Shown: positions 1 through 64,000 of the stretch, piece after piece
Layout: each line of letters opens with the position of its first letter
How positions within the stretch are numbered: the stretch's first letter is position 1
Source of the DNA: Bacteroidales bacterium
GTDB taxonomy: Bacteria; Bacteroidota; Bacteroidia; Bacteroidales; F082
Assembly (NCBI GenBank): GCA_017531225.1
Contig: JAFXLL010000008.1
Location: forward strand, 1-64,000
Reading direction: 5' to 3'
DNA length: 64,000 bases
Translations under genes and position numbers: made by a program
The notes under the pieces: generated by a model
Database searches by the model: none
What the model saw: the letters and a program-made list of their open reading frames with translations, nothing else
Told to the model about the DNA's origin: nothing

Positions 1-94
1 GCTTGTGAATGTAGTTGATACTGTAGCCTCGCTCCAGCATCTTCATGTACTTCAGCCGATCCTCATACGTGTGTTTTTTCCTCTTTCTTGACAT
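1..94 (-). CDS. N-terminal fragment of an IS3-like transposase OrfA (helix-turn-helix), runs off window
   Basis: The minus strand from the ATG at 94 reads 31 codons before the window ends, beginning MSRKRKKHTYEDRLKYMKML and continuing ERGYSINYIHK. The basic start and the x-Y-S-I-N-x-I-x pattern resemble the N-terminal helix-turn-helix of IS3-type OrfA proteins. Only the start is visible, so I cannot tell whether the element is intact. It begins directly after the T-run of the tracrRNA terminator, so an insertion sequence or a relic of one abuts the CRISPR locus. No ribosome binding site is visible. Confidence 0.55.
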   Translation of the reverse strand, partial: MSRKRKKHTYEDRLKYMKMLERGYSINYIHK

Positions 95-132
95 AAAAAA
101 CCCCGAAAGTTTTTTGTCCAACTTTCGGGGTT
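95..132 (-). terminator. Rho-independent terminator of the tracrRNA
   Basis: Arms 99-111 and 120-132 form a perfect 13-bp stem (AACCCCGAAAGTT on the plus strand) with an 8-nt loop. On the minus strand the stem is followed by a T-run at 100-95. The start codon of the transposase fragment follows immediately. Confidence 0.92.
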
Positions 133-208
133 CAGGTCAGACTTGCGCCGCTCCATTTTAAATGTTTTCACAACGGAATAATCCTTATTGTGAATTGCTT
201 CATTTTCG
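95..208 (-). ncRNA. tracrRNA of the type II-C CRISPR-Cas system
   Basis: Read on the minus strand, positions 209-188 (CGAAAATGAAGCAATTCACAA) match the end of the plus-strand CRISPR repeat with one-base deletions. This is therefore the anti-repeat that pairs with the GTTGTGAATTGC start of the crRNA repeat. It is followed by an AAGGATTATTCCGTTGTG segment typical of Bacteroidota II-C tracrRNAs and then by a perfect 13-bp terminator hairpin. A TATATTTG box just upstream puts the likely start near 208. The gene lies divergently from cas9 and sets the crRNA strand as minus. The exact 5' end is inferred. Confidence 0.88.
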
Positions 209-213
209 TGCTG

Positions 214-221
214 CAAATATA
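214..221 (-). promoter_or_regulatory. -7 box of the tracrRNA promoter
   Basis: The minus strand reads TATATTTG, matching the Bacteroidota TAnnTTTG -7 consensus, 6-7 nt before the anti-repeat. No clear -33 box is seen at the usual distance. Confidence 0.6.
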
Positions 222-261
222 CATGTTTTTTGAATAATGTAAGAGATAAGCAAAAAAAAGT

Positions 262-269
262 TATTTTTG
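262..269 (+). promoter_or_regulatory. -7 box of the cas9 operon promoter
   Basis: TATTTTTG matches TAnnTTTG and lies 26 bp before the preferred cas9 start codon at 296. This would give a leader of about 20 nt. It supports starting Cas9 at 296 rather than at an upstream in-frame ATG at 230, which lies upstream of the box. Confidence 0.5.
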
Positions 270-295
270 ACAAAGAATTAGAAAATCGAAGTGCA

Positions 296-3200
296 ATGAA
301 AAAGATATTAGGACTTGACTTGGGCACCAACAGCATTGGTTGGGCGGTGGTGAATGCAACAACAGAAACCCGAAATGACGGAACAACTTATTTAAAACCT
401 GAGGAGATTAGTGCTGCTGGAAGCAGGATTATTCCAATGTCGGCAGATATCCTTGGTGATTTTGATAAAGGAAACTCCGTGTCGCAAACAGCAGAACGTA
501 CAAGTTATAGAAGTGTTCGTCGTTTACACGAACGAAACCTGTTGCGACGTGAGAGATTGCTTCGAGTTCTGAAAATAATGGGTTTCCTTCCCGATCACTT
601 TGCCTCTCAAATTGATGGGTACGGAAAGTTTGTTAATCACAGCGAACCCAAATTACCTTGGTGCAAAGGATCTGATGGTAAGATGGAGTTCCTATTCAAG
701 GATTCTTTCAATGAGATGCTAGCAGATTTTGCTGCTAATCAGCCTCAACTTATAACAAGTGGCAAAAAGGTACCTTACGATTGGACCATTTACTATTTGC
801 GTAAAAAAGCTTTGTCTCAAAAGATTACTAAAGAGGAACTAGCTTGGATTTTGTTACAGTTTAACCAAAAACGAGGTTATTACCAACTCCGTGGTGAAGA
901 AGAAGAGCAGGAAGATAAACTCGTGGAATTCCTTGCACAAAAAGTAGTGTCGGTTGAAGCCACCAATGAGAAGAAGGGAGATGAGATTTGGTATAACGTT
1001 CATCTCGAGAATGGGATGATCTACCGTCGTACCAGCAAGGAACCTTTAGATTGGGTTGGAAAGGTGAAAGAGTTTATTGTTACTACTGATTTGGAGAAAG
1101 ATGGGACTCCAAAAAGAGACAAGGAAGGAAATATCAAACGCTCATTCCGCTCTCCCAAAGAGGATGACTGGACATTGTTGAAGAAAAAAACAGAAGCTGA
1201 TATTGAGAATAGCCATAAAACCGTTGGATGTTACATCTATGATACCTTATTGCAGAAGCCTGACCAAAAGATTATAGGTAAATTGGTCCGTACAGTGGAG
1301 CGTAAGTTTTATAAGGATGAGTTGAAACAAATTCTGGAGGTTCAGCAATCATTGATTCCTGAATTAAAAGACGAAATGTTATATAAAGCCTGCATTGAAG
1401 AACTCTATACCAATAATGAAACACATCGTAATAATATTGCGAAACCGGATTTTACCAATTTGTTCATTAACGACATCCTATTTTATCAGCGCCCGCTAAA
1501 GAGCAAAAAATCTCTTATCAGTAATTGTCCTTACGAGATCCATTTTGACAAAGAGGGTAAAGAGTATCCTTTGAAGTGTATCGCCAAGTCGAATCCATGG
1601 TTCCAAGAGTTCAGGTTGTGGCAGTTCGTGCAGAATTTGAGGATTTTTGAGAGAGAAAAAGAAATAGACGGCAGATTTCAGACCGATGTGGATGTTACCA
1701 ATGAGTTCCTGAAAACCGAAGACGACTATGTCACTCTGTTCGATTGGTTGAACGATAGAGCAGGAATCAAGCAGGACACATTGTTGAACTCCTATTTTAA
1801 GATTAAAAAGCAGAAAGGACAAGGGCAATATGCCTACCGCTGGAACTATGTAGAGGACAAGGAGTATCCGTGTAACGAAACCAGGGCCTCCATTCTTTCA
1901 GGACTGACGAAATGCAACCTATCTGCGTTTTTTCTTACGAAAGAAACTGAGATGCATCTTTGGCATATTCTCTATTCTGTTGAGGACAAGATTGAGATCA
2001 GCAAGGCTTTGAGGTCGTTTGCTGAAAAGCATGGACTGACCGACGATTTTGTGGAAGTGTTCAGCAAAATTAAACCTTTCAAAAAAGACTACGGTTCGTA
2101 TTCCGAAAAGGCTATAAAGAAGTTGTTGCCGTTGATGCGGATGGGGAAGTATTGGGCCGTTGATAATATTGATGACAAAACCCGAGAGCACATAGAAAAG
2201 ATTATTACGGGCGAATACGATGAAGCAATCAAAAACCGTGTTCGTGAAAAGGCCGTCAATTTAAGTAATATTGCCCAATTCAAAGGGTTGCCTGTTTGGT
2301 TTGCCTGCTATATCGTTTACAACCGTCACTCGGAAGCCAAAGAGATTGAGAAATGGGAGAGGCCTGAAGCTATTGACGAATATTTGAAAACTTTCAAACA
2401 GCATTCGTTGCGCAATCCAATCGTTGAACAGGTGATTACTGAAACTTTGCGAACTGTTCGTGATATCTGGAAACAAGAGGGACAGATTGACGAGATCCAC
2501 GTGGAACTTGGACGTGAGATGAAAAACCCCGCCGACAAGCGGAAGAAGATGACGGAACGTATATTGGAGAACGAGAACACAAACTTGCGCATCAAGGCAA
2601 TGCTGATGGAGTTTATGAATCCCGAAATGGGAATTGAGAATGTGCGCCCATATTCGCCAAGTCAGCAGGATTTATTGCGGATATATGAAGAGAATGCGTT
2701 GGATAACCTTTCTAAAGATGACAAAGATTATGATTTCGTCAGCAAGATATCCAAAATGGCTCAGCCTTCAAAAACTGACATCATCAGATATAAGTGTTGG
2801 TTAGAGCAGAAATACCGCTCGCCTTATACGGGTGAAATGATTCCGCTGGGTAAATTGTTTACCTCATCTTATGAGATTGAGCATGTGATTCCTCAGTCAC
2901 GTTACTTCGACGACTCTTTTAGCAACAAAGTGATTTGTGAAGCCGAAGTGAACAAGATGAAAGACAGACTGCTTGGCTATGAATTCATCAAAGCGCATCA
3001 TGGTGAGAAAGTTCAACTAAGCCAAGGAAAAGTGGTTGAAATCCTTTCGGTTGAGGCTTACGAGAAATTTGTGAAAGACCACTATTCCAACAATCGCACA
3101 AAGATGAAGAAGTTGCTGATGGACGACATTCCCGATGGTTTCATTGAGCGTCAGATGAACGATAGCCGATACATCAGCAAGGTTGTGAAAGGACTGCTTT

Positions 3201-4867
3201 CCAACATCGTGCGCGAGAAGCTTGATAATAACGAATATGAACAGGAATCCGTTTCGAAGAACTTGATTACATGCAATGGCTCGATTACTGACCGTTTGAA
3301 AAAAGATTGGGGAATGAACGAGGTGTGGAACAGTATCATATTGCCCCGTTTCCAGCGTCTGAATGAAATTACGGGCAAGGACTGCTTTACAACTACAAAT
3401 GTCGAAGGTCATCTGATTCCTCAAATGCCGCTTGAATTGCAAAAAGGTTTCAACAAAAAACGTATTGATCATCGTCACCATGCAATGGATGCCATAGTGA
3501 TTGCTTGCGCCACTCGTGACCATGTGAATCTGCTCAACAACGAAGCTGCCCATTCCAAGCACAATGCCAACCGTTATCAGCTGCAACGCAAACTACGCAG
3601 GTTTGAGAAAACGGTTATTGATGGAAAAGAACGCGAAATTGCCAAAGAATTCATCAAACCTTGGGATTCGTTTGCCGTTGATGTAAAAAATGCTTTAGAG
3701 GGTATTATTGTGAGTTTCAAGCAGAATTTACGCATCATTAACAAGACTACAAACCACTATCAGCATTACGACGGAAATGGAAAAAAAGTCCTAGTGCCCC
3801 AACAAAAAGGCGACAGCTGGACTGTGCGCAAGTCGATGCACAAGGATACTGTTTTCGGAGAGGTGAATCTACGAATGAAAAAGACTGTGTCTTTGAATGA
3901 GGCTATCAAGAATCCTGAGCGCATTGTAAACAAAGATTTCAAAGTTAAGATGAAAGAACTGTTGAGGGAGGGACGAGACGTTAAATACATCAAGAAATAT
4001 GTTGAGGAGAATAAGGATGTCTGGTCTGATATTAACCTGTCCAAAATAGAGATTTATTATTTTACCAATGAGACTAATGAACGGTATTTCGCCACACGTA
4101 AGCCACTTGATACGTCATACGATAAAAAGAAGATAGAGACTAGTGTCACTGACACAGGGATTCAGAAGATACTTTTGGCGCATCTTGCGTCAAAAGGAGG
4201 AAATACTGAGTTGGCTTTTTCACCTGATGGCATTGACGAAATGAACCGCAATATTGCTACTCTTAATGGAGGACAATACCACAAGCCTATTCTTAAAGTA
4301 CGTGTTTATGAGAAAGCAGATAAGTTTTCAGTGGGACAAACGGGAAACAAGTCGGCCAAGTTTGTGGAAGCAGCAAAAGGTACTAATCTGTTTTTTGCTG
4401 TGTTCGCGATAGAAATGGAAAATACAGAAACAGGAGAAAAGGGATTCGCTCGCTCATATTTAACCATTCCTTTGAACGTGATGATTGACTGTCAGAAAAA
4501 GTATGGTAAACGATGGAGAAATAACATTGAGACGTATTTGTTAGAAGAAGGTATAGCGACTAATGCCGCAAAGCTACTTTTTATACTCTCGCCGAATGAT
4601 TTGGTGTATCTACCGACAAAAAACGATATAAAAGAAGGAATAAAGGAGGTGGATAAGGGACGAATATACAAGATGGTGAGTTGTACAGGTAATGAAGGGC
4701 ATTTTGTTCCTGAGATCATCGCTAACCCAATAATACAAACCACAGAACTTGGTAGTAATAATAAAGCTCAAAGAGCATGGACTGGCGAAATGATAAAAGA
4801 GGTATGTGTCCCTATTAAGGTTGACAGGTTGGGTAATATTATTGAACTAAACGGACAAAAACTATGA
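296..4867 (+). CDS. cas9: CRISPR-associated endonuclease Cas9, type II-C
   Basis: This 1523-aa RNA-guided DNA endonuclease cuts target DNA under crRNA:tracrRNA guidance. RuvC-I is at the N-terminus (GLDLGTNSIGW, catalytic D8), RuvC-II is IHVELGREM (E737), the HNH motif is EIEHVIPQS (H863), and RuvC-III is RIDHRHHAMDA (H1062, D1065). All key catalytic positions are present, so both nuclease sites look intact. The length fits the long Bacteroidota II-C Cas9s. An upstream ATG at 230 is in frame, but the conserved family start MKKILGLDLG begins at 296. The stop overlaps the next ATG (ATGA), so the PDDEXK gene is translationally coupled. There is no csn2 or cas4, consistent with II-C. Confidence 0.97.
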   Translation: MKKILGLDLGTNSIGWAVVNATTETRNDGTTYLKPEEISAAGSRIIPMSADILGDFDKGNSVSQTAERTSYRSVRRLHERNLLRRERLLRVLKIMGFLPDHFASQIDGYGKFVNHSEPKLPWCKGSDGKMEFLFKDSFNEMLADFAANQPQLITSGKKVPYDWTIYYLRKKALSQKITKEELAWILLQFNQKRGYYQLRGEEEEQEDKLVEFLAQKVVSVEATNEKKGDEIWYNVHLENGMIYRRTSKEPLDWVGKVKEFIVTTDLEKDGTPKRDKEGNIKRSFRSPKEDDWTLLKKKTEADIENSHKTVGCYIYDTLLQKPDQKIIGKLVRTVERKFYKDELKQILEVQQSLIPELKDEMLYKACIEELYTNNETHRNNIAKPDFTNLFINDILFYQRPLKSKKSLISNCPYEIHFDKEGKEYPLKCIAKSNPWFQEFRLWQFVQNLRIFEREKEIDGRFQTDVDVTNEFLKTEDDYVTLFDWLNDRAGIKQDTLLNSYFKIKKQKGQGQYAYRWNYVEDKEYPCNETRASILSGLTKCNLSAFFLTKETEMHLWHILYSVEDKIEISKALRSFAEKHGLTDDFVEVFSKIKPFKKDYGSYSEKAIKKLLPLMRMGKYWAVDNIDDKTREHIEKIITGEYDEAIKNRVREKAVNLSNIAQFKGLPVWFACYIVYNRHSEAKEIEKWERPEAIDEYLKTFKQHSLRNPIVEQVITETLRTVRDIWKQEGQIDEIHVELGREMKNPADKRKKMTERILENENTNLRIKAMLMEFMNPEMGIENVRPYSPSQQDLLRIYEENALDNLSKDDKDYDFVSKISKMAQPSKTDIIRYKCWLEQKYRSPYTGEMIPLGKLFTSSYEIEHVIPQSRYFDDSFSNKVICEAEVNKMKDRLLGYEFIKAHHGEKVQLSQGKVVEILSVEAYEKFVKDHYSNNRTKMKKLLMDDIPDGFIERQMNDSRYISKVVKGLLSNIVREKLDNNEYEQESVSKNLITCNGSITDRLKKDWGMNEVWNSIILPRFQRLNEITGKDCFTTTNVEGHLIPQMPLELQKGFNKKRIDHRHHAMDAIVIACATRDHVNLLNNEAAHSKHNANRYQLQRKLRRFEKTVIDGKEREIAKEFIKPWDSFAVDVKNALEGIIVSFKQNLRIINKTTNHYQHYDGNGKKVLVPQQKGDSWTVRKSMHKDTVFGEVNLRMKKTVSLNEAIKNPERIVNKDFKVKMKELLREGRDVKYIKKYVEENKDVWSDINLSKIEIYYFTNETNERYFATRKPLDTSYDKKKIETSVTDTGIQKILLAHLASKGGNTELAFSPDGIDEMNRNIATLNGGQYHKPILKVRVYEKADKFSVGQTGNKSAKFVEAAKGTNLFFAVFAIEMENTETGEKGFARSYLTIPLNVMIDCQKKYGKRWRNNIETYLLEEGIATNAAKLLFILSPNDLVYLPTKNDIKEGIKEVDKGRIYKMVSCTGNEGHFVPEIIANPIIQTTELGSNNKAQRAWTGEMIKEVCVPIKVDRLGNIIELNGQKL

Positions 4868-5946
4868 ATAGCATAAAATCATTCCCAGACAATCAAATTG
4901 TGTCACCGTCGGTGTCACAATCTTTGATGCAGGACTTGCATCAGATCATTGACCAAGCGCGTGGTCATGTAGCAGCTACTGCCAACTATGCATTGACTAC
5001 AATGTACTGGCATATTGGTGAACGTATCAACCGTGAGGTGCTTAGAAATGAGCGAGCTGAATACGGAAAACAAATTGTGTCGCAGGTTGCGACACAATTA
5101 CAAGAGGAATACGGTAAGAAAGGTTTTGAGCCTCGTAGTATATGGAGAATGATGCAATTTGCTCAATATTTTCCAGATTTTAAGATAGTGTCGGCAGTGT
5201 CGACACAAATCACCTGGTCTCATGTAGTAGAAATACTATCTCTAAAAGATGACTTACAACGTGAGTTTTACCTAACCCTTGCTGCGTCTGAGAGATGGAG
5301 TACGCGTCAGCTCCGCAAAGAAATTGACGGCATGCTTTATGAACGCACTACAATTGCCACAAAGCCCGACGAAATTGTCAAAAAAGAGCTCTCTACTTTG
5401 CGTGATGACAATGTGATGTCCCCCGACTTGGTCTTTAAGAGTCCTTATTTCCTAGAGTTCACGGGACTGAAAGGCATGTACAGTGAAAAGAGTCTCGAAG
5501 ATTGTTTGGTGACTCATTTGGAGCAATTTATTATCGAGTTGGGCAACGGCTTCAGCTTTGTGGCCCGACAGAAACGTATGATTATTGATGGCGAGGATTT
5601 TTATCTCGACCTGCTGTTCTATCACCGCCGTCTACATCGTCTTGTCGCCATTGACCTTAAAAAAGGCCGCTTCAAGGCGGAATACAAGGGGCAGATGGAG
5701 CTATATCTCCGTTGGCTCGAGGCCAATGAGGTGGAGCCTGGCGAGGAGTCGCCACTTGGATTGCTGCTCTGTACGGAAGGTGGCGATGAACAGATTGAGC
5801 TCCTGCAACTCGACAAAGCTGGTATCAAAGTGGCAAAGTATATGACAGAACTGCCATCGCGCGAGGTGCTGCAACGTCAGATTCAGAAATCTCTTGAGAT
5901 TGCAAAGGCCCGATTTGAAAACTATATAGAGGAAGATGAATCATGA
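4864..5946 (+). CDS. PDDEXK nuclease, YhcG/DUF1016 family, embedded in the cas operon
   Basis: This 360-aa protein has the two-part layout of the YhcG family: an N-terminal DUF1016 helical region (about 20-175, including RAEYGKQIV and ITWSHVVEIL) and a C-terminal PD-(D/E)XK nuclease fold. Candidate catalytic residues are D249 in FYLDLLFYH and D264/K266 in AIDLKKGRFKAEYKGQM. It overlaps cas9 by 4 bp at its start and cas1 by 4 bp at its end, so it is co-translated inside the CRISPR operon rather than merely nearby. YhcG relatives are usually solitary or linked to restriction-modification and mobile loci; this placement is unusual. A role in adaptation, in backup cleavage or as a cargo gene is inference only. 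Confidence 0.9.
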   Translation: MNSIKSFPDNQIVSPSVSQSLMQDLHQIIDQARGHVAATANYALTTMYWHIGERINREVLRNERAEYGKQIVSQVATQLQEEYGKKGFEPRSIWRMMQFAQYFPDFKIVSAVSTQITWSHVVEILSLKDDLQREFYLTLAASERWSTRQLRKEIDGMLYERTTIATKPDEIVKKELSTLRDDNVMSPDLVFKSPYFLEFTGLKGMYSEKSLEDCLVTHLEQFIIELGNGFSFVARQKRMIIDGEDFYLDLLFYHRRLHRLVAIDLKKGRFKAEYKGQMELYLRWLEANEVEPGEESPLGLLLCTEGGDEQIELLQLDKAGIKVAKYMTELPSREVLQRQIQKSLEIAKARFENYIEEDES

Positions 5947-6854
5947 TCAAGCGCACACTCTTTTTCGGCAATCCAGCGTATCTCTCTTTACGGAATGAAC
6001 AACTCGTTGTTAAATTGACAGATGCTCAAACTCAAGAGGAAATAATAAAAACAGTTCCCATAGAGGATGTTGGGGTAGTAGTACTTGAAGATCGACAGAT
6101 TACTATCACTAATGGAGCAATGGATGCACTGCTGAAAAACAATTGCGCAGTAATCACATGCAATGAAAAACACATGCCAACAGGGCTGTTGCTTCCTTTA
6201 GAAGGTCACACGCTTCAGAGCGAACGCTTCGCCCAACAGATTGATGCATCATTACCATTGAAAAAGCAACTGTGGCAGCAAACAGTCCAAGCTAAGATTC
6301 GTAATCAAGGAGTTCTCCTAAAGCGATTGTATCATACTGAGAATCGGTGTATGTTAGCATGGGCCAATGATGTAAAAAGCGGCGATAGCGAGAATCTTGA
6401 AGGACGTGCTGCTGCATATTATTGGAAGTATATGTTTCCTAACGATGAGGTTTTTAAAAGAGATAGGGAAGGGGATGCCCCAAACAATCTGTTGAATTAT
6501 GGTTATGCCATCCTTCGCGCTGTAGTTGCTCGTGCACTTGTTGCAAGTGGATTGTTACCCACTTTGGGTATTCATCATCACAATCGGTATAATGCTTATT
6601 GTTTAGCTGATGATGTTATGGAACCATATCGACCTTATGTGGATGAAGTGGTAGCTGAAATAGTGCAAAGTGGTATTGATTGTGACGAGTTGTCAACCGA
6701 AGTTAAAAAGCGATTGCTTGTTATCCCGGTTAGGGAGGTTCTGATCAATGCTCAACGAAGCCCGTTGATGGTTGCGGTTACCCAAACGACAGCTTCTTTA
6801 GCCAAGTGTTTTTCGGGAGAGTTACGAAAGATTATATATCCTGAAATGCAATGA
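5943..6854 (+). CDS. cas1: CRISPR-associated integrase Cas1, type II
   Basis: This 303-aa Cas1 integrates new spacers as a complex with Cas2. It has the type II start (MIKRTLFFGNPAYLSL), the metal-binding glutamate in LEGRAAAYYW (E153), the GIHHHNRYNAYCLADD region and the MEPYRPYVDE motif that carries the second acidic ligand. The length is normal for type II Cas1. Its ATG overlaps the stop of the PDDEXK gene (ATGA) and cas2 begins 3 bp after its stop. All motifs are intact, so the locus should be able to acquire spacers. Confidence 0.96.
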   Translation: MIKRTLFFGNPAYLSLRNEQLVVKLTDAQTQEEIIKTVPIEDVGVVVLEDRQITITNGAMDALLKNNCAVITCNEKHMPTGLLLPLEGHTLQSERFAQQIDASLPLKKQLWQQTVQAKIRNQGVLLKRLYHTENRCMLAWANDVKSGDSENLEGRAAAYYWKYMFPNDEVFKRDREGDAPNNLLNYGYAILRAVVARALVASGLLPTLGIHHHNRYNAYCLADDVMEPYRPYVDEVVAEIVQSGIDCDELSTEVKKRLLVIPVREVLINAQRSPLMVAVTQTTASLAKCFSGELRKIIYPEMQ

Positions 6855-7190
<336 letters not shown>

Positions 7191-7213
7191 ATGGCAAAAC
7201 GTTATGAAAAAAC

Positions 7214-7246
7214 AAAAAATCCCGCCCAAAAGAGTGGGATTTTTTG
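7214..7246 (+). terminator. Terminator of the cas operon
   Basis: AAAAATCCC and GGGATTTTTT arms flank the loop around 7224-7235 and give a near-perfect hairpin with A- and T-rich flanks. It could work in both directions. It separates cas transcription from the array and could also stop minus-strand array transcripts. Confidence 0.85.
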
Positions 7247-7297
7247 ATTGAAAAACAGCTTTTAAGTTGTTGATGCTCTTTGTTTTATAAAGAATGT

Positions 7298-8804
7298 GCT
7301 GTTTCCAAAGAGCAAATTTACGAAAAATGAAAGCAATTCACAACCGCCCAAATATATTGAATATAATAAGCCTGGCTGTTTCCAAAGAGCAAATTTACGA
7401 AAAATGAAAGCAATTCACAACTGGGAAAGATCGACAGTACGAAACGTATTAGCTGTTTCCAAAGAGCAAATTTACGAAAAATGAAAGCAATTCACAACAT
7501 AAGATTGTTCATAAGCGATTGTATGAAGCTGTTTCCAAAGAGCAAATTTACGAAAAATGAAAGCAATTCACAACAAATTTTGCAAGAAGTGCAGACTCTC
7601 AAGGCTGTTTCCAAAGAGCAAATTTACGAAAAATGAAAGCAATTCACAACTGATGTTGTTGAAGAAATCAGGTCTCAGAGGCTGTTTCCAAAGAGCAAAT
7701 TTACGAAAAATGAAAGCAATTCACAACTGCTCATATATATGAAATACGAAATGAAATGCTGTTTCCAAAGAGCAAATTTACGAAAAATGAAAGCAATTCA
7801 CAACTACCAATTATGATTCTTCTACTAGTACTGGGCTGTTTCCAAAGAGCAAATTTACGAAAAATGAAAGCAATTCACAACGGATACCAGTATTTTCAAC
7901 AGTAGGCATAAGCTGTTTCCAAAGAGCAAATTTACGAAAAATGAAAGCAATTCACAACTCATCCCATAGGGGCTGATTCTTGCGGCTGGCTGTTTCCAAA
8001 GAGCAAATTTACGAAAAATGAAAGCAATTCACAACTATCCAATTCTGATCTTGTAAATCTATTTAGCTGTTTCCAAAGAGCAAATTTACGAAAAATGAAA
8101 GCAATTCACAACTATATCTTTTCCGATCTCAACGCACCAGTTGCTGTTTCCAAAGAGCAAATTTACGAAAAATGAAAGCAATTCACAACTACTATTGATA
8201 AAGGTATTGTGAATATCGGGCTGTTTCCAAAGAGCAAATTTACGAAAAATGAAAGCAATTCACAACAATGAGCGGGTGAAATTCCCGCTCATATTGCTGT
8301 TTCCAAAGAGCAAATTTACGAAAAATGAAAGCAATTCACAACTTTTAGCTTCATAGAATTTAATAAGAGTTTGCTGTTTCCAAAGAGCAAATTTACGAAA
8401 AATGAAAGCAATTCACAACTGATAAATTTATGTTTTTTGGCTACTCTAAGCTGTTTCCAAAGAGCAAATTTACGAAAAATGAAAGCAATTCAAAACGAAA
8501 TCGGCGAGCTTCTCTATATCAAGCATGCTGTTTCCAAAGAGCAAATTTACGAAAAATGAAAGCAATTCACAACCATCTCACAGGTGCAGCCATATCTTGA
8601 GAAGCTGTTTCCAAAGAGCAAATTTACGAAAAATGAAAGCAATTCACAACTGCTTTAATCGTCGTCATGTTACTAATTTTGCTGTTTCCAAAGAGCAAAT
8701 TTACGAAAAATGAAAGCAATTCACAACGCCACCGCCCAGGCTTATTGTTTGCGGAATGCTGTTTCCAAAGAGCAAATTTACGAAAAATGAAAGCAATTCA
8801 CAAC
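7298..8804 (-). CRISPR. CRISPR array, 20 repeats of 47 nt and 19 spacers of 29-30 nt
   Basis: Repeats start at 7298, 7375, 7452, 7528, 7604, 7681, 7758, 7835, 7912, 7989, 8066, 8143, 8220, 8296, 8373, 8450, 8527, 8604, 8681 and 8758. All are identical except the one at 8450, which has C to A at its 44th base (8493). Plus-strand repeats start GCTGTTTCC and end TTCACAAC. The anti-repeat in the tracrRNA pairs with the opposite strand, so crRNAs should come from the minus strand with repeats starting GTTGTGAATTGC. I see no match of a spacer to the rest of this window by eye. No clear AT-rich leader is seen at the right end; 7247-7297 at the left end is AT-rich. Confidence 0.98.
8773..8804 (-). 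promoter_or_regulatory. Promoter inside the CRISPR repeat (example from the last repeat; present in every repeat)
   Basis: On the crRNA strand the repeat begins GTTG (-33 box) and, after 20 bp, reads TAAATTTG (-7 box), both fitting the Bacteroidota promoter. Transcription would start near the last 8-10 bases of the repeat, just before each spacer. This resembles the repeat-borne promoters known in Neisseria II-C arrays. Here it is inferred from sequence alone. Confidence 0.55.
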
Positions 8805-9031
8805 ACATTGACCCACTGGACTTCATCCTTCTTGTTTTGAATTTTGGAAAACTCAATAAGGAAGGGAAGAAGAATAGGATTTATTTGGAAGGCAAAGATT
8901 CCCGTCTTATCGTTACGACCGAATGGCTCGGAAAACCCAAACAGATGCTTTTAACAGCGTTTGATCTGCGTCCAATTTCCCGCAAAAACCCGCAGCGGGC
9001 CAGGGAAATGAAAAAGTCCCCAAGAAGATAG
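8804..9031 (+). pseudogene. Remnant of a barnase/EndoU/colicin-E5-like nuclease domain protein
   Basis: After the last CRISPR repeat an open frame without its own start encodes about 60 residues including IYLEGKDSRLIVTTEWLGKP and QMLLTAFDL. The pattern of a strand, a D-x-R-L turn, a W-x-G-K-P segment and a terminal LLTAF resembles the C-terminal part of phage-linked barnase/EndoU/colicin-E5-like nuclease domains. No N-terminus or start codon exists because the array lies directly upstream. The last 20 codons run into a hairpin and are probably not native. It may be a gene cut by array formation or a decayed phage gene. Family assignment is tentative. Confidence 0.4.
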
Positions 9032-9039
9032 GGGACTTT
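9011..9039 (-). terminator. Perfect 9-bp hairpin, likely terminator
   Basis: AAAGTCCCC (9013-9021) and GGGGACTTT (9031-9039) form a perfect stem with a 9-nt loop. The T-run is better on the minus strand (9015-9011), so it would stop transcripts moving toward the array from the right. The stretch 9040-9306 beyond it holds no convincing gene, only a -7 box near 9283-9290. Confidence 0.6.
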
Positions 9040-9306
9040 GTTCTTCGTTATCTCCGCAAGGATACTCGTAGGACCGATTTTACAGCCAACCCTGTTTATT
9101 GGCCAACGACACAACAAAACTACAAAACTTTTTGAATATCAACCATAAAAAACTGAAAAATATTTTACCGTATGTGCGATAGTGTGCATCCTGGCTTTCC
9201 TTTATTACTTCATAAAGCACATTGATGATTTCTTTGGCTTTAAAAAATGACTTCAAAAGGTGATAGTTCCCGGTTTTTATTATATTTGCCACAAATTCAA
9301 ACGACT

Positions 9307-9903
9307 ATGGATCCTCAAATTGCCATAAGCAGGGGCTATATGGAAAGCGCTGGCGATGTGCTCGAACAGTGGATTTCTGCCTATAAGGAAATCGCTAAAA
9401 AACATATCATGCTGATGGCTCGAGCCAAAAAGATGATCAAACGCATCGAATTGGCATCCTCGCTTTGCGTTACCCATGCTACCTTCTATAACACAGGCAA
9501 TGTTGACGAATGTTTCTATGGCGAAGCCGTGGCAAGAAAGAATGAATTCTTAGAATCATCGCAAAAGGCACGCGAGAGCCTCGATGGCGACTTCCCCTGC
9601 GGTAATGAGGATGACATGAGGTTCGCCCGCCGTTTCTTCTCCATTCGTGAAATGGCCTATATTCAGATGGGTTTGGCCAAGGAAATCGATCCCGACGACC
9701 TCGGTCAAAAGCCTCCGGTCAACAAGATCTTCGCCGACGAGGCATTCCCAAGGAAGATCAAAGCCTCCGACCAACCATTAGGCCGGAAAGGCTTCATCCA
9801 TGAATGTCTGGGCAATTACCAAGAAGCCATTGCGTGTTATGAGGCATTCAGCGAAGGCCGCCCAGATGAACGGATTGAATGTTTGCGCAAAAAGCTGTCG
9901 TAG
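9307..9903 (+). CDS. Conserved hypothetical protein with a C-terminal TPR-like helix pair
   Basis: This 198-aa soluble, mostly helical protein was not recognised. The C-terminus (ECLGNYQEAIACYEAF) looks like one TPR unit. The N-terminal two thirds contain an AKKMIKRIELASSLC helix and a FARRFFSIREMAYIQMG helix. I start it at 9307 because TATATTTG at 9283-9290 looks like the -7 box, which makes the in-frame ATG at 9247 fall upstream of the promoter. It is convergent with the outer membrane gene that ends at 9917. Confidence 0.7.
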   Translation: MDPQIAISRGYMESAGDVLEQWISAYKEIAKKHIMLMARAKKMIKRIELASSLCVTHATFYNTGNVDECFYGEAVARKNEFLESSQKARESLDGDFPCGNEDDMRFARRFFSIREMAYIQMGLAKEIDPDDLGQKPPVNKIFADEAFPRKIKASDQPLGRKGFIHECLGNYQEAIACYEAFSEGRPDERIECLRKKLS

Positions 9904-9916
9904 AGATGGCGTGATA

Positions 9917-12043
9917 TCAGCTCTTCCAAATTATCTCCAACTTTACATCGGTTTTGGTTTCTCCGTTTATTACGGTGATTCCTAATCTGGAGTAGAGACT
10001 CAGACTATTGAAAAGCCTCAACTTGCCTAAAAGGTAGACTCGTTGGCCGGCACCACTGAGACTCGGGATGGAGAAGGCTCCTAACACATCGTTCTCATAA
10101 ACGCTGACACGGCTGTTGTAGTCGTCGCTGCTGAACAAGGCATAACGAAAAGTAAAAGCAAAAGGTCGGTTCGGTGGCTTATAGGCAATGTCGTGGCAGA
10201 GCAGATAACCCCGGCTATTGGCACCGTCGTCGTTGAAATAATGACTGTAGGAGGCTTTATCGCTGAAGGTTAGCGACTCGGTGATGCTATAGCTGATTTG
10301 GAAGTTGAGGCTGCGTTTGGTATAAAACACTGGATAGTGTGAAAACACATGCTCGTCAACGGAGTTTTTCATTTTGGTCTTCGACTTGAACCGAAGCTGC
10401 ATGGAAGCCGTCTTGCTGATCTGATGGCTGACTTTCAGACTGTATTCTTGTCCCCATGAGGGATTGTAAACCTGACTGGTAAGCCAAGTGAGCCTGAAAT
10501 AGTCGCAGTAGGCGAGGAGGTCCCAGCCGGGCAGAAGGGCACATTGAAGGCCAAGGTAAACGCCCTCCTCACCTTGGCCTCGGCTGCTCTCGCCAAAGGC
10601 TCCGTTGAGGAGGTTTTGGTAGTCTTTGGCGTAATTGCGGTATGACAATGAAAAATTGATGTAACCTCTCGGCTTGACCGTCATCCCGATGAGGCCGGCC
10701 ATGGCGCCATTGCTGCTCCGGGCGAGTTCTCCGAAGAAAACGAGGTCACGCAATAGCCAACGGAAATCCAGTCCCATGTTGGTCAAACGATCGCCTTGAA
10801 AATAATATTTGTTGTATTTCGAAGGCTTGAGCTCCAACGGAGCGCTAAGTCGCAGATGATACATGGTATAGCCGATCTCGAGGTTGGAGCTGGCATAACA
10901 GAGATGTCCCCCAAAGACCTGTTGACGGATTGTATTGCGTTTAGACAGTTCATTGATAGTACGATGATAGCCTGTTTCCTGCAAGGCACTGATGAGCACG
11001 GGATCGTCGAGCGAATCGGCAAGGCTTACGGTGGCATCTACCTTCCTTGACGAATAAAACGCAGTGGCGTAGAAGTCCCTGTATTTCATTGTGGTAGCGG
11101 CTCCTCTGAAGAACTTGCCTTCGCTGGAAGAGGCTTTCGGACGAATCCCACTGGCACGTTTCATGGGTGAACTTCCACCCGATGCCTTCCCATAACTCAT
11201 CCCGGACCAAAGCGTCAGTCCCTGCCCGAAACTGAGCTGGTAATCACCCAAGGCGAGGTCCTTGACGATCAACGCCCCTGTCTCGCCGTCAGTGATCTTG
11301 ATGTCAGAGACATAGCAATGCGCCCCGTAGAAGTCGAAACCCGGATTCCGGTATTGGCGGACGATATCCTGAATGGAGTCTCCTAACTTTCCGAAAAAGA
11401 ACGGCTCGCCAGCATCTTTCTCCATGGCAATGCCGACCCTGAGCTTTTGCTTGTAATGATAGGTGTATTTGAGTTGTATCTTACGCGGACTGCCAAGATA
11501 GTCATCGTCGGCAGTGCTGCCAAACTTCTCAGCATAGTTCATGGTGACCTGATGCTGGCCTCGGGTGAGCATGGTTCTAATACTTGGCCGCTCAAGCTCC
11601 TTTGATTTCTCACTCTTCCCGAAATAGACGAGAGGAGAGATCACGGCAACAGTGGATTCGCTGAAGCCGTCAAGCATCAGCAGTTCGTCCATGAAAAGGA
11701 AGTCTCCGAATTGCCGTCGGTATTTCTGTAATGCCTCCAACTGAAATGTACTAAGTAGGCCGATTTCCGCTAAATGTATGACTTCATCGCTGTTTATGTT
11801 GATGGGGTTTTCCAGATAGAACAAATAGTCCTCGATCAAGTCTTCGTATGCTTCCTCGTTGTTACCATCTCCAAGCTCCAAGGCCTCCGATAGACGATCC
11901 TCCGTCCGCTCCAACAACAACTGATAAAGGAACTCAATGTTCTGGGCTGCTGATATGCTGTCAGTCCTTACCGCCAGCGTGTCGGCGTTCTGCGCGAACC
12001 CTGACAACCAGCCGAAAAACAATATGATCATTCCTTTTTTCAT
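9917..12043 (-). CDS. Outer membrane protein with N-terminal helix-hairpin-helix (ComEA-like) region
   Basis: This 708-aa protein has a signal peptide (MKKGMIILFFGWLSGFAQ). Around residues 70-140 there are HhH-like motifs (LLSTFQLEALQKYRRQFGDF, FMDELLMLDGFSESTVAVI). The rest is rich in alternating aromatic strands (INFSLSYRNYAKDY, FQISYSITESLTFSD) and ends in a basic and aromatic strand, as in outer membrane beta-barrels. This HhH plus barrel layout recurs in Bacteroidota, with no assigned function that I know of. It is transcribed together with the upstream 12061-12882 gene (17-bp gap). DNA binding or uptake is speculation from the HhH. Confidence 0.75.
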   Translation of the reverse strand: MKKGMIILFFGWLSGFAQNADTLAVRTDSISAAQNIEFLYQLLLERTEDRLSEALELGDGNNEEAYEDLIEDYLFYLENPININSDEVIHLAEIGLLSTFQLEALQKYRRQFGDFLFMDELLMLDGFSESTVAVISPLVYFGKSEKSKELERPSIRTMLTRGQHQVTMNYAEKFGSTADDDYLGSPRKIQLKYTYHYKQKLRVGIAMEKDAGEPFFFGKLGDSIQDIVRQYRNPGFDFYGAHCYVSDIKITDGETGALIVKDLALGDYQLSFGQGLTLWSGMSYGKASGGSSPMKRASGIRPKASSSEGKFFRGAATTMKYRDFYATAFYSSRKVDATVSLADSLDDPVLISALQETGYHRTINELSKRNTIRQQVFGGHLCYASSNLEIGYTMYHLRLSAPLELKPSKYNKYYFQGDRLTNMGLDFRWLLRDLVFFGELARSSNGAMAGLIGMTVKPRGYINFSLSYRNYAKDYQNLLNGAFGESSRGQGEEGVYLGLQCALLPGWDLLAYCDYFRLTWLTSQVYNPSWGQEYSLKVSHQISKTASMQLRFKSKTKMKNSVDEHVFSHYPVFYTKRSLNFQISYSITESLTFSDKASYSHYFNDDGANSRGYLLCHDIAYKPPNRPFAFTFRYALFSSDDYNSRVSVYENDVLGAFSIPSLSGAGQRVYLLGKLRLFNSLSLYSRLGITVINGETKTDVKLEIIWKS

Positions 12044-12060
12044 TTATTGACAAGTCCTCT

Positions 12061-12882
12061 TTAAAGAAGTTGATACGCTAAGCTAATTTGTATCGATGAA
12101 CCCAAGAGTTGATGCAACTGGGCCGCCACGTCAACGAGAATATGTTTGAACTCGTAACCTGCGCCGAAACTCAGGATGTTGGGATTATACTGTACTCCAG
12201 CCCTTAGATTGAAGGCGTTGAATAGGGTATACTCGAAGCCGCATCGCAGATGGATGCCCGAGCGTTCGGTGTTTTTCTCCAATTCACATTGTGTGACAAA
12301 ACCGTCGGCAAGCTGATAGGCCATCCCGAAACGCATGACGATGGGGAGGCGATCCTCGTTGAGCGTCTTTAGCTTGAATTGAATTGGGTTGAAGAGATAG
12401 GCACCGAGTCGGAGCTTCTCAGTCACCTGCGATTGCAGTCCGAGTTCAAAGCATGGAGCACCTCGGTTGGGATAGTCGCCACCCCAGTGTAGTAGCAGAT
12501 AGTCAAGCTGCAAACCAATCTGCAAATAGGGCCCAAAGCCGCGTGCGTAAGCCAAACCGAACTTGCTTTCGCTATAGTTGCTGCCTCCAAATTGGTTGAC
12601 GGATAGCCCGAAACAACCAATGCCTTCGATGGCTTTGGCCACTCCGCCACTCTTGAAAGCAGTCTCTTTCAGCATCCATTGGTTCTCGTAATACAAGCCG
12701 AATTGCCAACCTTTCAAATTGGCCATCCCGGCAGGGTTGTTCAGCAGTGACCATAGACTCTGCTCGCAAACCGAAGTCCTTCCCATGGCAGCCGACCTCC
12801 CTCCAACAGCCCTCGTCAGGTCAATGGCATGACACCTATTAATAATTAGGTAAATAATTAATATAAAAAAGCGTTTTTTCAT
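12061..12882 (-). CDS. PorV/PorQ-like outer membrane beta-barrel protein
   Basis: This 273-aa protein has a signal peptide (RFFILIIYLIINRCHA) followed by RAVGGRSAAMGRTSVCEQSL and LLNNPAGMA. That is the N-terminal pattern (G-R-A-x-x-M-G-x-x; N-P-A-G) of the PorV/PorQ/FadL-like barrels in Bacteroidota. Repeated amphipathic strands fill the rest. PorV/PorQ proteins are linked with type IX secretion, but no other T9SS gene is in this window, so I do not assign that role. It is the first gene of a two-gene operon with the HhH barrel protein. A TATTTTTG box at 12900-12907 on the minus strand may be its -7 element. Confidence 0.65.
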   Translation of the reverse strand: MKKRFFILIIYLIINRCHAIDLTRAVGGRSAAMGRTSVCEQSLWSLLNNPAGMANLKGWQFGLYYENQWMLKETAFKSGGVAKAIEGIGCFGLSVNQFGGSNYSESKFGLAYARGFGPYLQIGLQLDYLLLHWGGDYPNRGAPCFELGLQSQVTEKLRLGAYLFNPIQFKLKTLNEDRLPIVMRFGMAYQLADGFVTQCELEKNTERSGIHLRCGFEYTLFNAFNLRAGVQYNPNILSFGAGYEFKHILVDVAAQLHQLLGSSIQISLAYQLL

Positions 12883-12998
12883 ATTTTTTAATCATAATGC
12901 AAAAATATATGAAAATTATGCAAAAAGTATCAAAATACTATCGAAAAATATTCATATAATTATTTTCGAATAATTAAGAAGCTATCATTAATAATGGC

Positions 12999-13006
12999 TA
13001 TCTTTG
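12999..13006 (+). promoter_or_regulatory. -7 box before the DUF456/transketolase operon
   Basis: TATCTTTG lies 10 bp before the ATG at 13016, which implies a nearly leaderless mRNA. This argues against a start at the upstream TTG at 13004, which is inside the box. The AT-rich intergenic stretch 12883-13015 holds nothing else I can support. Confidence 0.6.
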
Positions 13007-13015
13007 CAACTCATT

Positions 13016-13516
13016 ATGACATACGTACTCATCATCGCTTCTGTCTTGCTGGTCCTAGTAGGACTGGTCGGATCTGTCGTGCCAGGTATCGCAGGACCAC
13101 CGTTCAGTTTCTTTGGGGTGTTGGCGCTTTCGTTCGTCGAAGGGGTCAACCATTCCACGGAGTTTTTGGTGGTCATGGGGATTCTTGGTGCCATCATCTT
13201 TGTGCTCGACTATGTGGTTCCGGTTTGGGGTACCAAGACGCTTGGAGGTACCAAGGCGGGAACTCGTGGCAGTACCATCGGTTTGATCTTAGGATTGCTA
13301 ATCACCATCGTCTTTCCAATTGGTTTTATTGCCGTGTTGCTTGGACCTTTCATCGGGGCGTATATCGGTGAGAAAACTGCTGGTACGGATGACCATCTGG
13401 CATGGCGCTCTGCCTTTGGATCCTTCTTGGGATTCTTGGCAGGTACCTTTATCAAGGTGGTGTATGCCATAGTATGTATCTTTTTTGTTGTCAAGGATTT
13501 AATTGGATTGATATGA
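13016..13516 (+). CDS. DUF456 family membrane protein
   Basis: This 166-aa protein has four to five hydrophobic segments and the glycine- and proline-rich first segment VGLVGSVVPGIAGPPFSFFG typical of DUF456. It continues with a DYVVPVWGTKTLGGTKAGTRGSTIGLILG loop and a second G-P-F-x-G-A-Y-x-G-E motif. The pattern resembles duplicated glycine-zipper membrane proteins. Its stop overlaps the ATG of the transketolase N-terminal subunit (ATGA), so the two are co-translated. No biochemical role is known to me. Confidence 0.8.
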   Translation: MTYVLIIASVLLVLVGLVGSVVPGIAGPPFSFFGVLALSFVEGVNHSTEFLVVMGILGAIIFVLDYVVPVWGTKTLGGTKAGTRGSTIGLILGLLITIVFPIGFIAVLLGPFIGAYIGEKTAGTDDHLAWRSAFGSFLGFLAGTFIKVVYAIVCIFFVVKDLIGLI

Positions 13517-14328
13517 CGGATTTCGAGAATACGGCAAAGCATATTCGTGAACTCATATTGACTTCATTGGCTGAGGCTGGCTCTGGACATACTGGAGGCT
13601 CGCTCGATTTAGTAGATATCTTCACGGTGCTCTATTTCGACCATTTGCGCCACGATCCGCATATCCCTCAATGGGAGGGACGTGATAAGGTCGTGCTGTC
13701 TATTGGGCATACGGCTCCGGCGCTTTATGCTACCTTGGCTGCGGCAGGCTATTTTCCAGAAGAGGAGATGCTGACGTTGCGTAAGTTGGGCAGCCGTCTG
13801 CAGGGGCATCCAAGCTACGAATTCAAGCTACCTGGACTGGAGACTTGTTCAGGCTCCTTGGGCCAAGGTTTGGGCGTGTCGTTGGGCATGGCGATGTCGG
13901 CCAAGATGGACGGCCTCTCGACACGCGTCTATTGTATTATGGGCGACGGCGAGCAGCAGGAGGGGAGCGTGTGGGAAACGGCAATGGCTGCCGCACATCA
14001 TAAGGCAGATAACCTCTGCGCTATCATCGACCGTAACCGCTTACAGATCGACGGTGGTACGGAAGATGTGATGGGCATCGACCCATTGAAGGATAAATGG
14101 ATCGCTTTTGGATGGAAGGCTATTGAGATTGACGGCCATGACTATAGCCAAATCAAGATGGCACTCGAGGTGGCTGAAATGACCAAAGGACAGCCCACCG
14201 TGATCATTGCCGACACTATCATGGGCAAAGGCGTGAAGAGCATCGAAAACAATAACCAATGGCACGGCAAAGTTCCAACTAAGGAGCAACTGCCGGAGTT
14301 CCTGAGGGAGTTGGAAGGTGAGAGGTGA
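13513..14328 (+). CDS. Transketolase, N-terminal subunit
   Basis: This 271-aa subunit is the thiamine-diphosphate-binding half of a split transketolase that moves two-carbon units between sugar phosphates. It carries GSGHTGGSLDLVDI, the GHTAPALYATLAAAG loop, the SGSLGQGLGVSLGMAMS motif and the ThDP/metal motif MGDGEQQEGSVWETAMAAAHH, with Asn in IIDRNRLQIDG. The ATG at 13513 overlaps the DUF456 stop; the open frame continues upstream but without homology. The gene ends in three tandem GGTGAGA heptamers and the C-terminal subunit follows 50 bp later. Confidence 0.93.
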   Translation: MTDFENTAKHIRELILTSLAEAGSGHTGGSLDLVDIFTVLYFDHLRHDPHIPQWEGRDKVVLSIGHTAPALYATLAAAGYFPEEEMLTLRKLGSRLQGHPSYEFKLPGLETCSGSLGQGLGVSLGMAMSAKMDGLSTRVYCIMGDGEQQEGSVWETAMAAAHHKADNLCAIIDRNRLQIDGGTEDVMGIDPLKDKWIAFGWKAIEIDGHDYSQIKMALEVAEMTKGQPTVIIADTIMGKGVKSIENNNQWHGKVPTKEQLPEFLRELEGER

Positions 14329-14337
14329 GAGGTGAGC
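14317..14337 (+). repeat. Three tandem heptamers GGTGAGA
   Basis: Units at 14317, 14324 and 14331 (the last ends in C) cover the stop codon of the transketolase N-subunit. The same heptamer, inverted, follows the dnaB stop codon at 45612-45639. Confidence 0.8.
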
Positions 14338-14378
14338 GAGCGTAACCTGGGGGATAGAAGAAGAAAAACATAATAAAA

Positions 14379-16265
14379 ATGAAAGAATATACCAATAAAG
14401 GAAATAAAGCGAGCAAAACCGGTTTCGGGGAAGGCGTGTTGGCGGCAGCCCAGAAAGACAAACGTGTGGTTGGTCTCGGCGCCGACATCACCGCCTCTGT
14501 GGGCATGAACCTCTTTAAGGAGGCGTTTCCCGAACGCTTTTTCTCCATGGGAATCGCTGAGCAGGATGCCGTTGCCGTGGCTTCGGGCATGGCGCTGAGC
14601 TGCAAGATACCGGTGTTCAGCACCTATGGCGTGTTTGCGGCGCATCGTGCCAACGATCAGATCCGCATTTCGGCATGTTACAACAATGTCCACGTGGTCA
14701 TCGGTGGTGCCCATGCCGGCGTGTCAGTAGGTCCTGACGGTGCCACCCATCAGGCGTTGGAAGACATCGCTGCTATGCGGGTGCTGCCTAATATGACGGT
14801 GATCTCGCCTTGTGATGCCACACAGGCCAAAATAGCGACTGAGAAGGCTATCCTTGAATGTGACGGACCAGTCTATATCCGCTTTGGACGCGAGCCGATG
14901 CCAGACTTTACTTCGGAAGACCAAGTTTTTGAAATAGGCAAGGCTCAGCTGATGCGTGAAGGTGAGGAAATCACCTTGGTGGCCACGGGTCATGAGGTTT
15001 GGGAAGCACTTGAGGCGGCGCACATGCTCGATCACATGGGTATCTCAACCCGTGTCATCAACATGCACACCATCAAGCCGTTGGATGGCGAAATCCTCAT
15101 AAAGGCTGCAGAAGAAACACGTTTGATTTTTACCATCGAAGAGCATCAGGTTGCCGGCGGTTTGGGTGGAGCGGTGGCGGAGTTCCTTGCCGAAAACCAT
15201 CCCATTCGTATTTGCCGCATCGGCATGAACGACCGTTTCGGAGAGTCAGGACAAGCGATGTCGCTGATGCACAAATTCGGCTTGGATGCAGCAGGCATAG
15301 TCCATCGAGTGCTGGAAATCATGTCCAACAAGGACTTCAGTGTTTATGTCCGTAAGTTAGGCAAGCCTTACAATACCTATATGAATAGGCTGTATAATAG
15401 TGAGATGCTATACCAAGGCTATGATTATCACGATGAATCCACCTTTGCCAAATGCTATGACAACATCGTTTACGAGCATTATATCGCCCAAGGCAAGAGG
15501 GGACGCGAAGTGTTGGAAACATTGACCCGTGCCCTTCACGACCATTTCATCACGTATGAGCTTTACAGGATGCTCGACCTTTACGAAGAAAAGGATGTCA
15601 TCGGCGTTATGGGAGGTCATGCTCGTAGGCGCGACGATCCGATGTACCGTCAAATCGTCTATCTCAGTAAACGGCTCACCGAGATGGGCCGCCTGATGGT
15701 CACGGGCGGTGGTCCGGGGGCCATGGAGGCAACGCATCTTGGAGCATACATGGCAGGTAGAACTGACGAGGAGGTGGAAGAGGCCTTGAAGATGCTGATA
15801 CCTTCTCCTACCTTTAGGGATGAAGGTTGGCTGCGCCGTTCCTTCGAGGTGATGGAGCGATTCCCTATGCAAACCGAGTTCCGCAGCCTTGCCATCCCGA
15901 CGTGGTACTATGGCCATGAACCTACCGCACCTTTTGCCACTGACATTGCCAAGTACTTCGACAACAGCGTGCGTGAGGATGGTGTCGTTACCATCGCCAA
16001 GGGAGGCATCGTCTATACTCCAGGCAGTGCCGGTACCATGCAGGAGATCTTCCAGGATGCTGCTCAAAACCATTATGAATCAGAAGGCTACGCCAGCCCG
16101 ATGATCTTTATGGGCAAAGATTACTTCACCAATGAGTTGCCTGCTTACACCCTGCTCAAGGATTTGAAAGACCGAGGTGTTTATAAGAATATGATACTGA
16201 CCATCACCGATGACAACGATGAGATCATCGATGCTATCGAAAGATTTAAAGAAGGAAATAAATAA
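14379..16265 (+). CDS. Fusion of transketolase C-terminal subunit and LOG/PpnN-like Rossmann domain
   Basis: Residues 1-314 form the transketolase C-subunit: the pyrimidine-binding region with SMGIAEQDAVAVASGMAL, the FSTYGVFAAHRANDQIR segment and the HAGVSVGPDGATHQ loop. From residue 315 (MSNKDF) the chain continues without a stop into a 314-aa LOG-like domain with MVTGGGPGAMEATHLGAYMAG and YTPGSAGTMQEIFQDAAQ. LOG/PpnN proteins cleave nucleoside monophosphates to base and ribose 5-phosphate, which is a transketolase substrate, so the fusion makes metabolic sense. The usual PGGxGTxxE is PGSAGTMQE here. A lost stop codon between two once separate genes is the alternative. The stop overlaps the next start (TAATG). 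Confidence 0.85.
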   Translation: MKEYTNKGNKASKTGFGEGVLAAAQKDKRVVGLGADITASVGMNLFKEAFPERFFSMGIAEQDAVAVASGMALSCKIPVFSTYGVFAAHRANDQIRISACYNNVHVVIGGAHAGVSVGPDGATHQALEDIAAMRVLPNMTVISPCDATQAKIATEKAILECDGPVYIRFGREPMPDFTSEDQVFEIGKAQLMREGEEITLVATGHEVWEALEAAHMLDHMGISTRVINMHTIKPLDGEILIKAAEETRLIFTIEEHQVAGGLGGAVAEFLAENHPIRICRIGMNDRFGESGQAMSLMHKFGLDAAGIVHRVLEIMSNKDFSVYVRKLGKPYNTYMNRLYNSEMLYQGYDYHDESTFAKCYDNIVYEHYIAQGKRGREVLETLTRALHDHFITYELYRMLDLYEEKDVIGVMGGHARRRDDPMYRQIVYLSKRLTEMGRLMVTGGGPGAMEATHLGAYMAGRTDEEVEEALKMLIPSPTFRDEGWLRRSFEVMERFPMQTEFRSLAIPTWYYGHEPTAPFATDIAKYFDNSVREDGVVTIAKGGIVYTPGSAGTMQEIFQDAAQNHYESEGYASPMIFMGKDYFTNELPAYTLLKDLKDRGVYKNMILTITDDNDEIIDAIERFKEGNK

Positions 16266-17461
16266 TGAACTGGATTGTCAATCTTTTCACGGGTTCGGGC
16301 GTTGGACCGACCGTCATGTATTTAGCCATTTCTATTTTCGCCGGCCTGTTGCTTGGCAAGATCAAAGTCAAAGGAGTATCGCTGGGCATTACTTGGGTGC
16401 TCTTTGTGGGCATCCTGGTCAGCGCTTTAGGCGTGTCGCTCAACCACGACATGCTGCATATACTCAAGGAATTTGGCTTGATTCTCTTTGTGGTTGCCGT
16501 TGGCCTGCAAGTGGGACCGGGTTTCTTCCGCTCGTTCAAGAAGGGCGGTCTCGCCATGAATCTCATGGCCTTGGTTAATGTGGCTTTAGGTGTAGTGATT
16601 ACAATCATTATCTCGAAAGTGGCGCATCAGGATCTGGCTGACATGGCGGGCGTTTATACTGGTGCCATCACCAATACGCCTGGACTTTCGGCTGCTCAAC
16701 AAGCTGTCAACGACTTGGGTATCGATGGCGCTGCCGACCGTCTGGCTGCTGGTTATGCCGTGGCCTATCCCTTGGCTGTGGTTGGCATGATCATGACCTG
16801 CATCTTACTACGTCCACTCTGCCGAATCGACCTGAAGAAAGAGCCGTCAAGAGAGGATATGCTGGAGCCTCAAAGCGCAAAACAAGCTACGCCGACATCA
16901 CAAAGACATAAAGTGAATCTGATTCCGATTTTTGTGATTATCGCCGTAGGCATCATCGTCGGATCCATTCCGATCCCCGTGGGAATGAAAGCTCCCGTCA
17001 AACTTGGATTGGCTGGTGGCCCTTTGGTAGTGTCTATTATCGGCAGCTGGTTAGGTGTTCGCAAAGGTTGGTTTACGACTGATTTCACTGATAGCCATGG
17101 TGTTTGGATGCTCCGAGAGGTGGGTATTGCACTATTCCTTGCTGGAGTAGGCTTGGGCGCTGGAGGCCAATTCATGGCTACAGTTCAAGAGCATTATATG
17201 TGGGTTGTTTACGGTGTCATCATTACCGTGGTGCCGCCAATCCTGATTGGACTTTTCGGCCGTTTGGTCTTAAAGATGAACTACTACACGTTGATGGGCT
17301 TTATCGGAGGATCGCATACCGACCCGCCCACCTTGGCTTTCGCCAATACCCTGGCTCCTGAAGGCTGCAAACTGCCCAATATGGGTTACGCTACCGTGTA
17401 TCCCTTAACAATGTTCTTACGAATTTTCTCGGCGCAGCTGTTGGTGCTGCTTGCTGTGTAA
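16265..17461 (+). CDS. AspT/YidE-type (AAEx family) membrane transporter, short form
   Basis: This 398-aa protein has about ten hydrophobic segments in two repeats. Each repeat has the family hallmark of a glycine-rich GLxVGxxFxxxxxxG stretch (VGLQVGPGFFRSFKKGG) and the G-x-x-x-T-P-x-L motif (GAITNTPGLSAAQ; GGSHTDPPTLAFA). Related proteins are aspartate:alanine or other carboxylate antiporters, usually about 550 aa with two central TrkA-C domains. Here those domains are replaced by a short charged linker (about 183-215). The substrate is unknown. It is the last gene of the DUF456-transketolase operon. Confidence 0.8.
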   Translation: MNWIVNLFTGSGVGPTVMYLAISIFAGLLLGKIKVKGVSLGITWVLFVGILVSALGVSLNHDMLHILKEFGLILFVVAVGLQVGPGFFRSFKKGGLAMNLMALVNVALGVVITIIISKVAHQDLADMAGVYTGAITNTPGLSAAQQAVNDLGIDGAADRLAAGYAVAYPLAVVGMIMTCILLRPLCRIDLKKEPSREDMLEPQSAKQATPTSQRHKVNLIPIFVIIAVGIIVGSIPIPVGMKAPVKLGLAGGPLVVSIIGSWLGVRKGWFTTDFTDSHGVWMLREVGIALFLAGVGLGAGGQFMATVQEHYMWVVYGVIITVVPPILIGLFGRLVLKMNYYTLMGFIGGSHTDPPTLAFANTLAPEGCKLPNMGYATVYPLTMFLRIFSAQLLVLLAV

Positions 17462-17466
17462 AGCCT

Positions 17467-19161
17467 TTATTCCGGTCTTCTGAAACGGTCGCCGGTACCT
17501 TCAATCACCTCTTTTTTCCAAGAATCAGGATAACCGGGCTGTTGGGGCTTTAACGGATAACCGTGAGGGTTGCGGAGGAACTTGCTGTTCTCATCCACTT
17601 GCTTGACGTTGCTGTCCAAGTATTTTACCAAGAGGTAATTACTCAAGTTACGCCATTGTTCCACGGTGTTGCGTCCGGCCTTGTTGGAGAAGTCGGTGAG
17701 GTAGGCGATGGCTTTTTCAGGACTTTCCGTCAAGAGGTTTAAAGCCTCGTTGTCAGCGTAATTCACCTGCTCCTGATAGCTGTCCTCCAAACTCTTCTGC
17801 TTGGCTTGGATGTCGCCAATGACCCGATTGTAATAGAGGTATTTGAAATGCGCCAGTCGGTTGAAGACCCAGAAGGCGGCATTGTCGCTATAGGTCAGGA
17901 TGTCGCCGTTGCCCACACGGTATTCGATTGGCACCTCGCTGATAGAGCAATAGAAGGGGGTGTAGACGGTGGAGTTGGTGTCATCCACACCAAACCAGAT
18001 GATGCCACCGATGGGGTTGGGGAGCCAGTTGCGGCATTGTGCGATGAAAGAGAAACCCGTTTGCACCACCTCGATGCTGCGTTCGTTGAAATAAGGCTTG
18101 TCCTCATATTTCCAGTACAAGGGGTTGAAACGGAACGGCGAGCCGAAGGGACCTGCGCCAGGATCAAGGGTTTTATCCAATTCCGTGCCTTGGAAGTGAT
18201 CGCGTTGGAAAGCCATCATGTCGCTGAGGCTGATTTTACGGTTGGGCTTCACATAAAGCGGCATGCGGTGGGAGAGGTCTTTGCCGGTGACATAGTCCCA
18301 ATATTCATCCATACCGTCGCAAACCTTGTTGAACATGGTCCACACACGGAGGTCGCAGATGCGTGCTGCACTGAAGTCGACAGGAGCGTAGGCAGCGCTG
18401 AAATCAAAATCTTTGTCTTTGCCGCTGAAATAGCCCTTGCTGCGGGCGAAGTCGATGATATCGTGCTTATAGATCACCTCAACTTGTTCGTTGTAAAGCT
18501 TCTTCCAGTCTTTATCTGTGATGGAGGTCTTGCCGTTACGAAGGGTGAAGGTGGTGATTCTGGCGGCGTTGGCGTGACCGCTCACATAACCGTCGGGGAT
18601 GCGGATGGCTACCCACACGGCACCTTTCTGCTCGCCCATAGGCATCATTTCCATATACCACACCTCGTTGGGGTCGCTGATGCTGAATGACTCGCCGTCA
18701 GAGCCATAGCCGTATTCTTCCACCAGATCCGCCATGATCTTGATGGCTTCGCGGGCTGTGCGGCTGCGTTCCAAAGCGATGAACATCAGGCTGCCGTAGT
18801 CGACGATGCCATCGGGGTTGACGAGTTCCTCGCGCCCGCCGAAGGTAGTCTCGCCAATAGCAACTTGGTTTTCGTTGATATACCCCACCACCTGATAGGT
18901 GTGCGGTGGCTGTGGAACGCTGCCACGTGGGGCATTGGTGCCGCGGTCGTAGCACACACGCATGCTGCCTTCAGGCCAATCTGCGGCAGGGGTGAAGTAC
19001 AGCTCGCCGTAGCGAATATGCGAGTCGGCACAATAGCTGATGAAGGTGGAACCATCAACGCTGGCACCTTTGGTGATGAGAAAATTGGTGCAGGCGAAGG
19101 CGTTGATGCCAGCCAGCAGTAGGAAGCTCACAAGGAGCGGTTTGAGTGCTTTTTTAGTCAT
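17467..19161 (-). CDS. C69 family dipeptidase, secreted
   Basis: This 564-aa Ntn-type peptidase of the PepD/C69 family removes dipeptides. A signal peptide (KPLLVSFLLLAGINAFA) is followed directly by the conserved start CTNFLITKGASVDGSTF, with C24 as the expected N-terminal nucleophile after processing. Other family segments are ISDPNEVWYMEMM and the CRNWLPNPIGGIIWFGVDD region. It lies 6 bp after the 1026-aa Sel1 protein gene and is the last gene of a five-gene operon. It may be a nutritional peptidase that simply rides in the operon. Confidence 0.9.
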   Translation of the reverse strand: MTKKALKPLLVSFLLLAGINAFACTNFLITKGASVDGSTFISYCADSHIRYGELYFTPAADWPEGSMRVCYDRGTNAPRGSVPQPPHTYQVVGYINENQVAIGETTFGGREELVNPDGIVDYGSLMFIALERSRTAREAIKIMADLVEEYGYGSDGESFSISDPNEVWYMEMMPMGEQKGAVWVAIRIPDGYVSGHANAARITTFTLRNGKTSITDKDWKKLYNEQVEVIYKHDIIDFARSKGYFSGKDKDFDFSAAYAPVDFSAARICDLRVWTMFNKVCDGMDEYWDYVTGKDLSHRMPLYVKPNRKISLSDMMAFQRDHFQGTELDKTLDPGAGPFGSPFRFNPLYWKYEDKPYFNERSIEVVQTGFSFIAQCRNWLPNPIGGIIWFGVDDTNSTVYTPFYCSISEVPIEYRVGNGDILTYSDNAAFWVFNRLAHFKYLYYNRVIGDIQAKQKSLEDSYQEQVNYADNEALNLLTESPEKAIAYLTDFSNKAGRNTVEQWRNLSNYLLVKYLDSNVKQVDENSKFLRNPHGYPLKPQQPGYPDSWKKEVIEGTGDRFRRPE

Positions 19162-19167
19162 TGTATG

Positions 19168-22100
19168 TTATTTTTTAAGTTTTCTGATAAAGCGCGGGAT
19201 CCAGATGAAAATAAGGAGCAACTCGATGACGTAAGCCACAAACACCATCAGGTTGCGGAACCAGCGTTGCAGGTAGAACTCATTCCACACCTGGTATTTC
19301 GGGAAGACGAAGAAGCCGACTTTCTTGGTGATTGGACGGATGTCATAGAGGAAGAATTTCTTGACTTTCTGAAAATCTTTCTTGTTCTCGGCGAGGGTGT
19401 CTTGTCCTACGGTGAAGTCCTCTTCGCGCAGTCCTTGTGCAAGGTAGGCTACCCTTTGTGGGAAATAGATGTGTAAGTCCTCCAAGGCGTATGGTTCCTT
19501 GTGATCTTCCAGAGTGTAGGCATATTCAAATCGGCTCTCAGCGCCAGTGGCCTGAACCGTAGGGTTCTTCTTGGCTTTCTTGACGGCTGTGATGACGGCA
19601 GTGTCGCCCTCGGGGAGCACGGTAAGTTGGCCTATGGCGGTCTCCATCAAAGGGCCATAGGCACGGGTGCCGTCGGGGAGTTCTATCAGGTATTTCTGGT
19701 TGGTCCAATACACCCGAGGAGAGTTGCCTTTGTTGAGTTTCTCCTTGTACACACCAAGTACTTTAACGTTTTTCCCTGTCTTGAGTTTCTGGGTTTCGCC
19801 TGATTCCAACAGGGTTACCTCCTGGTCGGGGGTAGTGACTTTGATCTCTTGTGCCATCTCCACAGCCTCTTCTTCGGTGATGGAGCGGAACGACATTTGG
19901 TCCATGCGTCGCACGAGTACAATGGCGACAATGGCCAACAATAGTAGGATAAAGTTTACTATTGGGAAATGCTTGCGGGTTGTCCTAGGGGCCGGTTTTG
20001 GCGTCTTTGCACTATGTGATGCAGCAGGCTTTTTATCGAAGTTTCGTGGAGATGTAGGCGTTGGTGCAGGATCTGGTCTCTGTAATTCAACAAGATGCAT
20101 GTTCGGATTCGATGTTTCTATAACATTGGAACCATCGAGTGCCACATTTAAGAGATGTCCAGAGTTGCGTATGAATGCTGCCTCGATGCTACCGCTCCAA
20201 TGGGCAAGTCGCAGCAACTTGTTGGCCTCCTTGATTTTTTCACTATTCGAACAGTTATGATAACGAAGGATGAGTTTCGCCAATGTTGTGATATAGAAAT
20301 AGTTATCTTCGGAGTGCTTTATATCCACATCCAAATTCCGCTTATGGTAATTTATATTCTCTGCGAGTATTTCTTGCGATTCATCGTCATAAAAGTACCA
20401 ACCTGAGGAACCAGAGAAGGAATCTTCAGCTTTAACCAAATCAACTATTTTGAAGTTGTATGAGCTTGAATCTAACAACTCATCGCAATATGCCATGACT
20501 TCTTCGTGCAAGGCCTTCCCATCAGCGTCGCTTGTATCGGTGCTCTTGTCCTTGAACATGGCAAGACCGAGAAACATCTTGCAGTAATTGGCAGCATCTC
20601 CATGGCCTTCAGCTCCTTTTTCGAAATACGGTAGGGCTTGATCGACTTTGCCGATGGCAAAGTAATACTCGCCTGCCAGCAGATAGTCGTAATAGAATCC
20701 GTGTTCCTTGATTCTCGCTTGTAATCGCGAGAAAACAGTTTTTGCCCGCTCCACCTTGTATTTCCCGAAGATGTTTTCGTCCGTTATATCCTGTCCGAAA
20801 AGGATGTAAATCCTATCAATCGCGGTTTCATGATATTCTTCATAAAAACCGATCTTGTATTTGTTTTTGTCTATGTAGTCAATGGCCTCATTGATTTTGT
20901 GTTTTCGCGTGACACTGCTTGCACTCAACATGGCGTCACACAACATCATACGTGCTGCCGACACGTGATATCCGGCTTTCTTGTAAAAATCGGCGGCTTT
21001 TCGGAAACAGTCGCCGGAATAGTCGTCTATCTGCTTGGTTACCGACATGTAGTATTCAAACGAATAGCATCGGGCAAGGGTTTGGTAGGTGCCGTATTCA
21101 AACGGAGTTGTCTCATCCTGCTTTTTTATTACCTTGTCATCATCAAAACCATCAGTCGCGAGAAAAGCTTCCATCCATTGCTTGGCCTCTGGAATGTGCC
21201 CCTCCCCTTGATATTTTGTAGTGTAGCAAAAAATCTTGGCAATCTTGTATGCCGCCACAGGGTTTCCCGCGTCATAGGCCTTGATGTATTTCTCGACGGC
21301 AGCGTCGGTGTCTTCTTCTTCCTTATAAAGATGCTCGGCCTCGCGGTAGAGTTTGCTGGCGTCGCCAAAGAAGTATCTGTAGGCGTAATCGGCACTGATA
21401 TAAGCACCTTTCACCGCTTCGAGAAAGAATTTTTGCGCTTCTTTCCGTTTTTTACTCGTGCCTATCCCGAACCACAGCGCATGGGCTATCTGCACGGAGG
21501 CTTTCTTGTAGCCGCCATTATAAGCTTTCATATATAGGTCGAAGGCTTCTTTGTGGCGTTTCATGCCAGTATATTTATGGGCGAGCTTGTATTGACATTT
21601 TGGGTCGGGATTAGGGCATAAGGCACCTTTCTCGTAAAAGTCGATTGCGCTCAAATTACGTTGGAAACAAGGCCATTTTGAGAGTATGTCTGCCACGCCG
21701 CGATAGCCTTGGGCGTCGTTTTTCCAAGTCAGGGCGGTGTAGTAATTCATGGCATCGACAAGTTGGTGGCTGTTCATCTCCATGTAGTCAACAGGTTCAA
21801 AGTCTTCGCCCTGCTCTTTGAGCAACTGCAAACCCGTCAACAGATCGTTGGCCCAGGGCAGTTGGTCTTTGATGACCGAAAGGAGCAGCTCGGCCAAAAA
21901 GAGGTCGGCATCGCCTTCAGTCTTCGTCCTATCGATATATATCTGTGCGAGGACGTAGGCACCCATAGGCAGTCCCGCTGCAAAGGCTTCGTTGGCAAGA
22001 GTCCAGGCGAGGCCCTTGTTTTCCTTCATGCCGTGATCTCCCTTATAAATGGCGTCTGCCACCAACGACTTTATCAACTCGTTGTTGCGTTTATATCCCT

Positions 22101-22248
22101 CCAGAAGGATACCCGAAATTAAATTGTTGTCAGGCTCGTCAACAAAATAAAGTTCAACGGCTTTTTGTTCCAATGCTTCGTCAGAATATTGCTCGACGCT
22201 GTTTTTCTTGGCTCCAGCAAGGAGGTCTGATAGGCTCATTGAATCCAT
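19168..22248 (-). CDS. Large Sel1/TPR-repeat protein with transmembrane C-terminal part
   Basis: This 1026-aa protein was not recognised beyond its architecture. Residues 1-700 consist of Sel1/TPR-like helix pairs (CQYKLAHKYTGMKRHKEAFD, AHALWFGIGTSKKRKEAQKF, AEGHGDAANYCKMFLGLAMF). A proline- and lysine-rich linker follows (PAPTPTSPRNFDKKPAAS), then a TM segment (FPIVNFILLLLAIVAIVLV), a beta-rich extracytoplasmic region, and a second TM near the end (LMVFVAYVIELLLIFIWIP) before a basic tail. Both ends would be cytosolic. It starts 3 bp after the channel gene. It might be a scaffold that links the channel to a partner; this is inference. Confidence 0.7.
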   Translation of the reverse strand: MDSMSLSDLLAGAKKNSVEQYSDEALEQKAVELYFVDEPDNNLISGILLEGYKRNNELIKSLVADAIYKGDHGMKENKGLAWTLANEAFAAGLPMGAYVLAQIYIDRTKTEGDADLFLAELLLSVIKDQLPWANDLLTGLQLLKEQGEDFEPVDYMEMNSHQLVDAMNYYTALTWKNDAQGYRGVADILSKWPCFQRNLSAIDFYEKGALCPNPDPKCQYKLAHKYTGMKRHKEAFDLYMKAYNGGYKKASVQIAHALWFGIGTSKKRKEAQKFFLEAVKGAYISADYAYRYFFGDASKLYREAEHLYKEEEDTDAAVEKYIKAYDAGNPVAAYKIAKIFCYTTKYQGEGHIPEAKQWMEAFLATDGFDDDKVIKKQDETTPFEYGTYQTLARCYSFEYYMSVTKQIDDYSGDCFRKAADFYKKAGYHVSAARMMLCDAMLSASSVTRKHKINEAIDYIDKNKYKIGFYEEYHETAIDRIYILFGQDITDENIFGKYKVERAKTVFSRLQARIKEHGFYYDYLLAGEYYFAIGKVDQALPYFEKGAEGHGDAANYCKMFLGLAMFKDKSTDTSDADGKALHEEVMAYCDELLDSSSYNFKIVDLVKAEDSFSGSSGWYFYDDESQEILAENINYHKRNLDVDIKHSEDNYFYITTLAKLILRYHNCSNSEKIKEANKLLRLAHWSGSIEAAFIRNSGHLLNVALDGSNVIETSNPNMHLVELQRPDPAPTPTSPRNFDKKPAASHSAKTPKPAPRTTRKHFPIVNFILLLLAIVAIVLVRRMDQMSFRSITEEEAVEMAQEIKVTTPDQEVTLLESGETQKLKTGKNVKVLGVYKEKLNKGNSPRVYWTNQKYLIELPDGTRAYGPLMETAIGQLTVLPEGDTAVITAVKKAKKNPTVQATGAESRFEYAYTLEDHKEPYALEDLHIYFPQRVAYLAQGLREEDFTVGQDTLAENKKDFQKVKKFFLYDIRPITKKVGFFVFPKYQVWNEFYLQRWFRNLMVFVAYVIELLLIFIWIPRFIRKLKK

Positions 22249-22251
22249 AAT

Positions 22252-23994
22252 CTATTGTTTTTTTATTTGTTCTGAATCAAGCATCCAGTCGATGATGTTC
22301 TTGAAGTTGTCTATTTTCCATTGTGGTACTTCGTCGTAGGGGACGATACCAACATGCTCGAGGCCCATGAGAAGCTTGGACATCATCCAGCGGCGGTGTT
22401 CGGCTTCGTAGATGGGCTCGCGGTCGCCAGAGGTATCGAAGTTGAACCAGCGGAAGTTAAGGGCGTTGGCGCAGTAAGTGCTGGCAAACTTGTCGGTCTC
22501 AGAACCATTGTACCAAGCGGCTTTCAGGTCGTATTTTCCTACGCCAGAGGTGCCGACGTTATAGATGGCATTGACGAGGATGCCGCGCTCAGAGCGGCTC
22601 TTAAAGAGCGGGTCGTTGAGGCTTCCCATGGCCGGGCCGAAGGGTTTGATGATGCCATACTCGCCTGTCTCCATGGCGCTGAGTGCCATTTCGCAGCCAT
22701 CTTCGAGGTAGATGCAGATAGGGGTGGGGTGTTGCTTGTCGTAGATGATAGGGGGCAGATGCAGCAGTGAAGCGATTCGTTCAGTCTGTCTGTCATGGCA
22801 GATGGCAATGCGTAAATATTGTTGCTCACGGTCGGAAGCCCATTGTTCCAACATCTTGCGAGCTAATGGCGCGGCATCGCTCATATCGATGAAATCCCAT
22901 TCTATGTCGAGGAAGTCGCGCTCAGGGTGATGCTGCTCCTTGGTGCCATCTGGTGCCACGTAGGTGTAACGCGAGCGTAGGAAGAGGCCGGGGCGGGAAG
23001 CAGCGAGGTTGTCCATCCATGCTCGCATATCGGTTCCAATGATACTGATGCGGGTGCGGCGTATGGCTCCGTTGAGCCTGGGATAGTGTGAGTTATGCGC
23101 CACTGTGAAGGCGACGGCTTTAGCCATGCCGTTGTTGCCGAGCACCACGAAATGCGAGTAATGTGGATCGTCGGCCTTGATGACAGGCAGGAAACTGTCG
23201 TCGGTAAGTATCTGTTCGGCTGCGTATTCACGGGTGTTCACAATGTCAATCTTCAGCTTGTCGGTACTCAGGCAGTTCTTCCCTCGCATGAACATATCGA
23301 AAGTGGAGCCGTTTTCCATCATCACAAAGCATTGGATGGGCTCTTTTGCCGTTTCGCAGAGTGACTTCAGGTAGTTGTAGCACCTCATGTTGGTGGAGTC
23401 GCCGTCGATGTCGCCATCGCCAATGATGTAAATCTTTTCAGCGTCTTGCGGACGGGCAGTGGTGAGCTCGTCGAGGGTGTCCCAAGCACCATGATAGAGG
23501 ACGAGCCTGTTGACGAAGCGCTGGTTGGTGAAACGGTTGGCGATCTGGGTGTTCAGCTCCTCAACGCTGCCTTTGGTCATGATGACGATGTCTTGCCTGC
23601 CGTTCTCCTCAAACAAGGCGTTGAGCATCGGGTAGAGATGGTGGTCGGCGCCGAGGATAAGGATGTGGTTTTTCACGCGATAACGCATGGACCCGTTGCG
23701 CGCCGACTCCGAGATGTTGTCGAAAATGTTGTTGAACACCGAGATGAGCAGGGTGGAGAACAATAGGATGCCCACCAGCGTGACGATGAGGCGGAACCCG
23801 TCATGCTCTCCCGCGCCGCCGAAGCCGCCTGGGTCAAGGAACATGGCAATGATCTCCTGCCAGCCGTAGTTCCATCCGAGAATGGCTGCGATGATCAGGA
23901 ACAAACTGAAAAACAGCACTACGGCCAATAACAGCAGTAATAGTTGGCTTCCCCTTCCGTGTGTGAGTATTTTGTCGAATTTTCGTTTTAGCAT
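22252..23994 (-). CDS. CASTOR/POLLUX-like ion channel with RCK/NAD-binding domain
   Basis: This 580-aa protein has TM1 (LLLLLAVVLFFSLFLIIAAIL), a pore-like stretch (MFLDPGGFGGAGEHDGFRLI) and TM2 (VTLVGILLFSTLLISVFNNIF). A cytosolic region follows that starts NHILILGADHHLYPMLNALF, a TrkA-N-like Rossmann fold. A second such fold begins near SHFVVLGNNGMAKAV. This matches the CASTOR/POLLUX branch of RCK-gated channels. The canonical TVGYG filter is absent, as in that branch. It sits in an operon with two unknown paralogous proteins and a Sel1-repeat membrane protein. Confidence 0.75.
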   Translation of the reverse strand: MLKRKFDKILTHGRGSQLLLLLLAVVLFFSLFLIIAAILGWNYGWQEIIAMFLDPGGFGGAGEHDGFRLIVTLVGILLFSTLLISVFNNIFDNISESARNGSMRYRVKNHILILGADHHLYPMLNALFEENGRQDIVIMTKGSVEELNTQIANRFTNQRFVNRLVLYHGAWDTLDELTTARPQDAEKIYIIGDGDIDGDSTNMRCYNYLKSLCETAKEPIQCFVMMENGSTFDMFMRGKNCLSTDKLKIDIVNTREYAAEQILTDDSFLPVIKADDPHYSHFVVLGNNGMAKAVAFTVAHNSHYPRLNGAIRRTRISIIGTDMRAWMDNLAASRPGLFLRSRYTYVAPDGTKEQHHPERDFLDIEWDFIDMSDAAPLARKMLEQWASDREQQYLRIAICHDRQTERIASLLHLPPIIYDKQHPTPICIYLEDGCEMALSAMETGEYGIIKPFGPAMGSLNDPLFKSRSERGILVNAIYNVGTSGVGKYDLKAAWYNGSETDKFASTYCANALNFRWFNFDTSGDREPIYEAEHRRWMMSKLLMGLEHVGIVPYDEVPQWKIDNFKNIIDWMLDSEQIKKQ

Positions 23995-24011
23995 GGCTTT
24001 TCGTATAGGGT

Positions 24012-24674
24012 TTAATCATTCATATATTCGGATTCCAGTAGACGCTCGGTGAGCTCGCCTTTGTAGTAGGCCGAACCCAGAAGTCGGTGGTAGTAGTCGA
24101 GATAGGAAAGGTAGAGTCGGGGCGAGTCAGCGGGACTGATCAGGTCGTGGGAGATCACCTTTTTGCAGAAGGCCTTGGCTTGCGCAGCCGTGCGGCACTT
24201 GCGTCTGTCCTTGAGGAGATGCAGGGCTTCCTGAGCCATCTGGACGTTCTTCTCGGGATGCTGTTTGTTCTCCATCATCAGGTCGCCGAGTTCCTTGAGT
24301 TGTGGGTATTCGCTCTTGTCGCCTTCGTCGGCGCCGAAGTACATGACAAAGCGCAACAGCTCCACCATATAAGGGTTGGGGATGCTGTAGACCTCGGTGC
24401 CTAGCACCTGCCAATAGCGGTTGAGTGTGTATTGCCTGTCGCAGAAGGTGAAGTCGAGGCGGTCGTCGGTCAGCCGGTTGACGGTCAGCACCCATTTGAG
24501 ACGGATGACCTTGTTGGGGTCATCGTAGCTTTCCTGTCCTTCGCATTCGTCGATGAGCCATTGCGAGCCTTCGGCCAAGTCGGCGACCTTCAGGGTATGG
24601 ATGGCCATATCGTGCTGCCGGATACCACGGTCGATGCTCTCGTAGAGCTGGGCGATGTAGAGGGTTTGTTCCAT
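24012..24674 (-). CDS. Hypothetical protein, paralogue of the upstream gene
   Basis: This 220-aa protein was not recognised. It aligns by eye with the neighbour at 24682-25596: both have MEQ(T/K)L, a WxxDECxGQ/AYECDGQ segment, DDPNxVxxLxW, a TVNxLTDDxLxFTxxDxxYTLNRxWQVxGT stretch and a C-terminal SPRLYLSYLDYYHRLLGSAYY. There is no signal peptide or TM, so it is probably cytosolic. It lies 7 bp after the paralogue and 17 bp before the channel gene, so the two proteins probably serve the channel or its scaffold. Confidence 0.7.
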   Translation of the reverse strand: MEQTLYIAQLYESIDRGIRQHDMAIHTLKVADLAEGSQWLIDECEGQESYDDPNKVIRLKWVLTVNRLTDDRLDFTFCDRQYTLNRYWQVLGTEVYSIPNPYMVELLRFVMYFGADEGDKSEYPQLKELGDLMMENKQHPEKNVQMAQEALHLLKDRRKCRTAAQAKAFCKKVISHDLISPADSPRLYLSYLDYYHRLLGSAYYKGELTERLLESEYMND

Positions 24675-24681
24675 GTTTGAA

Positions 24682-25596
24682 TCAATCGAATCTCACTCTT
24701 GGGTTCATTTGTTGCGGAGAACGCCATTCGATGCCGCGTTTGGCGAGAGCGGCTCTCTTAGCCGACCAATACTCGTGGCAGAAGCCCATGTAGCGGTCCA
24801 CTCCACGGAACTTTTCATCCAACTCTTTCTCCACCTCATAGATGATCTCTTCCCATTCAGGGGAGTTTTGGATAGGGTCATACTTCAAACTGCGGTAGCT
24901 TCCGGTTCTTTTCAGGAATTCCTCTTCGCTGAGGTCTGGATCGACGGCGAGCAGCAGATGGTAGGTTAGATTGTCGTCGTAATAGGTCGATCTCCACAGC
25001 CAATGGTAGTAGTCGAGGAAAGAGAGATAGAGTCGGGGAGCATTGGTGTCATCAAGTGCATGGGCATCAAACATGGATTTGAAAAAGTCTTTGGCTGTTT
25101 CGACATCAATGCCTTTCATCTTATCCTTAATGATGTGCATGGCATCCTTGGCCAGGGGAATGTTCTTCCAGAGATCGCCCTCGTCGGCGTTGCGAAGCAT
25201 CTCTTTTTGGATCTTCTTGAGGCGGGAGCGGTCGCTGGCATCTCCTTCGTCGGTGGCAAAGAAAAAGAGGAGTCTAAAACTCACGCTGATCATAGGGTTG
25301 GGGATGCCGAAGCTCCCGGTGCCCACCACTTGCCAATGGCGATTCAGTGTGTATTTCTTGTCCCTGAGGGTGAACTCAAGGACATCATCGGTCAGCTTGT
25401 TGACGGTAAACGGCCATTCGAGGTGAACCGTTTCGTTAGGGTCATCCATGTTGACCTGCCCGTCGCATTCGTAAGCGATCCAAGAGCTGCCTTCCATGAG
25501 CTCTGAGAGGGGGATGTAGGTGGTATGGCAAGAGTAATTGCGGCATCCCATGTCGCAACTTTCGCTGATGCTGGCAATCATGAGTTTTTGTTCCAT
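24682..25596 (-). CDS. Hypothetical protein, first gene of the channel operon
   Basis: This 304-aa protein was not recognised. It shares the conserved core of the next gene (VNKLTDDVLEFTLRDKKYTL, NAPRLYLSFLDYYHWLWRST) but has an extra 85-residue charged C-terminal tail (SEEEFLKRTGSYRS to RSPQQMNPRVRFD). I start it at 25596 because a -7 box TATATTTG lies at 25624-25631 on the minus strand; the frame is open further upstream but would overlap the divergent rarA promoter. Cysteines (ESCDMGCRNYSCH) near the N-terminus could bind a metal. Confidence 0.7.
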   Translation of the reverse strand: MEQKLMIASISESCDMGCRNYSCHTTYIPLSELMEGSSWIAYECDGQVNMDDPNETVHLEWPFTVNKLTDDVLEFTLRDKKYTLNRHWQVVGTGSFGIPNPMISVSFRLLFFFATDEGDASDRSRLKKIQKEMLRNADEGDLWKNIPLAKDAMHIIKDKMKGIDVETAKDFFKSMFDAHALDDTNAPRLYLSFLDYYHWLWRSTYYDDNLTYHLLLAVDPDLSEEEFLKRTGSYRSLKYDPIQNSPEWEEIIYEVEKELDEKFRGVDRYMGFCHEYWSAKRAALAKRGIEWRSPQQMNPRVRFD

Positions 25597-25623
25597 GGCG
25601 TTGATTATGATTGATTTAATGGG

Positions 25624-25671
25624 CAAATATAAACAATAAATGGTTCTTTTCCTAAAAAATCCGTATTTTTG
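25624..25671. promoter_or_regulatory. Divergent -7 boxes for the channel operon (minus) and rarA (plus)
   Basis: The minus strand reads TATATTTG at 25624-25631 and the plus strand reads TATTTTTG at 25664-25671. They lie about 28 bp upstream of the first start of the channel operon and 17 bp upstream of rarA respectively. They decide both start codons. Confidence 0.6.
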
Positions 25672-25687
25672 CGTAAAAATTATTGTG

Positions 25688-26971
25688 ATGAGATCAAGCA
25701 TCCCATTGGCAGAACGGCTAAGGCCCACCTCGCTCGACGACTACATCGGGCAAAAACACATTATCGGTGAAAATGCCGTGTTGCGTCGTGCCATCGAGAG
25801 CGGTAGGGTTCCGTCAATGATCTTTTGGGGACCGCCTGGAGTAGGCAAGACCACCTTGGCCTACATCATCTCAAAGCAGGTGAAACGCCAGTTCTTTCAG
25901 CTTAGCGCTGTGAGCAGTGGCGTGAAGGAGGTGCGTGAGGTGATTGACCGTGCAAGGATGGCTCCTGAGGCTCCAATCCTGTTCATCGACGAAATCCATC
26001 GCTTCAGCAAGTCGCAGCAGGATTCACTATTAGGTGCCGTTGAAAAAGGCTTGGTGACACTCATTGGCGCTACCACCGAGAATCCCTCGTTCGAGGTGAT
26101 CTCCCCGTTGCTGTCACGTTGTCAGGTTTATGTGCTCAAATCGTTGGAAAAAGAGGATCTGGAGGTCCTTTTGGCGAAGGCGGTGAAGGCCTTGGAATAT
26201 GATTTTGGAAAGAAGATTGTTATCCAAGAACCTGAAGCCTTGATGCGCATCAGCGGAGGCGACGGACGTAAGTTGCTCAATGCCATTGAGTTGGTGGTTA
26301 CTTCTTTGGATGACCTGAATCCTGAAGCTACGGAATTGGTGGTGACCAACGACTTCACTACGGAGACCATCCAGAGCAATCTGGTGAAATATGACAAACA
26401 AGGGGAGATGCATTACGATGTCATCTCGGCCTTCATTAAATCCATGCGTGGCAGCGATCCCAATGCGGCGCTGTATTATCTGGCAAGGATGATTGAGGCA
26501 GGTGAAGATCCCTTGTTTATTGCTCGAAGGATGCTGATTTTGGCTTCGGAGGATATCGGCAACGCTAATCCTAACGCTTTACTGTTGGCCAATACCTGTT
26601 TCGATGCCGTCAATAAGATTGGCTGGCCTGAGAGCCGCATCATTCTTTCGCAAACAGTGACTTATCTGGCTTCTTCGCCGAAGAGCAACGCTGCTGTGGC
26701 AGCCATCGATGCCGCTCAAGCCTTGGTGCGTCAGACTGGCGATCTGCCAGTGCCATTACATCTGCGCAACGCCCCGACCAAGCTGATGAAAGACCTTGGT
26801 TATCACGACGGTTACAAGTATGCCCATGCCTATCAGGGGAATTTTGTGGAGCAGGAATTTCTGCCAGAGGCGATTTCTGGCACGGTTTTGTATGAGCCTC
26901 AGGATAACCCCCGTGAGCGTGAGTTGCGTAAGTATCTGCGTGACCGGTGGAAGGAGAAATATGGTTATTAG
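25688..26971 (+). CDS. rarA: Replication-associated recombination protein A (AAA+ ATPase)
   Basis: This 427-aa clamp-loader-like ATPase acts at stalled replication forks. Walker A is GPPGVGKT (48-55), Walker B is ILFIDEIHRF, sensor 1 lies in LIGATTENPSFEV, and the RarA signature RGSDPNAALYYLARMIEAGEDP and LPVPLHLRNAPT follow. The family start is MRSSIPLAERLRP at 25688, 17 bp after the -7 box. The frame is open upstream of that but unsupported. The EcsC-like gene follows 17 bp later and may be co-transcribed. Confidence 0.95.
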   Translation: MRSSIPLAERLRPTSLDDYIGQKHIIGENAVLRRAIESGRVPSMIFWGPPGVGKTTLAYIISKQVKRQFFQLSAVSSGVKEVREVIDRARMAPEAPILFIDEIHRFSKSQQDSLLGAVEKGLVTLIGATTENPSFEVISPLLSRCQVYVLKSLEKEDLEVLLAKAVKALEYDFGKKIVIQEPEALMRISGGDGRKLLNAIELVVTSLDDLNPEATELVVTNDFTTETIQSNLVKYDKQGEMHYDVISAFIKSMRGSDPNAALYYLARMIEAGEDPLFIARRMLILASEDIGNANPNALLLANTCFDAVNKIGWPESRIILSQTVTYLASSPKSNAAVAAIDAAQALVRQTGDLPVPLHLRNAPTKLMKDLGYHDGYKYAHAYQGNFVEQEFLPEAISGTVLYEPQDNPRERELRKYLRDRWKEKYGY

Positions 26972-26988
26972 AAGTCAGGAGTGTTATC

Positions 26989-27720
26989 ATGGAAGAAAAG
27001 ACTGAAAAAAGCCTCGGTTTATGGAATAGAGTGCTCTCTACCAGCGTCAACCTGCCATTCGTCAAGGTCAATCGTGAGGAGTTCCTAAACAAGGAACTCT
27101 CGAAGTTCTGCACCCCGATGGAGGTGATGACCGCCATTGAGGAGGGACCGTTAGGTGTGTTGACCAAGAAGGAGATCGACAAAATCGCCAACCAGTGCAT
27201 CAGTTACCATCTCACCATGGTGTGCGGCACCTCGGCGCTGATGGGGCTGCCAGGAGGCTGGTGGATGGCAGGCACCATCCCGGCTGATATCACGCAGTTT
27301 TACGGACACATCCTATCTCTGATGCAGAAGCTCATCTACCTCTATGGCTGGCCGGAACTTACCAGCGTCAACGACCAATTGGACGATGAGTCAAAGAACA
27401 TCATGACTCTGTTTGTTGGTGTGATGATGGGTAATAAGATGGCTATTGAGGCCTTGACGAAAGTGGTGACTCAGGTCTCAAAGAATGCCGGGGTGAAGGT
27501 TTCGGAGACGGTGATGGCGCATTACGTCATCAAGATCGCTCAGTGGATTGGCATCAACATGACCAAAGAAGGCTTCGCCAAGGGAGTGGGGAAGGTGTTG
27601 CCTTTGGTTGGCGCACCTATCTCAGCCACAATTACTTACTATACTTTCCGTCCAATGGCTAGGCGGCTCAAGAAGCATCTCGATGAGCTTTACGATATGG
27701 GCATGGAACACAAAAAGTAA
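26989..27720 (+). CDS. EcsC family protein
   Basis: This 243-aa protein carries the EcsC-like core: a CGTSALMGLPGGWWMAGTIPADI segment with weakly hydrophobic glycine-rich helices, and a second such region at GKVLPLVGAPISATITYYTF. EcsC proteins of Bacilli are linked to an ABC exporter, but no exporter is adjacent here. Their function in Bacteroidota is not known to me. I chose the ATG at 26989 because the sequence upstream still lies at the end of rarA. A tRNA promoter starts 17 bp after its stop. Confidence 0.75.
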   Translation: MEEKTEKSLGLWNRVLSTSVNLPFVKVNREEFLNKELSKFCTPMEVMTAIEEGPLGVLTKKEIDKIANQCISYHLTMVCGTSALMGLPGGWWMAGTIPADITQFYGHILSLMQKLIYLYGWPELTSVNDQLDDESKNIMTLFVGVMMGNKMAIEALTKVVTQVSKNAGVKVSETVMAHYVIKIAQWIGINMTKEGFAKGVGKVLPLVGAPISATITYYTFRPMARRLKKHLDELYDMGMEHKK

Positions 27721-27737
27721 TTTTTTTGAAAAAAATC

Positions 27738-27768
27738 CTTGCGGTGAATAAAAAAAGTTGTACTTTTG
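27738..27768 (+). promoter_or_regulatory. Promoter of tRNA-Arg
   Basis: CTTG (27738-27741), 19 bp, then TACTTTTG (27761-27768): a good match to TTTG-N19-21-TAnnTTTG, 17 bp before the mature tRNA start. Confidence 0.7.
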
Positions 27769-27785
27769 CACCGTCGAAAGGCAAT

Positions 27786-27859
27786 GGACTAGTAGCTCAA
27801 TTGGATAGAGTCCCTGACTACGGATCAGGCGGTTGTGGGTTCGACTCCCGCCTAGTTCA
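27786..27859 (+). tRNA. tRNA-Arg (ACG)
   Basis: This 74-nt cloverleaf has acceptor arms GGACTAG/CTAGTTC with one G-U pair, an AGCTC D-arm, and an anticodon stem CCTGA/TCAGG with loop CTACGGA, giving anticodon ACG at 27820-27822. A T-arm with GGTTCGA follows. The discriminator is A; CCA is not encoded. Its A34 would be edited to inosine. Confidence 0.95.
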
Positions 27860-27860
27860 C

Positions 27861-27890
27861 AAAGGTTCCGCAAAAAGAACCTTTTTTAAT
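27861..27890 (+). terminator. Terminator between the two tRNA genes
   Basis: AAAGGTTC and GAACCTTT arms surround CGCAAAAA and are followed by T residues. It starts 2 nt after the tRNA-Arg end. The following tRNA begins directly after it, so the second tRNA depends on read-through or an internal promoter that I cannot see. Confidence 0.8.
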
Positions 27891-27963
27891 GGCCCATTCG
27901 ACTAGGGGTCTAGGTCATCAGACCCTCATTCTGAAAACAGCGGTTCGAATCCGCTATGGGCTA
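27891..27963 (+). tRNA. tRNA-Glu (CTC), with C instead of U at position 33
   Basis: This 73-nt cloverleaf has acceptor GGCCCAT/ATGGGCT with G1-U72, a D-stem GACT/GGTC, an anticodon stem TCAGA/TCTGA with loop CCCTCAT giving anticodon CTC (27925-27927), and a T-arm AGCGG-TTCGAAT-CCGCT. All stems close. The near-universal U33 is C here (27924). CCA is not encoded. It would read GAG codons. It could be a weakened second Glu tRNA. Confidence 0.8.
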
Positions 27964-27965
27964 CA

Positions 27966-28003
27966 AAAGAGCTGTAAATCACACGTTTTACGGCTCTTTT
28001 TTC
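27966..28003. terminator. Terminator after tRNA-Glu, overlapping the end of tex
   Basis: AAAGAGC-TGTAAA and TTTAC-GGCTCTTT arms form a long hairpin with T-runs on both sides, so it can serve the tRNA on the plus strand and tex on the minus strand. The tex stop codon (27988-27990) lies inside it. Confidence 0.8.
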
Positions 28004-30129
28004 ATTGAAAGACGGATGCGTTTTCGGTTTACATCGACGTCGAGCACCTTCACGCGGACACGCTGGTTGAGGCGTACTACCTCGTTGGGGTCCTTGATGT
28101 AATGGTCGGCCATTTGGCTGATGTGTACCAGTCCGTCCTGATGCACGCCGATGTCGACAAAAGCGCCAAAGGCGGTGATATTGGTGACAATACCGTTAAG
28201 TTCCATGCCAGGCTTGAGGTCTTCAATGCTACGGATGTCCTTGTCGAATTCAAAAGCTTCGAAGGTCTTACGGGGATCACGGCCGGGTTTTTCCAGCTCC
28301 TTCAGGATATCGTTGATGGTCTCCAAGCCAAAATCTTGTTCTATATACTCTTTTGGGTCGATTTTAGCTATAAGTTCCTTGTTGCCAATCAGCTCGTTAA
28401 CCTTGACGTTCATTCGTCTAGCCATTTTCTCCACGATATGGTAGCTCTCGGGATGGACGGCACTTTGGTCCAATGGATTGTCACCGCCATGGATGCGGAG
28501 GAAGCCTGCGCATTGCTCAAATGCCTTGTCACCCAGTCGTGGCACTTTCTTAAGCTGATTCCTGCTTTTGAAACCGCCCAACTCCTCACGATAATCGATG
28601 ATGTTGCCAGCTAATGCAGGTCCCACGCCGCTGACATAGGAGAGGAGTTGCTGGCTGGCGGTGTTGAGTTCCACGCCGACAGCGTTCACGCAGCTCATCA
28701 CAGTCTGGTCGAGGCTCTCACCAAGCTTTTTCTGGTCTACATCGTGCTGGTATTGGCCCACGCCGATGCTTTTCGGGTCGATCTTCACCAGTTCGGCCAA
28801 CGGATCCATCAAGCGACGGCCAATGCTTACAGCGCCACGCACGGTGATGTCGTAGTCAGGGAACTCGTCCCGAGCGATCTTGGAGGCGGAATACACTGAG
28901 GCACCGCTTTCGCTCACCATCACGGCGGTGAGGTCACGATCGAACTTGATGTATCGGATGAAGTCCTCGGTCTCGCGTCCGGCTGTGCCGTTGCCAATGG
29001 CGATGACCTCAACCTTATAGGCGTCCACGAGGCTCTTCACCTTGCGCATGGCGCCAGTGACGTCTGATTTGGGTGGGTGAGGGTAGATGGTCTCGTTGTG
29101 TAACAAAGCGCCTGTCTCGCTGAGTATCACCACCTTACAGCCGGTACGGAATCCAGGGTCGATAGCCAAAACGCGTTTCTGACCCATAGGGGCGGCCAGC
29201 AACAGCTGCTTGAGGTTCTCGGCAAAGACACGGATGGCGGTCTCGTCTGCTTTATCTTTGTAAAAGTTACGGATCTCAGTCTCGATACTTGGCTCCAACA
29301 GCCGTTTCCATGAGTCGGCGATGGCCTCTTGCACAAGCTCTGATGACGGGTTGTTATTCTTGATGAAAATCTTTTCTAATGAGTTGATAACAAAGTCGTT
29401 ATCTACTTTGATTTTTAATTTGATGATGCCTTCTTCTTCGGCGCGGAATAGGGCTAAGATGCGGTGTGACGGTGCTTTGGCGATGGGCTCGCTGAAGTCG
29501 AAATACTGCTGATAGGTTTTGCCTTCTTCCTCTTTGCCTTTGATGACGGTGGAGCTGAGATCGCCTTTTGTATGGAAGATCTTACGGATGCGGTTACGGC
29601 CGTTGATATGCTCAGAGATCCACTCAGCCATGATGTCCTTGGCGCCTTGCAGGGCTTCATCCACGTCGTTGACGCCTTTCTGCGCATTCACATAGCGGCT
29701 GGCGAGGCGTTCCACATCGCTGGCGTTTTGCGCCATGATTTGGGCGGCTAAAGGTTCCAGCCCTTTCTCACGGGCGATGGCGGCGCGGGTACGACGTTTG
29801 GGTTTGTAGGGGAGATAGAGGTCTTCTACTTCCTGCAAAGTATTGGCATCCAGTATCTTCTGCTCCAATTCAGGGGTGAGTTTTCCTTGCTCACGGATGG
29901 ACTCGATGACACTTTCCTTACGCTTCTGTAATTCAATGAGTTGTGCTAAGCGTTTCTGCACAGCGGCCACGTTTTCCTCGTTCATCGTGCCAGTCATCTC
30001 CTTGCGGTAACGGGCGATGAAAGGAATGGTGGCGCCTTCGCCAAGCAGTTTGACCACATTGGCCACATGGGTTGGCATCAGGTTGAGTTCCTGGGCAATT
30101 TGCAGACTGAATGTATTGTTATTTTCCAT
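27988..30129 (-). CDS. tex: Tex family RNA-binding transcription accessory protein
   Basis: This 713-aa protein binds nucleic acid and is linked with transcription. It has the Tex N-terminal helical region (FIARYRKEMTGTMNEE), an RNase H-like YqgF fold (VLAIDPGFRTGCKVVILSE), tandem HhH motifs (VNAVGVELNTASQQLLSYVS, GVGPALAGNIIDYREELGG) and a C-terminal S1 domain (GMELNGIVTNITAFGAFVDI). The length is typical. The start overlaps the end of the amidohydrolase gene by 11 bp, so tex is the last gene of a four-gene operon. Confidence 0.95.
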   Translation of the reverse strand: MENNNTFSLQIAQELNLMPTHVANVVKLLGEGATIPFIARYRKEMTGTMNEENVAAVQKRLAQLIELQKRKESVIESIREQGKLTPELEQKILDANTLQEVEDLYLPYKPKRRTRAAIAREKGLEPLAAQIMAQNASDVERLASRYVNAQKGVNDVDEALQGAKDIMAEWISEHINGRNRIRKIFHTKGDLSSTVIKGKEEEGKTYQQYFDFSEPIAKAPSHRILALFRAEEEGIIKLKIKVDNDFVINSLEKIFIKNNNPSSELVQEAIADSWKRLLEPSIETEIRNFYKDKADETAIRVFAENLKQLLLAAPMGQKRVLAIDPGFRTGCKVVILSETGALLHNETIYPHPPKSDVTGAMRKVKSLVDAYKVEVIAIGNGTAGRETEDFIRYIKFDRDLTAVMVSESGASVYSASKIARDEFPDYDITVRGAVSIGRRLMDPLAELVKIDPKSIGVGQYQHDVDQKKLGESLDQTVMSCVNAVGVELNTASQQLLSYVSGVGPALAGNIIDYREELGGFKSRNQLKKVPRLGDKAFEQCAGFLRIHGGDNPLDQSAVHPESYHIVEKMARRMNVKVNELIGNKELIAKIDPKEYIEQDFGLETINDILKELEKPGRDPRKTFEAFEFDKDIRSIEDLKPGMELNGIVTNITAFGAFVDIGVHQDGLVHISQMADHYIKDPNEVVRLNQRVRVKVLDVDVNRKRIRLSMKKEP

Positions 30130-31672
30130 TGTCTAACATTAAATCCATGTCAAGAATCACATAATCAGCGTCTTTTCCGACCTCGATGCTGCCTTTTCGG
30201 TCTTCGAGGAAACAACCCTTGGCCACCCAGATGGTGATGGAACGTAAAGCCTGTTCACGAGTGAGGGCGTTTTCCATTTGGAAGCCTTTTCTGTCTATAG
30301 CAGCGGAGAAAGTCTTTAGCGGACTGATGTCCTCGATAGGGAAGTCGGTGCCGTTGATGAGCCAACCGTTTTGCTGGAGCAGACATTGGTAGGCATAGGC
30401 ATTCTTGATGCGTTCTGGTCCTAAGCGCTCCCCAGCCCAACCCATGTCGGAAGTGCAGTGGGTGGTTTGGATAGAAGGGATGATGGAATACTCTTGATAT
30501 CGCTTAAAGTCTTCTTCGTCAACGACTTGCGAGTGTTCGATGCGCCAACGCAGATCGTTTTGACCCTTTAGGAATTCGGAATAGATATCAATGATATGAT
30601 GTACTCCTCCGTCGCCGATGGCATGGCAGCATACCTGATAGCCAGCATCGTAGGCCTTTTGGCAGACGTGACGGTAGAACTCGTCGCTCTCCAAAATAAG
30701 TCCGCTGGTTTCGGGAGCGTCGCTGTAGGGTTCCATGAGTTTTGCCCCTCGAGAACCCAGCGCGCCGTCGGCATAAATCTTCACGCTACGGACGGTGAGG
30801 AGGTCCTTGTCGATGATGCCTTTATCCATGAAAAAGTCCATGGTTTCATCATCTGGATTGATCATTGCGTTAACATGAATCTTCAATAAACCAGCTTCTT
30901 GTAAACTGTCAATTAAAGTAATAGTTTCAATATCTAATCCTGCGTCGGTGACGCTTCTCAGGCCCACTTCCCAGCATTTTTCTTGGGCTACCAATAGGGC
31001 ATGGATCTTCTCTTCGCGGGTCATCGGAGGGATCAATGCCTTGGCTACGTCAGCGGTGTTGTCGAGTAAGATGCCGGTACAGCGACCGTCCTTCACTAAT
31101 GCCAAGCCTCCATCTTGACGGTAGTCTTTGTCGATGCCAGCCATGTCCAATACTTCTTTGGAGACGAGCACGGCATGACCATCTACTCGGGTAAGTAGTA
31201 CCTTGCGACCTGGGAATTCCTTTTCAAGACGTTGGTTGTCAGGAAATTCCGCTGGAGTCCATAGATTCTGGTCCCAGCCTCGACCAAGCACCCATTCAGC
31301 AGGATGGAGGCTGTCGTGGATCTTCAGCCGTTCAATGACTTCATCGTAGGATTGGCAGCCTTTCAGGTCGGCCCAGCGAACAAGGTTTTCGGCGTAACCG
31401 CAGAAGTGACAGTGGCCATCCATGAAGCCTGGGTAGACGGTTTGACCTTGAGCGTCAATGACTTCCGTGGCGGCATAATGACTCATAATGTCGTTTTCGG
31501 AGCCAACAGCAACGAATTTGCCATCCTTTGCTGCGAAGGCTTCAGCCATGCTGAAATCAGCGTCTACGGTGTATATCTTGGCGTTGTGGACGATCAGGTC
31601 CACTGGTGTTTTATGGGCGCATGAGGACATGATTAGGGCGTAAAACAGGATAAATAAAACGGTTTTTCTCAT
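30119..31672 (-). CDS. YtcJ-like amidohydrolase, lipoprotein
   Basis: This 517-aa amidohydrolase of the Amidohydro_3 type has the metal-binding GFMDGHCHFCG motif, a later CHAIGDGGVHHIIDIYSEF histidine motif and WRIEHSQVVDEEDFKRY. The closing segment has GTDFPIEDISPL and a typical GSIEVGKDADYVILDMDL end. The N-terminus MRKTVLFILFYALIMSSC is a lipobox, so it should be membrane-anchored outside the cytoplasm. It starts 4 bp inside the end of the ABC ATPase gene. The substrate is unknown. Confidence 0.9.
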   Translation of the reverse strand: MRKTVLFILFYALIMSSCAHKTPVDLIVHNAKIYTVDADFSMAEAFAAKDGKFVAVGSENDIMSHYAATEVIDAQGQTVYPGFMDGHCHFCGYAENLVRWADLKGCQSYDEVIERLKIHDSLHPAEWVLGRGWDQNLWTPAEFPDNQRLEKEFPGRKVLLTRVDGHAVLVSKEVLDMAGIDKDYRQDGGLALVKDGRCTGILLDNTADVAKALIPPMTREEKIHALLVAQEKCWEVGLRSVTDAGLDIETITLIDSLQEAGLLKIHVNAMINPDDETMDFFMDKGIIDKDLLTVRSVKIYADGALGSRGAKLMEPYSDAPETSGLILESDEFYRHVCQKAYDAGYQVCCHAIGDGGVHHIIDIYSEFLKGQNDLRWRIEHSQVVDEEDFKRYQEYSIIPSIQTTHCTSDMGWAGERLGPERIKNAYAYQCLLQQNGWLINGTDFPIEDISPLKTFSAAIDRKGFQMENALTREQALRSITIWVAKGCFLEDRKGSIEVGKDADYVILDMDLMLDNGK

Positions 31673-32394
31673 TGTTTATGGATATTCAGATAAGATTCAA
31701 TCTCTTGGTCCAACTCTTTTGGCGCGCCAGAAAGGAGCGGCTTTCCCTTGGCTACCACCCACATCGTTGAGGCGTGTTTCATCAACAACTCCAGGTCATG
31801 GGAGCTGTAGAGGATGGTTTTGTGTTCCTCTTTGGCGAGGCGATCGATCAAAAGCATCAGCTCCACCTTGCTGGGGTAATCGAGGAAGGCGGTGGGTTCG
31901 TCCATGTAGATGATGGGGGTGTCCTGCACCAAGGCTTTGGCGATCATTACTTTCTGCTTTTCACCATCACTTAATGAAACGAAGTCTCTGTTAATCAATT
32001 GTTCAATTCCTATGATTTGAAGCTTTGCTTGAATCATAGCATAATCCTCTTCATGGAGCTTAGCCATCAGTCCCGAGTGGGGATAACGCCCTGCGGCGAC
32101 GATGTCGAAGACCCTCAAAAAGAGGTCATCGGGCTTCTCGGTGAGGACCAGACTGAAGAGTTTGGCGCGTTCATTTGGGGTGTAATCTGTGAGGGGTTTC
32201 CCGCACAATTCCACGTTGCCGTCGATGGGCTTTAGGTTGCCTGTGAGGGTCTTGAAGAGGGTGGTCTTGCCACTGCCGTTGGCCCCGACCAGCGCCACAG
32301 CCTCGCCTTCATGCAAAGTCGCATCGATGGGTGGCATCAAGGCGTTGCCCTTGTAGCCGATTTTCAGTCCGATGGTACGCAGCACTTCTTTCAT
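31669..32394 (-). CDS. ABC transporter ATPase, FecE/BtuD type
   Basis: This 241-aa ATP-binding subunit of an importer is of the iron-chelate/cobalamin class. Walker A is VGANGSGKTT, the signature is SLSDGEKQKVMIAKAL, Walker B is PIIYMDEPTAFLD, and the H-loop is ILYSSHDLE. It overlaps the permease gene by 4 bp. No substrate-binding protein is adjacent, so the substrate (siderophore, heme or cobalamin) cannot be told. Confidence 0.92.
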   Translation of the reverse strand: MKEVLRTIGLKIGYKGNALMPPIDATLHEGEAVALVGANGSGKTTLFKTLTGNLKPIDGNVELCGKPLTDYTPNERAKLFSLVLTEKPDDLFLRVFDIVAAGRYPHSGLMAKLHEEDYAMIQAKLQIIGIEQLINRDFVSLSDGEKQKVMIAKALVQDTPIIYMDEPTAFLDYPSKVELMLLIDRLAKEEHKTILYSSHDLELLMKHASTMWVVAKGKPLLSGAPKELDQEIESYLNIHKQ

Positions 32395-33431
32395 TTCGAC
32401 AACACTTTTTGACGGTGGAAGATAACGTAAATCACTATGGGAGCGCCAATTAAGGCGGTGACGGAGTTGATGGGCAGGTTGCCGTCGAAGCCGGGCAGCC
32501 TGGCGATGAGGTTGCAGAGCAGGGCCAAATCCATGCCGATGACGGCCGTGGCGGGCGTCAGCACGAAGTGGTTGCTGGTGTGGTAGGTAAATCTTGCCAA
32601 ATGGGGTACCGCCAGACCGATGAAAGCGATGGGTCCGCAGAAGGCGGTGATGACGGCCATCAGGAATCCGGAGACCAAGATGGTCAGCAGGCTCGCTCTC
32701 CTTAAATTAAGTCCAAGATTCTCTGCGTATCTATCTCCTAAAAGGAATAAATTCAATGATTTAGATAGCAAGAATGAAAGTATTACTCCAAGTGTGGTTG
32801 TGGCCGCTAAATAGCCTAATTGGCTCTTCCCAACGTTCGAAAAACTGCCGAAACCCCAGATGACGAAGGTGTGAACGTCCTCCTTTTGGCTGAAGAATTT
32901 CAGCACGTCGGTCACCGAGCCGGCGATGTATGCGATCATGATGCCAACCAGGATCAGGCTCACCATGCTCTTTAGCCGTGAACTCAAAGCCAGGATGAGC
33001 AACAGTACCAGGAAAGCTCCCGCAAATGCGGCGATGGTCACACCTACTGTGGACCATCCCGGCATGGCGCTGACCGCCATGCCGCTGAGCTTTCCAGTAA
33101 GCAGCACCACGATGGCTACACCCAGACTGGCACCGCTGGAGATACCCAGTATCGACGGATCAGCCAAAGGGTTGCGGAAAAGGGTCTGCATCAACAAACC
33201 GGAAATGGACAGCCCGATGCCGGCAAACAAAGCCGTAATCGCCTGTGGCAGACGGTATTCAAGGATGATGGTGCGGTAAGTCTCGTCACCACCACCCGTC
33301 ACGACAGCCCAAAACTCCGACAAGGGGACACTCACGCTGCCCACCACCAGGTTGAGCACGAAAAGCAATACCCCCGCTAATAGTATCAGCAGCGTAGGCA
33401 GCCAAGTCCGTGTCGGTTTTCTTTCGTTCAT
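32391..33431 (-). CDS. FecCD family ABC transporter permease
   Basis: This 346-aa permease has about ten TM segments and FecCD motifs including EYRLPQAITALFAGIGLSIS, GLLMQTLFRNPLADPSILGISSGASLG, FCGPIAFIGLAVPHLAR and INSVTALIGAPIVI. It pairs with the FecE-type ATPase to form an importer. I start it at 33431 because TATCTTTG (33446-33439 on the minus strand) sits just upstream; the ORF extends further but would cross the promoter. It is the first gene of the operon with the ATPase, amidohydrolase and tex. Confidence 0.92.
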   Translation of the reverse strand: MNERKPTRTWLPTLLILLAGVLLFVLNLVVGSVSVPLSEFWAVVTGGGDETYRTIILEYRLPQAITALFAGIGLSISGLLMQTLFRNPLADPSILGISSGASLGVAIVVLLTGKLSGMAVSAMPGWSTVGVTIAAFAGAFLVLLLILALSSRLKSMVSLILVGIMIAYIAGSVTDVLKFFSQKEDVHTFVIWGFGSFSNVGKSQLGYLAATTTLGVILSFLLSKSLNLFLLGDRYAENLGLNLRRASLLTILVSGFLMAVITAFCGPIAFIGLAVPHLARFTYHTSNHFVLTPATAVIGMDLALLCNLIARLPGFDGNLPINSVTALIGAPIVIYVIFHRQKVLSK

Positions 33432-33488
33432 GACGGTGCAAAGATAATAAAACTTCCTGTTTCTCATGCGGGATTGGGATTTTTACCG

Positions 33489-33496
33489 TATATTTG
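33489..33496 (+). promoter_or_regulatory. -7 box before the 33521-37517 gene group
   Basis: TATATTTG lies 24 bp before the ATG at 33521, which also has a purine-rich AAAAGGAA just upstream. It marks 33521 rather than 33494 as the start. Confidence 0.55.
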
Positions 33497-33520
33497 CAAG
33501 TTAATTTAAAACAAAAGGAA

Positions 33521-33829
33521 ATGGGTTTCTTTTATAGACATAAACCGAAGGGATTCAACTATATTCCAAGATATTACGATCCTCAAAAGGAAGAATGGGA
33601 GCGCAAGAAGGCCGAGGCTGGATACGACTCCAAATTAAGCCACGAGGAGCAGCTGCGCCTTGAGATGCGCAAGAAATGGGGGACTGACAAGGATAGGGAA
33701 GATCCAAGCGAGCGCCGTTCTAAGATGCTGAAAACCATCATTATCGTCGGCATCGTGGTGGTGGCATTTTACTACATCTTCTGCACCCCGATGTTCACCA
33801 ATATCGTCTCAGGTTTAATGGGCAAATAA
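33521..33829 (+). CDS. Small hypothetical membrane protein
   Basis: This 102-aa protein has a basic, aromatic N-terminus (GFFYRHKPKGFNYIPRYYDP), a charged helical middle (EEQLRLEMRKKWG) and one C-terminal TM (TIIIVGIVVVAFYYIFC). I recognise it only as a small protein that commonly sits before mutL in Bacteroidales. It lies 8 bp upstream of mutL and probably heads the mutL-rhomboid-EEP-uvrB operon. No function is known to me. Confidence 0.65.
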   Translation: MGFFYRHKPKGFNYIPRYYDPQKEEWERKKAEAGYDSKLSHEEQLRLEMRKKWGTDKDREDPSERRSKMLKTIIIVGIVVVAFYYIFCTPMFTNIVSGLMGK

Positions 33830-33837
33830 CTGCTGCC

Positions 33838-35664
33838 ATGCTCGACGTCATCAAATTACTTCCTGACAGTGTGGCGAACCAGATCGCTGCGGGTGAGGTT
33901 ATTCAAAGACCAGCATCGGCGGTTAAAGAGCTGATGGAAAACTCGTTGGATGCCGGTGCCACACAGATCGACCTGGTCGTGAAAGACGCTGGAAAGGCGT
34001 TGATCATGGTGGTCGACAATGGCTGTGGCATGTCGGAAACCGACGCCCGCCTTTGCTTTGAGCGCCATGCTACCTCCAAGATCAGCAAAGCCGAAGATCT
34101 GTTCTCCATCCGTACCATGGGCTTCCGTGGTGAGGCATTGGCCAGTATCGCAGCCATCGCTCAGGTGGAGCTCAAGACCCGCCGTAAGGAGGACGAAGTA
34201 GGAGTGAAGATTATCAACGAAGGCTCCGTGGTCAAGGAACAGACGTTGGTGCCGATGGCAGTGGGGACTACGTTCACTATTAAGAACCTGTTTTTCAACG
34301 TTCCAGCACGACGCAACTTCCTGAAATCACCTGCTGCTGAGATGCGTCACGTGGTAGAAGAATTTACCCGTGTGACCCTGATGAATCCTGAGGTGGGCTT
34401 CACACTTACCAGCGATGGCAAAGAGCTCTATCACCTCTATCCTGGCAATCTCAAACAGCGCATCATGGGACTTTTCGGTAGCAATTACGACGGTAAGTTG
34501 CTGCCTGTCAATCAAGAAACCGATCGCGTCAGCATCCACGGCTACATCGTCAAGGCGGAATTCGCCAAAAAGACCCGTGGCGAGCAGTACTTCTTCGTTA
34601 ACAAGCGCTATATCAAGCATCCTTATTTGCATCACGCCATTGAGAACGCTTTCATGGAGATGATTCCCAAGGATAGCTTCCCGGGTTATTTCCTCAATAT
34701 CGAGGTCGATCCAGCGGATATCGATGTCAACATCCATCCTACGAAGACGGAAGTTAACTTCTTGGATGTCAAGTTGGTATATGCCATTCTGCATGCTGCG
34801 GTTCGCAAGGCCATTGGCCAAAACAACCTCTCGCCAATGATCGACTTCGACGAGCCGACCAATCTCGGTATCGACTTCGGTGAGGTGGTCAAGTCGTCCA
34901 ATCCCATTGTGCAGCCTTCCATTCCCGTAGATCCAACCTACAATCCTTTCCATCAAAAAAAGGAGTTTTCGAAGAGTTCTTTCGGTGGCGGTTATAGCGC
35001 TGGTGAGAAGAAAAGTGACCCCGGTGATTGGCGCTTGCTCTATGGTGAACGAACCGATGAATCCCCAAAAGATGATTCCCAAGATACTTCAAGTAATACT
35101 TTAGATAAATCTAAGTATATTCAATTAAATCAGTCATATATCATTACAACCGTCAAGTCAGGTTTACTTGTCATCGACCAACATTTGGCGCATTACCGCA
35201 TCCTCTTTGAGAAGTTCCTGAAAGAGCTGGAAAGCGACTCGGGTCATTCGCAGCAGGAACTGTTTCCCCAGCCCTTCACCTTGAATGCCAACGATGCCTC
35301 AGTACTTCGTGAGATGCTTCCCGAACTGCAGCGCTTGGGCTTCGTTTTGGAGCAGGCCAATGCCACCACTTTCATGATCAATGGTACGCCGGCCGACCTC
35401 TCAGAATGTACTCCCGCCGAGTTGTTGGAGAAGATGCTCGACAACTACAAGATCAACCGTACTGACCTGCAGCTCGACCGTAAGCTGTGCATGGCTAAAA
35501 CCATGGCTTCGCAGCTCTCTATCAAGGCGCAGACACCGTTGTCGGAACTGGAGATGCAGAACATCGCTGACCAGCTGTTCGGCTGCAGCGTGGCTGAAAT
35601 CGCCCCTGACGGCAAAAAGATTTACACTTTACTCACCCTCGAAGAATTAACTCAAAAACTATGA
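33838..35664 (+). CDS. mutL: DNA mismatch repair protein MutL
   Basis: This 608-aa GHKL ATPase couples MutS recognition to repair. N-terminal motifs are IAAGEVIQRPASAVKELMEN, the DNGCGMS metal/ATP motif and GFRGEALASIAAIA. The transducer domain contains VDVNIHPTKTEVNF. The dimerisation domain is C-terminal. I do not see the DQHAxxER endonuclease motif; IDQHLAHYRILFE is at that place, so the His-rich motif is altered, as is common in Bacteroidota MutL. It overlaps the rhomboid gene by 4 bp. Confidence 0.96.
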   Translation: MLDVIKLLPDSVANQIAAGEVIQRPASAVKELMENSLDAGATQIDLVVKDAGKALIMVVDNGCGMSETDARLCFERHATSKISKAEDLFSIRTMGFRGEALASIAAIAQVELKTRRKEDEVGVKIINEGSVVKEQTLVPMAVGTTFTIKNLFFNVPARRNFLKSPAAEMRHVVEEFTRVTLMNPEVGFTLTSDGKELYHLYPGNLKQRIMGLFGSNYDGKLLPVNQETDRVSIHGYIVKAEFAKKTRGEQYFFVNKRYIKHPYLHHAIENAFMEMIPKDSFPGYFLNIEVDPADIDVNIHPTKTEVNFLDVKLVYAILHAAVRKAIGQNNLSPMIDFDEPTNLGIDFGEVVKSSNPIVQPSIPVDPTYNPFHQKKEFSKSSFGGGYSAGEKKSDPGDWRLLYGERTDESPKDDSQDTSSNTLDKSKYIQLNQSYIITTVKSGLLVIDQHLAHYRILFEKFLKELESDSGHSQQELFPQPFTLNANDASVLREMLPELQRLGFVLEQANATTFMINGTPADLSECTPAELLEKMLDNYKINRTDLQLDRKLCMAKTMASQLSIKAQTPLSELEMQNIADQLFGCSVAEIAPDGKKIYTLLTLEELTQKL

Positions 35665-36350
35665 ATAACCAATATAGTCCAACCGGTTTCTCTTTCCTAC
35701 CAGTAGTAGTCAAAAACTTATTGATTATCAATGGTATCCTGTTTTTAGCCGACATCGTCTTGGTGCGTTTCGGCATCCGTCTGAGCGATACGCTAGGCCT
35801 CCATTTCTTCATGGCTTCAGGCTTCAGACCATGGCAACCGCTGACCTACATGTTCATGCATGGCAATTTTTCGCACTTGTTCTTCAACATGTTCGCTCTC
35901 TGGATGTTTGGTAATACCTTAGAGAACATTTGGGGAGCAAAGCGTTTCCTGATTTATTATCTGCTCTGTGGTTTGGGCGCTGGTTTGATGCAGGAAGGGG
36001 TTCAATACATTGAATACGTTACGCATCTATCTCATTATCAGAATGTAAATATGGGTTCATCCATCATCCCAATGTCGGAATATCTCAATTACATGACTAC
36101 AGTGGGAGCCTCGGGCGCTATCTATGGCCTGCTGCTCGCATTCGGTATGATGTTCCCCAACTCATTGATTTACTTATATTTCGTGATGCCAATCAAGGCT
36201 AAATGGTTCGTGGTAGGTTACGCGGTGATCGAGTTGATGACGGGCCTCTTCTCTGCTGGTGACCATGTGGCTCATTTTGCCCATCTCGGCGGTATGCTGG
36301 TGGGTTTGATCATCATTCTGGTTTGGAAAAAGAAAGGCCGTTTATATTGA
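35661..36350 (+). CDS. Rhomboid family intramembrane serine protease
   Basis: This 229-aa membrane protease has six TM segments. The catalytic Ser is in GASGAIYGLL (S151) and the catalytic His in HFAHLGGMLVG (H208). The L1 region has HGNFSHLFFNMFALWMFG, the conserved membrane-dipping motif. It overlaps mutL by 4 bp and is followed by the membrane EEP gene. The substrate is unknown. Confidence 0.93.
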   Translation: MNNQYSPTGFSFLPVVVKNLLIINGILFLADIVLVRFGIRLSDTLGLHFFMASGFRPWQPLTYMFMHGNFSHLFFNMFALWMFGNTLENIWGAKRFLIYYLLCGLGAGLMQEGVQYIEYVTHLSHYQNVNMGSSIIPMSEYLNYMTTVGASGAIYGLLLAFGMMFPNSLIYLYFVMPIKAKWFVVGYAVIELMTGLFSAGDHVAHFAHLGGMLVGLIIILVWKKKGRLY

Positions 36351-36356
36351 TTTGTG

Positions 36357-37517
36357 ATGAAAGAAGAGAAGAAAGAATCGAAGAAGAAAAAAAGCAGCAG
36401 CAAGAAAAGTAGTAGGAAAAGAGGCTTTTTTGGAAGACTGTTCGTGTTTCTGCTGACTATCCTGGCTTTTATTGGTGTGATGGCCATGGCCATGAGCGTG
36501 CTGAGCAGCTATGTGGATCCTGTCAAATTCCCTTGGATGGCCTATTTTGGACTGGCATTTTGGGTGATTTTACTGTATAACATCGTGATACTCATGTTTT
36601 TGCTATTGTTGTGGTCGAAAATGGCATGGTTCTCAATTATAGCATTAATCATTTCAATACCAGGTGTTTACAAGTCGTTTTCAGCAGGTTCGGCTCAAGA
36701 AGGTGGTGAGTTACGTGTGATGTCATATAACGTGCTGAATTTCAGTGATTATCATGAGTCAGGAAAGAGTCGTGAAGAGGTTGCCAATCGTGTGGCTAAC
36801 TTCGTCTTAGAGAATAATCCCGATGTGCTTTGTATTCAGGAATTCTCTGAATTTATGCCGAAGTTGGGAAGGAAAGACTGCATTGCCAAATACGGTGAGT
36901 TGCTCAAGATGCCTTACCAATATTACCATACCAAGCAACACTATGGCAGCAATGTGATTTTTTCGAAATATCCGCTCTCTGCCTTGGATGCTGACGATGC
37001 CATGGGAGGGGAGAATGAATACGGTCCTGTGGCTAAAGTAGATGCTGGGAAAAAGGGTGTCTTTTACGTGGTATGCTGCCATCTTACCTCTTTCCAGCTG
37101 ACCAACGAAGAGATCACAGTGTTTTCGGATACCGGCAATAGTAAGGAAGAAGTGAAAACCAAAAGCAAATCCATCCTTGTGAAGCTTAAGAATGCCTATG
37201 AGAAACGTAGTCAGGAAGTTAGCAAGATGCTTGAGGATATCCCGAACGACGGTCGTGCCATTGTGCTCTGCGGCGATTTCAACGACACGCCGCTGTCATA
37301 TACCTATCATCAGATCAAGCGGGCAGGATTTACCGACGGCTTCGTCAAGGTAGGAAGAGGCGTGGGACGTACCTATGCAGGCAAACTCCCCATGTTACGA
37401 ATTGACTATGTGTGGGGTAATGACCAGATCCAGCCAACGGCGTTTAAACGTCTGAAATTCAAAGGTTCAGATCATTTCCCAGTGATGATGGATTTCAATT
37501 TGAACCATGGACTTTAA
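36357..37517 (+). CDS. Membrane-anchored endonuclease/exonuclease/phosphatase family protein
   Basis: This 386-aa protein starts with a lysine- and serine-rich cytosolic tail, then three TM segments (residues about 25-105), then an EEP domain beginning LRVMSYNVLNFSDYHE. Active-site motifs are VLCIQEFSEF, CGDFNDTPLSYTY and KGSDHFPVMMDFNL. The EEP fold faces the outside if the tail is cytosolic. Such proteins in Bacteroidota are often called endonucleases, but phosphodiesterase action on lipids or other substrates is equally possible. A GTG one codon earlier is an alternative start. It overlaps uvrB by 11 bp. Confidence 0.88.
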   Translation: MKEEKKESKKKKSSSKKSSRKRGFFGRLFVFLLTILAFIGVMAMAMSVLSSYVDPVKFPWMAYFGLAFWVILLYNIVILMFLLLLWSKMAWFSIIALIISIPGVYKSFSAGSAQEGGELRVMSYNVLNFSDYHESGKSREEVANRVANFVLENNPDVLCIQEFSEFMPKLGRKDCIAKYGELLKMPYQYYHTKQHYGSNVIFSKYPLSALDADDAMGGENEYGPVAKVDAGKKGVFYVVCCHLTSFQLTNEEITVFSDTGNSKEEVKTKSKSILVKLKNAYEKRSQEVSKMLEDIPNDGRAIVLCGDFNDTPLSYTYHQIKRAGFTDGFVKVGRGVGRTYAGKLPMLRIDYVWGNDQIQPTAFKRLKFKGSDHFPVMMDFNLNHGL

Positions 37518-39528
37518 ACTGGTATCGGACTTTGCGCCTACGGGCGATCAGCCGGAAGCCATTCGGCAACTCGTGGAGGGCTTGCAGCGTGGTGACCGTG
37601 CCCAGACTTTGCTTGGCGTGACGGGATCGGGCAAGACTTTCACCGTGGCTAACGTGTTGGCTCAACTCAACCGCCCCGCCTTGGTATTGAGCCATAACAA
37701 AACGCTGGCAGCTCAGCTTTATGGCGAGTTCAAGGCGTTCTTCCCCGAAAACGCCGTCGAGTATTTCGTTTCGTATTACGACTACTATCAGCCGGAGGCT
37801 TTCATCCCTTCGACCAATACCTATATTGAGAAGGATCTTTCCATCAATTCCGACATCGAGAAGCTGCGTTTAAGCACCACTACAGCCTTGATGTCGGGGA
37901 GGAGGGATATTATCGTGGTCTCCTCGGTGTCATGCCTTTACGGCATTGGCAATCCCGACGATTTCACCGAAAACGTCATCTACCTTGCTCGTGGACAACA
38001 GATGAAGCGCGACGACGTGGCCAAGGCCCTTGTAAACTCTCTGTACACACGTAACGAGATCGAGTTTACACCAGGTAAGTTCAGAATAAAAGGGGAGACC
38101 CTCGATGTGTTTCCTGCATACGCTGACATCGCCTACCGTCTTGTGTTTTGGGACGATGAGATCGATGCCATCGAGAGCTTCAATCCCGTGACAGGAAGCC
38201 GTATTGAGGAGATCTCGGAGGTCACCATCTTCCCGGCAAATATCTTCATCACCTCGAAAGACAAGCTGAAATCAGCCATCGATGAGATTCAGCAGGACAT
38301 GTTCAAGCAGGCCGATTATTTCCGTGAGATTGGTAAAAATATGGAAGCCAAGCGATTGGAGGACCGAGTGAACTATGATATTGAGATGATGCGGGAGTTG
38401 GGCTATTGCTCTGGCATTGAGAACTATTCCCGTTATTTCGACGGCCGTAAGCCTGGAACAAGGCCGTTCTGCCTGCTGGACTACTTCCCTGACGACTTCA
38501 TCACCGTCATCGACGAAAGCCATGTCACGGTGCCCCAAATCAGAGGAATGCATGGAGGCGACCGCTCACGCAAGCAGACCTTGGTGGAATATGGCTTCCG
38601 ACTGCCTTCTGCATTGGATAACAGACCGTTGGAATTCCATGAGTTTGAAGCGCTTACGGGACAAAAAATCTATGTCAGCGCTACACCTGCCGATTATGAG
38701 TTGCAACAGAGCGAAGGCGTGTATGTGGAACAAATCATCCGTCCCACAGGTCTGCTCGATCCCGTTATCGAGGTGAGGCCGAGTGTCAACCAGGTGGACG
38801 ACCTATTGGAAGAGATCCGTAAGGTAAAGGAGAAGCAGCAGCGTGTGCTGGTGACCACCTTGACCAAACGCATGGCAGAAGAGCTGAATACCTATCTCAA
38901 CAACCTAAAAATCAAGGCAAGATACATCCACTCTGACGTGGATACCTTGGAACGTGTGGAGATCCTGCGAGGGCTTCGTTTAGGTGAGTTCGACGTACTG
39001 GTAGGTGTGAACCTTCTCCGAGAGGGCTTGGATCTCCCTGAAGTCAGCCTGGTAGCCATCCTCGATGCCGACAAGGAAGGCTTCCTGCGCTCGGAACGCT
39101 CGTTGACACAGACGGCAGGCCGTGCCGCCCGTAACGCCGAGAGCAAGGTCATCATGTACGCCTCAACCATCACTGAGTCAATGCAAAAGACTATCGACGA
39201 GACCAATCGTCGCCGCTCTAAGCAAATCGCTTACAACGAGGCGCATGGCATCGTGCCCAAAACCATCGTGAAAGCCATCGACGTGTCGCTGTCCGAAGCC
39301 ACTGGCAGAAAGGGCTTTGTGGCTTATCCTGAGCAAGAGGAACGCCTCTCAAGCATCGCAGCCGAACAGGTTGAATACAAGACTAAGAAGCAGATCGAGA
39401 AAGCCATCCTCGAAGCCAAACGAAACATGGAGAAAGCCGTCAAGGAGATGGATTTCATCGCCGCTGCCGCTTATCGTGACGAGATGGCAAGATTGAAGGA
39501 AATGGAATCAAACTTCAAGGCTGAGTGA
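37507..39528 (+). CDS. uvrB: UvrABC system protein B
   Basis: This 673-aa helicase-like subunit of nucleotide excision repair verifies damage and recruits UvrC. Walker A is GVTGSGKT (37-44), the beta-hairpin region contains YFVSYYDYYQPEAF, the DEAD-like box is VIDESHVT, and motif VI is QTAGRAARN. The UvrC-binding UVR domain is at the end (IEKAILEAKRNMEKAVKEMD). The length is standard. It ends 14 bp past the convergent MauE-type gene's stop, a short 3' overlap. Confidence 0.97.
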   Translation: MDFKLVSDFAPTGDQPEAIRQLVEGLQRGDRAQTLLGVTGSGKTFTVANVLAQLNRPALVLSHNKTLAAQLYGEFKAFFPENAVEYFVSYYDYYQPEAFIPSTNTYIEKDLSINSDIEKLRLSTTTALMSGRRDIIVVSSVSCLYGIGNPDDFTENVIYLARGQQMKRDDVAKALVNSLYTRNEIEFTPGKFRIKGETLDVFPAYADIAYRLVFWDDEIDAIESFNPVTGSRIEEISEVTIFPANIFITSKDKLKSAIDEIQQDMFKQADYFREIGKNMEAKRLEDRVNYDIEMMRELGYCSGIENYSRYFDGRKPGTRPFCLLDYFPDDFITVIDESHVTVPQIRGMHGGDRSRKQTLVEYGFRLPSALDNRPLEFHEFEALTGQKIYVSATPADYELQQSEGVYVEQIIRPTGLLDPVIEVRPSVNQVDDLLEEIRKVKEKQQRVLVTTLTKRMAEELNTYLNNLKIKARYIHSDVDTLERVEILRGLRLGEFDVLVGVNLLREGLDLPEVSLVAILDADKEGFLRSERSLTQTAGRAARNAESKVIMYASTITESMQKTIDETNRRRSKQIAYNEAHGIVPKTIVKAIDVSLSEATGRKGFVAYPEQEERLSSIAAEQVEYKTKKQIEKAILEAKRNMEKAVKEMDFIAAAAYRDEMARLKEMESNFKAE

Positions 39529-40405
39529 AAAACGCCTTGATCTCATCCTCTTTCATATCCCGTAATTCGTAGGTGTGAACAATAGTACCATTGTCGAGGA
39601 ACACTATGGTAGGGAATTTACCATCGATTACGGGCAAAAGACTAATGGGGTTGTCGTGCAGCACGCTGCGGTATTCGGCTGATTCCGACTTTTCGTAAAA
39701 CGTCTTGATGCCCTCTTCGGTGCCAATGAAGATGTAGGTCATGTTTTCGGCAGGGAAGTCGTAACGCTGTTGCATGAGTGAGATCTTGTGCGCTGACAGT
39801 TGGCAATACTTACATGCTGTTGAAAATATGCCAATTACCTGCTTCCCTTCATCGAGATGGAACTCTTCCAAAAGCGGCGTCGACAACATCTCGGCAAACA
39901 AGGTTTCATTCACGTTTTTATCCTTGTCATAAGTCGAAATGAAATTGTCGGGAGGCGACACGGCAAACACCGTTACAGAAGAAGCGATGGCAACACCTGC
40001 CAAAGCCAGCCATTTTCCTTTGAAACTGAAATCCTTTACCTTGTAAACCAAGGCGAACAAACCCATCAATACGATGTTTTTCAAGATGCTTTGCCAGGGA
40101 TTGAAGGGCAGCAGCTCACCAAAACAATGGCAACTGTCGGTCCGACCGATAATCTGCGCATATACCAATAACAAGGTGTAGCCTGCAAGCATCATCATGC
40201 TGCCCCACCACATCAATTTATGGAAGCACTGGGAAACCAATCCAATGCCTAACACCAATTCGAGGATAATAGCAGCTCTCGCTACCAAAAAACTGAAATT
40301 CAGGCTGAAGAAATGGTAGCTATAAATGTAGATCTCAAACTTATCCATGTCGACAATCTTCAGGATGGCCGACACTATGAATAAGAGACCTAATATGACT
40401 TTCAA
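39515..40405 (-). CDS. MauE/DoxX-type membrane protein with C-terminal thioredoxin-like domain
   Basis: This protein of about 296 aa has four TM segments at the N-terminus (VILGLLFIVSAILKIVDMDKF, LVARAAIILELVLGIGLV) with the DSCHCFG pair, as in MauE. A thioredoxin-like domain then carries the IGIFSTACKYCQLSAHK redox motif (C-x-x-C) and ends with a FLDNGTIVHTYEL strand. It is probably involved in extracytoplasmic disulfide or redox chemistry. An in-frame ATG at 40507 lies inside the upstream lipoprotein gene and adds an unlikely peptide; I prefer TTG at 40405, 7 bp after that gene's stop and behind GGGAG. Confidence 0.75.
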   Translation of the reverse strand: MKVILGLLFIVSAILKIVDMDKFEIYIYSYHFFSLNFSFLVARAAIILELVLGIGLVSQCFHKLMWWGSMMMLAGYTLLLVYAQIIGRTDSCHCFGELLPFNPWQSILKNIVLMGLFALVYKVKDFSFKGKWLALAGVAIASSVTVFAVSPPDNFISTYDKDKNVNETLFAEMLSTPLLEEFHLDEGKQVIGIFSTACKYCQLSAHKISLMQQRYDFPAENMTYIFIGTEEGIKTFYEKSESAEYRSVLHDNPISLLPVIDGKFPTIVFLDNGTIVHTYELRDMKEDEIKAFFTQP

Positions 40406-40412
40406 TACATGT

Positions 40413-40649
40413 TTACTCCCGCTCGCAGCGAACCTTTCCTGTTCCAAGAGTGCCAAAGTTATAGTTGAAGCTGGATTGGTTTTCGAGATCAGAGCATGAT
40501 CCCTCATTTATGATTTGTTGACCAAGATCTTGGGTGCCGGTACCAGCTATTCCAGTGTAGTCATAGTAGCAATGGCAAACCTTGGATTTTGAACATGATG
40601 CGCAACCGATCAAAGCGATAACAGCAATAGCTAACAATACTTTTTTCAT
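40413..40649 (-). CDS. Small cysteine-rich lipoprotein
   Basis: This 78-aa protein has an SPII signal (MKKVLLAIAVIALIGCASC). The mature part has further cysteines (SKVCHCYYDYTG, GSCSDLE, VRCERE), which could form disulfides or be substrates of the redox protein encoded directly downstream. A TACTTTTG box at 40691-40684 on the minus strand is the likely -7 element. The pair looks like a two-gene operon. Confidence 0.7.
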   Translation of the reverse strand: MKKVLLAIAVIALIGCASCSKSKVCHCYYDYTGIAGTGTQDLGQQIINEGSCSDLENQSSFNYNFGTLGTGKVRCERE

Positions 40650-40720
40650 CGTTTAAAATTTTAGGGTTAGTTGATTTTCAATGCAAAAGTAGCCATTGTT
40701 TTAGTTCAACGCAATTATTT

Positions 40721-40752
40721 TTTGATTTTTTTTATGGAAAGCAGTACATTTG
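40721..40752 (+). promoter_or_regulatory. Promoter of pepE and the P-ATPase
   Basis: TTTG (40721-40724), 20 bp, TACATTTG (40745-40752): a perfect Bacteroidota promoter 22 bp before the pepE start. Confidence 0.8.
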
Positions 40753-40774
40753 CACAAACTTAACACTTTGTATT

Positions 40775-41548
40775 ATGAGACTATTATTGATTAGCAACTC
40801 CACCAATTTCGGGGAGACCTATCTTGCCTGGGCATGCAACCAGATTGAATATTTCTGCCTGCAGAACAACCTCAAACCTAATAGCCGCGTCGTTTTCGTT
40901 CCCTTTGCCGGCGTCAACATCGCTGGGAAAGCCTATCCTGACAGCTATGATGCTTACGAAGCACGTGTTCAGAAGGTGTTCCTTGAGAAGTTCGGCTTCA
41001 CCAATTTCACTTCGGTGCATCACTTCGACGATAAGGTGAAAGCCGTGAAAGAGGCTGACCTGATCGTGGTGGGCGGTGGCAACACCTTCCATCTGGTAGC
41101 TGAGATGCATAAATACGGTTTGATGGATGCCATCCGTGAGCGTGCTTTGGCTGGTGTGCCTTACATCGGTTGGAGCGCTGGCAGCAACGTGGCTTGCCCT
41201 ACACTCTGCACTACCAACGACATGCCCATCGTGCAACCGGCTTCGTTCAAGACCCTGAATCTGGTGCCGTTCCAGATCAATCCTCACTACTTGGATCCTC
41301 ATCCTGAGATCGACAAGATGATCAAGCACGGTGGCGAGACCCGTCAGGATCGTATCAACGAGTATCTCGCTGTCAACCAGAAGATGGTGGTGGTGGGACT
41401 TCGTGAAGCCACCTCGCTGTGGGTTACCGATGGCAAGGTGATGCTCAAAGGCGGCAAGAAGATGATCGTCATGCAATATGGCAAGGAAGCCGTCGAGATT
41501 GAGCCAAACACCGACGTTACTTTTCTGCTGAACGGCCAACAGGCATAA
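40775..41548 (+). CDS. pepE: Dipeptidase E (peptidase S51 family)
   Basis: This 257-aa enzyme cleaves Asp-X dipeptides. The class I glutamine amidotransferase-like fold has the nucleophile elbow GWSAGSN with S134, preceded by the VVGGGNTFHLV loop. The fold ends with REATSLWVTDGKVMLKGGKK. The stop codon abuts the ATG of the calcium-type ATPase gene, so the two are co-expressed. Confidence 0.92.
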   Translation: MRLLLISNSTNFGETYLAWACNQIEYFCLQNNLKPNSRVVFVPFAGVNIAGKAYPDSYDAYEARVQKVFLEKFGFTNFTSVHHFDDKVKAVKEADLIVVGGGNTFHLVAEMHKYGLMDAIRERALAGVPYIGWSAGSNVACPTLCTTNDMPIVQPASFKTLNLVPFQINPHYLDPHPEIDKMIKHGGETRQDRINEYLAVNQKMVVVGLREATSLWVTDGKVMLKGGKKMIVMQYGKEAVEIEPNTDVTFLLNGQQA

Positions 41549-44278
41549 ATGGATAGCGGCGACCATAGGCACGGACTTACTTCCGAACAGGTCGAACAAA
41601 GTAGGCTGGAACACGGAAACAACCTGCTGACTCCTCCTCCCAAGGAGCCGGTGTGGCGGCTTTTCCTTGAAAAGTTCCAGGATCCGATTATCCGTATTTT
41701 GCTCATAACCCTGACGCTGTCGGTGGTGGTGTCGCTGTATCAATATTTCAGAGGCACGGCTGGTCTGGAAGTCCTGCTGGAGCCGCTTGGCATCTTCGTC
41801 GCGGTGATGTTGGCAACCACGGTGGGTTTCGTCTTCGAGTTGAGTGCCAATCGTAAGTTCGACATCCTAAACAAGTCGAAAGACGAGGAAAAGGTGACGG
41901 TGATGCGCGACGGGCATATCACACGAATCGAGCGAAAGGATGTGGTGGTAGGCGACATGGTGTTTGTCAACCCAGGCGACGAAATCCCTGCCGATGGCAC
42001 CTTGGTTGAGACTATAGCCCTGCAAATCAACGAGTCGTCGCTGACTGGCGAGCCCATGGCACAGAAGACCGTTAGGGAAGAGGAGTTCGACCATGAGGCT
42101 ACCTATCCGTCCAATTACGTCTGCCGCGGCACTACAGTTATCGATGGCAATGGCATCTTTATAGTGGAACGCGTGGGCGATGCCACCGAATGGGGCAAGG
42201 TATATCGTGGTGCCCAAATCGATAACAAGATAAAGACCCCTCTTAACGAACAACTCGATAAACTGGGACATACCATCACCATAGCGAGCTATGTGGTGGC
42301 AGGCTTGGTTTTGGTTTTTAGGCTTTTGATGTATTTTGTCGTTGACGAGTGTGTGTCGTTCGATTGGATGGACTTTGCCCATTATCTGTTGAATTCTCTG
42401 ATGATTGCCATTACTTTGATTGTGGTGGCCGTTCCCGAAGGACTTCCCATGAGCGTCACGCTGAGCTTGGCGTTAAGCATGCGTAGAATGTTGGAAACCA
42501 ATAATTTGGTACGCAAGATGCATGCCTGCGAAACCATGGGCGCTGTCACGGTGATATGCACTGACAAGACGGGAACCCTGACACAGAACCGCATGAGCGT
42601 CAGCGACTTCAAAATCTACGGGTTGCATGACAATAAGCTTGACGATTCACAGACTTCTTTTCTGATCAAGGAAGGCATAGCCATCAACTCAACGGCGTTT
42701 CTCGACTTCTCCGACAAGCAGGAAGCCAAGACGGTAGGCAACCCCACCGAGGCAGCTATGCTTAACTGGCTGTTTAAACAGAATATAGACTTCATCAGCT
42801 ATCGCGACCATACCAAAATCGTTCGTCAGGTGCCGTTTTCAACGAAATACAAATTCATGGCAACCTTTGTGAATACTGACGATCCCGAACTGCTGCTGAT
42901 GCATGTGAAAGGCGCACCGGAACTGGTGCTCAAGCATTGCTCGAAGATCCGGTTGGAAGAAGGTGAGAGCCCGATTGAGGAGAGTATGGAGATGGTGGAA
43001 CAACAACTGTCGAATTACCAAAGCCAGGCAATGCGCACCTTGGGATTCGCTTACCGTTACCTCGATCGCAACGAGATGGATGCCATGTTCGATGGTGAGC
43101 AATTGGCTATCGAAGATTTGTGCTATCTCGGCACTGTGGCTATCGCCGATCCTGTTCGTGAGGAAGTGCCTGATGCCATCAAGGACTGCATCGATGCAGG
43201 GATTAAGGTCAAAATTGTCACAGGCGATACCTCAGCTACTGCCAGGGAGATCGGACGTCAAATTGGCTTGTGGAATGAAGGAGATACTGAAGAAAAGAAC
43301 ATGATCACCGGCAAAGAGTTTGAGCTGCTGAGCGACGAAGCGTTGCTTGAGAGGATTGGCGATGTGAAGATTATGTCAAGGGCTAGACCGATGGACAAGG
43401 AACGGCTGGTACGACTGCTCCAGCAGAAAGGGGAGGTGGTGGCGGTCACCGGTGATGGCACCAATGATGCACCCGCCCTTAATGCGGCACAGATCGGTCT
43501 CTCGATGGGCGATGGTACCAGCGTGGCCAAGGAAGCCAGCGATATCACCATTCTCGACAACTCGTTCCAAAGTATCGCCCGTGCGGTGGTGTGGGGACGT
43601 TCCTTATATCGCAATATCCAGCGATTCATCCTGTTCCAGATGACCATCAATGTAGCGGCATGTCTTATCGTGCTGTTAGGCGCCGTTTTAGGCACTGAAT
43701 CGCCGTTGACAGTGACGCAGATGCTTTGGGTGAACTTGATTATGGATACGTTTGCAGCCTTGGCATTGGCGTCGTTGCCGCCCGATCAAAAGGTGATGTT
43801 TGAAAAGCCACGCTCACGCGATGCCTATATCATTACCCGACCCATGACTAAAAGAATCTTTGGCGTAGGCCTGCTTTTCGTCGCCGTGTTTCTGGGGTTC
43901 TATTATTATTTCCAGCAAGACGGCGTGGTCACACCTAGAGAACATACGCTTTTCTTCACGATCTTCGTGTTTATGCAGTTCTGGAATATCTTCAACGCCA
44001 AGGCCTTTATGACGGGACGTTCGGCGCTGAATGGCTTGTTTACAAAAAATATAGCCAAGGGCTTTGTCTTGACCTTGGCTATAATTCTTGTGGGACAGGT
44101 ACTCATCGTCGAATTCGGCGGTGAGATGTTCGAGGTGGTTCGCTTGTCGTTAGGCGACTGGCTGCGAATCATCCTCTCGACTTCGGTAATCCTCTGGGTA
44201 GGAGAGATTATTCGGCTTTTCTTTGATAAGTCACGGAATAATTTCCGAAATCCTTCAGCACCAGACGATCTTTTGTGA
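41549..44278 (+). CDS. Calcium-translocating P-type ATPase, PMCA type
   Basis: This 909-aa P2-type ATPase probably exports Ca2+. It has the N-terminal cation ATPase domain (GLTSEQVEQSRLEHGNN), the actuator motif SSLTGEP, TM4 with VVAVPEGLPMSVTLSLA carrying the PEGLP ion-binding motif, the phosphorylated D339 in CTDKTGTLTQNRM, and the hinge VTGDGTNDAPALN. The length and motifs are complete. A second, related ATPase lies at 62342. The last 71 bp overlap the convergent lipocalin-like gene. Confidence 0.93.
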   Translation: MDSGDHRHGLTSEQVEQSRLEHGNNLLTPPPKEPVWRLFLEKFQDPIIRILLITLTLSVVVSLYQYFRGTAGLEVLLEPLGIFVAVMLATTVGFVFELSANRKFDILNKSKDEEKVTVMRDGHITRIERKDVVVGDMVFVNPGDEIPADGTLVETIALQINESSLTGEPMAQKTVREEEFDHEATYPSNYVCRGTTVIDGNGIFIVERVGDATEWGKVYRGAQIDNKIKTPLNEQLDKLGHTITIASYVVAGLVLVFRLLMYFVVDECVSFDWMDFAHYLLNSLMIAITLIVVAVPEGLPMSVTLSLALSMRRMLETNNLVRKMHACETMGAVTVICTDKTGTLTQNRMSVSDFKIYGLHDNKLDDSQTSFLIKEGIAINSTAFLDFSDKQEAKTVGNPTEAAMLNWLFKQNIDFISYRDHTKIVRQVPFSTKYKFMATFVNTDDPELLLMHVKGAPELVLKHCSKIRLEEGESPIEESMEMVEQQLSNYQSQAMRTLGFAYRYLDRNEMDAMFDGEQLAIEDLCYLGTVAIADPVREEVPDAIKDCIDAGIKVKIVTGDTSATAREIGRQIGLWNEGDTEEKNMITGKEFELLSDEALLERIGDVKIMSRARPMDKERLVRLLQQKGEVVAVTGDGTNDAPALNAAQIGLSMGDGTSVAKEASDITILDNSFQSIARAVVWGRSLYRNIQRFILFQMTINVAACLIVLLGAVLGTESPLTVTQMLWVNLIMDTFAALALASLPPDQKVMFEKPRSRDAYIITRPMTKRIFGVGLLFVAVFLGFYYYFQQDGVVTPREHTLFFTIFVFMQFWNIFNAKAFMTGRSALNGLFTKNIAKGFVLTLAIILVGQVLIVEFGGEMFEVVRLSLGDWLRIILSTSVILWVGEIIRLFFDKSRNNFRNPSAPDDLL

Positions 44279-44558
44279 GTTCGTCAATCCACAATGAATC
44301 AACGAAATCACGAGGGTTGGTACCGGTGTATCTGCCTTTGAGGATCAACATATCGTCAACCTTCTCCCAAGTTTGGTATTCGCGATAACCCATGTTGATG
44401 GACTCAATGGTGCCGTCGCTGTTCAGCTTTAATCCATATTCGCCAAAGACGCTGCTGTCGTCGGCAGGCTCAATCCAAGTACCTACGAGTGATGCGCGGT
44501 TGCAGGCGGTCATGCCAAGCAACAAGCCCATAGCGATAATGAAAAATCCTTTTTTCAT
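44208..44558 (-). CDS. Lipocalin-like lipoprotein
   Basis: This 116-aa protein has the SPII signal MKKGFFIIAMGLLLGMTAC. The mature part starts SLVGTWIEPADDSS and has the strand pattern G-T-W, GLKLNSDGTIESI, DDMLILKGRYTG, DRLVLKD found in small lipocalin-type lipoproteins of Bacteroidota. The ligand is unknown. Its 3' end overlaps the 3' end of the P-ATPase gene on the other strand. It lies downstream of the carbamate kinase gene (24-bp gap) and may share its transcript. Confidence 0.75.
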   Translation of the reverse strand: MKKGFFIIAMGLLLGMTACNRASLVGTWIEPADDSSVFGEYGLKLNSDGTIESINMGYREYQTWEKVDDMLILKGRYTGTNPRDFVDSLWIDELTKDRLVLKDFGNYSVTYQRKAE

Positions 44559-44582
44559 GGTATGTATTGATTTTCAAAGTGT

Positions 44583-45530
44583 TTACGGGACGATTCTGGT
44601 GCCGCAGGTTGGGTCGCCAAGTCGTGTGGCCTCGGTGATGATGGCCTCGTGGCCTGTTGCCTCCACGAAGAGGATGGCTGCGCGAACCTTAGGAGCCATG
44701 CTGCCTTCGGTGAATTGACCGTCAGCCATGTGCTTCTTAGCTTCTGCCACGGTGATGGTGTCGAGAGCTTGCTCATTGTCCTTGCGGAAGTTGATGTAGA
44801 CCTTCGGAACGTCGGTGAGGATGTAGAACTCATCGGCACCGATGTTGATGGCTGTCATGGCTGAAGCCAAGTCCTTGTCGATCACAGCCTCAACACCGCC
44901 TAAGCTACCGTCAGCCTTCTCGATGACAGGGATGCCGCCACCACCAACGGTGATGACGATGTGGCCTTGCTCAGCCAATTGTTTCACTAAGTCAACATTC
45001 TGGATGGCGATTGGCTTGGGTGAAGCCACCACCTTACGCCAGCCGCGACCTTTGGGGTCTTCCTTGTAGACGGCACCAGTCTCCTTGGCGTACTTCTCAG
45101 CTTCTTCCTTGCTGTAGTATGGACCAACGGGCTTGGTAGGATTCAGGAACATCGGGTCGTTCTTGTCAACCACCACTTGGGTCACCAAGGTGACTACATT
45201 GCGCTTCAGACCTTCTTTGGCAAAGGTCTTGCCCAGACCCATCTCAATCATGAATCCGATGAGACCTTGGGTTTCAGCAACGCAGAAGTCGATAGGCATA
45301 CCCGGCACACCAAACTGATGGTGACCAGCTTCATGCTGCAACATGACATTGCCTACTTGAGGACCGTTACCATGGCCGATAACGAGGTTGTAGTCTTTCT
45401 TGAGGAAGGGTAGCAACGCATGGCATGTCTCTGTGACATTTTCCATTTGTTCCTTGTAAGTTCCTTTTTGTCCGCCTCTCAGAAGGGCGTTTCCGCCGAA
45501 GGCGATAACGGCTAATTTCTTCATATTCAA
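44583..45530 (-). CDS. arcC: Carbamate kinase
   Basis: This 315-aa enzyme converts carbamoyl phosphate and ADP to ATP and carbamate. It has the family start KLAVIAFGGNALLRGGQKGT, the VIGHGNGPQVGNVMLQHE motif, the KxxxASPKP loop (VVASPKPIAIQN), VITVGGGGIPVIE and GSMAPKVRAAILFVE. No arginine deiminase or ornithine carbamoyltransferase gene is in the window. A TATCTTTG box lies at 45572-45565 on the minus strand. Confidence 0.95.
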   Translation of the reverse strand: MNMKKLAVIAFGGNALLRGGQKGTYKEQMENVTETCHALLPFLKKDYNLVIGHGNGPQVGNVMLQHEAGHHQFGVPGMPIDFCVAETQGLIGFMIEMGLGKTFAKEGLKRNVVTLVTQVVVDKNDPMFLNPTKPVGPYYSKEEAEKYAKETGAVYKEDPKGRGWRKVVASPKPIAIQNVDLVKQLAEQGHIVITVGGGGIPVIEKADGSLGGVEAVIDKDLASAMTAINIGADEFYILTDVPKVYINFRKDNEQALDTITVAEAKKHMADGQFTEGSMAPKVRAAILFVEATGHEAIITEATRLGDPTCGTRIVP

Positions 45531-45611
45531 TTATTTAATATAAAATCTCTTACTTTTGGGACGGCAAAGATAAGAAAAGTTTTTGAATATGAAGCAAACT
45601 CTCAATTAAAC

Positions 45612-45639
45612 TCTCACCTCTCACCCTTCACCTCTCACC
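45612..45639 (-). repeat. Four tandem heptamers (GGTGAGA, one variant) after dnaB
   Basis: On the minus strand the dnaB stop codon is followed directly by GGTGAGA, GGTGAAG, GGTGAGA, GGTGAGA. The same heptamer array covers the stop of the transketolase gene at 14317-14337. Confidence 0.8.
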
Positions 45640-47199
45640 TCAAAACGGAGGATTAAATTCATCGCTGATGCCACCCGGTTGAGGGCCGAACGGATTGTCG
45701 TCGTTCATTCTTGAACCCACGATGACCGTGTTGTTGAAATTCGGGTTGGGGCCAAGGGTGATCTCGTCGGCGGAGGCGAGACGGTCCTGACCGAACTCCT
45801 CAAAGCGGGCGTATTGTCCCACAAATCTCAGGTTAACTTCACCTAACTTACCGTTACGGTGCTTGGCGATGTCGATGCAGGTGAAGCCTTGCGGCAGATC
45901 GGGGTTCTCCTGTTCGTTTTTATAGTATTCTGGACGGTAAATGAACATTACCATATCAGCGTCTTGCTCAATGGCACCTGATTCACGAAGGTCTGACAGG
46001 ATAGGCTTCTTCGATCCTGGGCGTTGCTCTACGCTACGGCTTAACTGTGACAGGGCTAAGACTGGGATTTCCAGCTCCTTGGCGAGGGCCTTGAGTGAGC
46101 GTGAAATGGTGGAGATCTCCTGCTCACGGTTGCCGCCGCGCTCGGTCTTGGCGGTCATCAGCTGCAGATAGTCGATGAAGATCATCTGGATGTCGTGCTG
46201 CTGCTTCAGCCGGCGGCATTTTGCCCTGAGCTCGAAGATGGAAAGCTGGGGCGTGTCGTCGATATAGATAGGCGCGTCAATGAGAGGCGTTACCTTGGTA
46301 TTCAGCTGTTGCCACTCGTGCTCGGCCAGGTCGCCCGAACGGAGTTTGTCAGCCGTGAGTGAGGTCTCGGTGGAGATCAAACGGGTGACCAGTTGCACTG
46401 ACGACATTTCCAAGGAGAAGAAAGCAATGGGACGTTGGAAGTCGACGGCGGCATTACGGGCCAAGTTAAGGGCGAATGCGGTTTTACCCATGGAGGGACG
46501 TGCAGCCAGAATGATGAGGTCCGATTTCTGCCAGCCTTGCGTGATGCGGTCGAGCTCGGTGTAGCCCGAAGGCACGCCGCGCAGCTTCTGATCGCTGTTT
46601 TTGGCGCTCTGGATCTCAGTGATGGCTTTGCTCACCAAGTCCTGCATCGAGTTGTAGCTGCGGCGCAGGTTGTTCTCGCTTACCTGGAACAGCTTGTTCT
46701 CGGCGTTATCCAACAGGTCGAACACATCGGCGGTGTCCTCAAAAGCTTGGTTGATGGTCTCAGAGGAGATGAGGATGAGCTCCCGCTGGATGTGCTTTTG
46801 CATGATGATGCGGGCGTGATACTCGATGTTGGCGGCCGAAACCACACGGTTGGTCAGTTTTGAGATATAATAGGCACCGCCTACCGATTCCAGCTCGCCT
46901 GATTGCTTCAGCTCGTTGGTAACCGTGAGGATATCAATGGGTTCTGATTTTCCAAAAAGATCCTTGATAGCCTTGAAGATTTTCTGATGAGCCTCTTTGT
47001 AGAAGGCCTCGGGAGTCAAGATGTCGATGACTTCGTTGACGGCTTCTTTTTCAAGCATCAAGGCGCCGAGGACCACCTCTTCCAAGTCGACGGCTTGGGG
47101 AGGAATGCGTCCCTGGTTGGCTAAAAGTTGTTCAGGCGTGGCTGGCGTTCTCCGTTGTAAATTGTTGGAAAACGGTCTAGTAATTATATCGTTTGGCAT
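45640..47199 (-). CDS. dnaB: Replicative DNA helicase DnaB
   Basis: This 519-aa hexameric helicase unwinds DNA at the replication fork. It has the N-terminal domain with PPQAVDLEEVVLGALMLE, a RecA-like core with Walker A RPSMGKT (234-240), Walker B MIFIDYLQLM, and DLRESGAIEQDADMVMFIYR. No intein is present. A TACCTTTG box at 47257-47250 on the minus strand is the likely -7 element. Confidence 0.96.
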   Translation of the reverse strand: MPNDIITRPFSNNLQRRTPATPEQLLANQGRIPPQAVDLEEVVLGALMLEKEAVNEVIDILTPEAFYKEAHQKIFKAIKDLFGKSEPIDILTVTNELKQSGELESVGGAYYISKLTNRVVSAANIEYHARIIMQKHIQRELILISSETINQAFEDTADVFDLLDNAENKLFQVSENNLRRSYNSMQDLVSKAITEIQSAKNSDQKLRGVPSGYTELDRITQGWQKSDLIILAARPSMGKTAFALNLARNAAVDFQRPIAFFSLEMSSVQLVTRLISTETSLTADKLRSGDLAEHEWQQLNTKVTPLIDAPIYIDDTPQLSIFELRAKCRRLKQQHDIQMIFIDYLQLMTAKTERGGNREQEISTISRSLKALAKELEIPVLALSQLSRSVEQRPGSKKPILSDLRESGAIEQDADMVMFIYRPEYYKNEQENPDLPQGFTCIDIAKHRNGKLGEVNLRFVGQYARFEEFGQDRLASADEITLGPNPNFNNTVIVGSRMNDDNPFGPQPGGISDEFNPPF

Positions 47200-47311
47200 T
47201 TGAGTATCTCGAGTTTAGAAAGTGAAAATATTCCGCTTTTTTCGAGAGACAAAGGTATAACTTATACCATCTTTCATCGAAGAAAAAATGGTCTGAGTTA
47301 TGAACAGGGGT

Positions 47312-48544
47312 TTATTTGAAAAATTGTTGATAAATACGCTTAATCATCTCATTTTCAGTCAATAAATCATCTTTTGTTTGTTCATAACTTGTCAACTCGT
47401 GTGCAATGGCTTCAACAAGTATCCTGCTGTGTTCAAAGAGTTTAGCATCGTGAAACAATGCTTTGGCGGTGTTTTGTAAATTAAATCCGTCCTTGAGAAA
47501 GGGGTGAAACATTTGGGCATTTTGGAGTACCTCATATAGATTAAATAGTTTGCTGCTTTGGATGGGATTTTTCGGCTCGAAGCACACGATCAGGTCGTAA
47601 TGTTTGAAGCGTTCTTCTAATAATGATAGGTATTCCTGCCAACGGCTGTGGTCGTCGAGGCAACTCCAGAAGCTGTATCCGTCGGGTTCGTTTTCGCCGG
47701 TGAGGGCGTAGGCGAGGGTCATCGGCTGATAGGGTTTGGTGCCGTCGAGTTCAGGCACTGCAGGCATGTAGGTCAAAGTGTTGAGGTAGGCGATGTGGCG
47801 AGGCTTGGTGGTGGGGGCTTGTGCATACAGCGCCTTGTAGTCGATAGTGAATTCGGTTTTGGTCTTTGGCACGTTTTTCCAGCAATGGCCGAGGAAGTCG
47901 CAGTCATAAGGCTCGTGGCAATGGGAGCCTATTTCCACTTGGGGAGCGTGGGGGAGGGTTATCACGTTTTTCAGCCTCTCCACGTTGGCGGCGATGATGG
48001 GTTCCTGCTCTTTAGCGTAGTCCATGATTGATACCAATTGGAACAGCTGTTTCACGTCGATGGGGCCTTGCTTGACGTAGTCGGCGTTGACATGCATCAG
48101 TTGGAAGTCAGAGAGCGGCACCCCGCAACCATGCAGCACGTAGTACTGCAGCGCCGCGTCATTGTAATAGGTGGGACTCAGTTTCAGGGAGCTCTTCACC
48201 TCGATGGCGCGCCATTGGTCGCCTTCGCGTACTAAAATGTCGACCATCACGAGCGTGTCGTTGTGTTGAAACACGGCTTCATACATCACGTTGATGGCAG
48301 GATTCTGGAGGTTCTCCATGGTCTCCTTGACCCTTTTGGGGAACTGAGAGGGTGAGTTAGGAGTCATGTTCACGCCGCCTGGGAAGTACTGTTGCGCCAG
48401 TATGCCCACGTCGGTGCCGCGTTGGAACTTCGCCCGTTTCTCAAGGCTGAGCTTATCGCGCAGATAAGGGTGCTTCTTGGTCAGGTACAATGCCTTCTCG
48501 CATTGCAGTCCCTTGATGTATGTTGATTTGGAGAGGATGTGCAT
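47312..48544 (-). CDS. DUF2779 protein with Cas4/RecB-like nuclease core
   Basis: This 410-aa protein has the N-terminal LSKSTYIKGLQCEKALYLTK motif and a PD-(D/E)XK core with VMVDILVREGDQWRAIEVKSS (D and E-x-K). It also has a cysteine cluster (first Cys in the LQC segment, then SHCHEPYDCDFLGHCW) like the Fe-S cluster of Cas4/AddB-type nucleases. The C-terminal half looks like the DUF2779 RNase H-like region but is shorter than in many members. It starts 2 bp after the acylphosphatase gene. It is far from the CRISPR locus, so I do not call it Cas4. Confidence 0.8.
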   Translation of the reverse strand: MHILSKSTYIKGLQCEKALYLTKKHPYLRDKLSLEKRAKFQRGTDVGILAQQYFPGGVNMTPNSPSQFPKRVKETMENLQNPAINVMYEAVFQHNDTLVMVDILVREGDQWRAIEVKSSLKLSPTYYNDAALQYYVLHGCGVPLSDFQLMHVNADYVKQGPIDVKQLFQLVSIMDYAKEQEPIIAANVERLKNVITLPHAPQVEIGSHCHEPYDCDFLGHCWKNVPKTKTEFTIDYKALYAQAPTTKPRHIAYLNTLTYMPAVPELDGTKPYQPMTLAYALTGENEPDGYSFWSCLDDHSRWQEYLSLLEERFKHYDLIVCFEPKNPIQSSKLFNLYEVLQNAQMFHPFLKDGFNLQNTAKALFHDAKLFEHSRILVEAIAHELTSYEQTKDDLLTENEMIKRIYQQFFK

Positions 48545-48546
48545 AG

Positions 48547-48822
48547 CTATCTTAACTCTTGGAAATCATCGTATTTACCAGTTGCTTCCTTGGCTTCGAT
48601 CTTCATATCGATTACCTTTGAGTAAGGTGTTCCTTCGCCACAAAGGATGCTGAATCGGGTCAAGTCTTCCTCTTTGCCTTCAGCTTCGATGTGAACGCAG
48701 CCGTCAGTGTAGTCGTTCTCAACGTAACCATTTACGTTGCATTGTAGAGCATAGCGGTGCACGTAGCGTCTGAACCCGACGTTGAACACTCTGCCATAGA
48801 TTCTGATGGAGTAAGCTTTCAT
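48547..48822 (-). CDS. Acylphosphatase
   Basis: This 91-aa enzyme hydrolyses acyl phosphates. It has the phosphate loop RIYGRVFNVGFRRYVH with catalytic Arg in GFR and the Asn in NGYVEND. The usual GRVQGVGFR is GRVFNVGFR here. The start at 48822 follows a TATCTTTG box (48834-48827, minus strand); an upstream in-frame ATG at 48927 lies before that box and is not used. It is co-transcribed with the DUF2779 gene. Confidence 0.88.
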   Translation of the reverse strand: MKAYSIRIYGRVFNVGFRRYVHRYALQCNVNGYVENDYTDGCVHIEAEGKEEDLTRFSILCGEGTPYSKVIDMKIEAKEATGKYDDFQELR

Positions 48823-48945
48823 GGTGCAAAGATAAAAAAAGGGGGAAAATCTTTGTTGATTTCGATTCTTTTCCGTTACTTTGTACCGTCGTTGCCCTTC
48901 TAGGCTCTCTAAAGTCTTTATGGGCAATGGAGGTTTTTCTGTGAG

Positions 48946-49163
48946 GAAGGCGTTTGCTAGCGCTTGTTTTTGGTCTCATTGAACGTAGGAAATTCAACTG
49001 ATCCAAATCAAAAGCAAGACGGATGCAGATGCCCCGCTGTAAAGCGTGGGTATCAAATCTGCTTGTTATTTGGAAGGTTTCCTACGACCTAATGAGACAA
49101 CAGACAGCATGAGATACCCCGCTTTCTGCATGTAAGGTAGCATAAAAATGGAAATGTTACATT
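48946..49163 (+). ncRNA. Structured RNA element, copy 1; cobalamin-riboswitch-like
   Basis: This 218-nt element is repeated almost unchanged at 50061-50278. Arms GTCTCATT (48973-48980)/AATGAGAC (49091-49098), CGTAGGAAA (48984)/TTTCCTACG (49078-49086), CCAAAT (49003)/ATTTGG (49068) and GCAGAT (49025)/ATCTGC (49057) form a long imperfect rod. In order it shows GGTC, AGGAAA, GCAGATGCCCCGCTGTAA (49025-49042), TTGGAAGG, AATGAGAC and GATACCCCGC (49113-49122). These resemble the boxes of cobalamin riboswitches in the correct order, but the GCCACTG box is not clear. Differences between the copies mostly keep pairing. No gene follows directly; a small RNA gene starts 80 bp later. Structure is well supported, the ligand is a guess. 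Confidence 0.6.
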
Positions 49164-49205
49164 GTTTTTGAGGTCGTTGTAAAGATTAATTTTTTCGATG
49201 AAAAT

Positions 49206-49237
49206 GTTGCTGAGAAAGAAAAAGAGTTGTATCTTTG
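49206..49237 (+). promoter_or_regulatory. Promoter of the small RNA at 49244
   Basis: GTTG (49206-49209), 20 bp, TATCTTTG (49230-49237): a textbook Bacteroidota promoter with a predicted start near 49244. Confidence 0.75.
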
Positions 49238-49243
49238 CAACCA

Positions 49244-49355
49244 GTTGGTCGCGGACACGGAGTGAAAAACCAGTGGATTATCAAGACGTAAGGGGCGGGT
49301 TTCGGCACGTTCCCCCCAGCGATAACAGAAAGCCCCTCTATTTTGAGGGGCTTTT
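49244..49355 (+). ncRNA. Candidate small RNA of about 110 nt
   Basis: Between a perfect promoter and a strong terminator there is no ORF of note. The transcript would open with GTTGGTCGC (49244-49252), which pairs with GCGATAAC (49319-49326), enclosing a GGGG...CCCCCC hairpin around 49291-49318. A terminator hairpin AGCCCCTC/GAGGGGCT (49331-49352) with a T-run follows. I do not recognise the family; it lacks the SRP GGAAG motif and tmRNA features. A 6S-like or antisense role is possible. Confidence 0.6.
49329..49355. terminator. Bidirectional terminator shared by the small RNA and the nuclease gene
   Basis: The stem AGCCCCTC/GAGGGGCT with loop TATTTT is flanked by AAA and TTTT. The stop codon of the minus-strand gene (49338-49340) lies in the hairpin. 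Confidence 0.85.
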
Positions 49356-49802
49356 GGTATTACGTTTTCTTAAGCTTTTAAATGCCAGGCTTTTGTTTTT
49401 CTTTCTTATTTCTTCAACATAATAATAGGTGTCACCGATTTGTTTGGTGTACTTTAAGATGGTGTTACGGTGCGATATGTCTTTTTGGGGCGATATCGAA
49501 ACGCTATCCCTTTCTTTGATGATTAATGGAACCATCAAATAATCTTCAATTGATAAAGACTTTCGATCATTGCTTTTTGAGCCATGCCGATTTTCGGCAT
49601 GTTGTATACCGGAAGTCTCAATTACGTGTTTGAATCCGCTTAGGTCAATGCCATGTTCGGCAGCAAGTTTCATTAGCTCATCATCGATGGTCTCGTCAAT
49701 GATACAAAACCTATAATCACAGGTGGTTCCAATGAGATTGACTAGTTCTGCAAATGAGATCTTTGTTCTTTTGTCTTTGTTGAATGGTTTCTTTGAGTCC
49801 AT
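49338..49802 (-). CDS. Putative phage-type barnase/EndoU/colicin-E5-like nuclease (PBECR-like)
   Basis: This 154-aa soluble protein has GFKHVIETSGIQHAENRHG, with histidines spaced as in EndoU/barnase-like RNase toxins, then LSIEDYLMVPLIIKERDSVS, TILKYTKQIGDTYYYVEEIR and a basic end LAFKSLRKRNTKS. This order resembles the nuclease domains at the ends of phage polyvalent proteins. Free-standing copies may be toxins; no obvious antitoxin gene is adjacent. A TATCTTTG box lies at 49835-49828 on the minus strand. The gene sits between the two copies of the structured RNA, suggesting insertion or local rearrangement. Confidence 0.6.
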   Translation of the reverse strand: MDSKKPFNKDKRTKISFAELVNLIGTTCDYRFCIIDETIDDELMKLAAEHGIDLSGFKHVIETSGIQHAENRHGSKSNDRKSLSIEDYLMVPLIIKERDSVSISPQKDISHRNTILKYTKQIGDTYYYVEEIRKKNKSLAFKSLRKRNTKSPSK

Positions 49803-49977
49803 TAGAGTTTTATTTTCGTTAAAATCGCAAAGATAATATATTTATGTTTTAAAACTATAAACAAAAATAATTAATAGTATATTCTATTAGAAATAGTATT
49901 GTAATATATTAACAATCAAATTATTTCAAATTCATCTCCATCGTCTTATGTGGCATGTTTAAAAAATCTTTCTAGAT

Positions 49978-50009
49978 TTTGTTTTTTTTCTAAAGATTGC
50001 TTATTTTTG
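49978..50009 (+). promoter_or_regulatory. Promoter of the tubulin/Ter operon leader
   Basis: TTTG (49978-49981), 20 bp, TATTTTTG (50002-50009), start predicted near 50016. The next ORF begins at 50339, so the mRNA would have a leader of about 320 nt that contains the second structured element. The rest of 49803-50060 is AT-rich and holds nothing else I can support. Confidence 0.7.
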
Positions 50010-50060
50010 TTGCGTCATTACATGCCGTTAATCGGTTTTGATATGGCAGACATATTGGAA

Positions 50061-50278
50061 GAAGGCGTTTGCTAACGCTTGTTTTTGGTCTCATTGAACG
50101 TAGGAAATTCAACTGATCCAAATCGAAAACAAGACGGATGCAGATGCCCCGCTGTAAAAAGCGTGGGTGTCAATCTGCTTGTTATTTGGAAGGTTTCCTA
50201 CGACCTAATGAGACGACAGGCGGCAAAAGATACCCCGCTTTCTTTTTGTATGTAGCAAAAAGAGTGAAATGTTACATT
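50061..50278 (+). ncRNA. Structured RNA element, copy 2, in the leader of the tubulin/Ter operon; cobalamin-riboswitch-like
   Basis: This has the same length and nearly the same sequence as 48946-49163. The first small hairpin reads GCGTT-TGCT-AACGC here and GCGTT-TGCT-AGCGC in copy 1, keeping pairing by a U-G. The distal stem AACAAG versus AGCAAG also keeps pairing with CTTGTT. The 3' segment GATACCCCGCTTT is complementary to the inner AAAGCGTGGG strand, so two alternative pairings are possible, as expected of a switch. A perfect promoter lies 45 bp upstream and the first gene 60 bp downstream. Cis-regulation of the operon is likely; cobalamin as ligand is uncertain. Confidence 0.6.
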
Positions 50279-50338
50279 CCGGGTTTGGGTATTTGGCGGA
50301 AAAAAGTGTTTGTCACTTTTGTTATAATGTTGATTTAA

Positions 50339-50728
50339 ATGGGAAAATCAATTACTACAGCTAAATCCTTTTTTGCGTTTATGCTTTTATTGATGTTGGT
50401 TTCGTGCCAGTCTGGCGCTTCTCGATTTGTGAATAAGTTTGAGAGATTTATTGAAAGGGTAGAATCTAACGCTTCTTCGTATTCGCAAGTGGAATGGGAG
50501 CAGAAAGACGAACAATTTCAGGAGTTTGTTGATGATTATAAAGAATTAAAAAAAGATCTTTCCCCAGATGAGAAAAGAAAAGTGGGGGAATTAACAATTC
50601 GATATTATAAAGCCAGAGTTAAATCTTTTGGTTTTGGCGTCTTGGGCGAAATTGGTGGTTGGCTGGAGTACATACAAGGCGTTGCGGATGAAATTAAAGA
50701 AGATGTGAAAAACTTAAATCTAAATTAA
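50339..50728 (+). CDS. Small helical lipoprotein, first gene of the tubulin/Ter operon
   Basis: This 129-aa protein has the SPII signal FFAFMLLLMLVSC. The mature part is helical: a coiled FVNKFERFIERVESN helix, a DEQFQEFVDDYKELKKDL helix, and a small glycine-rich segment (FGFGVLGEIGGWLEYIQG) that may contact membrane. Function is unknown. One base separates it from the next lipoprotein gene. It is the first ORF after the structured leader. Confidence 0.75.
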   Translation: MGKSITTAKSFFAFMLLLMLVSCQSGASRFVNKFERFIERVESNASSYSQVEWEQKDEQFQEFVDDYKELKKDLSPDEKRKVGELTIRYYKARVKSFGFGVLGEIGGWLEYIQGVADEIKEDVKNLNLN

Positions 50729-50729
50729 T

Positions 50730-52166
50730 ATGAAGAAGTTTGATAGTAAAGTTATTAATCTGATAAAAGGATGCCTTTTTTCTGGAATCCTTTTATTCTT
50801 AACAGGTTGTACGCTGAATTATGAGATTGACGCAGAAAATAATCTTCCTTTATTAATTGGAAGAACCAAGCAATGGCACCCTGATGCTTTGGATCAATCC
50901 AACGGAGCCATCATGTATGTCGACGCATCTACGGTTTTTAGCGACGCAGAAAGATACAGCGATATTTACAAGACGATGAAGTCTCAGATGTACCAGTATA
51001 TTGGCACCTTGGTTTTCATCAAAGGACAGGAATTTGAGGCTACAGAATGCAACCGTCAAAAGCAGGCTCTTTTCAATGCATTGGAAAACATGAGAGCCAT
51101 TGTGGAAAATTCTGATCCATTTAATTTTGCTAATATTCAAAAAGCCGTAGAAAACATCTGTGATGGCAATAGACAAGGTATGATTATAACTGATTTTGAG
51201 TTCTATGCGCCAGATGCCTTCGGCAGAATTCAAGGTCCTCACGACATGGACCCATATCTGTCAGAATCATTTATAAAATGGTTGAATAAAGGATACCAAA
51301 TTGATATTCTTACCGAACCATATTATGAAAAATACAACCGTAAGGATTATCTGAAAAAACGTTTCTATGTCTTTTTCACCGATCCCGATGACGAAGCTCC
51401 AATTAGTGCTACGATGATTGGTCAAGTGAGAAAGTACGTGGTAAATGGCGATCCTACTATTGGGCATTGTAATTTGGTAACCTTGAGAAACACCGATTTG
51501 GGTATGTCGAGAGTGAATGAATCCAATAGCTGCGACAGCGTGATCTCTATTACAATTTATCCACTAGAAAGTTGCCCGGGTGAATTAAACGCAATAGATG
51601 CCACTTGGGAGGACATCAAGCAATATGTGATGAAATTGGATAAATACAACAAACCAATGAAGGATGACGAAGAAGGCCCATTGCCTCTCATCGATGGATT
51701 AGTTGTCAACAATGGAATTAATTATTCTGTGTCCAACTTGTCTTGGCATGCCACTAACATCTCGAAGCCTTTCATGGTAGAACAGGAAAAGGAGGATTCG
51801 TTGACGTTTGAAACGATGGAAGAATGGGATTTGACGGATGCATTCATGGTTGAGATGAATGAGAACAATGAGGTCTCGGTGTACTTGACTCCCAAAATCC
51901 TCACCTCGAAGCACCTTTATGGTGAAAAGGAAGGTTTTAGAGGCAACTTGATTCGTTTGGATATTGATATTGATCAATGCACGGTTCATGAATTTGATGA
52001 GGCGGCATTCCAATGGAAGTCATTGGGGAACAATTACCAAGGCAGGGATGCCGTCTGTGTCTCATTAAGCATTGACAATGCACTCAAAGACATCAGCGTG
52101 GTTCCCTCTACAATGGATAGAAAACATCTGTACACTGTGTTCATTCAAACCCAGTCAATCGAATAA
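50730..52166 (+). CDS. Large lipoprotein of unknown fold, possibly vWA-like
   Basis: This 478-aa protein has the SPII signal (GILLFLTGC). After a 25-residue spacer comes NGAIMYVDASTVFSDAERYS, then a helical region, then GMIITDFEFYAPDAFG. A hydrophobic strand ending in D-x-S followed later by a hydrophobic strand with T-D is reminiscent of a von Willebrand A fold, but a full MIDAS cannot be confirmed. Many acidic residues suggest metal binding. The second half is beta-rich. It would be periplasmic or surface-anchored and is co-translated with its neighbours. Confidence 0.7.
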   Translation: MKKFDSKVINLIKGCLFSGILLFLTGCTLNYEIDAENNLPLLIGRTKQWHPDALDQSNGAIMYVDASTVFSDAERYSDIYKTMKSQMYQYIGTLVFIKGQEFEATECNRQKQALFNALENMRAIVENSDPFNFANIQKAVENICDGNRQGMIITDFEFYAPDAFGRIQGPHDMDPYLSESFIKWLNKGYQIDILTEPYYEKYNRKDYLKKRFYVFFTDPDDEAPISATMIGQVRKYVVNGDPTIGHCNLVTLRNTDLGMSRVNESNSCDSVISITIYPLESCPGELNAIDATWEDIKQYVMKLDKYNKPMKDDEEGPLPLIDGLVVNNGINYSVSNLSWHATNISKPFMVEQEKEDSLTFETMEEWDLTDAFMVEMNENNEVSVYLTPKILTSKHLYGEKEGFRGNLIRLDIDIDQCTVHEFDEAAFQWKSLGNNYQGRDAVCVSLSIDNALKDISVVPSTMDRKHLYTVFIQTQSIE

Positions 52167-52198
52167 CAACAATAAAATATCAATTAATACTTATCATT

Positions 52199-52603
52199 AT
52201 GAATATGTTTTCAATGGCAGTTATCGGGTCAAAGAAAGAACTCGAGGCTCTGATTTCAAACACCTATTTCTCATCCTTAGCCTTTGCGGTTGTGGCAATA
52301 TTAATTGCACTCGTCATCGCCACGCTAATCAAATGGCAAGGTCATCCCGACAATTCTTATAAGACTAGAAGAGCTTGGTGGATAATCATAGGCGTGGTTT
52401 TTCCAATTGCTTTCTGGGCCATCAATTATTTTTATGTGGGCAAATACATCGAAAAAGCATCTTGGTCGGCAGATTTCATGAAGGCGAACATCTTCGCTGC
52501 TCTTATCGGCCTCGGTCTCTATTTTGTGGTTTCCATTATTACTATGCTTATCGTTCGTAGCTCCAAATGGGGTAGCATTTTGGGAAAGACCAAGAATAAA
52601 TAA
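52199..52603 (+). CDS. Three-TM membrane protein
   Basis: This 134-aa protein was not recognised. Hydrophobic segments are YFSSLAFAVVAILIALVIATLI, AWWIIIGVVFPIAFWAINYF and ANIFAALIGLGLYFVVSIITML, and the C-terminus is basic. The short loops leave no catalytic domain, so it may be an anchor or part of a channel for the complex encoded downstream. It lies 32 bp after the lipoprotein gene and 21 bp before the tubulin-like gene. Confidence 0.7.
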   Translation: MNMFSMAVIGSKKELEALISNTYFSSLAFAVVAILIALVIATLIKWQGHPDNSYKTRRAWWIIIGVVFPIAFWAINYFYVGKYIEKASWSADFMKANIFAALIGLGLYFVVSIITMLIVRSSKWGSILGKTKNK

Positions 52604-52624
52604 ACACTTTAAAGCATTAGAATT

Positions 52625-54241
52625 ATGGCAAAAGATATTTTTGTAATAGGGATAGGCGGCACGGGAATGCGCTGCATCGAATCCTTCATTCATTTATGTG
52701 CTATTGGCATGTTTGACGATACAAATGTCAATTTGCTGGCATTGGACACCGATAAGGACAATGGTAATTTCAGACGTTTGAGAGATCTGAAGGAAGCTTA
52801 TTTGAAAACCAAGGGAGTGGGCAAACAGCATACCTCCTTAAAGAACACCTTCTTCTCTGCCAAAATCAATTACTATCAGTTCAGTCCGGATTATTCAAGG
52901 CAATCCACTTTTGATCAGCTGTTTGATTATAGTGGGTTGAACTTTAAGGACCCCGACAAAGCTGCTATTGCCGACTTGCTTTTTACAGACAATGCTAAGT
53001 CCTTCGATTTGAAGCATGGCTATCGTGCTCAAACTCACCTTGGCAGTATGCTGATGTATCATTCTATCATCGAAGAAATCAAAAATGGCGATACCAATAG
53101 TGATCTCCGCCGTTTTATTCAAAAACTCATTGATGCATCGGTTGGACATCCGAGAGTATTTATTTTGGGCTCGGTGTTTGGAGGCACGGGTGCTTCATCC
53201 ATCCCAATTATTCCCAAAGCCATTAAGGACGCAGCCAACCTGATGTCACAAGCTACCGACATTGAGAAAAATGCCTATTTCGGAGCTACTTTGTTGACAG
53301 CCTATTTCTCGTTTGCTGCGCCTACTCAGGATGAACTGGAAAAACAAAAGGTTATTGCCACTTCCGACAAGTTTGCGCTTAATTCGCAAGCAGCCATGAT
53401 GTTCTATGAAGCTGACGAAACCGTGAAAAAGACATACCAGCGATTGTATATGATGGGAACTGAAGGCGTTGACTGGAAACCTGGAAAGGTGAAGGATCAA
53501 GTGATTACTGGAGGAGACAAGCAAGAAAACGACTGCCATTATCTTGAATTGCTGTCGGCCTTTGCTGCTTGGCATTTCTTTAACTCACAAGAAACAGGCA
53601 TTGTGGACAAACTACAAGGATTGGCCACTCTTAAGGCAAACAAGCAGCTGGAATATGTTTATAGGACATTTGACGACAGCGGCAAGATTAGCTTTGTTGA
53701 TTTTGTCAATGATGACAGCAATGAGAATAACAGCGAAAAGAAAGAGTTTGCCAAGAAAATAGGTATGTTCACGGCCATGACAATGCTTGAGTATAAGTAC
53801 AAATTCTTTGAACAAGCTCAAACGGGCGAGCTGAAAGTCAACAAGATTGAAGGATATGAGGATATAGAAAAGGTTGAAATCGATAGTTTGAGAGAATATA
53901 TGAATTTATTCCATTTCTCCATCGTCAACAATGCGGTTAAAGAAGGCTGGTTACGTCAACTTCACAATTCAGCTGGCGGCGGCGACAAATTCCTGCTTAA
54001 CGCCGAACTTTTCGGATGTGCAACCCCGAAGGAGTTGGATAAGATAGATTTCAACAAATTACTGTATATCAAGGGCTCTGACTTTGAGGCCAATGCCTTC
54101 AAAATTGGATTGCTCTCCAATTACATCAATATGTTCAGGGATGAATTCATAAAAACTCAGGATTCAACGGAAGTTTCAAACAAAATCGAGAAACTTATTA
54201 AACGAGTTTATGACGCTTTATGCAGTTTGTATCATTTTTAA
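52625..54241 (+). CDS. Tubulin/FtsZ-like GTPase family protein (Tubulin_2-like)
   Basis: This 538-aa protein starts MAKDIFVIGIGGTGMRCIES, the glycine-rich first loop of the tubulin/FtsZ superfamily. It continues with NLLALDTDKDNGNFRRL (the D-T-D segment after strand 2) and has the tubulin signature as ILGSVFGGTGASSIPIIPKA (G-G-T-G at 186-189). This is the pattern of bacterial tubulin-like proteins distinct from FtsZ. Filament formation is not proven by sequence. It lies immediately upstream of an actin-fold ATPase gene (12-bp gap). The C-terminal 200 residues are helical and specific to this family. Confidence 0.8.
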   Translation: MAKDIFVIGIGGTGMRCIESFIHLCAIGMFDDTNVNLLALDTDKDNGNFRRLRDLKEAYLKTKGVGKQHTSLKNTFFSAKINYYQFSPDYSRQSTFDQLFDYSGLNFKDPDKAAIADLLFTDNAKSFDLKHGYRAQTHLGSMLMYHSIIEEIKNGDTNSDLRRFIQKLIDASVGHPRVFILGSVFGGTGASSIPIIPKAIKDAANLMSQATDIEKNAYFGATLLTAYFSFAAPTQDELEKQKVIATSDKFALNSQAAMMFYEADETVKKTYQRLYMMGTEGVDWKPGKVKDQVITGGDKQENDCHYLELLSAFAAWHFFNSQETGIVDKLQGLATLKANKQLEYVYRTFDDSGKISFVDFVNDDSNENNSEKKEFAKKIGMFTAMTMLEYKYKFFEQAQTGELKVNKIEGYEDIEKVEIDSLREYMNLFHFSIVNNAVKEGWLRQLHNSAGGGDKFLLNAELFGCATPKELDKIDFNKLLYIKGSDFEANAFKIGLLSNYINMFRDEFIKTQDSTEVSNKIEKLIKRVYDALCSLYHF

Positions 54242-54253
54242 TCATTTGAAGTT

Positions 54254-57200
54254 ATGGGAAAAGCAAAATTAATAAAAAGCACAGGAAGTTCAAAAAGTAA
54301 TCCTCAAGGCCATTGGTATATACATGATGAAATAAAGCCTTTCATTCAGGGTATAGAAGCTGGTGACTTGGATGAAAAACAAGTGAATAGTACTCTTATC
54401 TCTGGAGTGCCAAGTCCATGGGCAAGACCTAAGCTTTTTTGGTTCGCCTTTGACTATAAGAAAAATGAAGATGCGAACATTGCGACATCTGGATTGTTTG
54501 GATTCTATAAAACTTTGATCGAAGAATGGCAGGGATTGTTGGCGGCTATTGCATTGTTTCCAGATAGAGTGACTTTTTCGAACCCTATCAGTTTAGATGA
54601 CAAGGGAGATTTATATGATATCCCGAGTGCATTTGGCCGTATGCTATTGGATGAAAAAGAGTTTTGGATTGATCAACGGCAAAGGGAAATCAATCCCCAA
54701 GAAAAGCCTTTTATTCAATTAATCAAGTATAATGGACAAGTGATTGGAGGCACCTCGCCCTTCTCGATTTTTTTCCCAGGTGTTGAGTATACAGGTCTGA
54801 CAAATACAGGAGACCTTCCTTGGTATACCGGAGGGAAGTTTACCGACCCTATGCCATATTTACGGAATGACATTGACAAAATTCAAAAATTATATCTTTT
54901 CATTAAGAATATCAATTCCAATTTTGAGGAGTACAAGAAGGCGCAAGAAAGGATTGAAAATAATACTAATCATGTATATCATCCTGATTTACAAGGTCTT
55001 CAAAGGTTTTTGATGAATTGGCAAAGAGATCTTGGTAAACGTTTTGATCTTCAGGATAATGGTACAGTTGCAAAGTATACTAATCTAAGAAATCCTTATG
55101 CAACGCTTCTGGTTTCCAACCAGAAAGTGTATCTATTGAAAACAGGAGACCTTACTTTCCAAAAGCCAGATGACGAGGCAATGATAGTGAAGGTGTTGAG
55201 CGATTTGCAGAATGTGCTCAAAGAAGGCAAAAAGATTGTCGGTTGGTACGAATCGTCCGATTACACGCAGCCACTTTCCAAATCAGCAGTTTATTATTTG
55301 AAGGTGAATGATTTGCGAGATAGGGAAAACCAAGTCAAGTATTTCGCTTTGCCTTTGAGCATTGAAGGTCTGCAGATGTTTTCGAAAAAGCTAGGTGCCC
55401 TTGTGTCGCAAAACAACCCCAATTTTAGTATTGAAGGAAAGATTAGTGATTCGGGCAAACTGATTGTGGATCTTACAGTTACCATTGACAACCAGCCTTA
55501 TAAGTTGAATTCCAAGGAATATGACATCGAATGGGCCAACAATGGAAAGAAAGTGATCATGTGGCCAAACTTTGTTTCGGACAAATGGGATGCCTATTAT
55601 CTGTATTCTGAATTTCCGTCAAATCTGTCAGGTATGAAGTTTGTGCCTTTCTACAAGCATTGCTATGATGGACAGATAATCACCGTGCAACGTCCTGACG
55701 GAGCGAATTTAGTTCAGAAAATAGTGTATTCCGACAGTTTGGATGATATGAAGACTGATGCCCAATTGGATGTGAATAAATTGGTGGAATATCCTCTCAA
55801 CATGGCTTCAGAAGATAAACATAAATATGAGGTTATCAAGTCGAATTGTCCTATTGCTGGTCTTGAGATTAGGATTGAAAATGCCGGACGCTCCGAAACG
55901 GCCGGTTACTTGATGGTAAAGAATCCAGGTGATGAATCAATGGGCCAACATAAGATTGTTGATTATACTACTCAAAACGTCAATCAGGCTGCAAATGTCG
56001 GAATCGACTTTGGTAGCAACAACTCATGCGTGTACTACACTACCAGCACTGGCACTCATCCTATTACTTTTGAAAATAGGCGTTTGGCTTTGGTGGGGAT
56101 CGAGTCACCCAGCGGATCTATTGCAGAGATGGATGAATTGCTGTTTTTCTCCAATGAACCTAGTGGAAATGGTCAAATTAAGTCTTGGCTTCATGAGCAT
56201 GATGAGAGGTATATTGGCGCCAATAGAGACAAGGAAATAGCAGGAGGTGTCGCTGTAAATGAACGGAATATCCGTATCAAGACAATGACACGTCAAATTA
56301 TTGAGACCCAAGCAGGTGTGTTGCATTATAATATGAAATGGTTATCCGACACGAGAGGCATAAGCAAAAAGACTGCCTTCTTAAAGTCGATTTGGCTCTC
56401 GGTATGTGCAGATTTGTACGCTCAACAACTTGCACCATCAGAAATAAGTTGGTCTTTCCCAAGCTCGATGACGCCAACTGATTTGAGCCAATATCGTAAT
56501 ATCTATAACGCTCAGTTACCTAACATCACTCCCATATTGGACGATCAGAAAAACAGGATTCGCGTTCCGAAAACCACAGAATTGACAGAGTCCGAGGCTG
56601 TTTGCAAGTATGCCTTAAGTCAAAAATATGGTCTTGATAGAACTATGTTTTTGGGCATTGATGTCGGAGGTAGTACGAGTGACATCCTTCTTTTGGCTAA
56701 AAACAGTAATCTAAACAACGAGGAGACTCTCTTCAGTCAAAGTTCAGTGAGAATCGCTGCCGGCGTGTTTTTTGATGCCGTTATCAAATCTCAACATTTT
56801 AGGAAGGCTATTTTCGAGTTTCATGAGTCGCAAAAAACCATTCATGTGGAGAATATCAAAGACATCTTGTCGAACGGAGAAAAAGCACCTTTCTATTTGA
56901 ATAGTGTTTTTGATCAGTTAACACCAAACAATTCTTCCGAGTTCTATAGTTGGATTAGCAGAGAGGCGTCGTTCGTGTATGCCATTCCTGCCTATGTAAC
57001 AGGATTGTTGCTGTTTTACGCAGGGAAACTGTGCTCCAAGACGATTCGTGAGAACAATCTTACCAGCATTCAGGAAGTGCATTTGATGCCGTTCGGTAAA
57101 GGTGGAAGATTGTTCCACTGGTTGCAGACCAATCCTGGAGTGACACCGACCACGCAATTCTATCAAGAATGCTTCAAGAAAGCTTTTGGTGAGGGAAGCG

Positions 57201-57706
57201 AAAACATTAAGTTGGTATACCGTACCGATGTCGTGAAAGACAATAAATCGGAAGTCTCAATGGGTTTGGTAGCCAACCAAACTTTGGTGTTCAATCCAAT
57301 TATTCGAGAGAAGTCAGACATTTTCGCTGAAAATGGAATCAAATTCCTCAACAATGGCAAGCTTGAAGTGCTTGATGAGAATCAAGAGGTCCTGTGCGAA
57401 TATTTTGAGAATATAGGTCGGTTTGAATTTCCTGAGAATTTGGAAAACTTCTACACCTTCCTGGAAATCTTCATTGACTTTGTCAGTCAAAAGGCAGGTT
57501 TGGTGAGGGATGTGGCTGCACTAAGGAACCGAAAGGGCGAATTGCCAAGTCTCTTGTCTGCATTTATCAGCAATGATCCTGAATATGCCAAAGCAAGAGA
57601 CAACAAGCAGCGTACGGGAATATTTGAGTATAGGTTCCCAATCTTTGTAGCAGAAGGACTGTGCTATCTTGATAATATCTTGATACCAGAAGTCTTTAAG
57701 TCGTAA
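54254..57706 (+). CDS. Large actin/Hsp70-fold (ASKHA) ATPase
   Basis: This 1150-aa protein has a unique N-terminal half (1-570) rich in beta segments with no recognised motif. It is followed by an ASKHA ATPase: phosphate 1 loop NVGIDFGSNNSCVYY (D585) and phosphate 2 loop MFLGIDVGGSTSDILLL (D803). The adenosine motif is probably the MPFGKGGRLFHWL stretch. This is the layout of SrfB-like or Hsp70-like proteins of membrane-linked operons. It is placed between the tubulin-like gene and a second, degenerate ASKHA protein. It may act as a chaperone-like motor or a filament. Confidence 0.78.
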   Translation: MGKAKLIKSTGSSKSNPQGHWYIHDEIKPFIQGIEAGDLDEKQVNSTLISGVPSPWARPKLFWFAFDYKKNEDANIATSGLFGFYKTLIEEWQGLLAAIALFPDRVTFSNPISLDDKGDLYDIPSAFGRMLLDEKEFWIDQRQREINPQEKPFIQLIKYNGQVIGGTSPFSIFFPGVEYTGLTNTGDLPWYTGGKFTDPMPYLRNDIDKIQKLYLFIKNINSNFEEYKKAQERIENNTNHVYHPDLQGLQRFLMNWQRDLGKRFDLQDNGTVAKYTNLRNPYATLLVSNQKVYLLKTGDLTFQKPDDEAMIVKVLSDLQNVLKEGKKIVGWYESSDYTQPLSKSAVYYLKVNDLRDRENQVKYFALPLSIEGLQMFSKKLGALVSQNNPNFSIEGKISDSGKLIVDLTVTIDNQPYKLNSKEYDIEWANNGKKVIMWPNFVSDKWDAYYLYSEFPSNLSGMKFVPFYKHCYDGQIITVQRPDGANLVQKIVYSDSLDDMKTDAQLDVNKLVEYPLNMASEDKHKYEVIKSNCPIAGLEIRIENAGRSETAGYLMVKNPGDESMGQHKIVDYTTQNVNQAANVGIDFGSNNSCVYYTTSTGTHPITFENRRLALVGIESPSGSIAEMDELLFFSNEPSGNGQIKSWLHEHDERYIGANRDKEIAGGVAVNERNIRIKTMTRQIIETQAGVLHYNMKWLSDTRGISKKTAFLKSIWLSVCADLYAQQLAPSEISWSFPSSMTPTDLSQYRNIYNAQLPNITPILDDQKNRIRVPKTTELTESEAVCKYALSQKYGLDRTMFLGIDVGGSTSDILLLAKNSNLNNEETLFSQSSVRIAAGVFFDAVIKSQHFRKAIFEFHESQKTIHVENIKDILSNGEKAPFYLNSVFDQLTPNNSSEFYSWISREASFVYAIPAYVTGLLLFYAGKLCSKTIRENNLTSIQEVHLMPFGKGGRLFHWLQTNPGVTPTTQFYQECFKKAFGEGSENIKLVYRTDVVKDNKSEVSMGLVANQTLVFNPIIREKSDIFAENGIKFLNNGKLEVLDENQEVLCEYFENIGRFEFPENLENFYTFLEIFIDFVSQKAGLVRDVAALRNRKGELPSLLSAFISNDPEYAKARDNKQRTGIFEYRFPIFVAEGLCYLDNILIPEVFKS

Positions 57707-57711
57707 TCGAT

Positions 57712-60429
57712 ATGGATCAGTACTTAGTGCTTTTTGTAGATGTGGAGTTTATAGCCGGTGCAATTTGCACCGGCTATGATGCTCCCCGTCCTATTCAGGT
57801 GGATGGAGAAAGCTTGATATGGCTCTATTTCTTCAACGACCCCTTTCAGCAAAGAGTCTCGTTTGGGAAAGGCTATAAAAGGCGCTACATGAATGGGGAG
57901 AGTAACTATTACGGACATTTTTTCACTCTCATAGAGAATGATGAGAATACTTTTTCTTTGCGCCATTCGGATTTCCACTATCCCGCAATCGAACTTTTGA
58001 AAGCGTCGGGGATGTTGGATCTTTGGAGAAGCCAATATGAACAAGTGACCCAAACTTCAACCGAGACTATCCCTTCTTTGTTGACTTTCTCTCCCTCAAT
58101 CTCCGACTTATCGAAACAAAGATTTGTTGACTTTGTTAAAAAGAACAATTTCGATGTCAAGTCATACACGATTCCCTTGGCTGAATTGGCTTATTTTAAG
58201 CTGTTGCAAGACGGAAAAATCAACTTGACAAATTGTCGTTCTACAATGATGCTTGAAGCTACCAATTCAACACTTCATTTCAGCAAGCTGACCTATTCTG
58301 ATAATTATTTTCTCAAAGACGGCGATGTTGAATCGTTGATAGGAAGGGGGATAGACCCAAGAAAAAGAGCTATTTGCAAATATCTTGTAGGAGAACTGAA
58401 TTCACAGCTTGGCCTCTTGTTTTCAGATGAAGAAAAGGAAAGCGAAATTGAGAGGTTCGAACAAGATGCAGCCGAATGGCTGAAAAGGTTGGAGTTGAGC
58501 ATTGACAGACCTATCCGAATCTCAGGATTGTCATTTAGGGTGGCCATCAACAATAAGAGAGATATATTGGTTAGGAAAAACGATGTCGATAATGACACAG
58601 GTAGTTACCTCCGTTATTTGTCTGACCAGTATCAATCATTTAAAGAGAATAGGTTCCCCAACGGGGTGGATTTCTGCTGCTTTGTCGGCAACTGCTTCAT
58701 CAGTGACCGAATCAAGCAACGTTTTGATGCCTTGGTGGGAGACAATAAGACCGTCTTTTTCAAAACTACAGATATTGTTGACATCATCAAATACTATCCA
58801 CGGATTAATTTGCAGCGTTATGCAGACGAAGAAAGCAGAATTCGTGAGCGTGCAAGGGCTGATGAGTTGAAACAGGCGGCCGAGAGGGAGGCTCAAAGAG
58901 CGCGGGAAGCTGCTGCTAAGGCTGAACAAGAGAGACTGGAGCAACTTGAGAGAGAAAAACGAAATAAAGAAGAGGCCGAAAAAGCCTACCAGCTTGCTTC
59001 TGACTGCGACAGGCGCAACATGCTTGAGGATGCAAAGGCTAATATCGACAAAGCGGTGTTGTTGGATCCTACCAACTTGGATTACAGGCGTTTTGCCGAC
59101 TTTATTGATGACAAAATCCAGAAGAAGCAAGGCATTGTTGAGCTATACAAAAAATATTTGTCTTTAGGTGATACGTTTTATCAGAATGGAAGCTATGAGG
59201 AGGCATTGTCAGAATATGAAAAGGCCCTGGCTGTTGATGACAATCCAAAAATAAAAGACAAGATTCTCGATTGCAAAGACAAAATTAAAAAGTTAGAGAA
59301 GAAGCGGAAGCAAATTGCGGGAATCATGAAGGAGGTCAAGTCGTCTTTAGCTCTAAAGGATTACGATTTGGCGGAGAAGAAGGTGCAAGAAGTTCTTGCA
59401 ATAGATCCCAATCATCAAGAGGCGCAAACCATGCTTGCCACTATAAGTGATGAGAAATGGAAGAAAAGCCTTCAGGTTTTGATTGACAAAGTGGACAAAG
59501 TGATCAAATCGGGTAAACTTGATGATGCGGAAGTATTGGTTGACCAATTGCTGGAATTAGATCCTGAAAACAAAAAAGGGCGTGCTTTCAAATTTCAAAT
59601 AGAAGAAGCTAAAAGCCTTGAAAAAGAGAAGCAGAAGGCAGAAGAGTTAAAACGCAAGGTGAACGAAGCCGTCACTGAAGGTGACCGCTCTATGAAAAAA
59701 GGGAATCTTGTAGCCGCTCATGCAGCATTCGAGACTGCCAAAAAGCTTGATCCCAAGAATGCCAATGTGAAAGCAAAGCTACTGGAATGTGAGAAAGCCA
59801 TAAAAGCCAATGCCTTGAAACAGAAGGTCGAATCGCTGATTGAGGAATTCAATTCATTCATGCAGCAGAAGGATCTCGACAAAGCCTATCAGCGTTGTGT
59901 TGAGTTGGAAGCGGCGGATAGCGAACATGTTGCCAAGTGGTCGAAACAAAAAGACCGTTTGAAGTTCATGGCAAATTTGTCGAATCCTCGAACCGTTAGA
60001 GCTGAATTGGCTTCCATAAAGGCTTTGGAAAGGGTTGGAAAAGTAGATGAAGCAAAACAGAAAGCCCTTGAGTTGAAGGAAGACCTGAATATGCTTGGCA
60101 TTCATGACTACGATAAGGAGTTGGATGCTTTCGGAGGGTTTTCGATAAGCCCGAAACCGGGACCTAAACCGGATCCAAAACCAGGTCCAAAACCAGGACT
60201 AAAAACAGATCCAAAACCAGCCCCGAAACCGAAACCGGATACAGGATATGGACAATCCACCCAATTGTCCGATAGGGAAATCATAAAGCGGAAAAGGGAT
60301 GTTAAAGCCCTGATTAGCCAACATAAGTTTGACGAGGCCAAATCCTCACTTGAGGCGCTGAAAAAACAAATGACAAATAATGACTTTGAGAAGTACTTCA
60401 AAGAAGAAATGCAGAAAATAGAAAAATAA
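57712..60429 (+). CDS. Degenerate ASKHA-like domain fused to coiled coil and TPR repeats
   Basis: In this 905-aa protein residues 1-365 start YLVLFVDVEFIAGAICTGY and later have STMMLEATNSTLHFSKLTY, weak versions of the phosphate 1 and 2 loops, so an actin-like fold without clear ATPase residues is likely. Residues 369-430 form a charged coiled coil (ELKQAAEREAQRAREAAAKA). Residues 430-800 are TPR repeats (GSYEEALSEYEKALAVDD, GNLVAAHAAFETAKKLDPKN). Residues 811-843 are a Pro-Lys repeat, and a last TPR-like helix pair follows. It is probably the partner of the preceding ATPase, acting as scaffold. Confidence 0.72.
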   Translation: MDQYLVLFVDVEFIAGAICTGYDAPRPIQVDGESLIWLYFFNDPFQQRVSFGKGYKRRYMNGESNYYGHFFTLIENDENTFSLRHSDFHYPAIELLKASGMLDLWRSQYEQVTQTSTETIPSLLTFSPSISDLSKQRFVDFVKKNNFDVKSYTIPLAELAYFKLLQDGKINLTNCRSTMMLEATNSTLHFSKLTYSDNYFLKDGDVESLIGRGIDPRKRAICKYLVGELNSQLGLLFSDEEKESEIERFEQDAAEWLKRLELSIDRPIRISGLSFRVAINNKRDILVRKNDVDNDTGSYLRYLSDQYQSFKENRFPNGVDFCCFVGNCFISDRIKQRFDALVGDNKTVFFKTTDIVDIIKYYPRINLQRYADEESRIRERARADELKQAAEREAQRAREAAAKAEQERLEQLEREKRNKEEAEKAYQLASDCDRRNMLEDAKANIDKAVLLDPTNLDYRRFADFIDDKIQKKQGIVELYKKYLSLGDTFYQNGSYEEALSEYEKALAVDDNPKIKDKILDCKDKIKKLEKKRKQIAGIMKEVKSSLALKDYDLAEKKVQEVLAIDPNHQEAQTMLATISDEKWKKSLQVLIDKVDKVIKSGKLDDAEVLVDQLLELDPENKKGRAFKFQIEEAKSLEKEKQKAEELKRKVNEAVTEGDRSMKKGNLVAAHAAFETAKKLDPKNANVKAKLLECEKAIKANALKQKVESLIEEFNSFMQQKDLDKAYQRCVELEAADSEHVAKWSKQKDRLKFMANLSNPRTVRAELASIKALERVGKVDEAKQKALELKEDLNMLGIHDYDKELDAFGGFSISPKPGPKPDPKPGPKPGLKTDPKPAPKPKPDTGYGQSTQLSDREIIKRKRDVKALISQHKFDEAKSSLEALKKQMTNNDFEKYFKEEMQKIEK

Positions 60430-60484
60430 ACAAATTAAATAGAATTCTGAAATATAATGTAAAACTTTTAAAATTGATTTATTT

Positions 60485-61138
60485 ATGGCAAGATTTGATT
60501 TAAACAAAGGTGAGCGTTTTCAGCTCAAGAAGAGTGAAGGATTAAGTAAAATCCAGATTAATCTGGGTTGGAAATCTGGCGCTGATTTGGATGCTTGTGC
60601 ATTCCTGTTGGGTGTGGATGGTGTTATTACGGATGATGCTGATTTTGTGTTTTACAATTCAGGAAATCGTTGTAACCCTGAAAGTTTAGTCCTTGAGCCT
60701 TTTGATAAGGCTAAATTTGGAAACAAGAAGAATTGGAGGTCGGAGACTATTCCGATTTCAAAAGATGGATCTGTTGTTGGTTCAGCCGATGATTTGGGTG
60801 ACGGTGACGATGATGGCGGTGAAGACGCTGGCGAGGAAATGCACGTCATTCTCGACAAAGTCAATCCTCAAATTACAGAAATCGTTTTCTGCGTGACCAT
60901 TTATCATGGTGATGAGGACGGTACTACCTTCGGTAAGGTTCGTGAGCCTTTTATCTCTGTTGTAAACGAGGAAAATGATGAAGAGTTATGCCGCTATAAT
61001 TTGAAAGAAAAATTTGCCAATGAAACGGCAGTTGTCGCTGGTAGTCTTATTTGCGACGAGGAAGGCGAATGGTCCTTCGAAGCCGTTGGCAAGGGCTATG
61101 AAGGCGGAATGCAGACATTAATCGATATTTATGCTTGA
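60485..61138 (+). CDS. TerD family protein
   Basis: This 217-aa protein of the TerD (tellurium resistance/stress) family binds Ca2+ in known members. It starts ARFDLNKGERFQLKKSEG, the family N-terminal motif, followed by INLGWKSGADLDACAFLLG and the DADFVFYNSGNRC strand. An unusually acidic insertion (DDLGDGDDDGGEDAGEEM) follows before the ITEIVFCVTIYHG strand, and it ends GEWSFEAVGKGYEGGMQTLI. Conserved acidic residues of the metal site appear to be present. A Ca-type P-ATPase is encoded 1.2 kb downstream. TerD proteins usually act at the membrane with TerC, which is absent from this window. Confidence 0.9.
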   Translation: MARFDLNKGERFQLKKSEGLSKIQINLGWKSGADLDACAFLLGVDGVITDDADFVFYNSGNRCNPESLVLEPFDKAKFGNKKNWRSETIPISKDGSVVGSADDLGDGDDDGGEDAGEEMHVILDKVNPQITEIVFCVTIYHGDEDGTTFGKVREPFISVVNEENDEELCRYNLKEKFANETAVVAGSLICDEEGEWSFEAVGKGYEGGMQTLIDIYA

Positions 61139-61140
61139 TT

Positions 61141-62031
61141 ATGGCAGACAATAAGAAAAAAAGTTCACGTCAATATGATTTGAACAAACCAAGTTCGCGT
61201 CATTATGATTTGGACAAACCAACAACACGCTCGTTTGACTTGACGAAAGAGCCCGAAGCTAAAGAAACCGTAGCGGCTCATACAGATAACAAATCGAAAA
61301 AACCTCAAAGGAAGATTGCCACTGTATTGGGCATTATCGTTGGAGTGTTGGCAATTGCAGCAATTTGCTATTTTGTTGCAGGCAATAAGTCCCCTAAAAA
61401 GGATCCAATTGCTCAGAATGAAGAAGTTGTTCCAAGTCAACAAGCGGCCTCGCCAGATAAACCCAACCAACCTGCTGAATCTGGTCCCACAACGACGGAT
61501 ACTCAGACTGAGACCGTGGGACAAGATGAAACGCCCGTATCGGGAGAGGTGTCTGCCCAAGGAGAAGTTTCTGGACAAGGAGAAGCATCTGGACAAGGTG
61601 AAACGCCTTCTCAAGTGAGCGATCCTTCGCAGGCCGGAACCTCTACTACTTCGGTCGAGACAACCAATCCAGAGGAGAACACAAAGCCGACGGAGACTCC
61701 TACATCTGCTGAGACTACCAAGCCGACTGAGGGCACCCAGCCCTCTGGGACTACCAAGCCTAATGAAACTGCCAAGCCTACAACGACTTCGACTTCGAAC
61801 GGTTCCGCTTCTACGACATCGAGTTCGAAATCTGTAGCATCTGGTCTGGGTGAGCCTATCATTAGTGTGGCGGAACAACAGGCACTTTGGGAAGCTCTTG
61901 ATAGCCGTGCAAAAGAGGTTATCATAGGCATTTATGGTAATGGTAAGGCAAGAAAAGATGCCTTAGGTGACAATTATTCTGAAATCCAAGCTTTGGTGAA
62001 TGCGTATTATCACACCATGTATGGTTATTAA
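61141..62031 (+). CDS. Single-TM protein with TerD-like N-terminal motifs and a C-terminal CW_7-like motif
   Basis: This 296-aa protein has an N-terminus holding three copies of an R-x-[YF]-D-L-x-K motif (SRQYDLNKP, SRHYDLDKP, TRSFDLTKE), which mirrors ARFDLNKG at the start of the TerD neighbour. One TM follows (IATVLGIIVGVLAIAAICYF, about 58-78), then a Ser/Thr/Glu/Pro-rich linker of 150 residues. The C-terminus (LDSRAKEVIIGIYGNGKARK ... DNYSEIQALVNAYY) matches the CW_7/Cpl-7 wall-binding pattern. It would tie the cytosolic Ter complex to peptidoglycan. I start it at ATG 61141; a TTG at 61135 is an alternative. Confidence 0.75.
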   Translation: MADNKKKSSRQYDLNKPSSRHYDLDKPTTRSFDLTKEPEAKETVAAHTDNKSKKPQRKIATVLGIIVGVLAIAAICYFVAGNKSPKKDPIAQNEEVVPSQQAASPDKPNQPAESGPTTTDTQTETVGQDETPVSGEVSAQGEVSGQGEASGQGETPSQVSDPSQAGTSTTSVETTNPEENTKPTETPTSAETTKPTEGTQPSGTTKPNETAKPTTTSTSNGSASTTSSSKSVASGLGEPIISVAEQQALWEALDSRAKEVIIGIYGNGKARKDALGDNYSEIQALVNAYYHTMYGY

Positions 62032-62038
62032 GTAATTA

Positions 62039-62072
62039 GGGGGCATGAAAACGATTCATGCCCCTGTTTTTC
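62039..62072 (+). terminator. Terminator of the tubulin/Ter operon
   Basis: GGGGCATGAA (62040-62049) pairs with TTCATGCCCC (62055-62064) over a 5-nt loop, followed by GTTTTT. It lies 8 bp after the stop of the CW_7-like gene. An ATG at 62045 is inside the stem and unlikely to be used. Confidence 0.9.
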
Positions 62073-62077
62073 CTATT

Positions 62078-62266
62078 ATGACTGGAATTGTTCTAAAAGT
62101 TATTGTCGCACTGTTTATTTGGTGGGTTTTGCCTTCGCTTGTAATCAAAAAGAAGAAAAGCCCCATGAAAAAATGGCTTACAGTAGTATGTGCTATAATA
62201 GGGATTCTTTTATTAGTATATGCTGGTATTGATTTGATACAAATGCTGTTTCGTGAGGGCTCATAG
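62078..62266 (+). CDS. Small two-TM membrane protein
   Basis: This protein of about 62 aa has TM segments TGIVLKVIVALFIWWVLPSLV and WLTVVCAIIGILLLVYAGIDL, separated by a KKKKSPMKK basic loop. I place the start at 62078, after the terminator. It could be a small partner of the following P-ATPase. The AT-rich gap 62267-62341 shows no clear promoter. Confidence 0.55.
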   Translation: MTGIVLKVIVALFIWWVLPSLVIKKKKSPMKKWLTVVCAIIGILLLVYAGIDLIQMLFREGS

Positions 62267-62341
62267 CGTTTTTGAAATTTCCTACATCTTTTTTATTGCC
62301 TAGGGTTTGAAAAAAAAGTTTCTATAAAATTAATTACTGTT

Positions 62342-64000
62342 ATGCAACATTATCATCACTATTCTGGCCTTAATGATGCCGAGGTGCTAGAAAGCAGAGC
62401 GAAAAATGGCATCAATGTATTGACTCCCCCTGAAAAGGAAACATTCTGGGATAAGGTGAAGGATTGTTTCAAAAATCCATTGATTATCGTCCTTATGTCG
62501 TTACTGGTGCTTTCAGTCATCGGATTTGGCATTTGGGGTAATGTTCTGCCATCTGGCATTTGGATAGGCACTGCGGTGCTGGGTGCGCTGTTGGTTTTTG
62601 GTCTCGTTGTTGCATTTTTTGGAGGTCTTGAGGATGAGCTTATCACCATTCTGATGTATGCCCTGATACTTTCTGGAGGTATTGCGTTTTACCAAGGCGT
62701 TTGGGGCGGAGAAGCAGGCTGGGGGCCATATCTTGAGCCTATTGGAATTGCTGTTGCCATATTGTTGGCTACAGGTGTTGGCTTTTTCCTTGAACGTAGT
62801 AACGAAAAGACTTTCCAGAGTTTAAACGAAGTAAATGATGACACCTTGGTGAAGGTGATTAGAAATAATAATGTGTGCCAAGTGCCGAGAAAAGATATTG
62901 TTGTCGGTGACATTGTTTTGCTCGATACAGGTGAGGAGATTCCTGCCGACTGCGATTTATTGGAATCATATAACCTGTTGGTTGACGAATCGTCGCTTAC
63001 TGGCGAGCCTCCTTGCGAGAAAACTGCCGATAGGGAAAAAGTCAGTAAGGATGCCACTTATCCAATGTATCGGATTCTGAAAGGGTGTCTTATAGTGGAG
63101 GGCTCTTGCACTGCACAGGTCATCAAGGTGGGTGATGCCACTGATTGTGGAAAGGTGTTTGAGGCTGCACAGGTCGAAGAAGGCGATCCCACTCCATTGA
63201 GTGAGAAACTGGATGGATTGGCCGATTTGATTACCAAGGCAAGTTATATTATTGCAGGATTGATTATTGTGGGTCGTCTTGCTGTTTATTTTTTCCAGGG
63301 GAATGCCAACTTCTCCGATACACTTGGATGGGTGGATTTCGTGAAATACGTGCTTGATACCATCATGATTGCCGTGACCATTGTTGTGGTGGCTGTTCCC
63401 GAAGGTCTTCCGATGGCTGTTACGTTGAGCTTGGCCTTCAGCATGAAACGTTTGATGAAGCAAAATACGCTGCCCAGAACGATGCATGCCTGCGAAACCA
63501 TGGGCGCCACTTCTGTGATTTGCACGGATAAGACGGGAACATTGACCCAAAATCAGATGAAGGTCAGCGAAACTTACTTTGCCTCACTAAAGGGAGGTGA
63601 TCTTTCGGGAGACGAAATCTCTCGATTGCTGGTGGAGTGTATTGCTGTGAATACAACGGCGAATCTGGACTTTGCTGACCCGAACAAAATCAAATCGATA
63701 GGTAGTCCTACAGAAGGTGCGGTGCTCTTGTGGCTTCACCAGCAAGGTATCAATTACCTTCCAATCAGAGAAAGGTTTAGCATTATCGATAGGCTTCCAT
63801 TCTCGACAGAATTGAAATACATGGCTACCATCGTCAAGTCAGAGGTGCTGAACCAGAAAGTGCTTTATGTTGTCGGTGCTCCTGAAATCGTGATGTCATA
63901 CACTGATGTTGCGGGAGAAGAAAAGGCGGGCTATGAGGCCAAGCTTTTAGAATATCAAGGTAAGGCGAAGAGAACCTTGGGCTTTGCTTATTTGCCATTG
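62342..64000 (+). CDS. Second calcium-type P-type ATPase, truncated by the window end
   Basis: 553 codons are visible of an expected 900-1000. It starts MQHYHHYSGLNDAEVLESRA (cation ATPase N-terminal domain), then the TM pair NPLIIVLMSLLVLSVIGFGIW and an extra hydrophobic region. The actuator motif is SSLTGEPP, TM4 is VVAVPEGLPMAVTLSLAFS, and the phosphorylated D396 is in CTDKTGTLTQNQM. It is clearly related to the ATPase at 41549 but has more hydrophobic sequence near the N-terminus. With TerD, which binds Ca2+ in known cases, it suggests calcium handling by the operon. The 3' part lies outside the window. Confidence 0.92.
   Translation, partial: MQHYHHYSGLNDAEVLESRAKNGINVLTPPEKETFWDKVKDCFKNPLIIVLMSLLVLSVIGFGIWGNVLPSGIWIGTAVLGALLVFGLVVAFFGGLEDELITILMYALILSGGIAFYQGVWGGEAGWGPYLEPIGIAVAILLATGVGFFLERSNEKTFQSLNEVNDDTLVKVIRNNNVCQVPRKDIVVGDIVLLDTGEEIPADCDLLESYNLLVDESSLTGEPPCEKTADREKVSKDATYPMYRILKGCLIVEGSCTAQVIKVGDATDCGKVFEAAQVEEGDPTPLSEKLDGLADLITKASYIIAGLIIVGRLAVYFFQGNANFSDTLGWVDFVKYVLDTIMIAVTIVVVAVPEGLPMAVTLSLAFSMKRLMKQNTLPRTMHACETMGATSVICTDKTGTLTQNQMKVSETYFASLKGGDLSGDEISRLLVECIAVNTTANLDFADPNKIKSIGSPTEGAVLLWLHQQGINYLPIRERFSIIDRLPFSTELKYMATIVKSEVLNQKVLYVVGAPEIVMSYTDVAGEEKAGYEAKLLEYQGKAKRTLGFAYLPL

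Follow-up and report, generated by a model that had tools for sequence, protein, structure and literature searches.

A recurrent Bacteroidota operon with a tubulin-like GTPase, an actin-fold ATPase and a TerD protein whose start covaries with the tail of a wall-binding anchor

Genes and features of the operon

The window analyzed here is a 64,000-nucleotide stretch of a Bacteroidales bacterium (GCA_017531225.1, contig JAFXLL010000008.1, forward strand, positions 1 to 64,000), and the operon region covers positions 50339 to 64000. An original prediction, made from the sequence alone, described a series of close-set plus-strand genes. Every reading frame was found at its place, with gaps of -4 to 55 nt, and the same gene order and content are seen again in dozens of genomes, which places the arrangement beyond chance. 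All features below lie on the plus strand.

The first gene, lipo1 (50339 to 50728), encodes a 129-aa lipoprotein with a DUF6565 domain (PF20203, 1.7e-9). It is an optional member, and its homologues precede lipo2 in part of the related loci. lipo2 (50730 to 52166) is a 478-aa lipoprotein with a vWA-like domain at about residues 50 to 233, in which D65, D155 and E157 are invariant in 26 sequences, and a C-terminal beta-sandwich at 255 to 477; its profile matched three TerY-type vWA proteins with a probability of only 2.4%. The 134-aa small membrane protein that follows (52199 to 52603) has a conserved position directly 5' of the next gene, which encodes TubL.

TubL (52625 to 54241) is a tubulin/FtsZ-like GTPase of 538 aa with the motifs IGGTGMR and FGGTGAS. 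In its glycine-rich GTP-binding loop, FGGTGA is invariant in 18 sequences and FGGTGASSIP in 23. At E<=0.01, 19 of 23 family members match Tubulin and 17 match Tubulin_2. The tubulin-like prediction stands on the GTP-loop motifs and the matches of the family, whereas the window protein itself falls under the curated Pfam cutoffs (PF00091, 1.3e-5; PF13809, 7.5e-5). A PDB search with the single sequence returned nothing under E 0.1, and the profile retrieved no PDB chain at E<=1; the tubulin fold of TubL is a putative assignment, drawn from sequence.

The next gene (54254 to 57706) encodes a 1150-aa ASKHA ATPase, in which an actin/Hsp70 fold at residues 577 to 1015 follows an N-terminal region of about 570 aa. 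Its prediction as an actin-fold ATPase was confirmed by invariant motifs, by a profile that extends to Hsp70s (best E, 0.0042) and by an AF2 model that predicts the two-lobed fold. D585/G587, E779 and D803/G805/G806/D810 are invariant in 36 sequences; the first and last of these sets we take to be the phosphate-1 and phosphate-2 motifs. The protein had no Pfam match, and a single-sequence PDB search gave nothing under E 0.1. SrfB, considered as an identity, was rejected: the protein has no Pfam match, and no paper turned up in the open-licence literature. A filament former cannot be told from a chaperone by fold matches alone. The ASKHA protein could be an Hsp70-like chaperone and TubL a non-polymerizing GTP switch, with no filament at all. 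Pfam recognizes no Hsp70 substrate-binding domain in the ASKHA protein, which argues against this reading, and we consider it slightly less probable than its opposite.

A2 (57712 to 60429) is a 905-aa protein with a conserved N-terminal domain of about 400 aa, followed by TPR repeats. It had been described as a degenerate ASKHA-TPR scaffold; the repeats are recognized by Pfam, but the profile comparison of A2 with ASKHA (probability, 0.9%) does not support a degenerate ASKHA N terminus. TerD (60485 to 61138; 217 aa) scores 156.7 bits against PF02342, for which the cutoff is 25.3, and is a relative of the solved TerD structures 2kxt and 3ibz. The last operon gene (61141 to 62031) encodes the anchor, whose N-terminal tail, with QYDLNK, HYDLDK and SFDLTK, is followed by a transmembrane segment and a C-terminal CW_7 wall-binding domain (9.4e-10), in agreement with the predicted wall-linking membrane protein. 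In other lineages, the wall-binding end is OmpA.

Downstream of the anchor gene, where a terminator was predicted, lies a terminator-like hairpin of 11 pairs, 6 of them G-C, followed by a T run (62039 to 62065). The whole region holds 16 terminator-like sites, against 11.3 ± 3.5 in shuffles, and this one has the longest stem. The final gene (62342 to 64000) encodes a PMCA-type Ca-ATPase of 963 aa that continues beyond the window end and scores above the TIGR01517 cutoff. Its grouping with the operon holds, since it recurs beside the core elsewhere, though the hairpin intervenes in the window: it lies within 1 kb of the core on the same strand in 12 of 80 named loci, a count that includes the near-duplicates L090, L092 and L103. 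Beyond the 80 named loci, one locus has an ATPase match 6.2 kb from its core (L040), and in the window a second ATPase lies 6.1 kb upstream. When the eight proteins were scanned with PHROGs and PADLOC, no system-level match emerged; the sole standouts were TerD, which matched phrog_5698, and the CW_7 end, which matched lysis families.

Recurrence of the core and exchange of output modules

The homologues travel together in other genomes. Full-length ASKHA is found in 22 of 200 genomes, every one among the 23 with TubL, and it is the gene right after TubL in 70 of the 76 named loci with room for it. These named loci, 80 in all, rank best among 574 confirmed ones and are therefore biased toward close TubL relatives; a further 15 loci with ASKHA, which end less than 7 kb from TubL, were set aside. 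The simple script used for calling reading frames took the longest first and lost the TubL of L066 and L085, and adding the GTPase module of L085 by hand raised the GTPase loci from 8 to 9 and the readable loci from 55 to 56.

Within the ten reading frames counted from TubL onward, the output module of these 56 loci is TerD in 37, GTPase+GAP1 in nine and kinase/PP2C in three. The nine GTPase loci carry DO-GTPase2- and GAP1-N2-like proteins. Well-supported branches force at least four changes of the TerD label; modules have been exchanged on a conserved core. In one locus counted as GTPase (L129), TerD and vWA genes are present as well, on the opposite strand and some 2 kb upstream of its core, and in L065 the kinase gene is on the opposite strand, facing the PP2C and A2 genes. 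Sister systems of the TubL-ASKHA core have ZorA/ZorB-like proteins.

The core is scattered in Bacteroidota: 13 of 395 genomes drawn evenly from the phylum have it at E<=1e-10, 3 of these at full strength. This patchiness would suit a dedicated anti-phage system, in which the core detects phage entry at the wall, as in Zorya, and the module kills or arrests the cell. The ZorA/ZorB-like proteins of the sister systems point the same way, as do the DO-GTPase2 and GAP1-N2 modules, which are common to predicted conflict systems. Yet neither a nuclease nor any other clear effector domain turned up in the window operon, a PBECR3 nuclease gene lies only nearby on the opposite strand, and ASKHA was not found in the phage and plasmid collections searched. 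We regard a dedicated defense role as possible but lean against it.

The missing effector would also fit a housekeeping-type function, that is, upkeep of the wall or membrane under calcium, metalloid or redox stress with no part in defense. The recurrent Ca-ATPase neighbor favors such a role, as do the calcium binding of TerD (Pan 2011, via PMC8123226) and the effect of a Streptomyces terD gene on calcium homeostasis, as cited in PMC8123226. However, rarity, patchiness and repeated swaps of the output module are unusual for homeostasis genes, and we think this explanation rather unlikely.

The anchor tail imitates the start of its cognate TerD

Across loci, the anchor tail carries one to four copies of a motif like the start of TerD; the window has three. 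We compared tails with TerD starts in 21 of 36 loci, including the window, whose last TerDs are less than 80% identical, and type labels were not used. Cognate pairs scored 36.3 and non-cognate pairs 25.0, and none of 20,000 permutations was as good. Shuffled tails scored 19.6, and five other TerD segments 16.8 to 19.4. The tails fall into three distinct sequence types, and in 36 of 36 loci the tail is of the same type as the TerD, a descriptive figure, since the TerD patterns were drawn up after the tails were read; one of the two TerD copies of L105 was left without a type, and one TerD start of L063 was mis-trimmed. The window and L053 illustrate the match: their TubL and ASKHA proteins are 77% and 74% identical, but their TerDs only 21%, and the tail types differ accordingly. 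A finer pairing of tail and TerD is seen in type A, where a single permutation out of 20,000 did as well, with no such signal in type B.

Tail and TerD therefore covary. Because the tail holds copies of the motif with which its cognate TerD begins, it probably takes the packing site of the N-terminal strand of TerD itself, and the two may exchange strands. Alternatively, the likeness may be mere ancestry, with an anchor gene that duplicated the terD start and a tail that is inert. The two genes adjoin and start alike, unequal recombination is able to produce such copies, and type B lacks the finer signal. Conversely, a relic would not be expected to hold multiple internal copies, to come in three types each matched to its own TerD, or to show the finer matching of type A. 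Gene conversion could mimic all three features; even so, we consider an inert relic improbable.

A possible envelope-spanning machine and its relation to known systems

A membrane-anchored machine, as originally proposed, is well supported by the anatomy of the operon and its recurrence. That interpretation was borne out in part: co-occurrence, ASKHA fold and membrane anchoring stand, and the degenerate ASKHA in A2 is not supported. Filament formation and a role in stress or defense are inferred.

In the reading we prefer, to which we give an even chance, the products would form a single envelope-spanning NTPase machine with a TerD output held by the wall-gripping anchor. The periplasm-facing lipo2 could be an envelope sensor, coupled by the small membrane protein to a cytosolic core of TubL and ASKHA that may assemble and disassemble with nucleotide turnover. 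A2 would be the adaptor between the core and the output module, here a member of the calcium-binding TerD family, which a single-span anchor with its grip on peptidoglycan would keep at the inner membrane. The anchor tail, as decoy or donor strand, might tether, cap or release TerD. An envelope breach, by phage entry, a pore-former or wall damage, would let calcium in and change TerD and the core, leading to local sealing or growth arrest, and the nearby Ca-ATPase would reset calcium.

More broadly, the tubulin and actin-fold ATPase pair could be a general wall-coupled chassis with swappable modules, to which the anchor recruits TerD by its N-strand copies, an idea we hold only tentatively. 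Its modules would be TerD with Ca-ATPase, DO-GTPase with GAP1, kinase/PP2C and a ZorAB-type ion motor. If it is true, the role of TerD would be that of a calcium-controlled, wall-tethered strand-exchange assembly.

TerD proteins are common in stress and conflict clusters. Their mode of action is unresolved, and PMC8123226 says much the same. The covarying tail gives TerD a specific, testable protein-protein contact, and module exchange on one tubulin and actin-fold core connects Ter proteins both to Zorya-like motors and to the GTPase systems predicted around GAP1, and gives a two-cytoskeleton bacterial machine to study.

Among the matches listed from open-licence literature, we recognized no description of a tubulin-like protein combined with TerD. 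The FtsZl1 operons (Makarova & Koonin 2010, PMC2875224), predicted to encode a membrane-remodeling complex, likewise join a divergent FtsZ-like protein to vWA, kinase, GTPase, OmpA and membrane proteins. However, FtsZl1 has a coiled coil and a helical C-terminal domain, and Huta_2051 is 1051 aa long, against 538 aa for TubL. In the main text of that paper, Hsp70, DnaK, TPR and tellur- never occur, and the text covered here describes no ASKHA partner, TerD or Ca-ATPase.

The GTPase-centric systems with GAP1-N2 (Kaur et al. 2020, PMC7159879) bring GTPases together with tubulin homologues, HSP70, vWA, kinase/PP2C and membrane or wall domains, and nine of our loci share their DO-GTPase2- and GAP1-N2-like proteins; neither DO-GTPase nor GAP1 is matched in the window operon. 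The overview of that paper puts tubulin and HSP70 together, and its GAP1-N2 section treats them as separate, non-overlapping themes, mainly of Firmicutes/Actinobacteria. In the passages covered here, TerD has a single mention, among the effectors of VMAP (MoxR-vWA) systems and as a domain that binds nucleotides, and the account there has no TerD-anchor module, tail imitation or Bacteroidota core.

The classical ter operon (terZABCDEF) shares the TerD family protein but needs terB and terC with terD, and Pfam finds neither among the eight window products. As for Zorya (PMC11890865), none of the eight window proteins has a PADLOC ZorA or ZorB match, yet it too is described as a wall-binding inner-membrane machine, and its ZorA and ZorB have the like in the sister systems of the TubL-ASKHA core.

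Gene order and distribution of the operon

Eight closely spaced genes occupy positions 50339 to 62031 on the plus strand of the window. In order, they encode two lipoproteins (lipo1, 129 aa, and the vWA-like lipo2, 478 aa), a small membrane protein (134 aa), the tubulin/FtsZ-like GTPase TubL (538 aa), the actin/Hsp70-fold ATPase ASKHA (1150 aa), the TPR-repeat protein A2 (905 aa), TerD (217 aa), and a membrane-spanning anchor (296 aa counted from its ATG). A terminator-like hairpin (62039-62065) lies behind the anchor gene, followed by a P-type ATPase gene that starts at 62342 and continues beyond the window end. Searches of the window's genome found a single gene each for TerD and TubL. Directly upstream of the operon, and divergent from it, is a gene for PBECR3, a phage-type Barnase-EndoU-ColicinE5/D-RelE-like nuclease (49338-49802, minus strand).

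TubL is present in 23 of 200 relatives' genomes (E<=0.001), and full-length ASKHA in 22, every one of them among those 23; the remaining genome, G137, has a completeness of 70%, and a contig end truncates its TubL. Counting weak matches, the ASKHA profile hits 171 of the 200 genomes, and those listed are mostly ORFs of ~460 aa, matched around the phosphate-2 motif, which are probably FtsA. The TubL family is rare across the phylum (matches in 13 of 395 evenly drawn genomes, E<=1e-10), with three genomes, the window's own included, matching at full strength.

The 80 named loci are the best-ranked of 574 and come from families including Prevotellaceae, Bacteroidaceae, Porphyromonadaceae, Muribaculaceae, Sphingobacteriaceae, Chitinophagaceae, and Flavobacteriaceae. 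The gene after TubL is ASKHA in 70 of the 76 that have a TubL ORF and sufficient room, and of 69 loci with room upstream, 54 have both lipo2 and the membrane protein there, 6 have one of the two, and 9 have neither. TubL genes without an adjoining ASKHA gene occur in L064, L070, L073, L084, L087, and L088; in genomes G156 and G155, taken as L064 and L073, the ASKHA gene sits on a different contig. L061 and L090 carry labels from outside Bacteroidota and are probably mis-binned; the TubL of L090 is identical to that of a Bacteroidales.

Output modules behind a shared core

The module behind ASKHA was readable in 56 loci. It contains TerD in 37, 34 of which have a labelled anchor, and DO-GTPase2-like and GAP1-like proteins in 9, families identified using L126 (PF19993, 8.9e-7, over the cut-off; PF20013, 1.4e-4, slightly under it). 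Neither is found in 10 loci; in three of these (L065, L076, and L077), a gene for a Ser/Thr kinase, a PP2C, or both lies close by, assigned by Pfam for the first two and by likeness for L077. No readable locus carries both TerD and the GTPase module downstream; L129, of the GTPase type, has two TerD and vWA (TerY-like) genes clustered upstream (1649-6003, minus strand). In a quick tree built from 76 TubL sequences, presence of the TerD label must change 6 times, and well-supported branches force at least 4 of these changes. The core thus stays constant while the output module is swapped.

In more distant sister operons, mostly from the window's genus, TubL and ASKHA are accompanied by a vWA-like lipoprotein and a membrane protein. 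Twelve of these operons have sequence beyond ASKHA (L038, L040-L049, and L052, several closely related), and all but L041 and L047 continue with two further genes, one for a MotA/ZorA-like protein that has a long helical tail and one for a MotB/ZorB-like protein; L038:7639-18582 is one of the 10 operons that end in these proteins. PADLOC ZorB models match in each of the five sister loci examined, with best E values from 1.6e-9 to 1e-16; in the same five, ZorA models give one good match (1.7e-11), two weak ones, and none in the other two. The ZorB-like proteins whose sequence was inspected carry SYSDLMT or SYVDVMT. According to PMC11890865, the Zorya motor requires peptidoglycan binding and ion flow. 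Since the same core accepts a motor module, these operons support reading the system as an envelope-spanning NTPase machine, whose output in the window would be TerD tethered to the wall; this is the best-supported picture, and we rate it at even chances.

Some of these sister operons are adjoined by an ORF (L049:18838-19635; same cluster in L040, L048, and L052) with an RGHLAPAGD stretch reminiscent of NucA-like endonucleases; the ORF may encode an effector or may lie there by chance.

Resemblance of the anchor tail to the TerD start

In 36 loci, including the window, the anchor follows TerD and its cytosolic tail is similar to TerD's first residues. Across 21 non-redundant loci, cognate tail-TerD pairs score 36.3, against 25.0 for non-cognate pairs, and none of 20,000 permutations in a re-pairing test equals the cognate score. 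Shuffled tails score 19.6, and five other 21-residue segments from the same TerDs, taken as a control, 16.8-19.4. The TerD 16-mer matching the tail best begins within residues 1-12 in 17 of the 21 loci; also in 17 (one a tie), the anchor is the top match to the TerD start among labelled operon proteins. The window is an exception, with A2 scoring 28 versus 25 for the anchor, and its evidence is a motif in three copies (QYDLNK, HYDLDK, and SFDLTK) set against RFDLNK of TerD.

TerD starts fall into three sequence types, by patterns defined after looking at the sequences, and the tail type agrees in 36/36 loci. Type A alone keeps the pairing signal (1 of 20,000 permutations as good); type B alone has none (11,868 of 20,000). 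The window and L053 share 77% identity in TubL and 74% in ASKHA, but only 21% in TerD, and their tail types differ. Beyond the membrane, the anchor terminates in CW_7 in the window, in OmpA in Pedobacter, and in TSP3 repeats in L131. We infer that the tail binds TerD at the packing site of TerD's own N-terminus; alternatively, the similarity may stem from copying that serves no function.

Divergent TerD-like proteins starting VTLKKKVTLRRK occupy the TerD position in L053 (17241-17819) and L060 (17607-18794). A Pfam search with the L053 protein gave no match, and the two are possibly a new TerD subfamily.

Calcium, purpose, and known systems

In 12 of the 80 named loci, a PMCA-like ATPase gene shares the operon's strand and is no more than 1 kb away from it, and all ATPase matches within these loci have that placement (P ~3e-9 if random outside the core, three near-duplicate loci being counted as independent). 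In L040, outside the named set, the ATPase is 6.2 kb away. The complete ATPase behind the window operon has 963 aa and scores 566 bits with the PMCA-type Ca-ATPase model (curated cut-off, 507). The window holds a second such gene 6.1 kb upstream (41549-44278, plus strand; TIGR01517, 680 bits), whose product is 47% identical to the first. Among TerD relatives, structures have been solved (2kxt and 3ibz), and passages in PMC8123226 report Ca binding by Klebsiella TerD and an effect of a Streptomyces terD gene on Ca homeostasis. With the ATPase beside the operon and these properties of TerD relatives, a step under Ca control is our preferred guess.

Two purposes are about equally probable: the distribution and the sharing of modules lean towards anti-phage defence, and an operon without a clear effector leans towards envelope/Ca homeostasis.

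Two related kinds of system have been described, both as predictions: in 2010, FtsZl1 operons that also encode vWA, kinase, GTPase, and OmpA proteins (PMC2875224), and in 2020, systems centred on GTPases that include tubulin and HSP70 (PMC7159879). The overview of the latter combines tubulin homologues and an HSP70 with GTPases, so the pairing of tubulin with an HSP70-type protein is not in itself new; its GAP1-N2 section presents tubulin and HSP70 as non-overlapping themes, chiefly of other phyla. A literature search found no account of Zorya-type motors linked to a tubulin and actin-fold pair, and the open-licence papers searched did not yield the combination of tubulin, ASKHA ATPase, and TerD. 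With FtsZl1 and GTPase systems known and this triple combination not found, the new parts are the TerD-anchor module, the imitation of TerD by the anchor tail, and module exchange.
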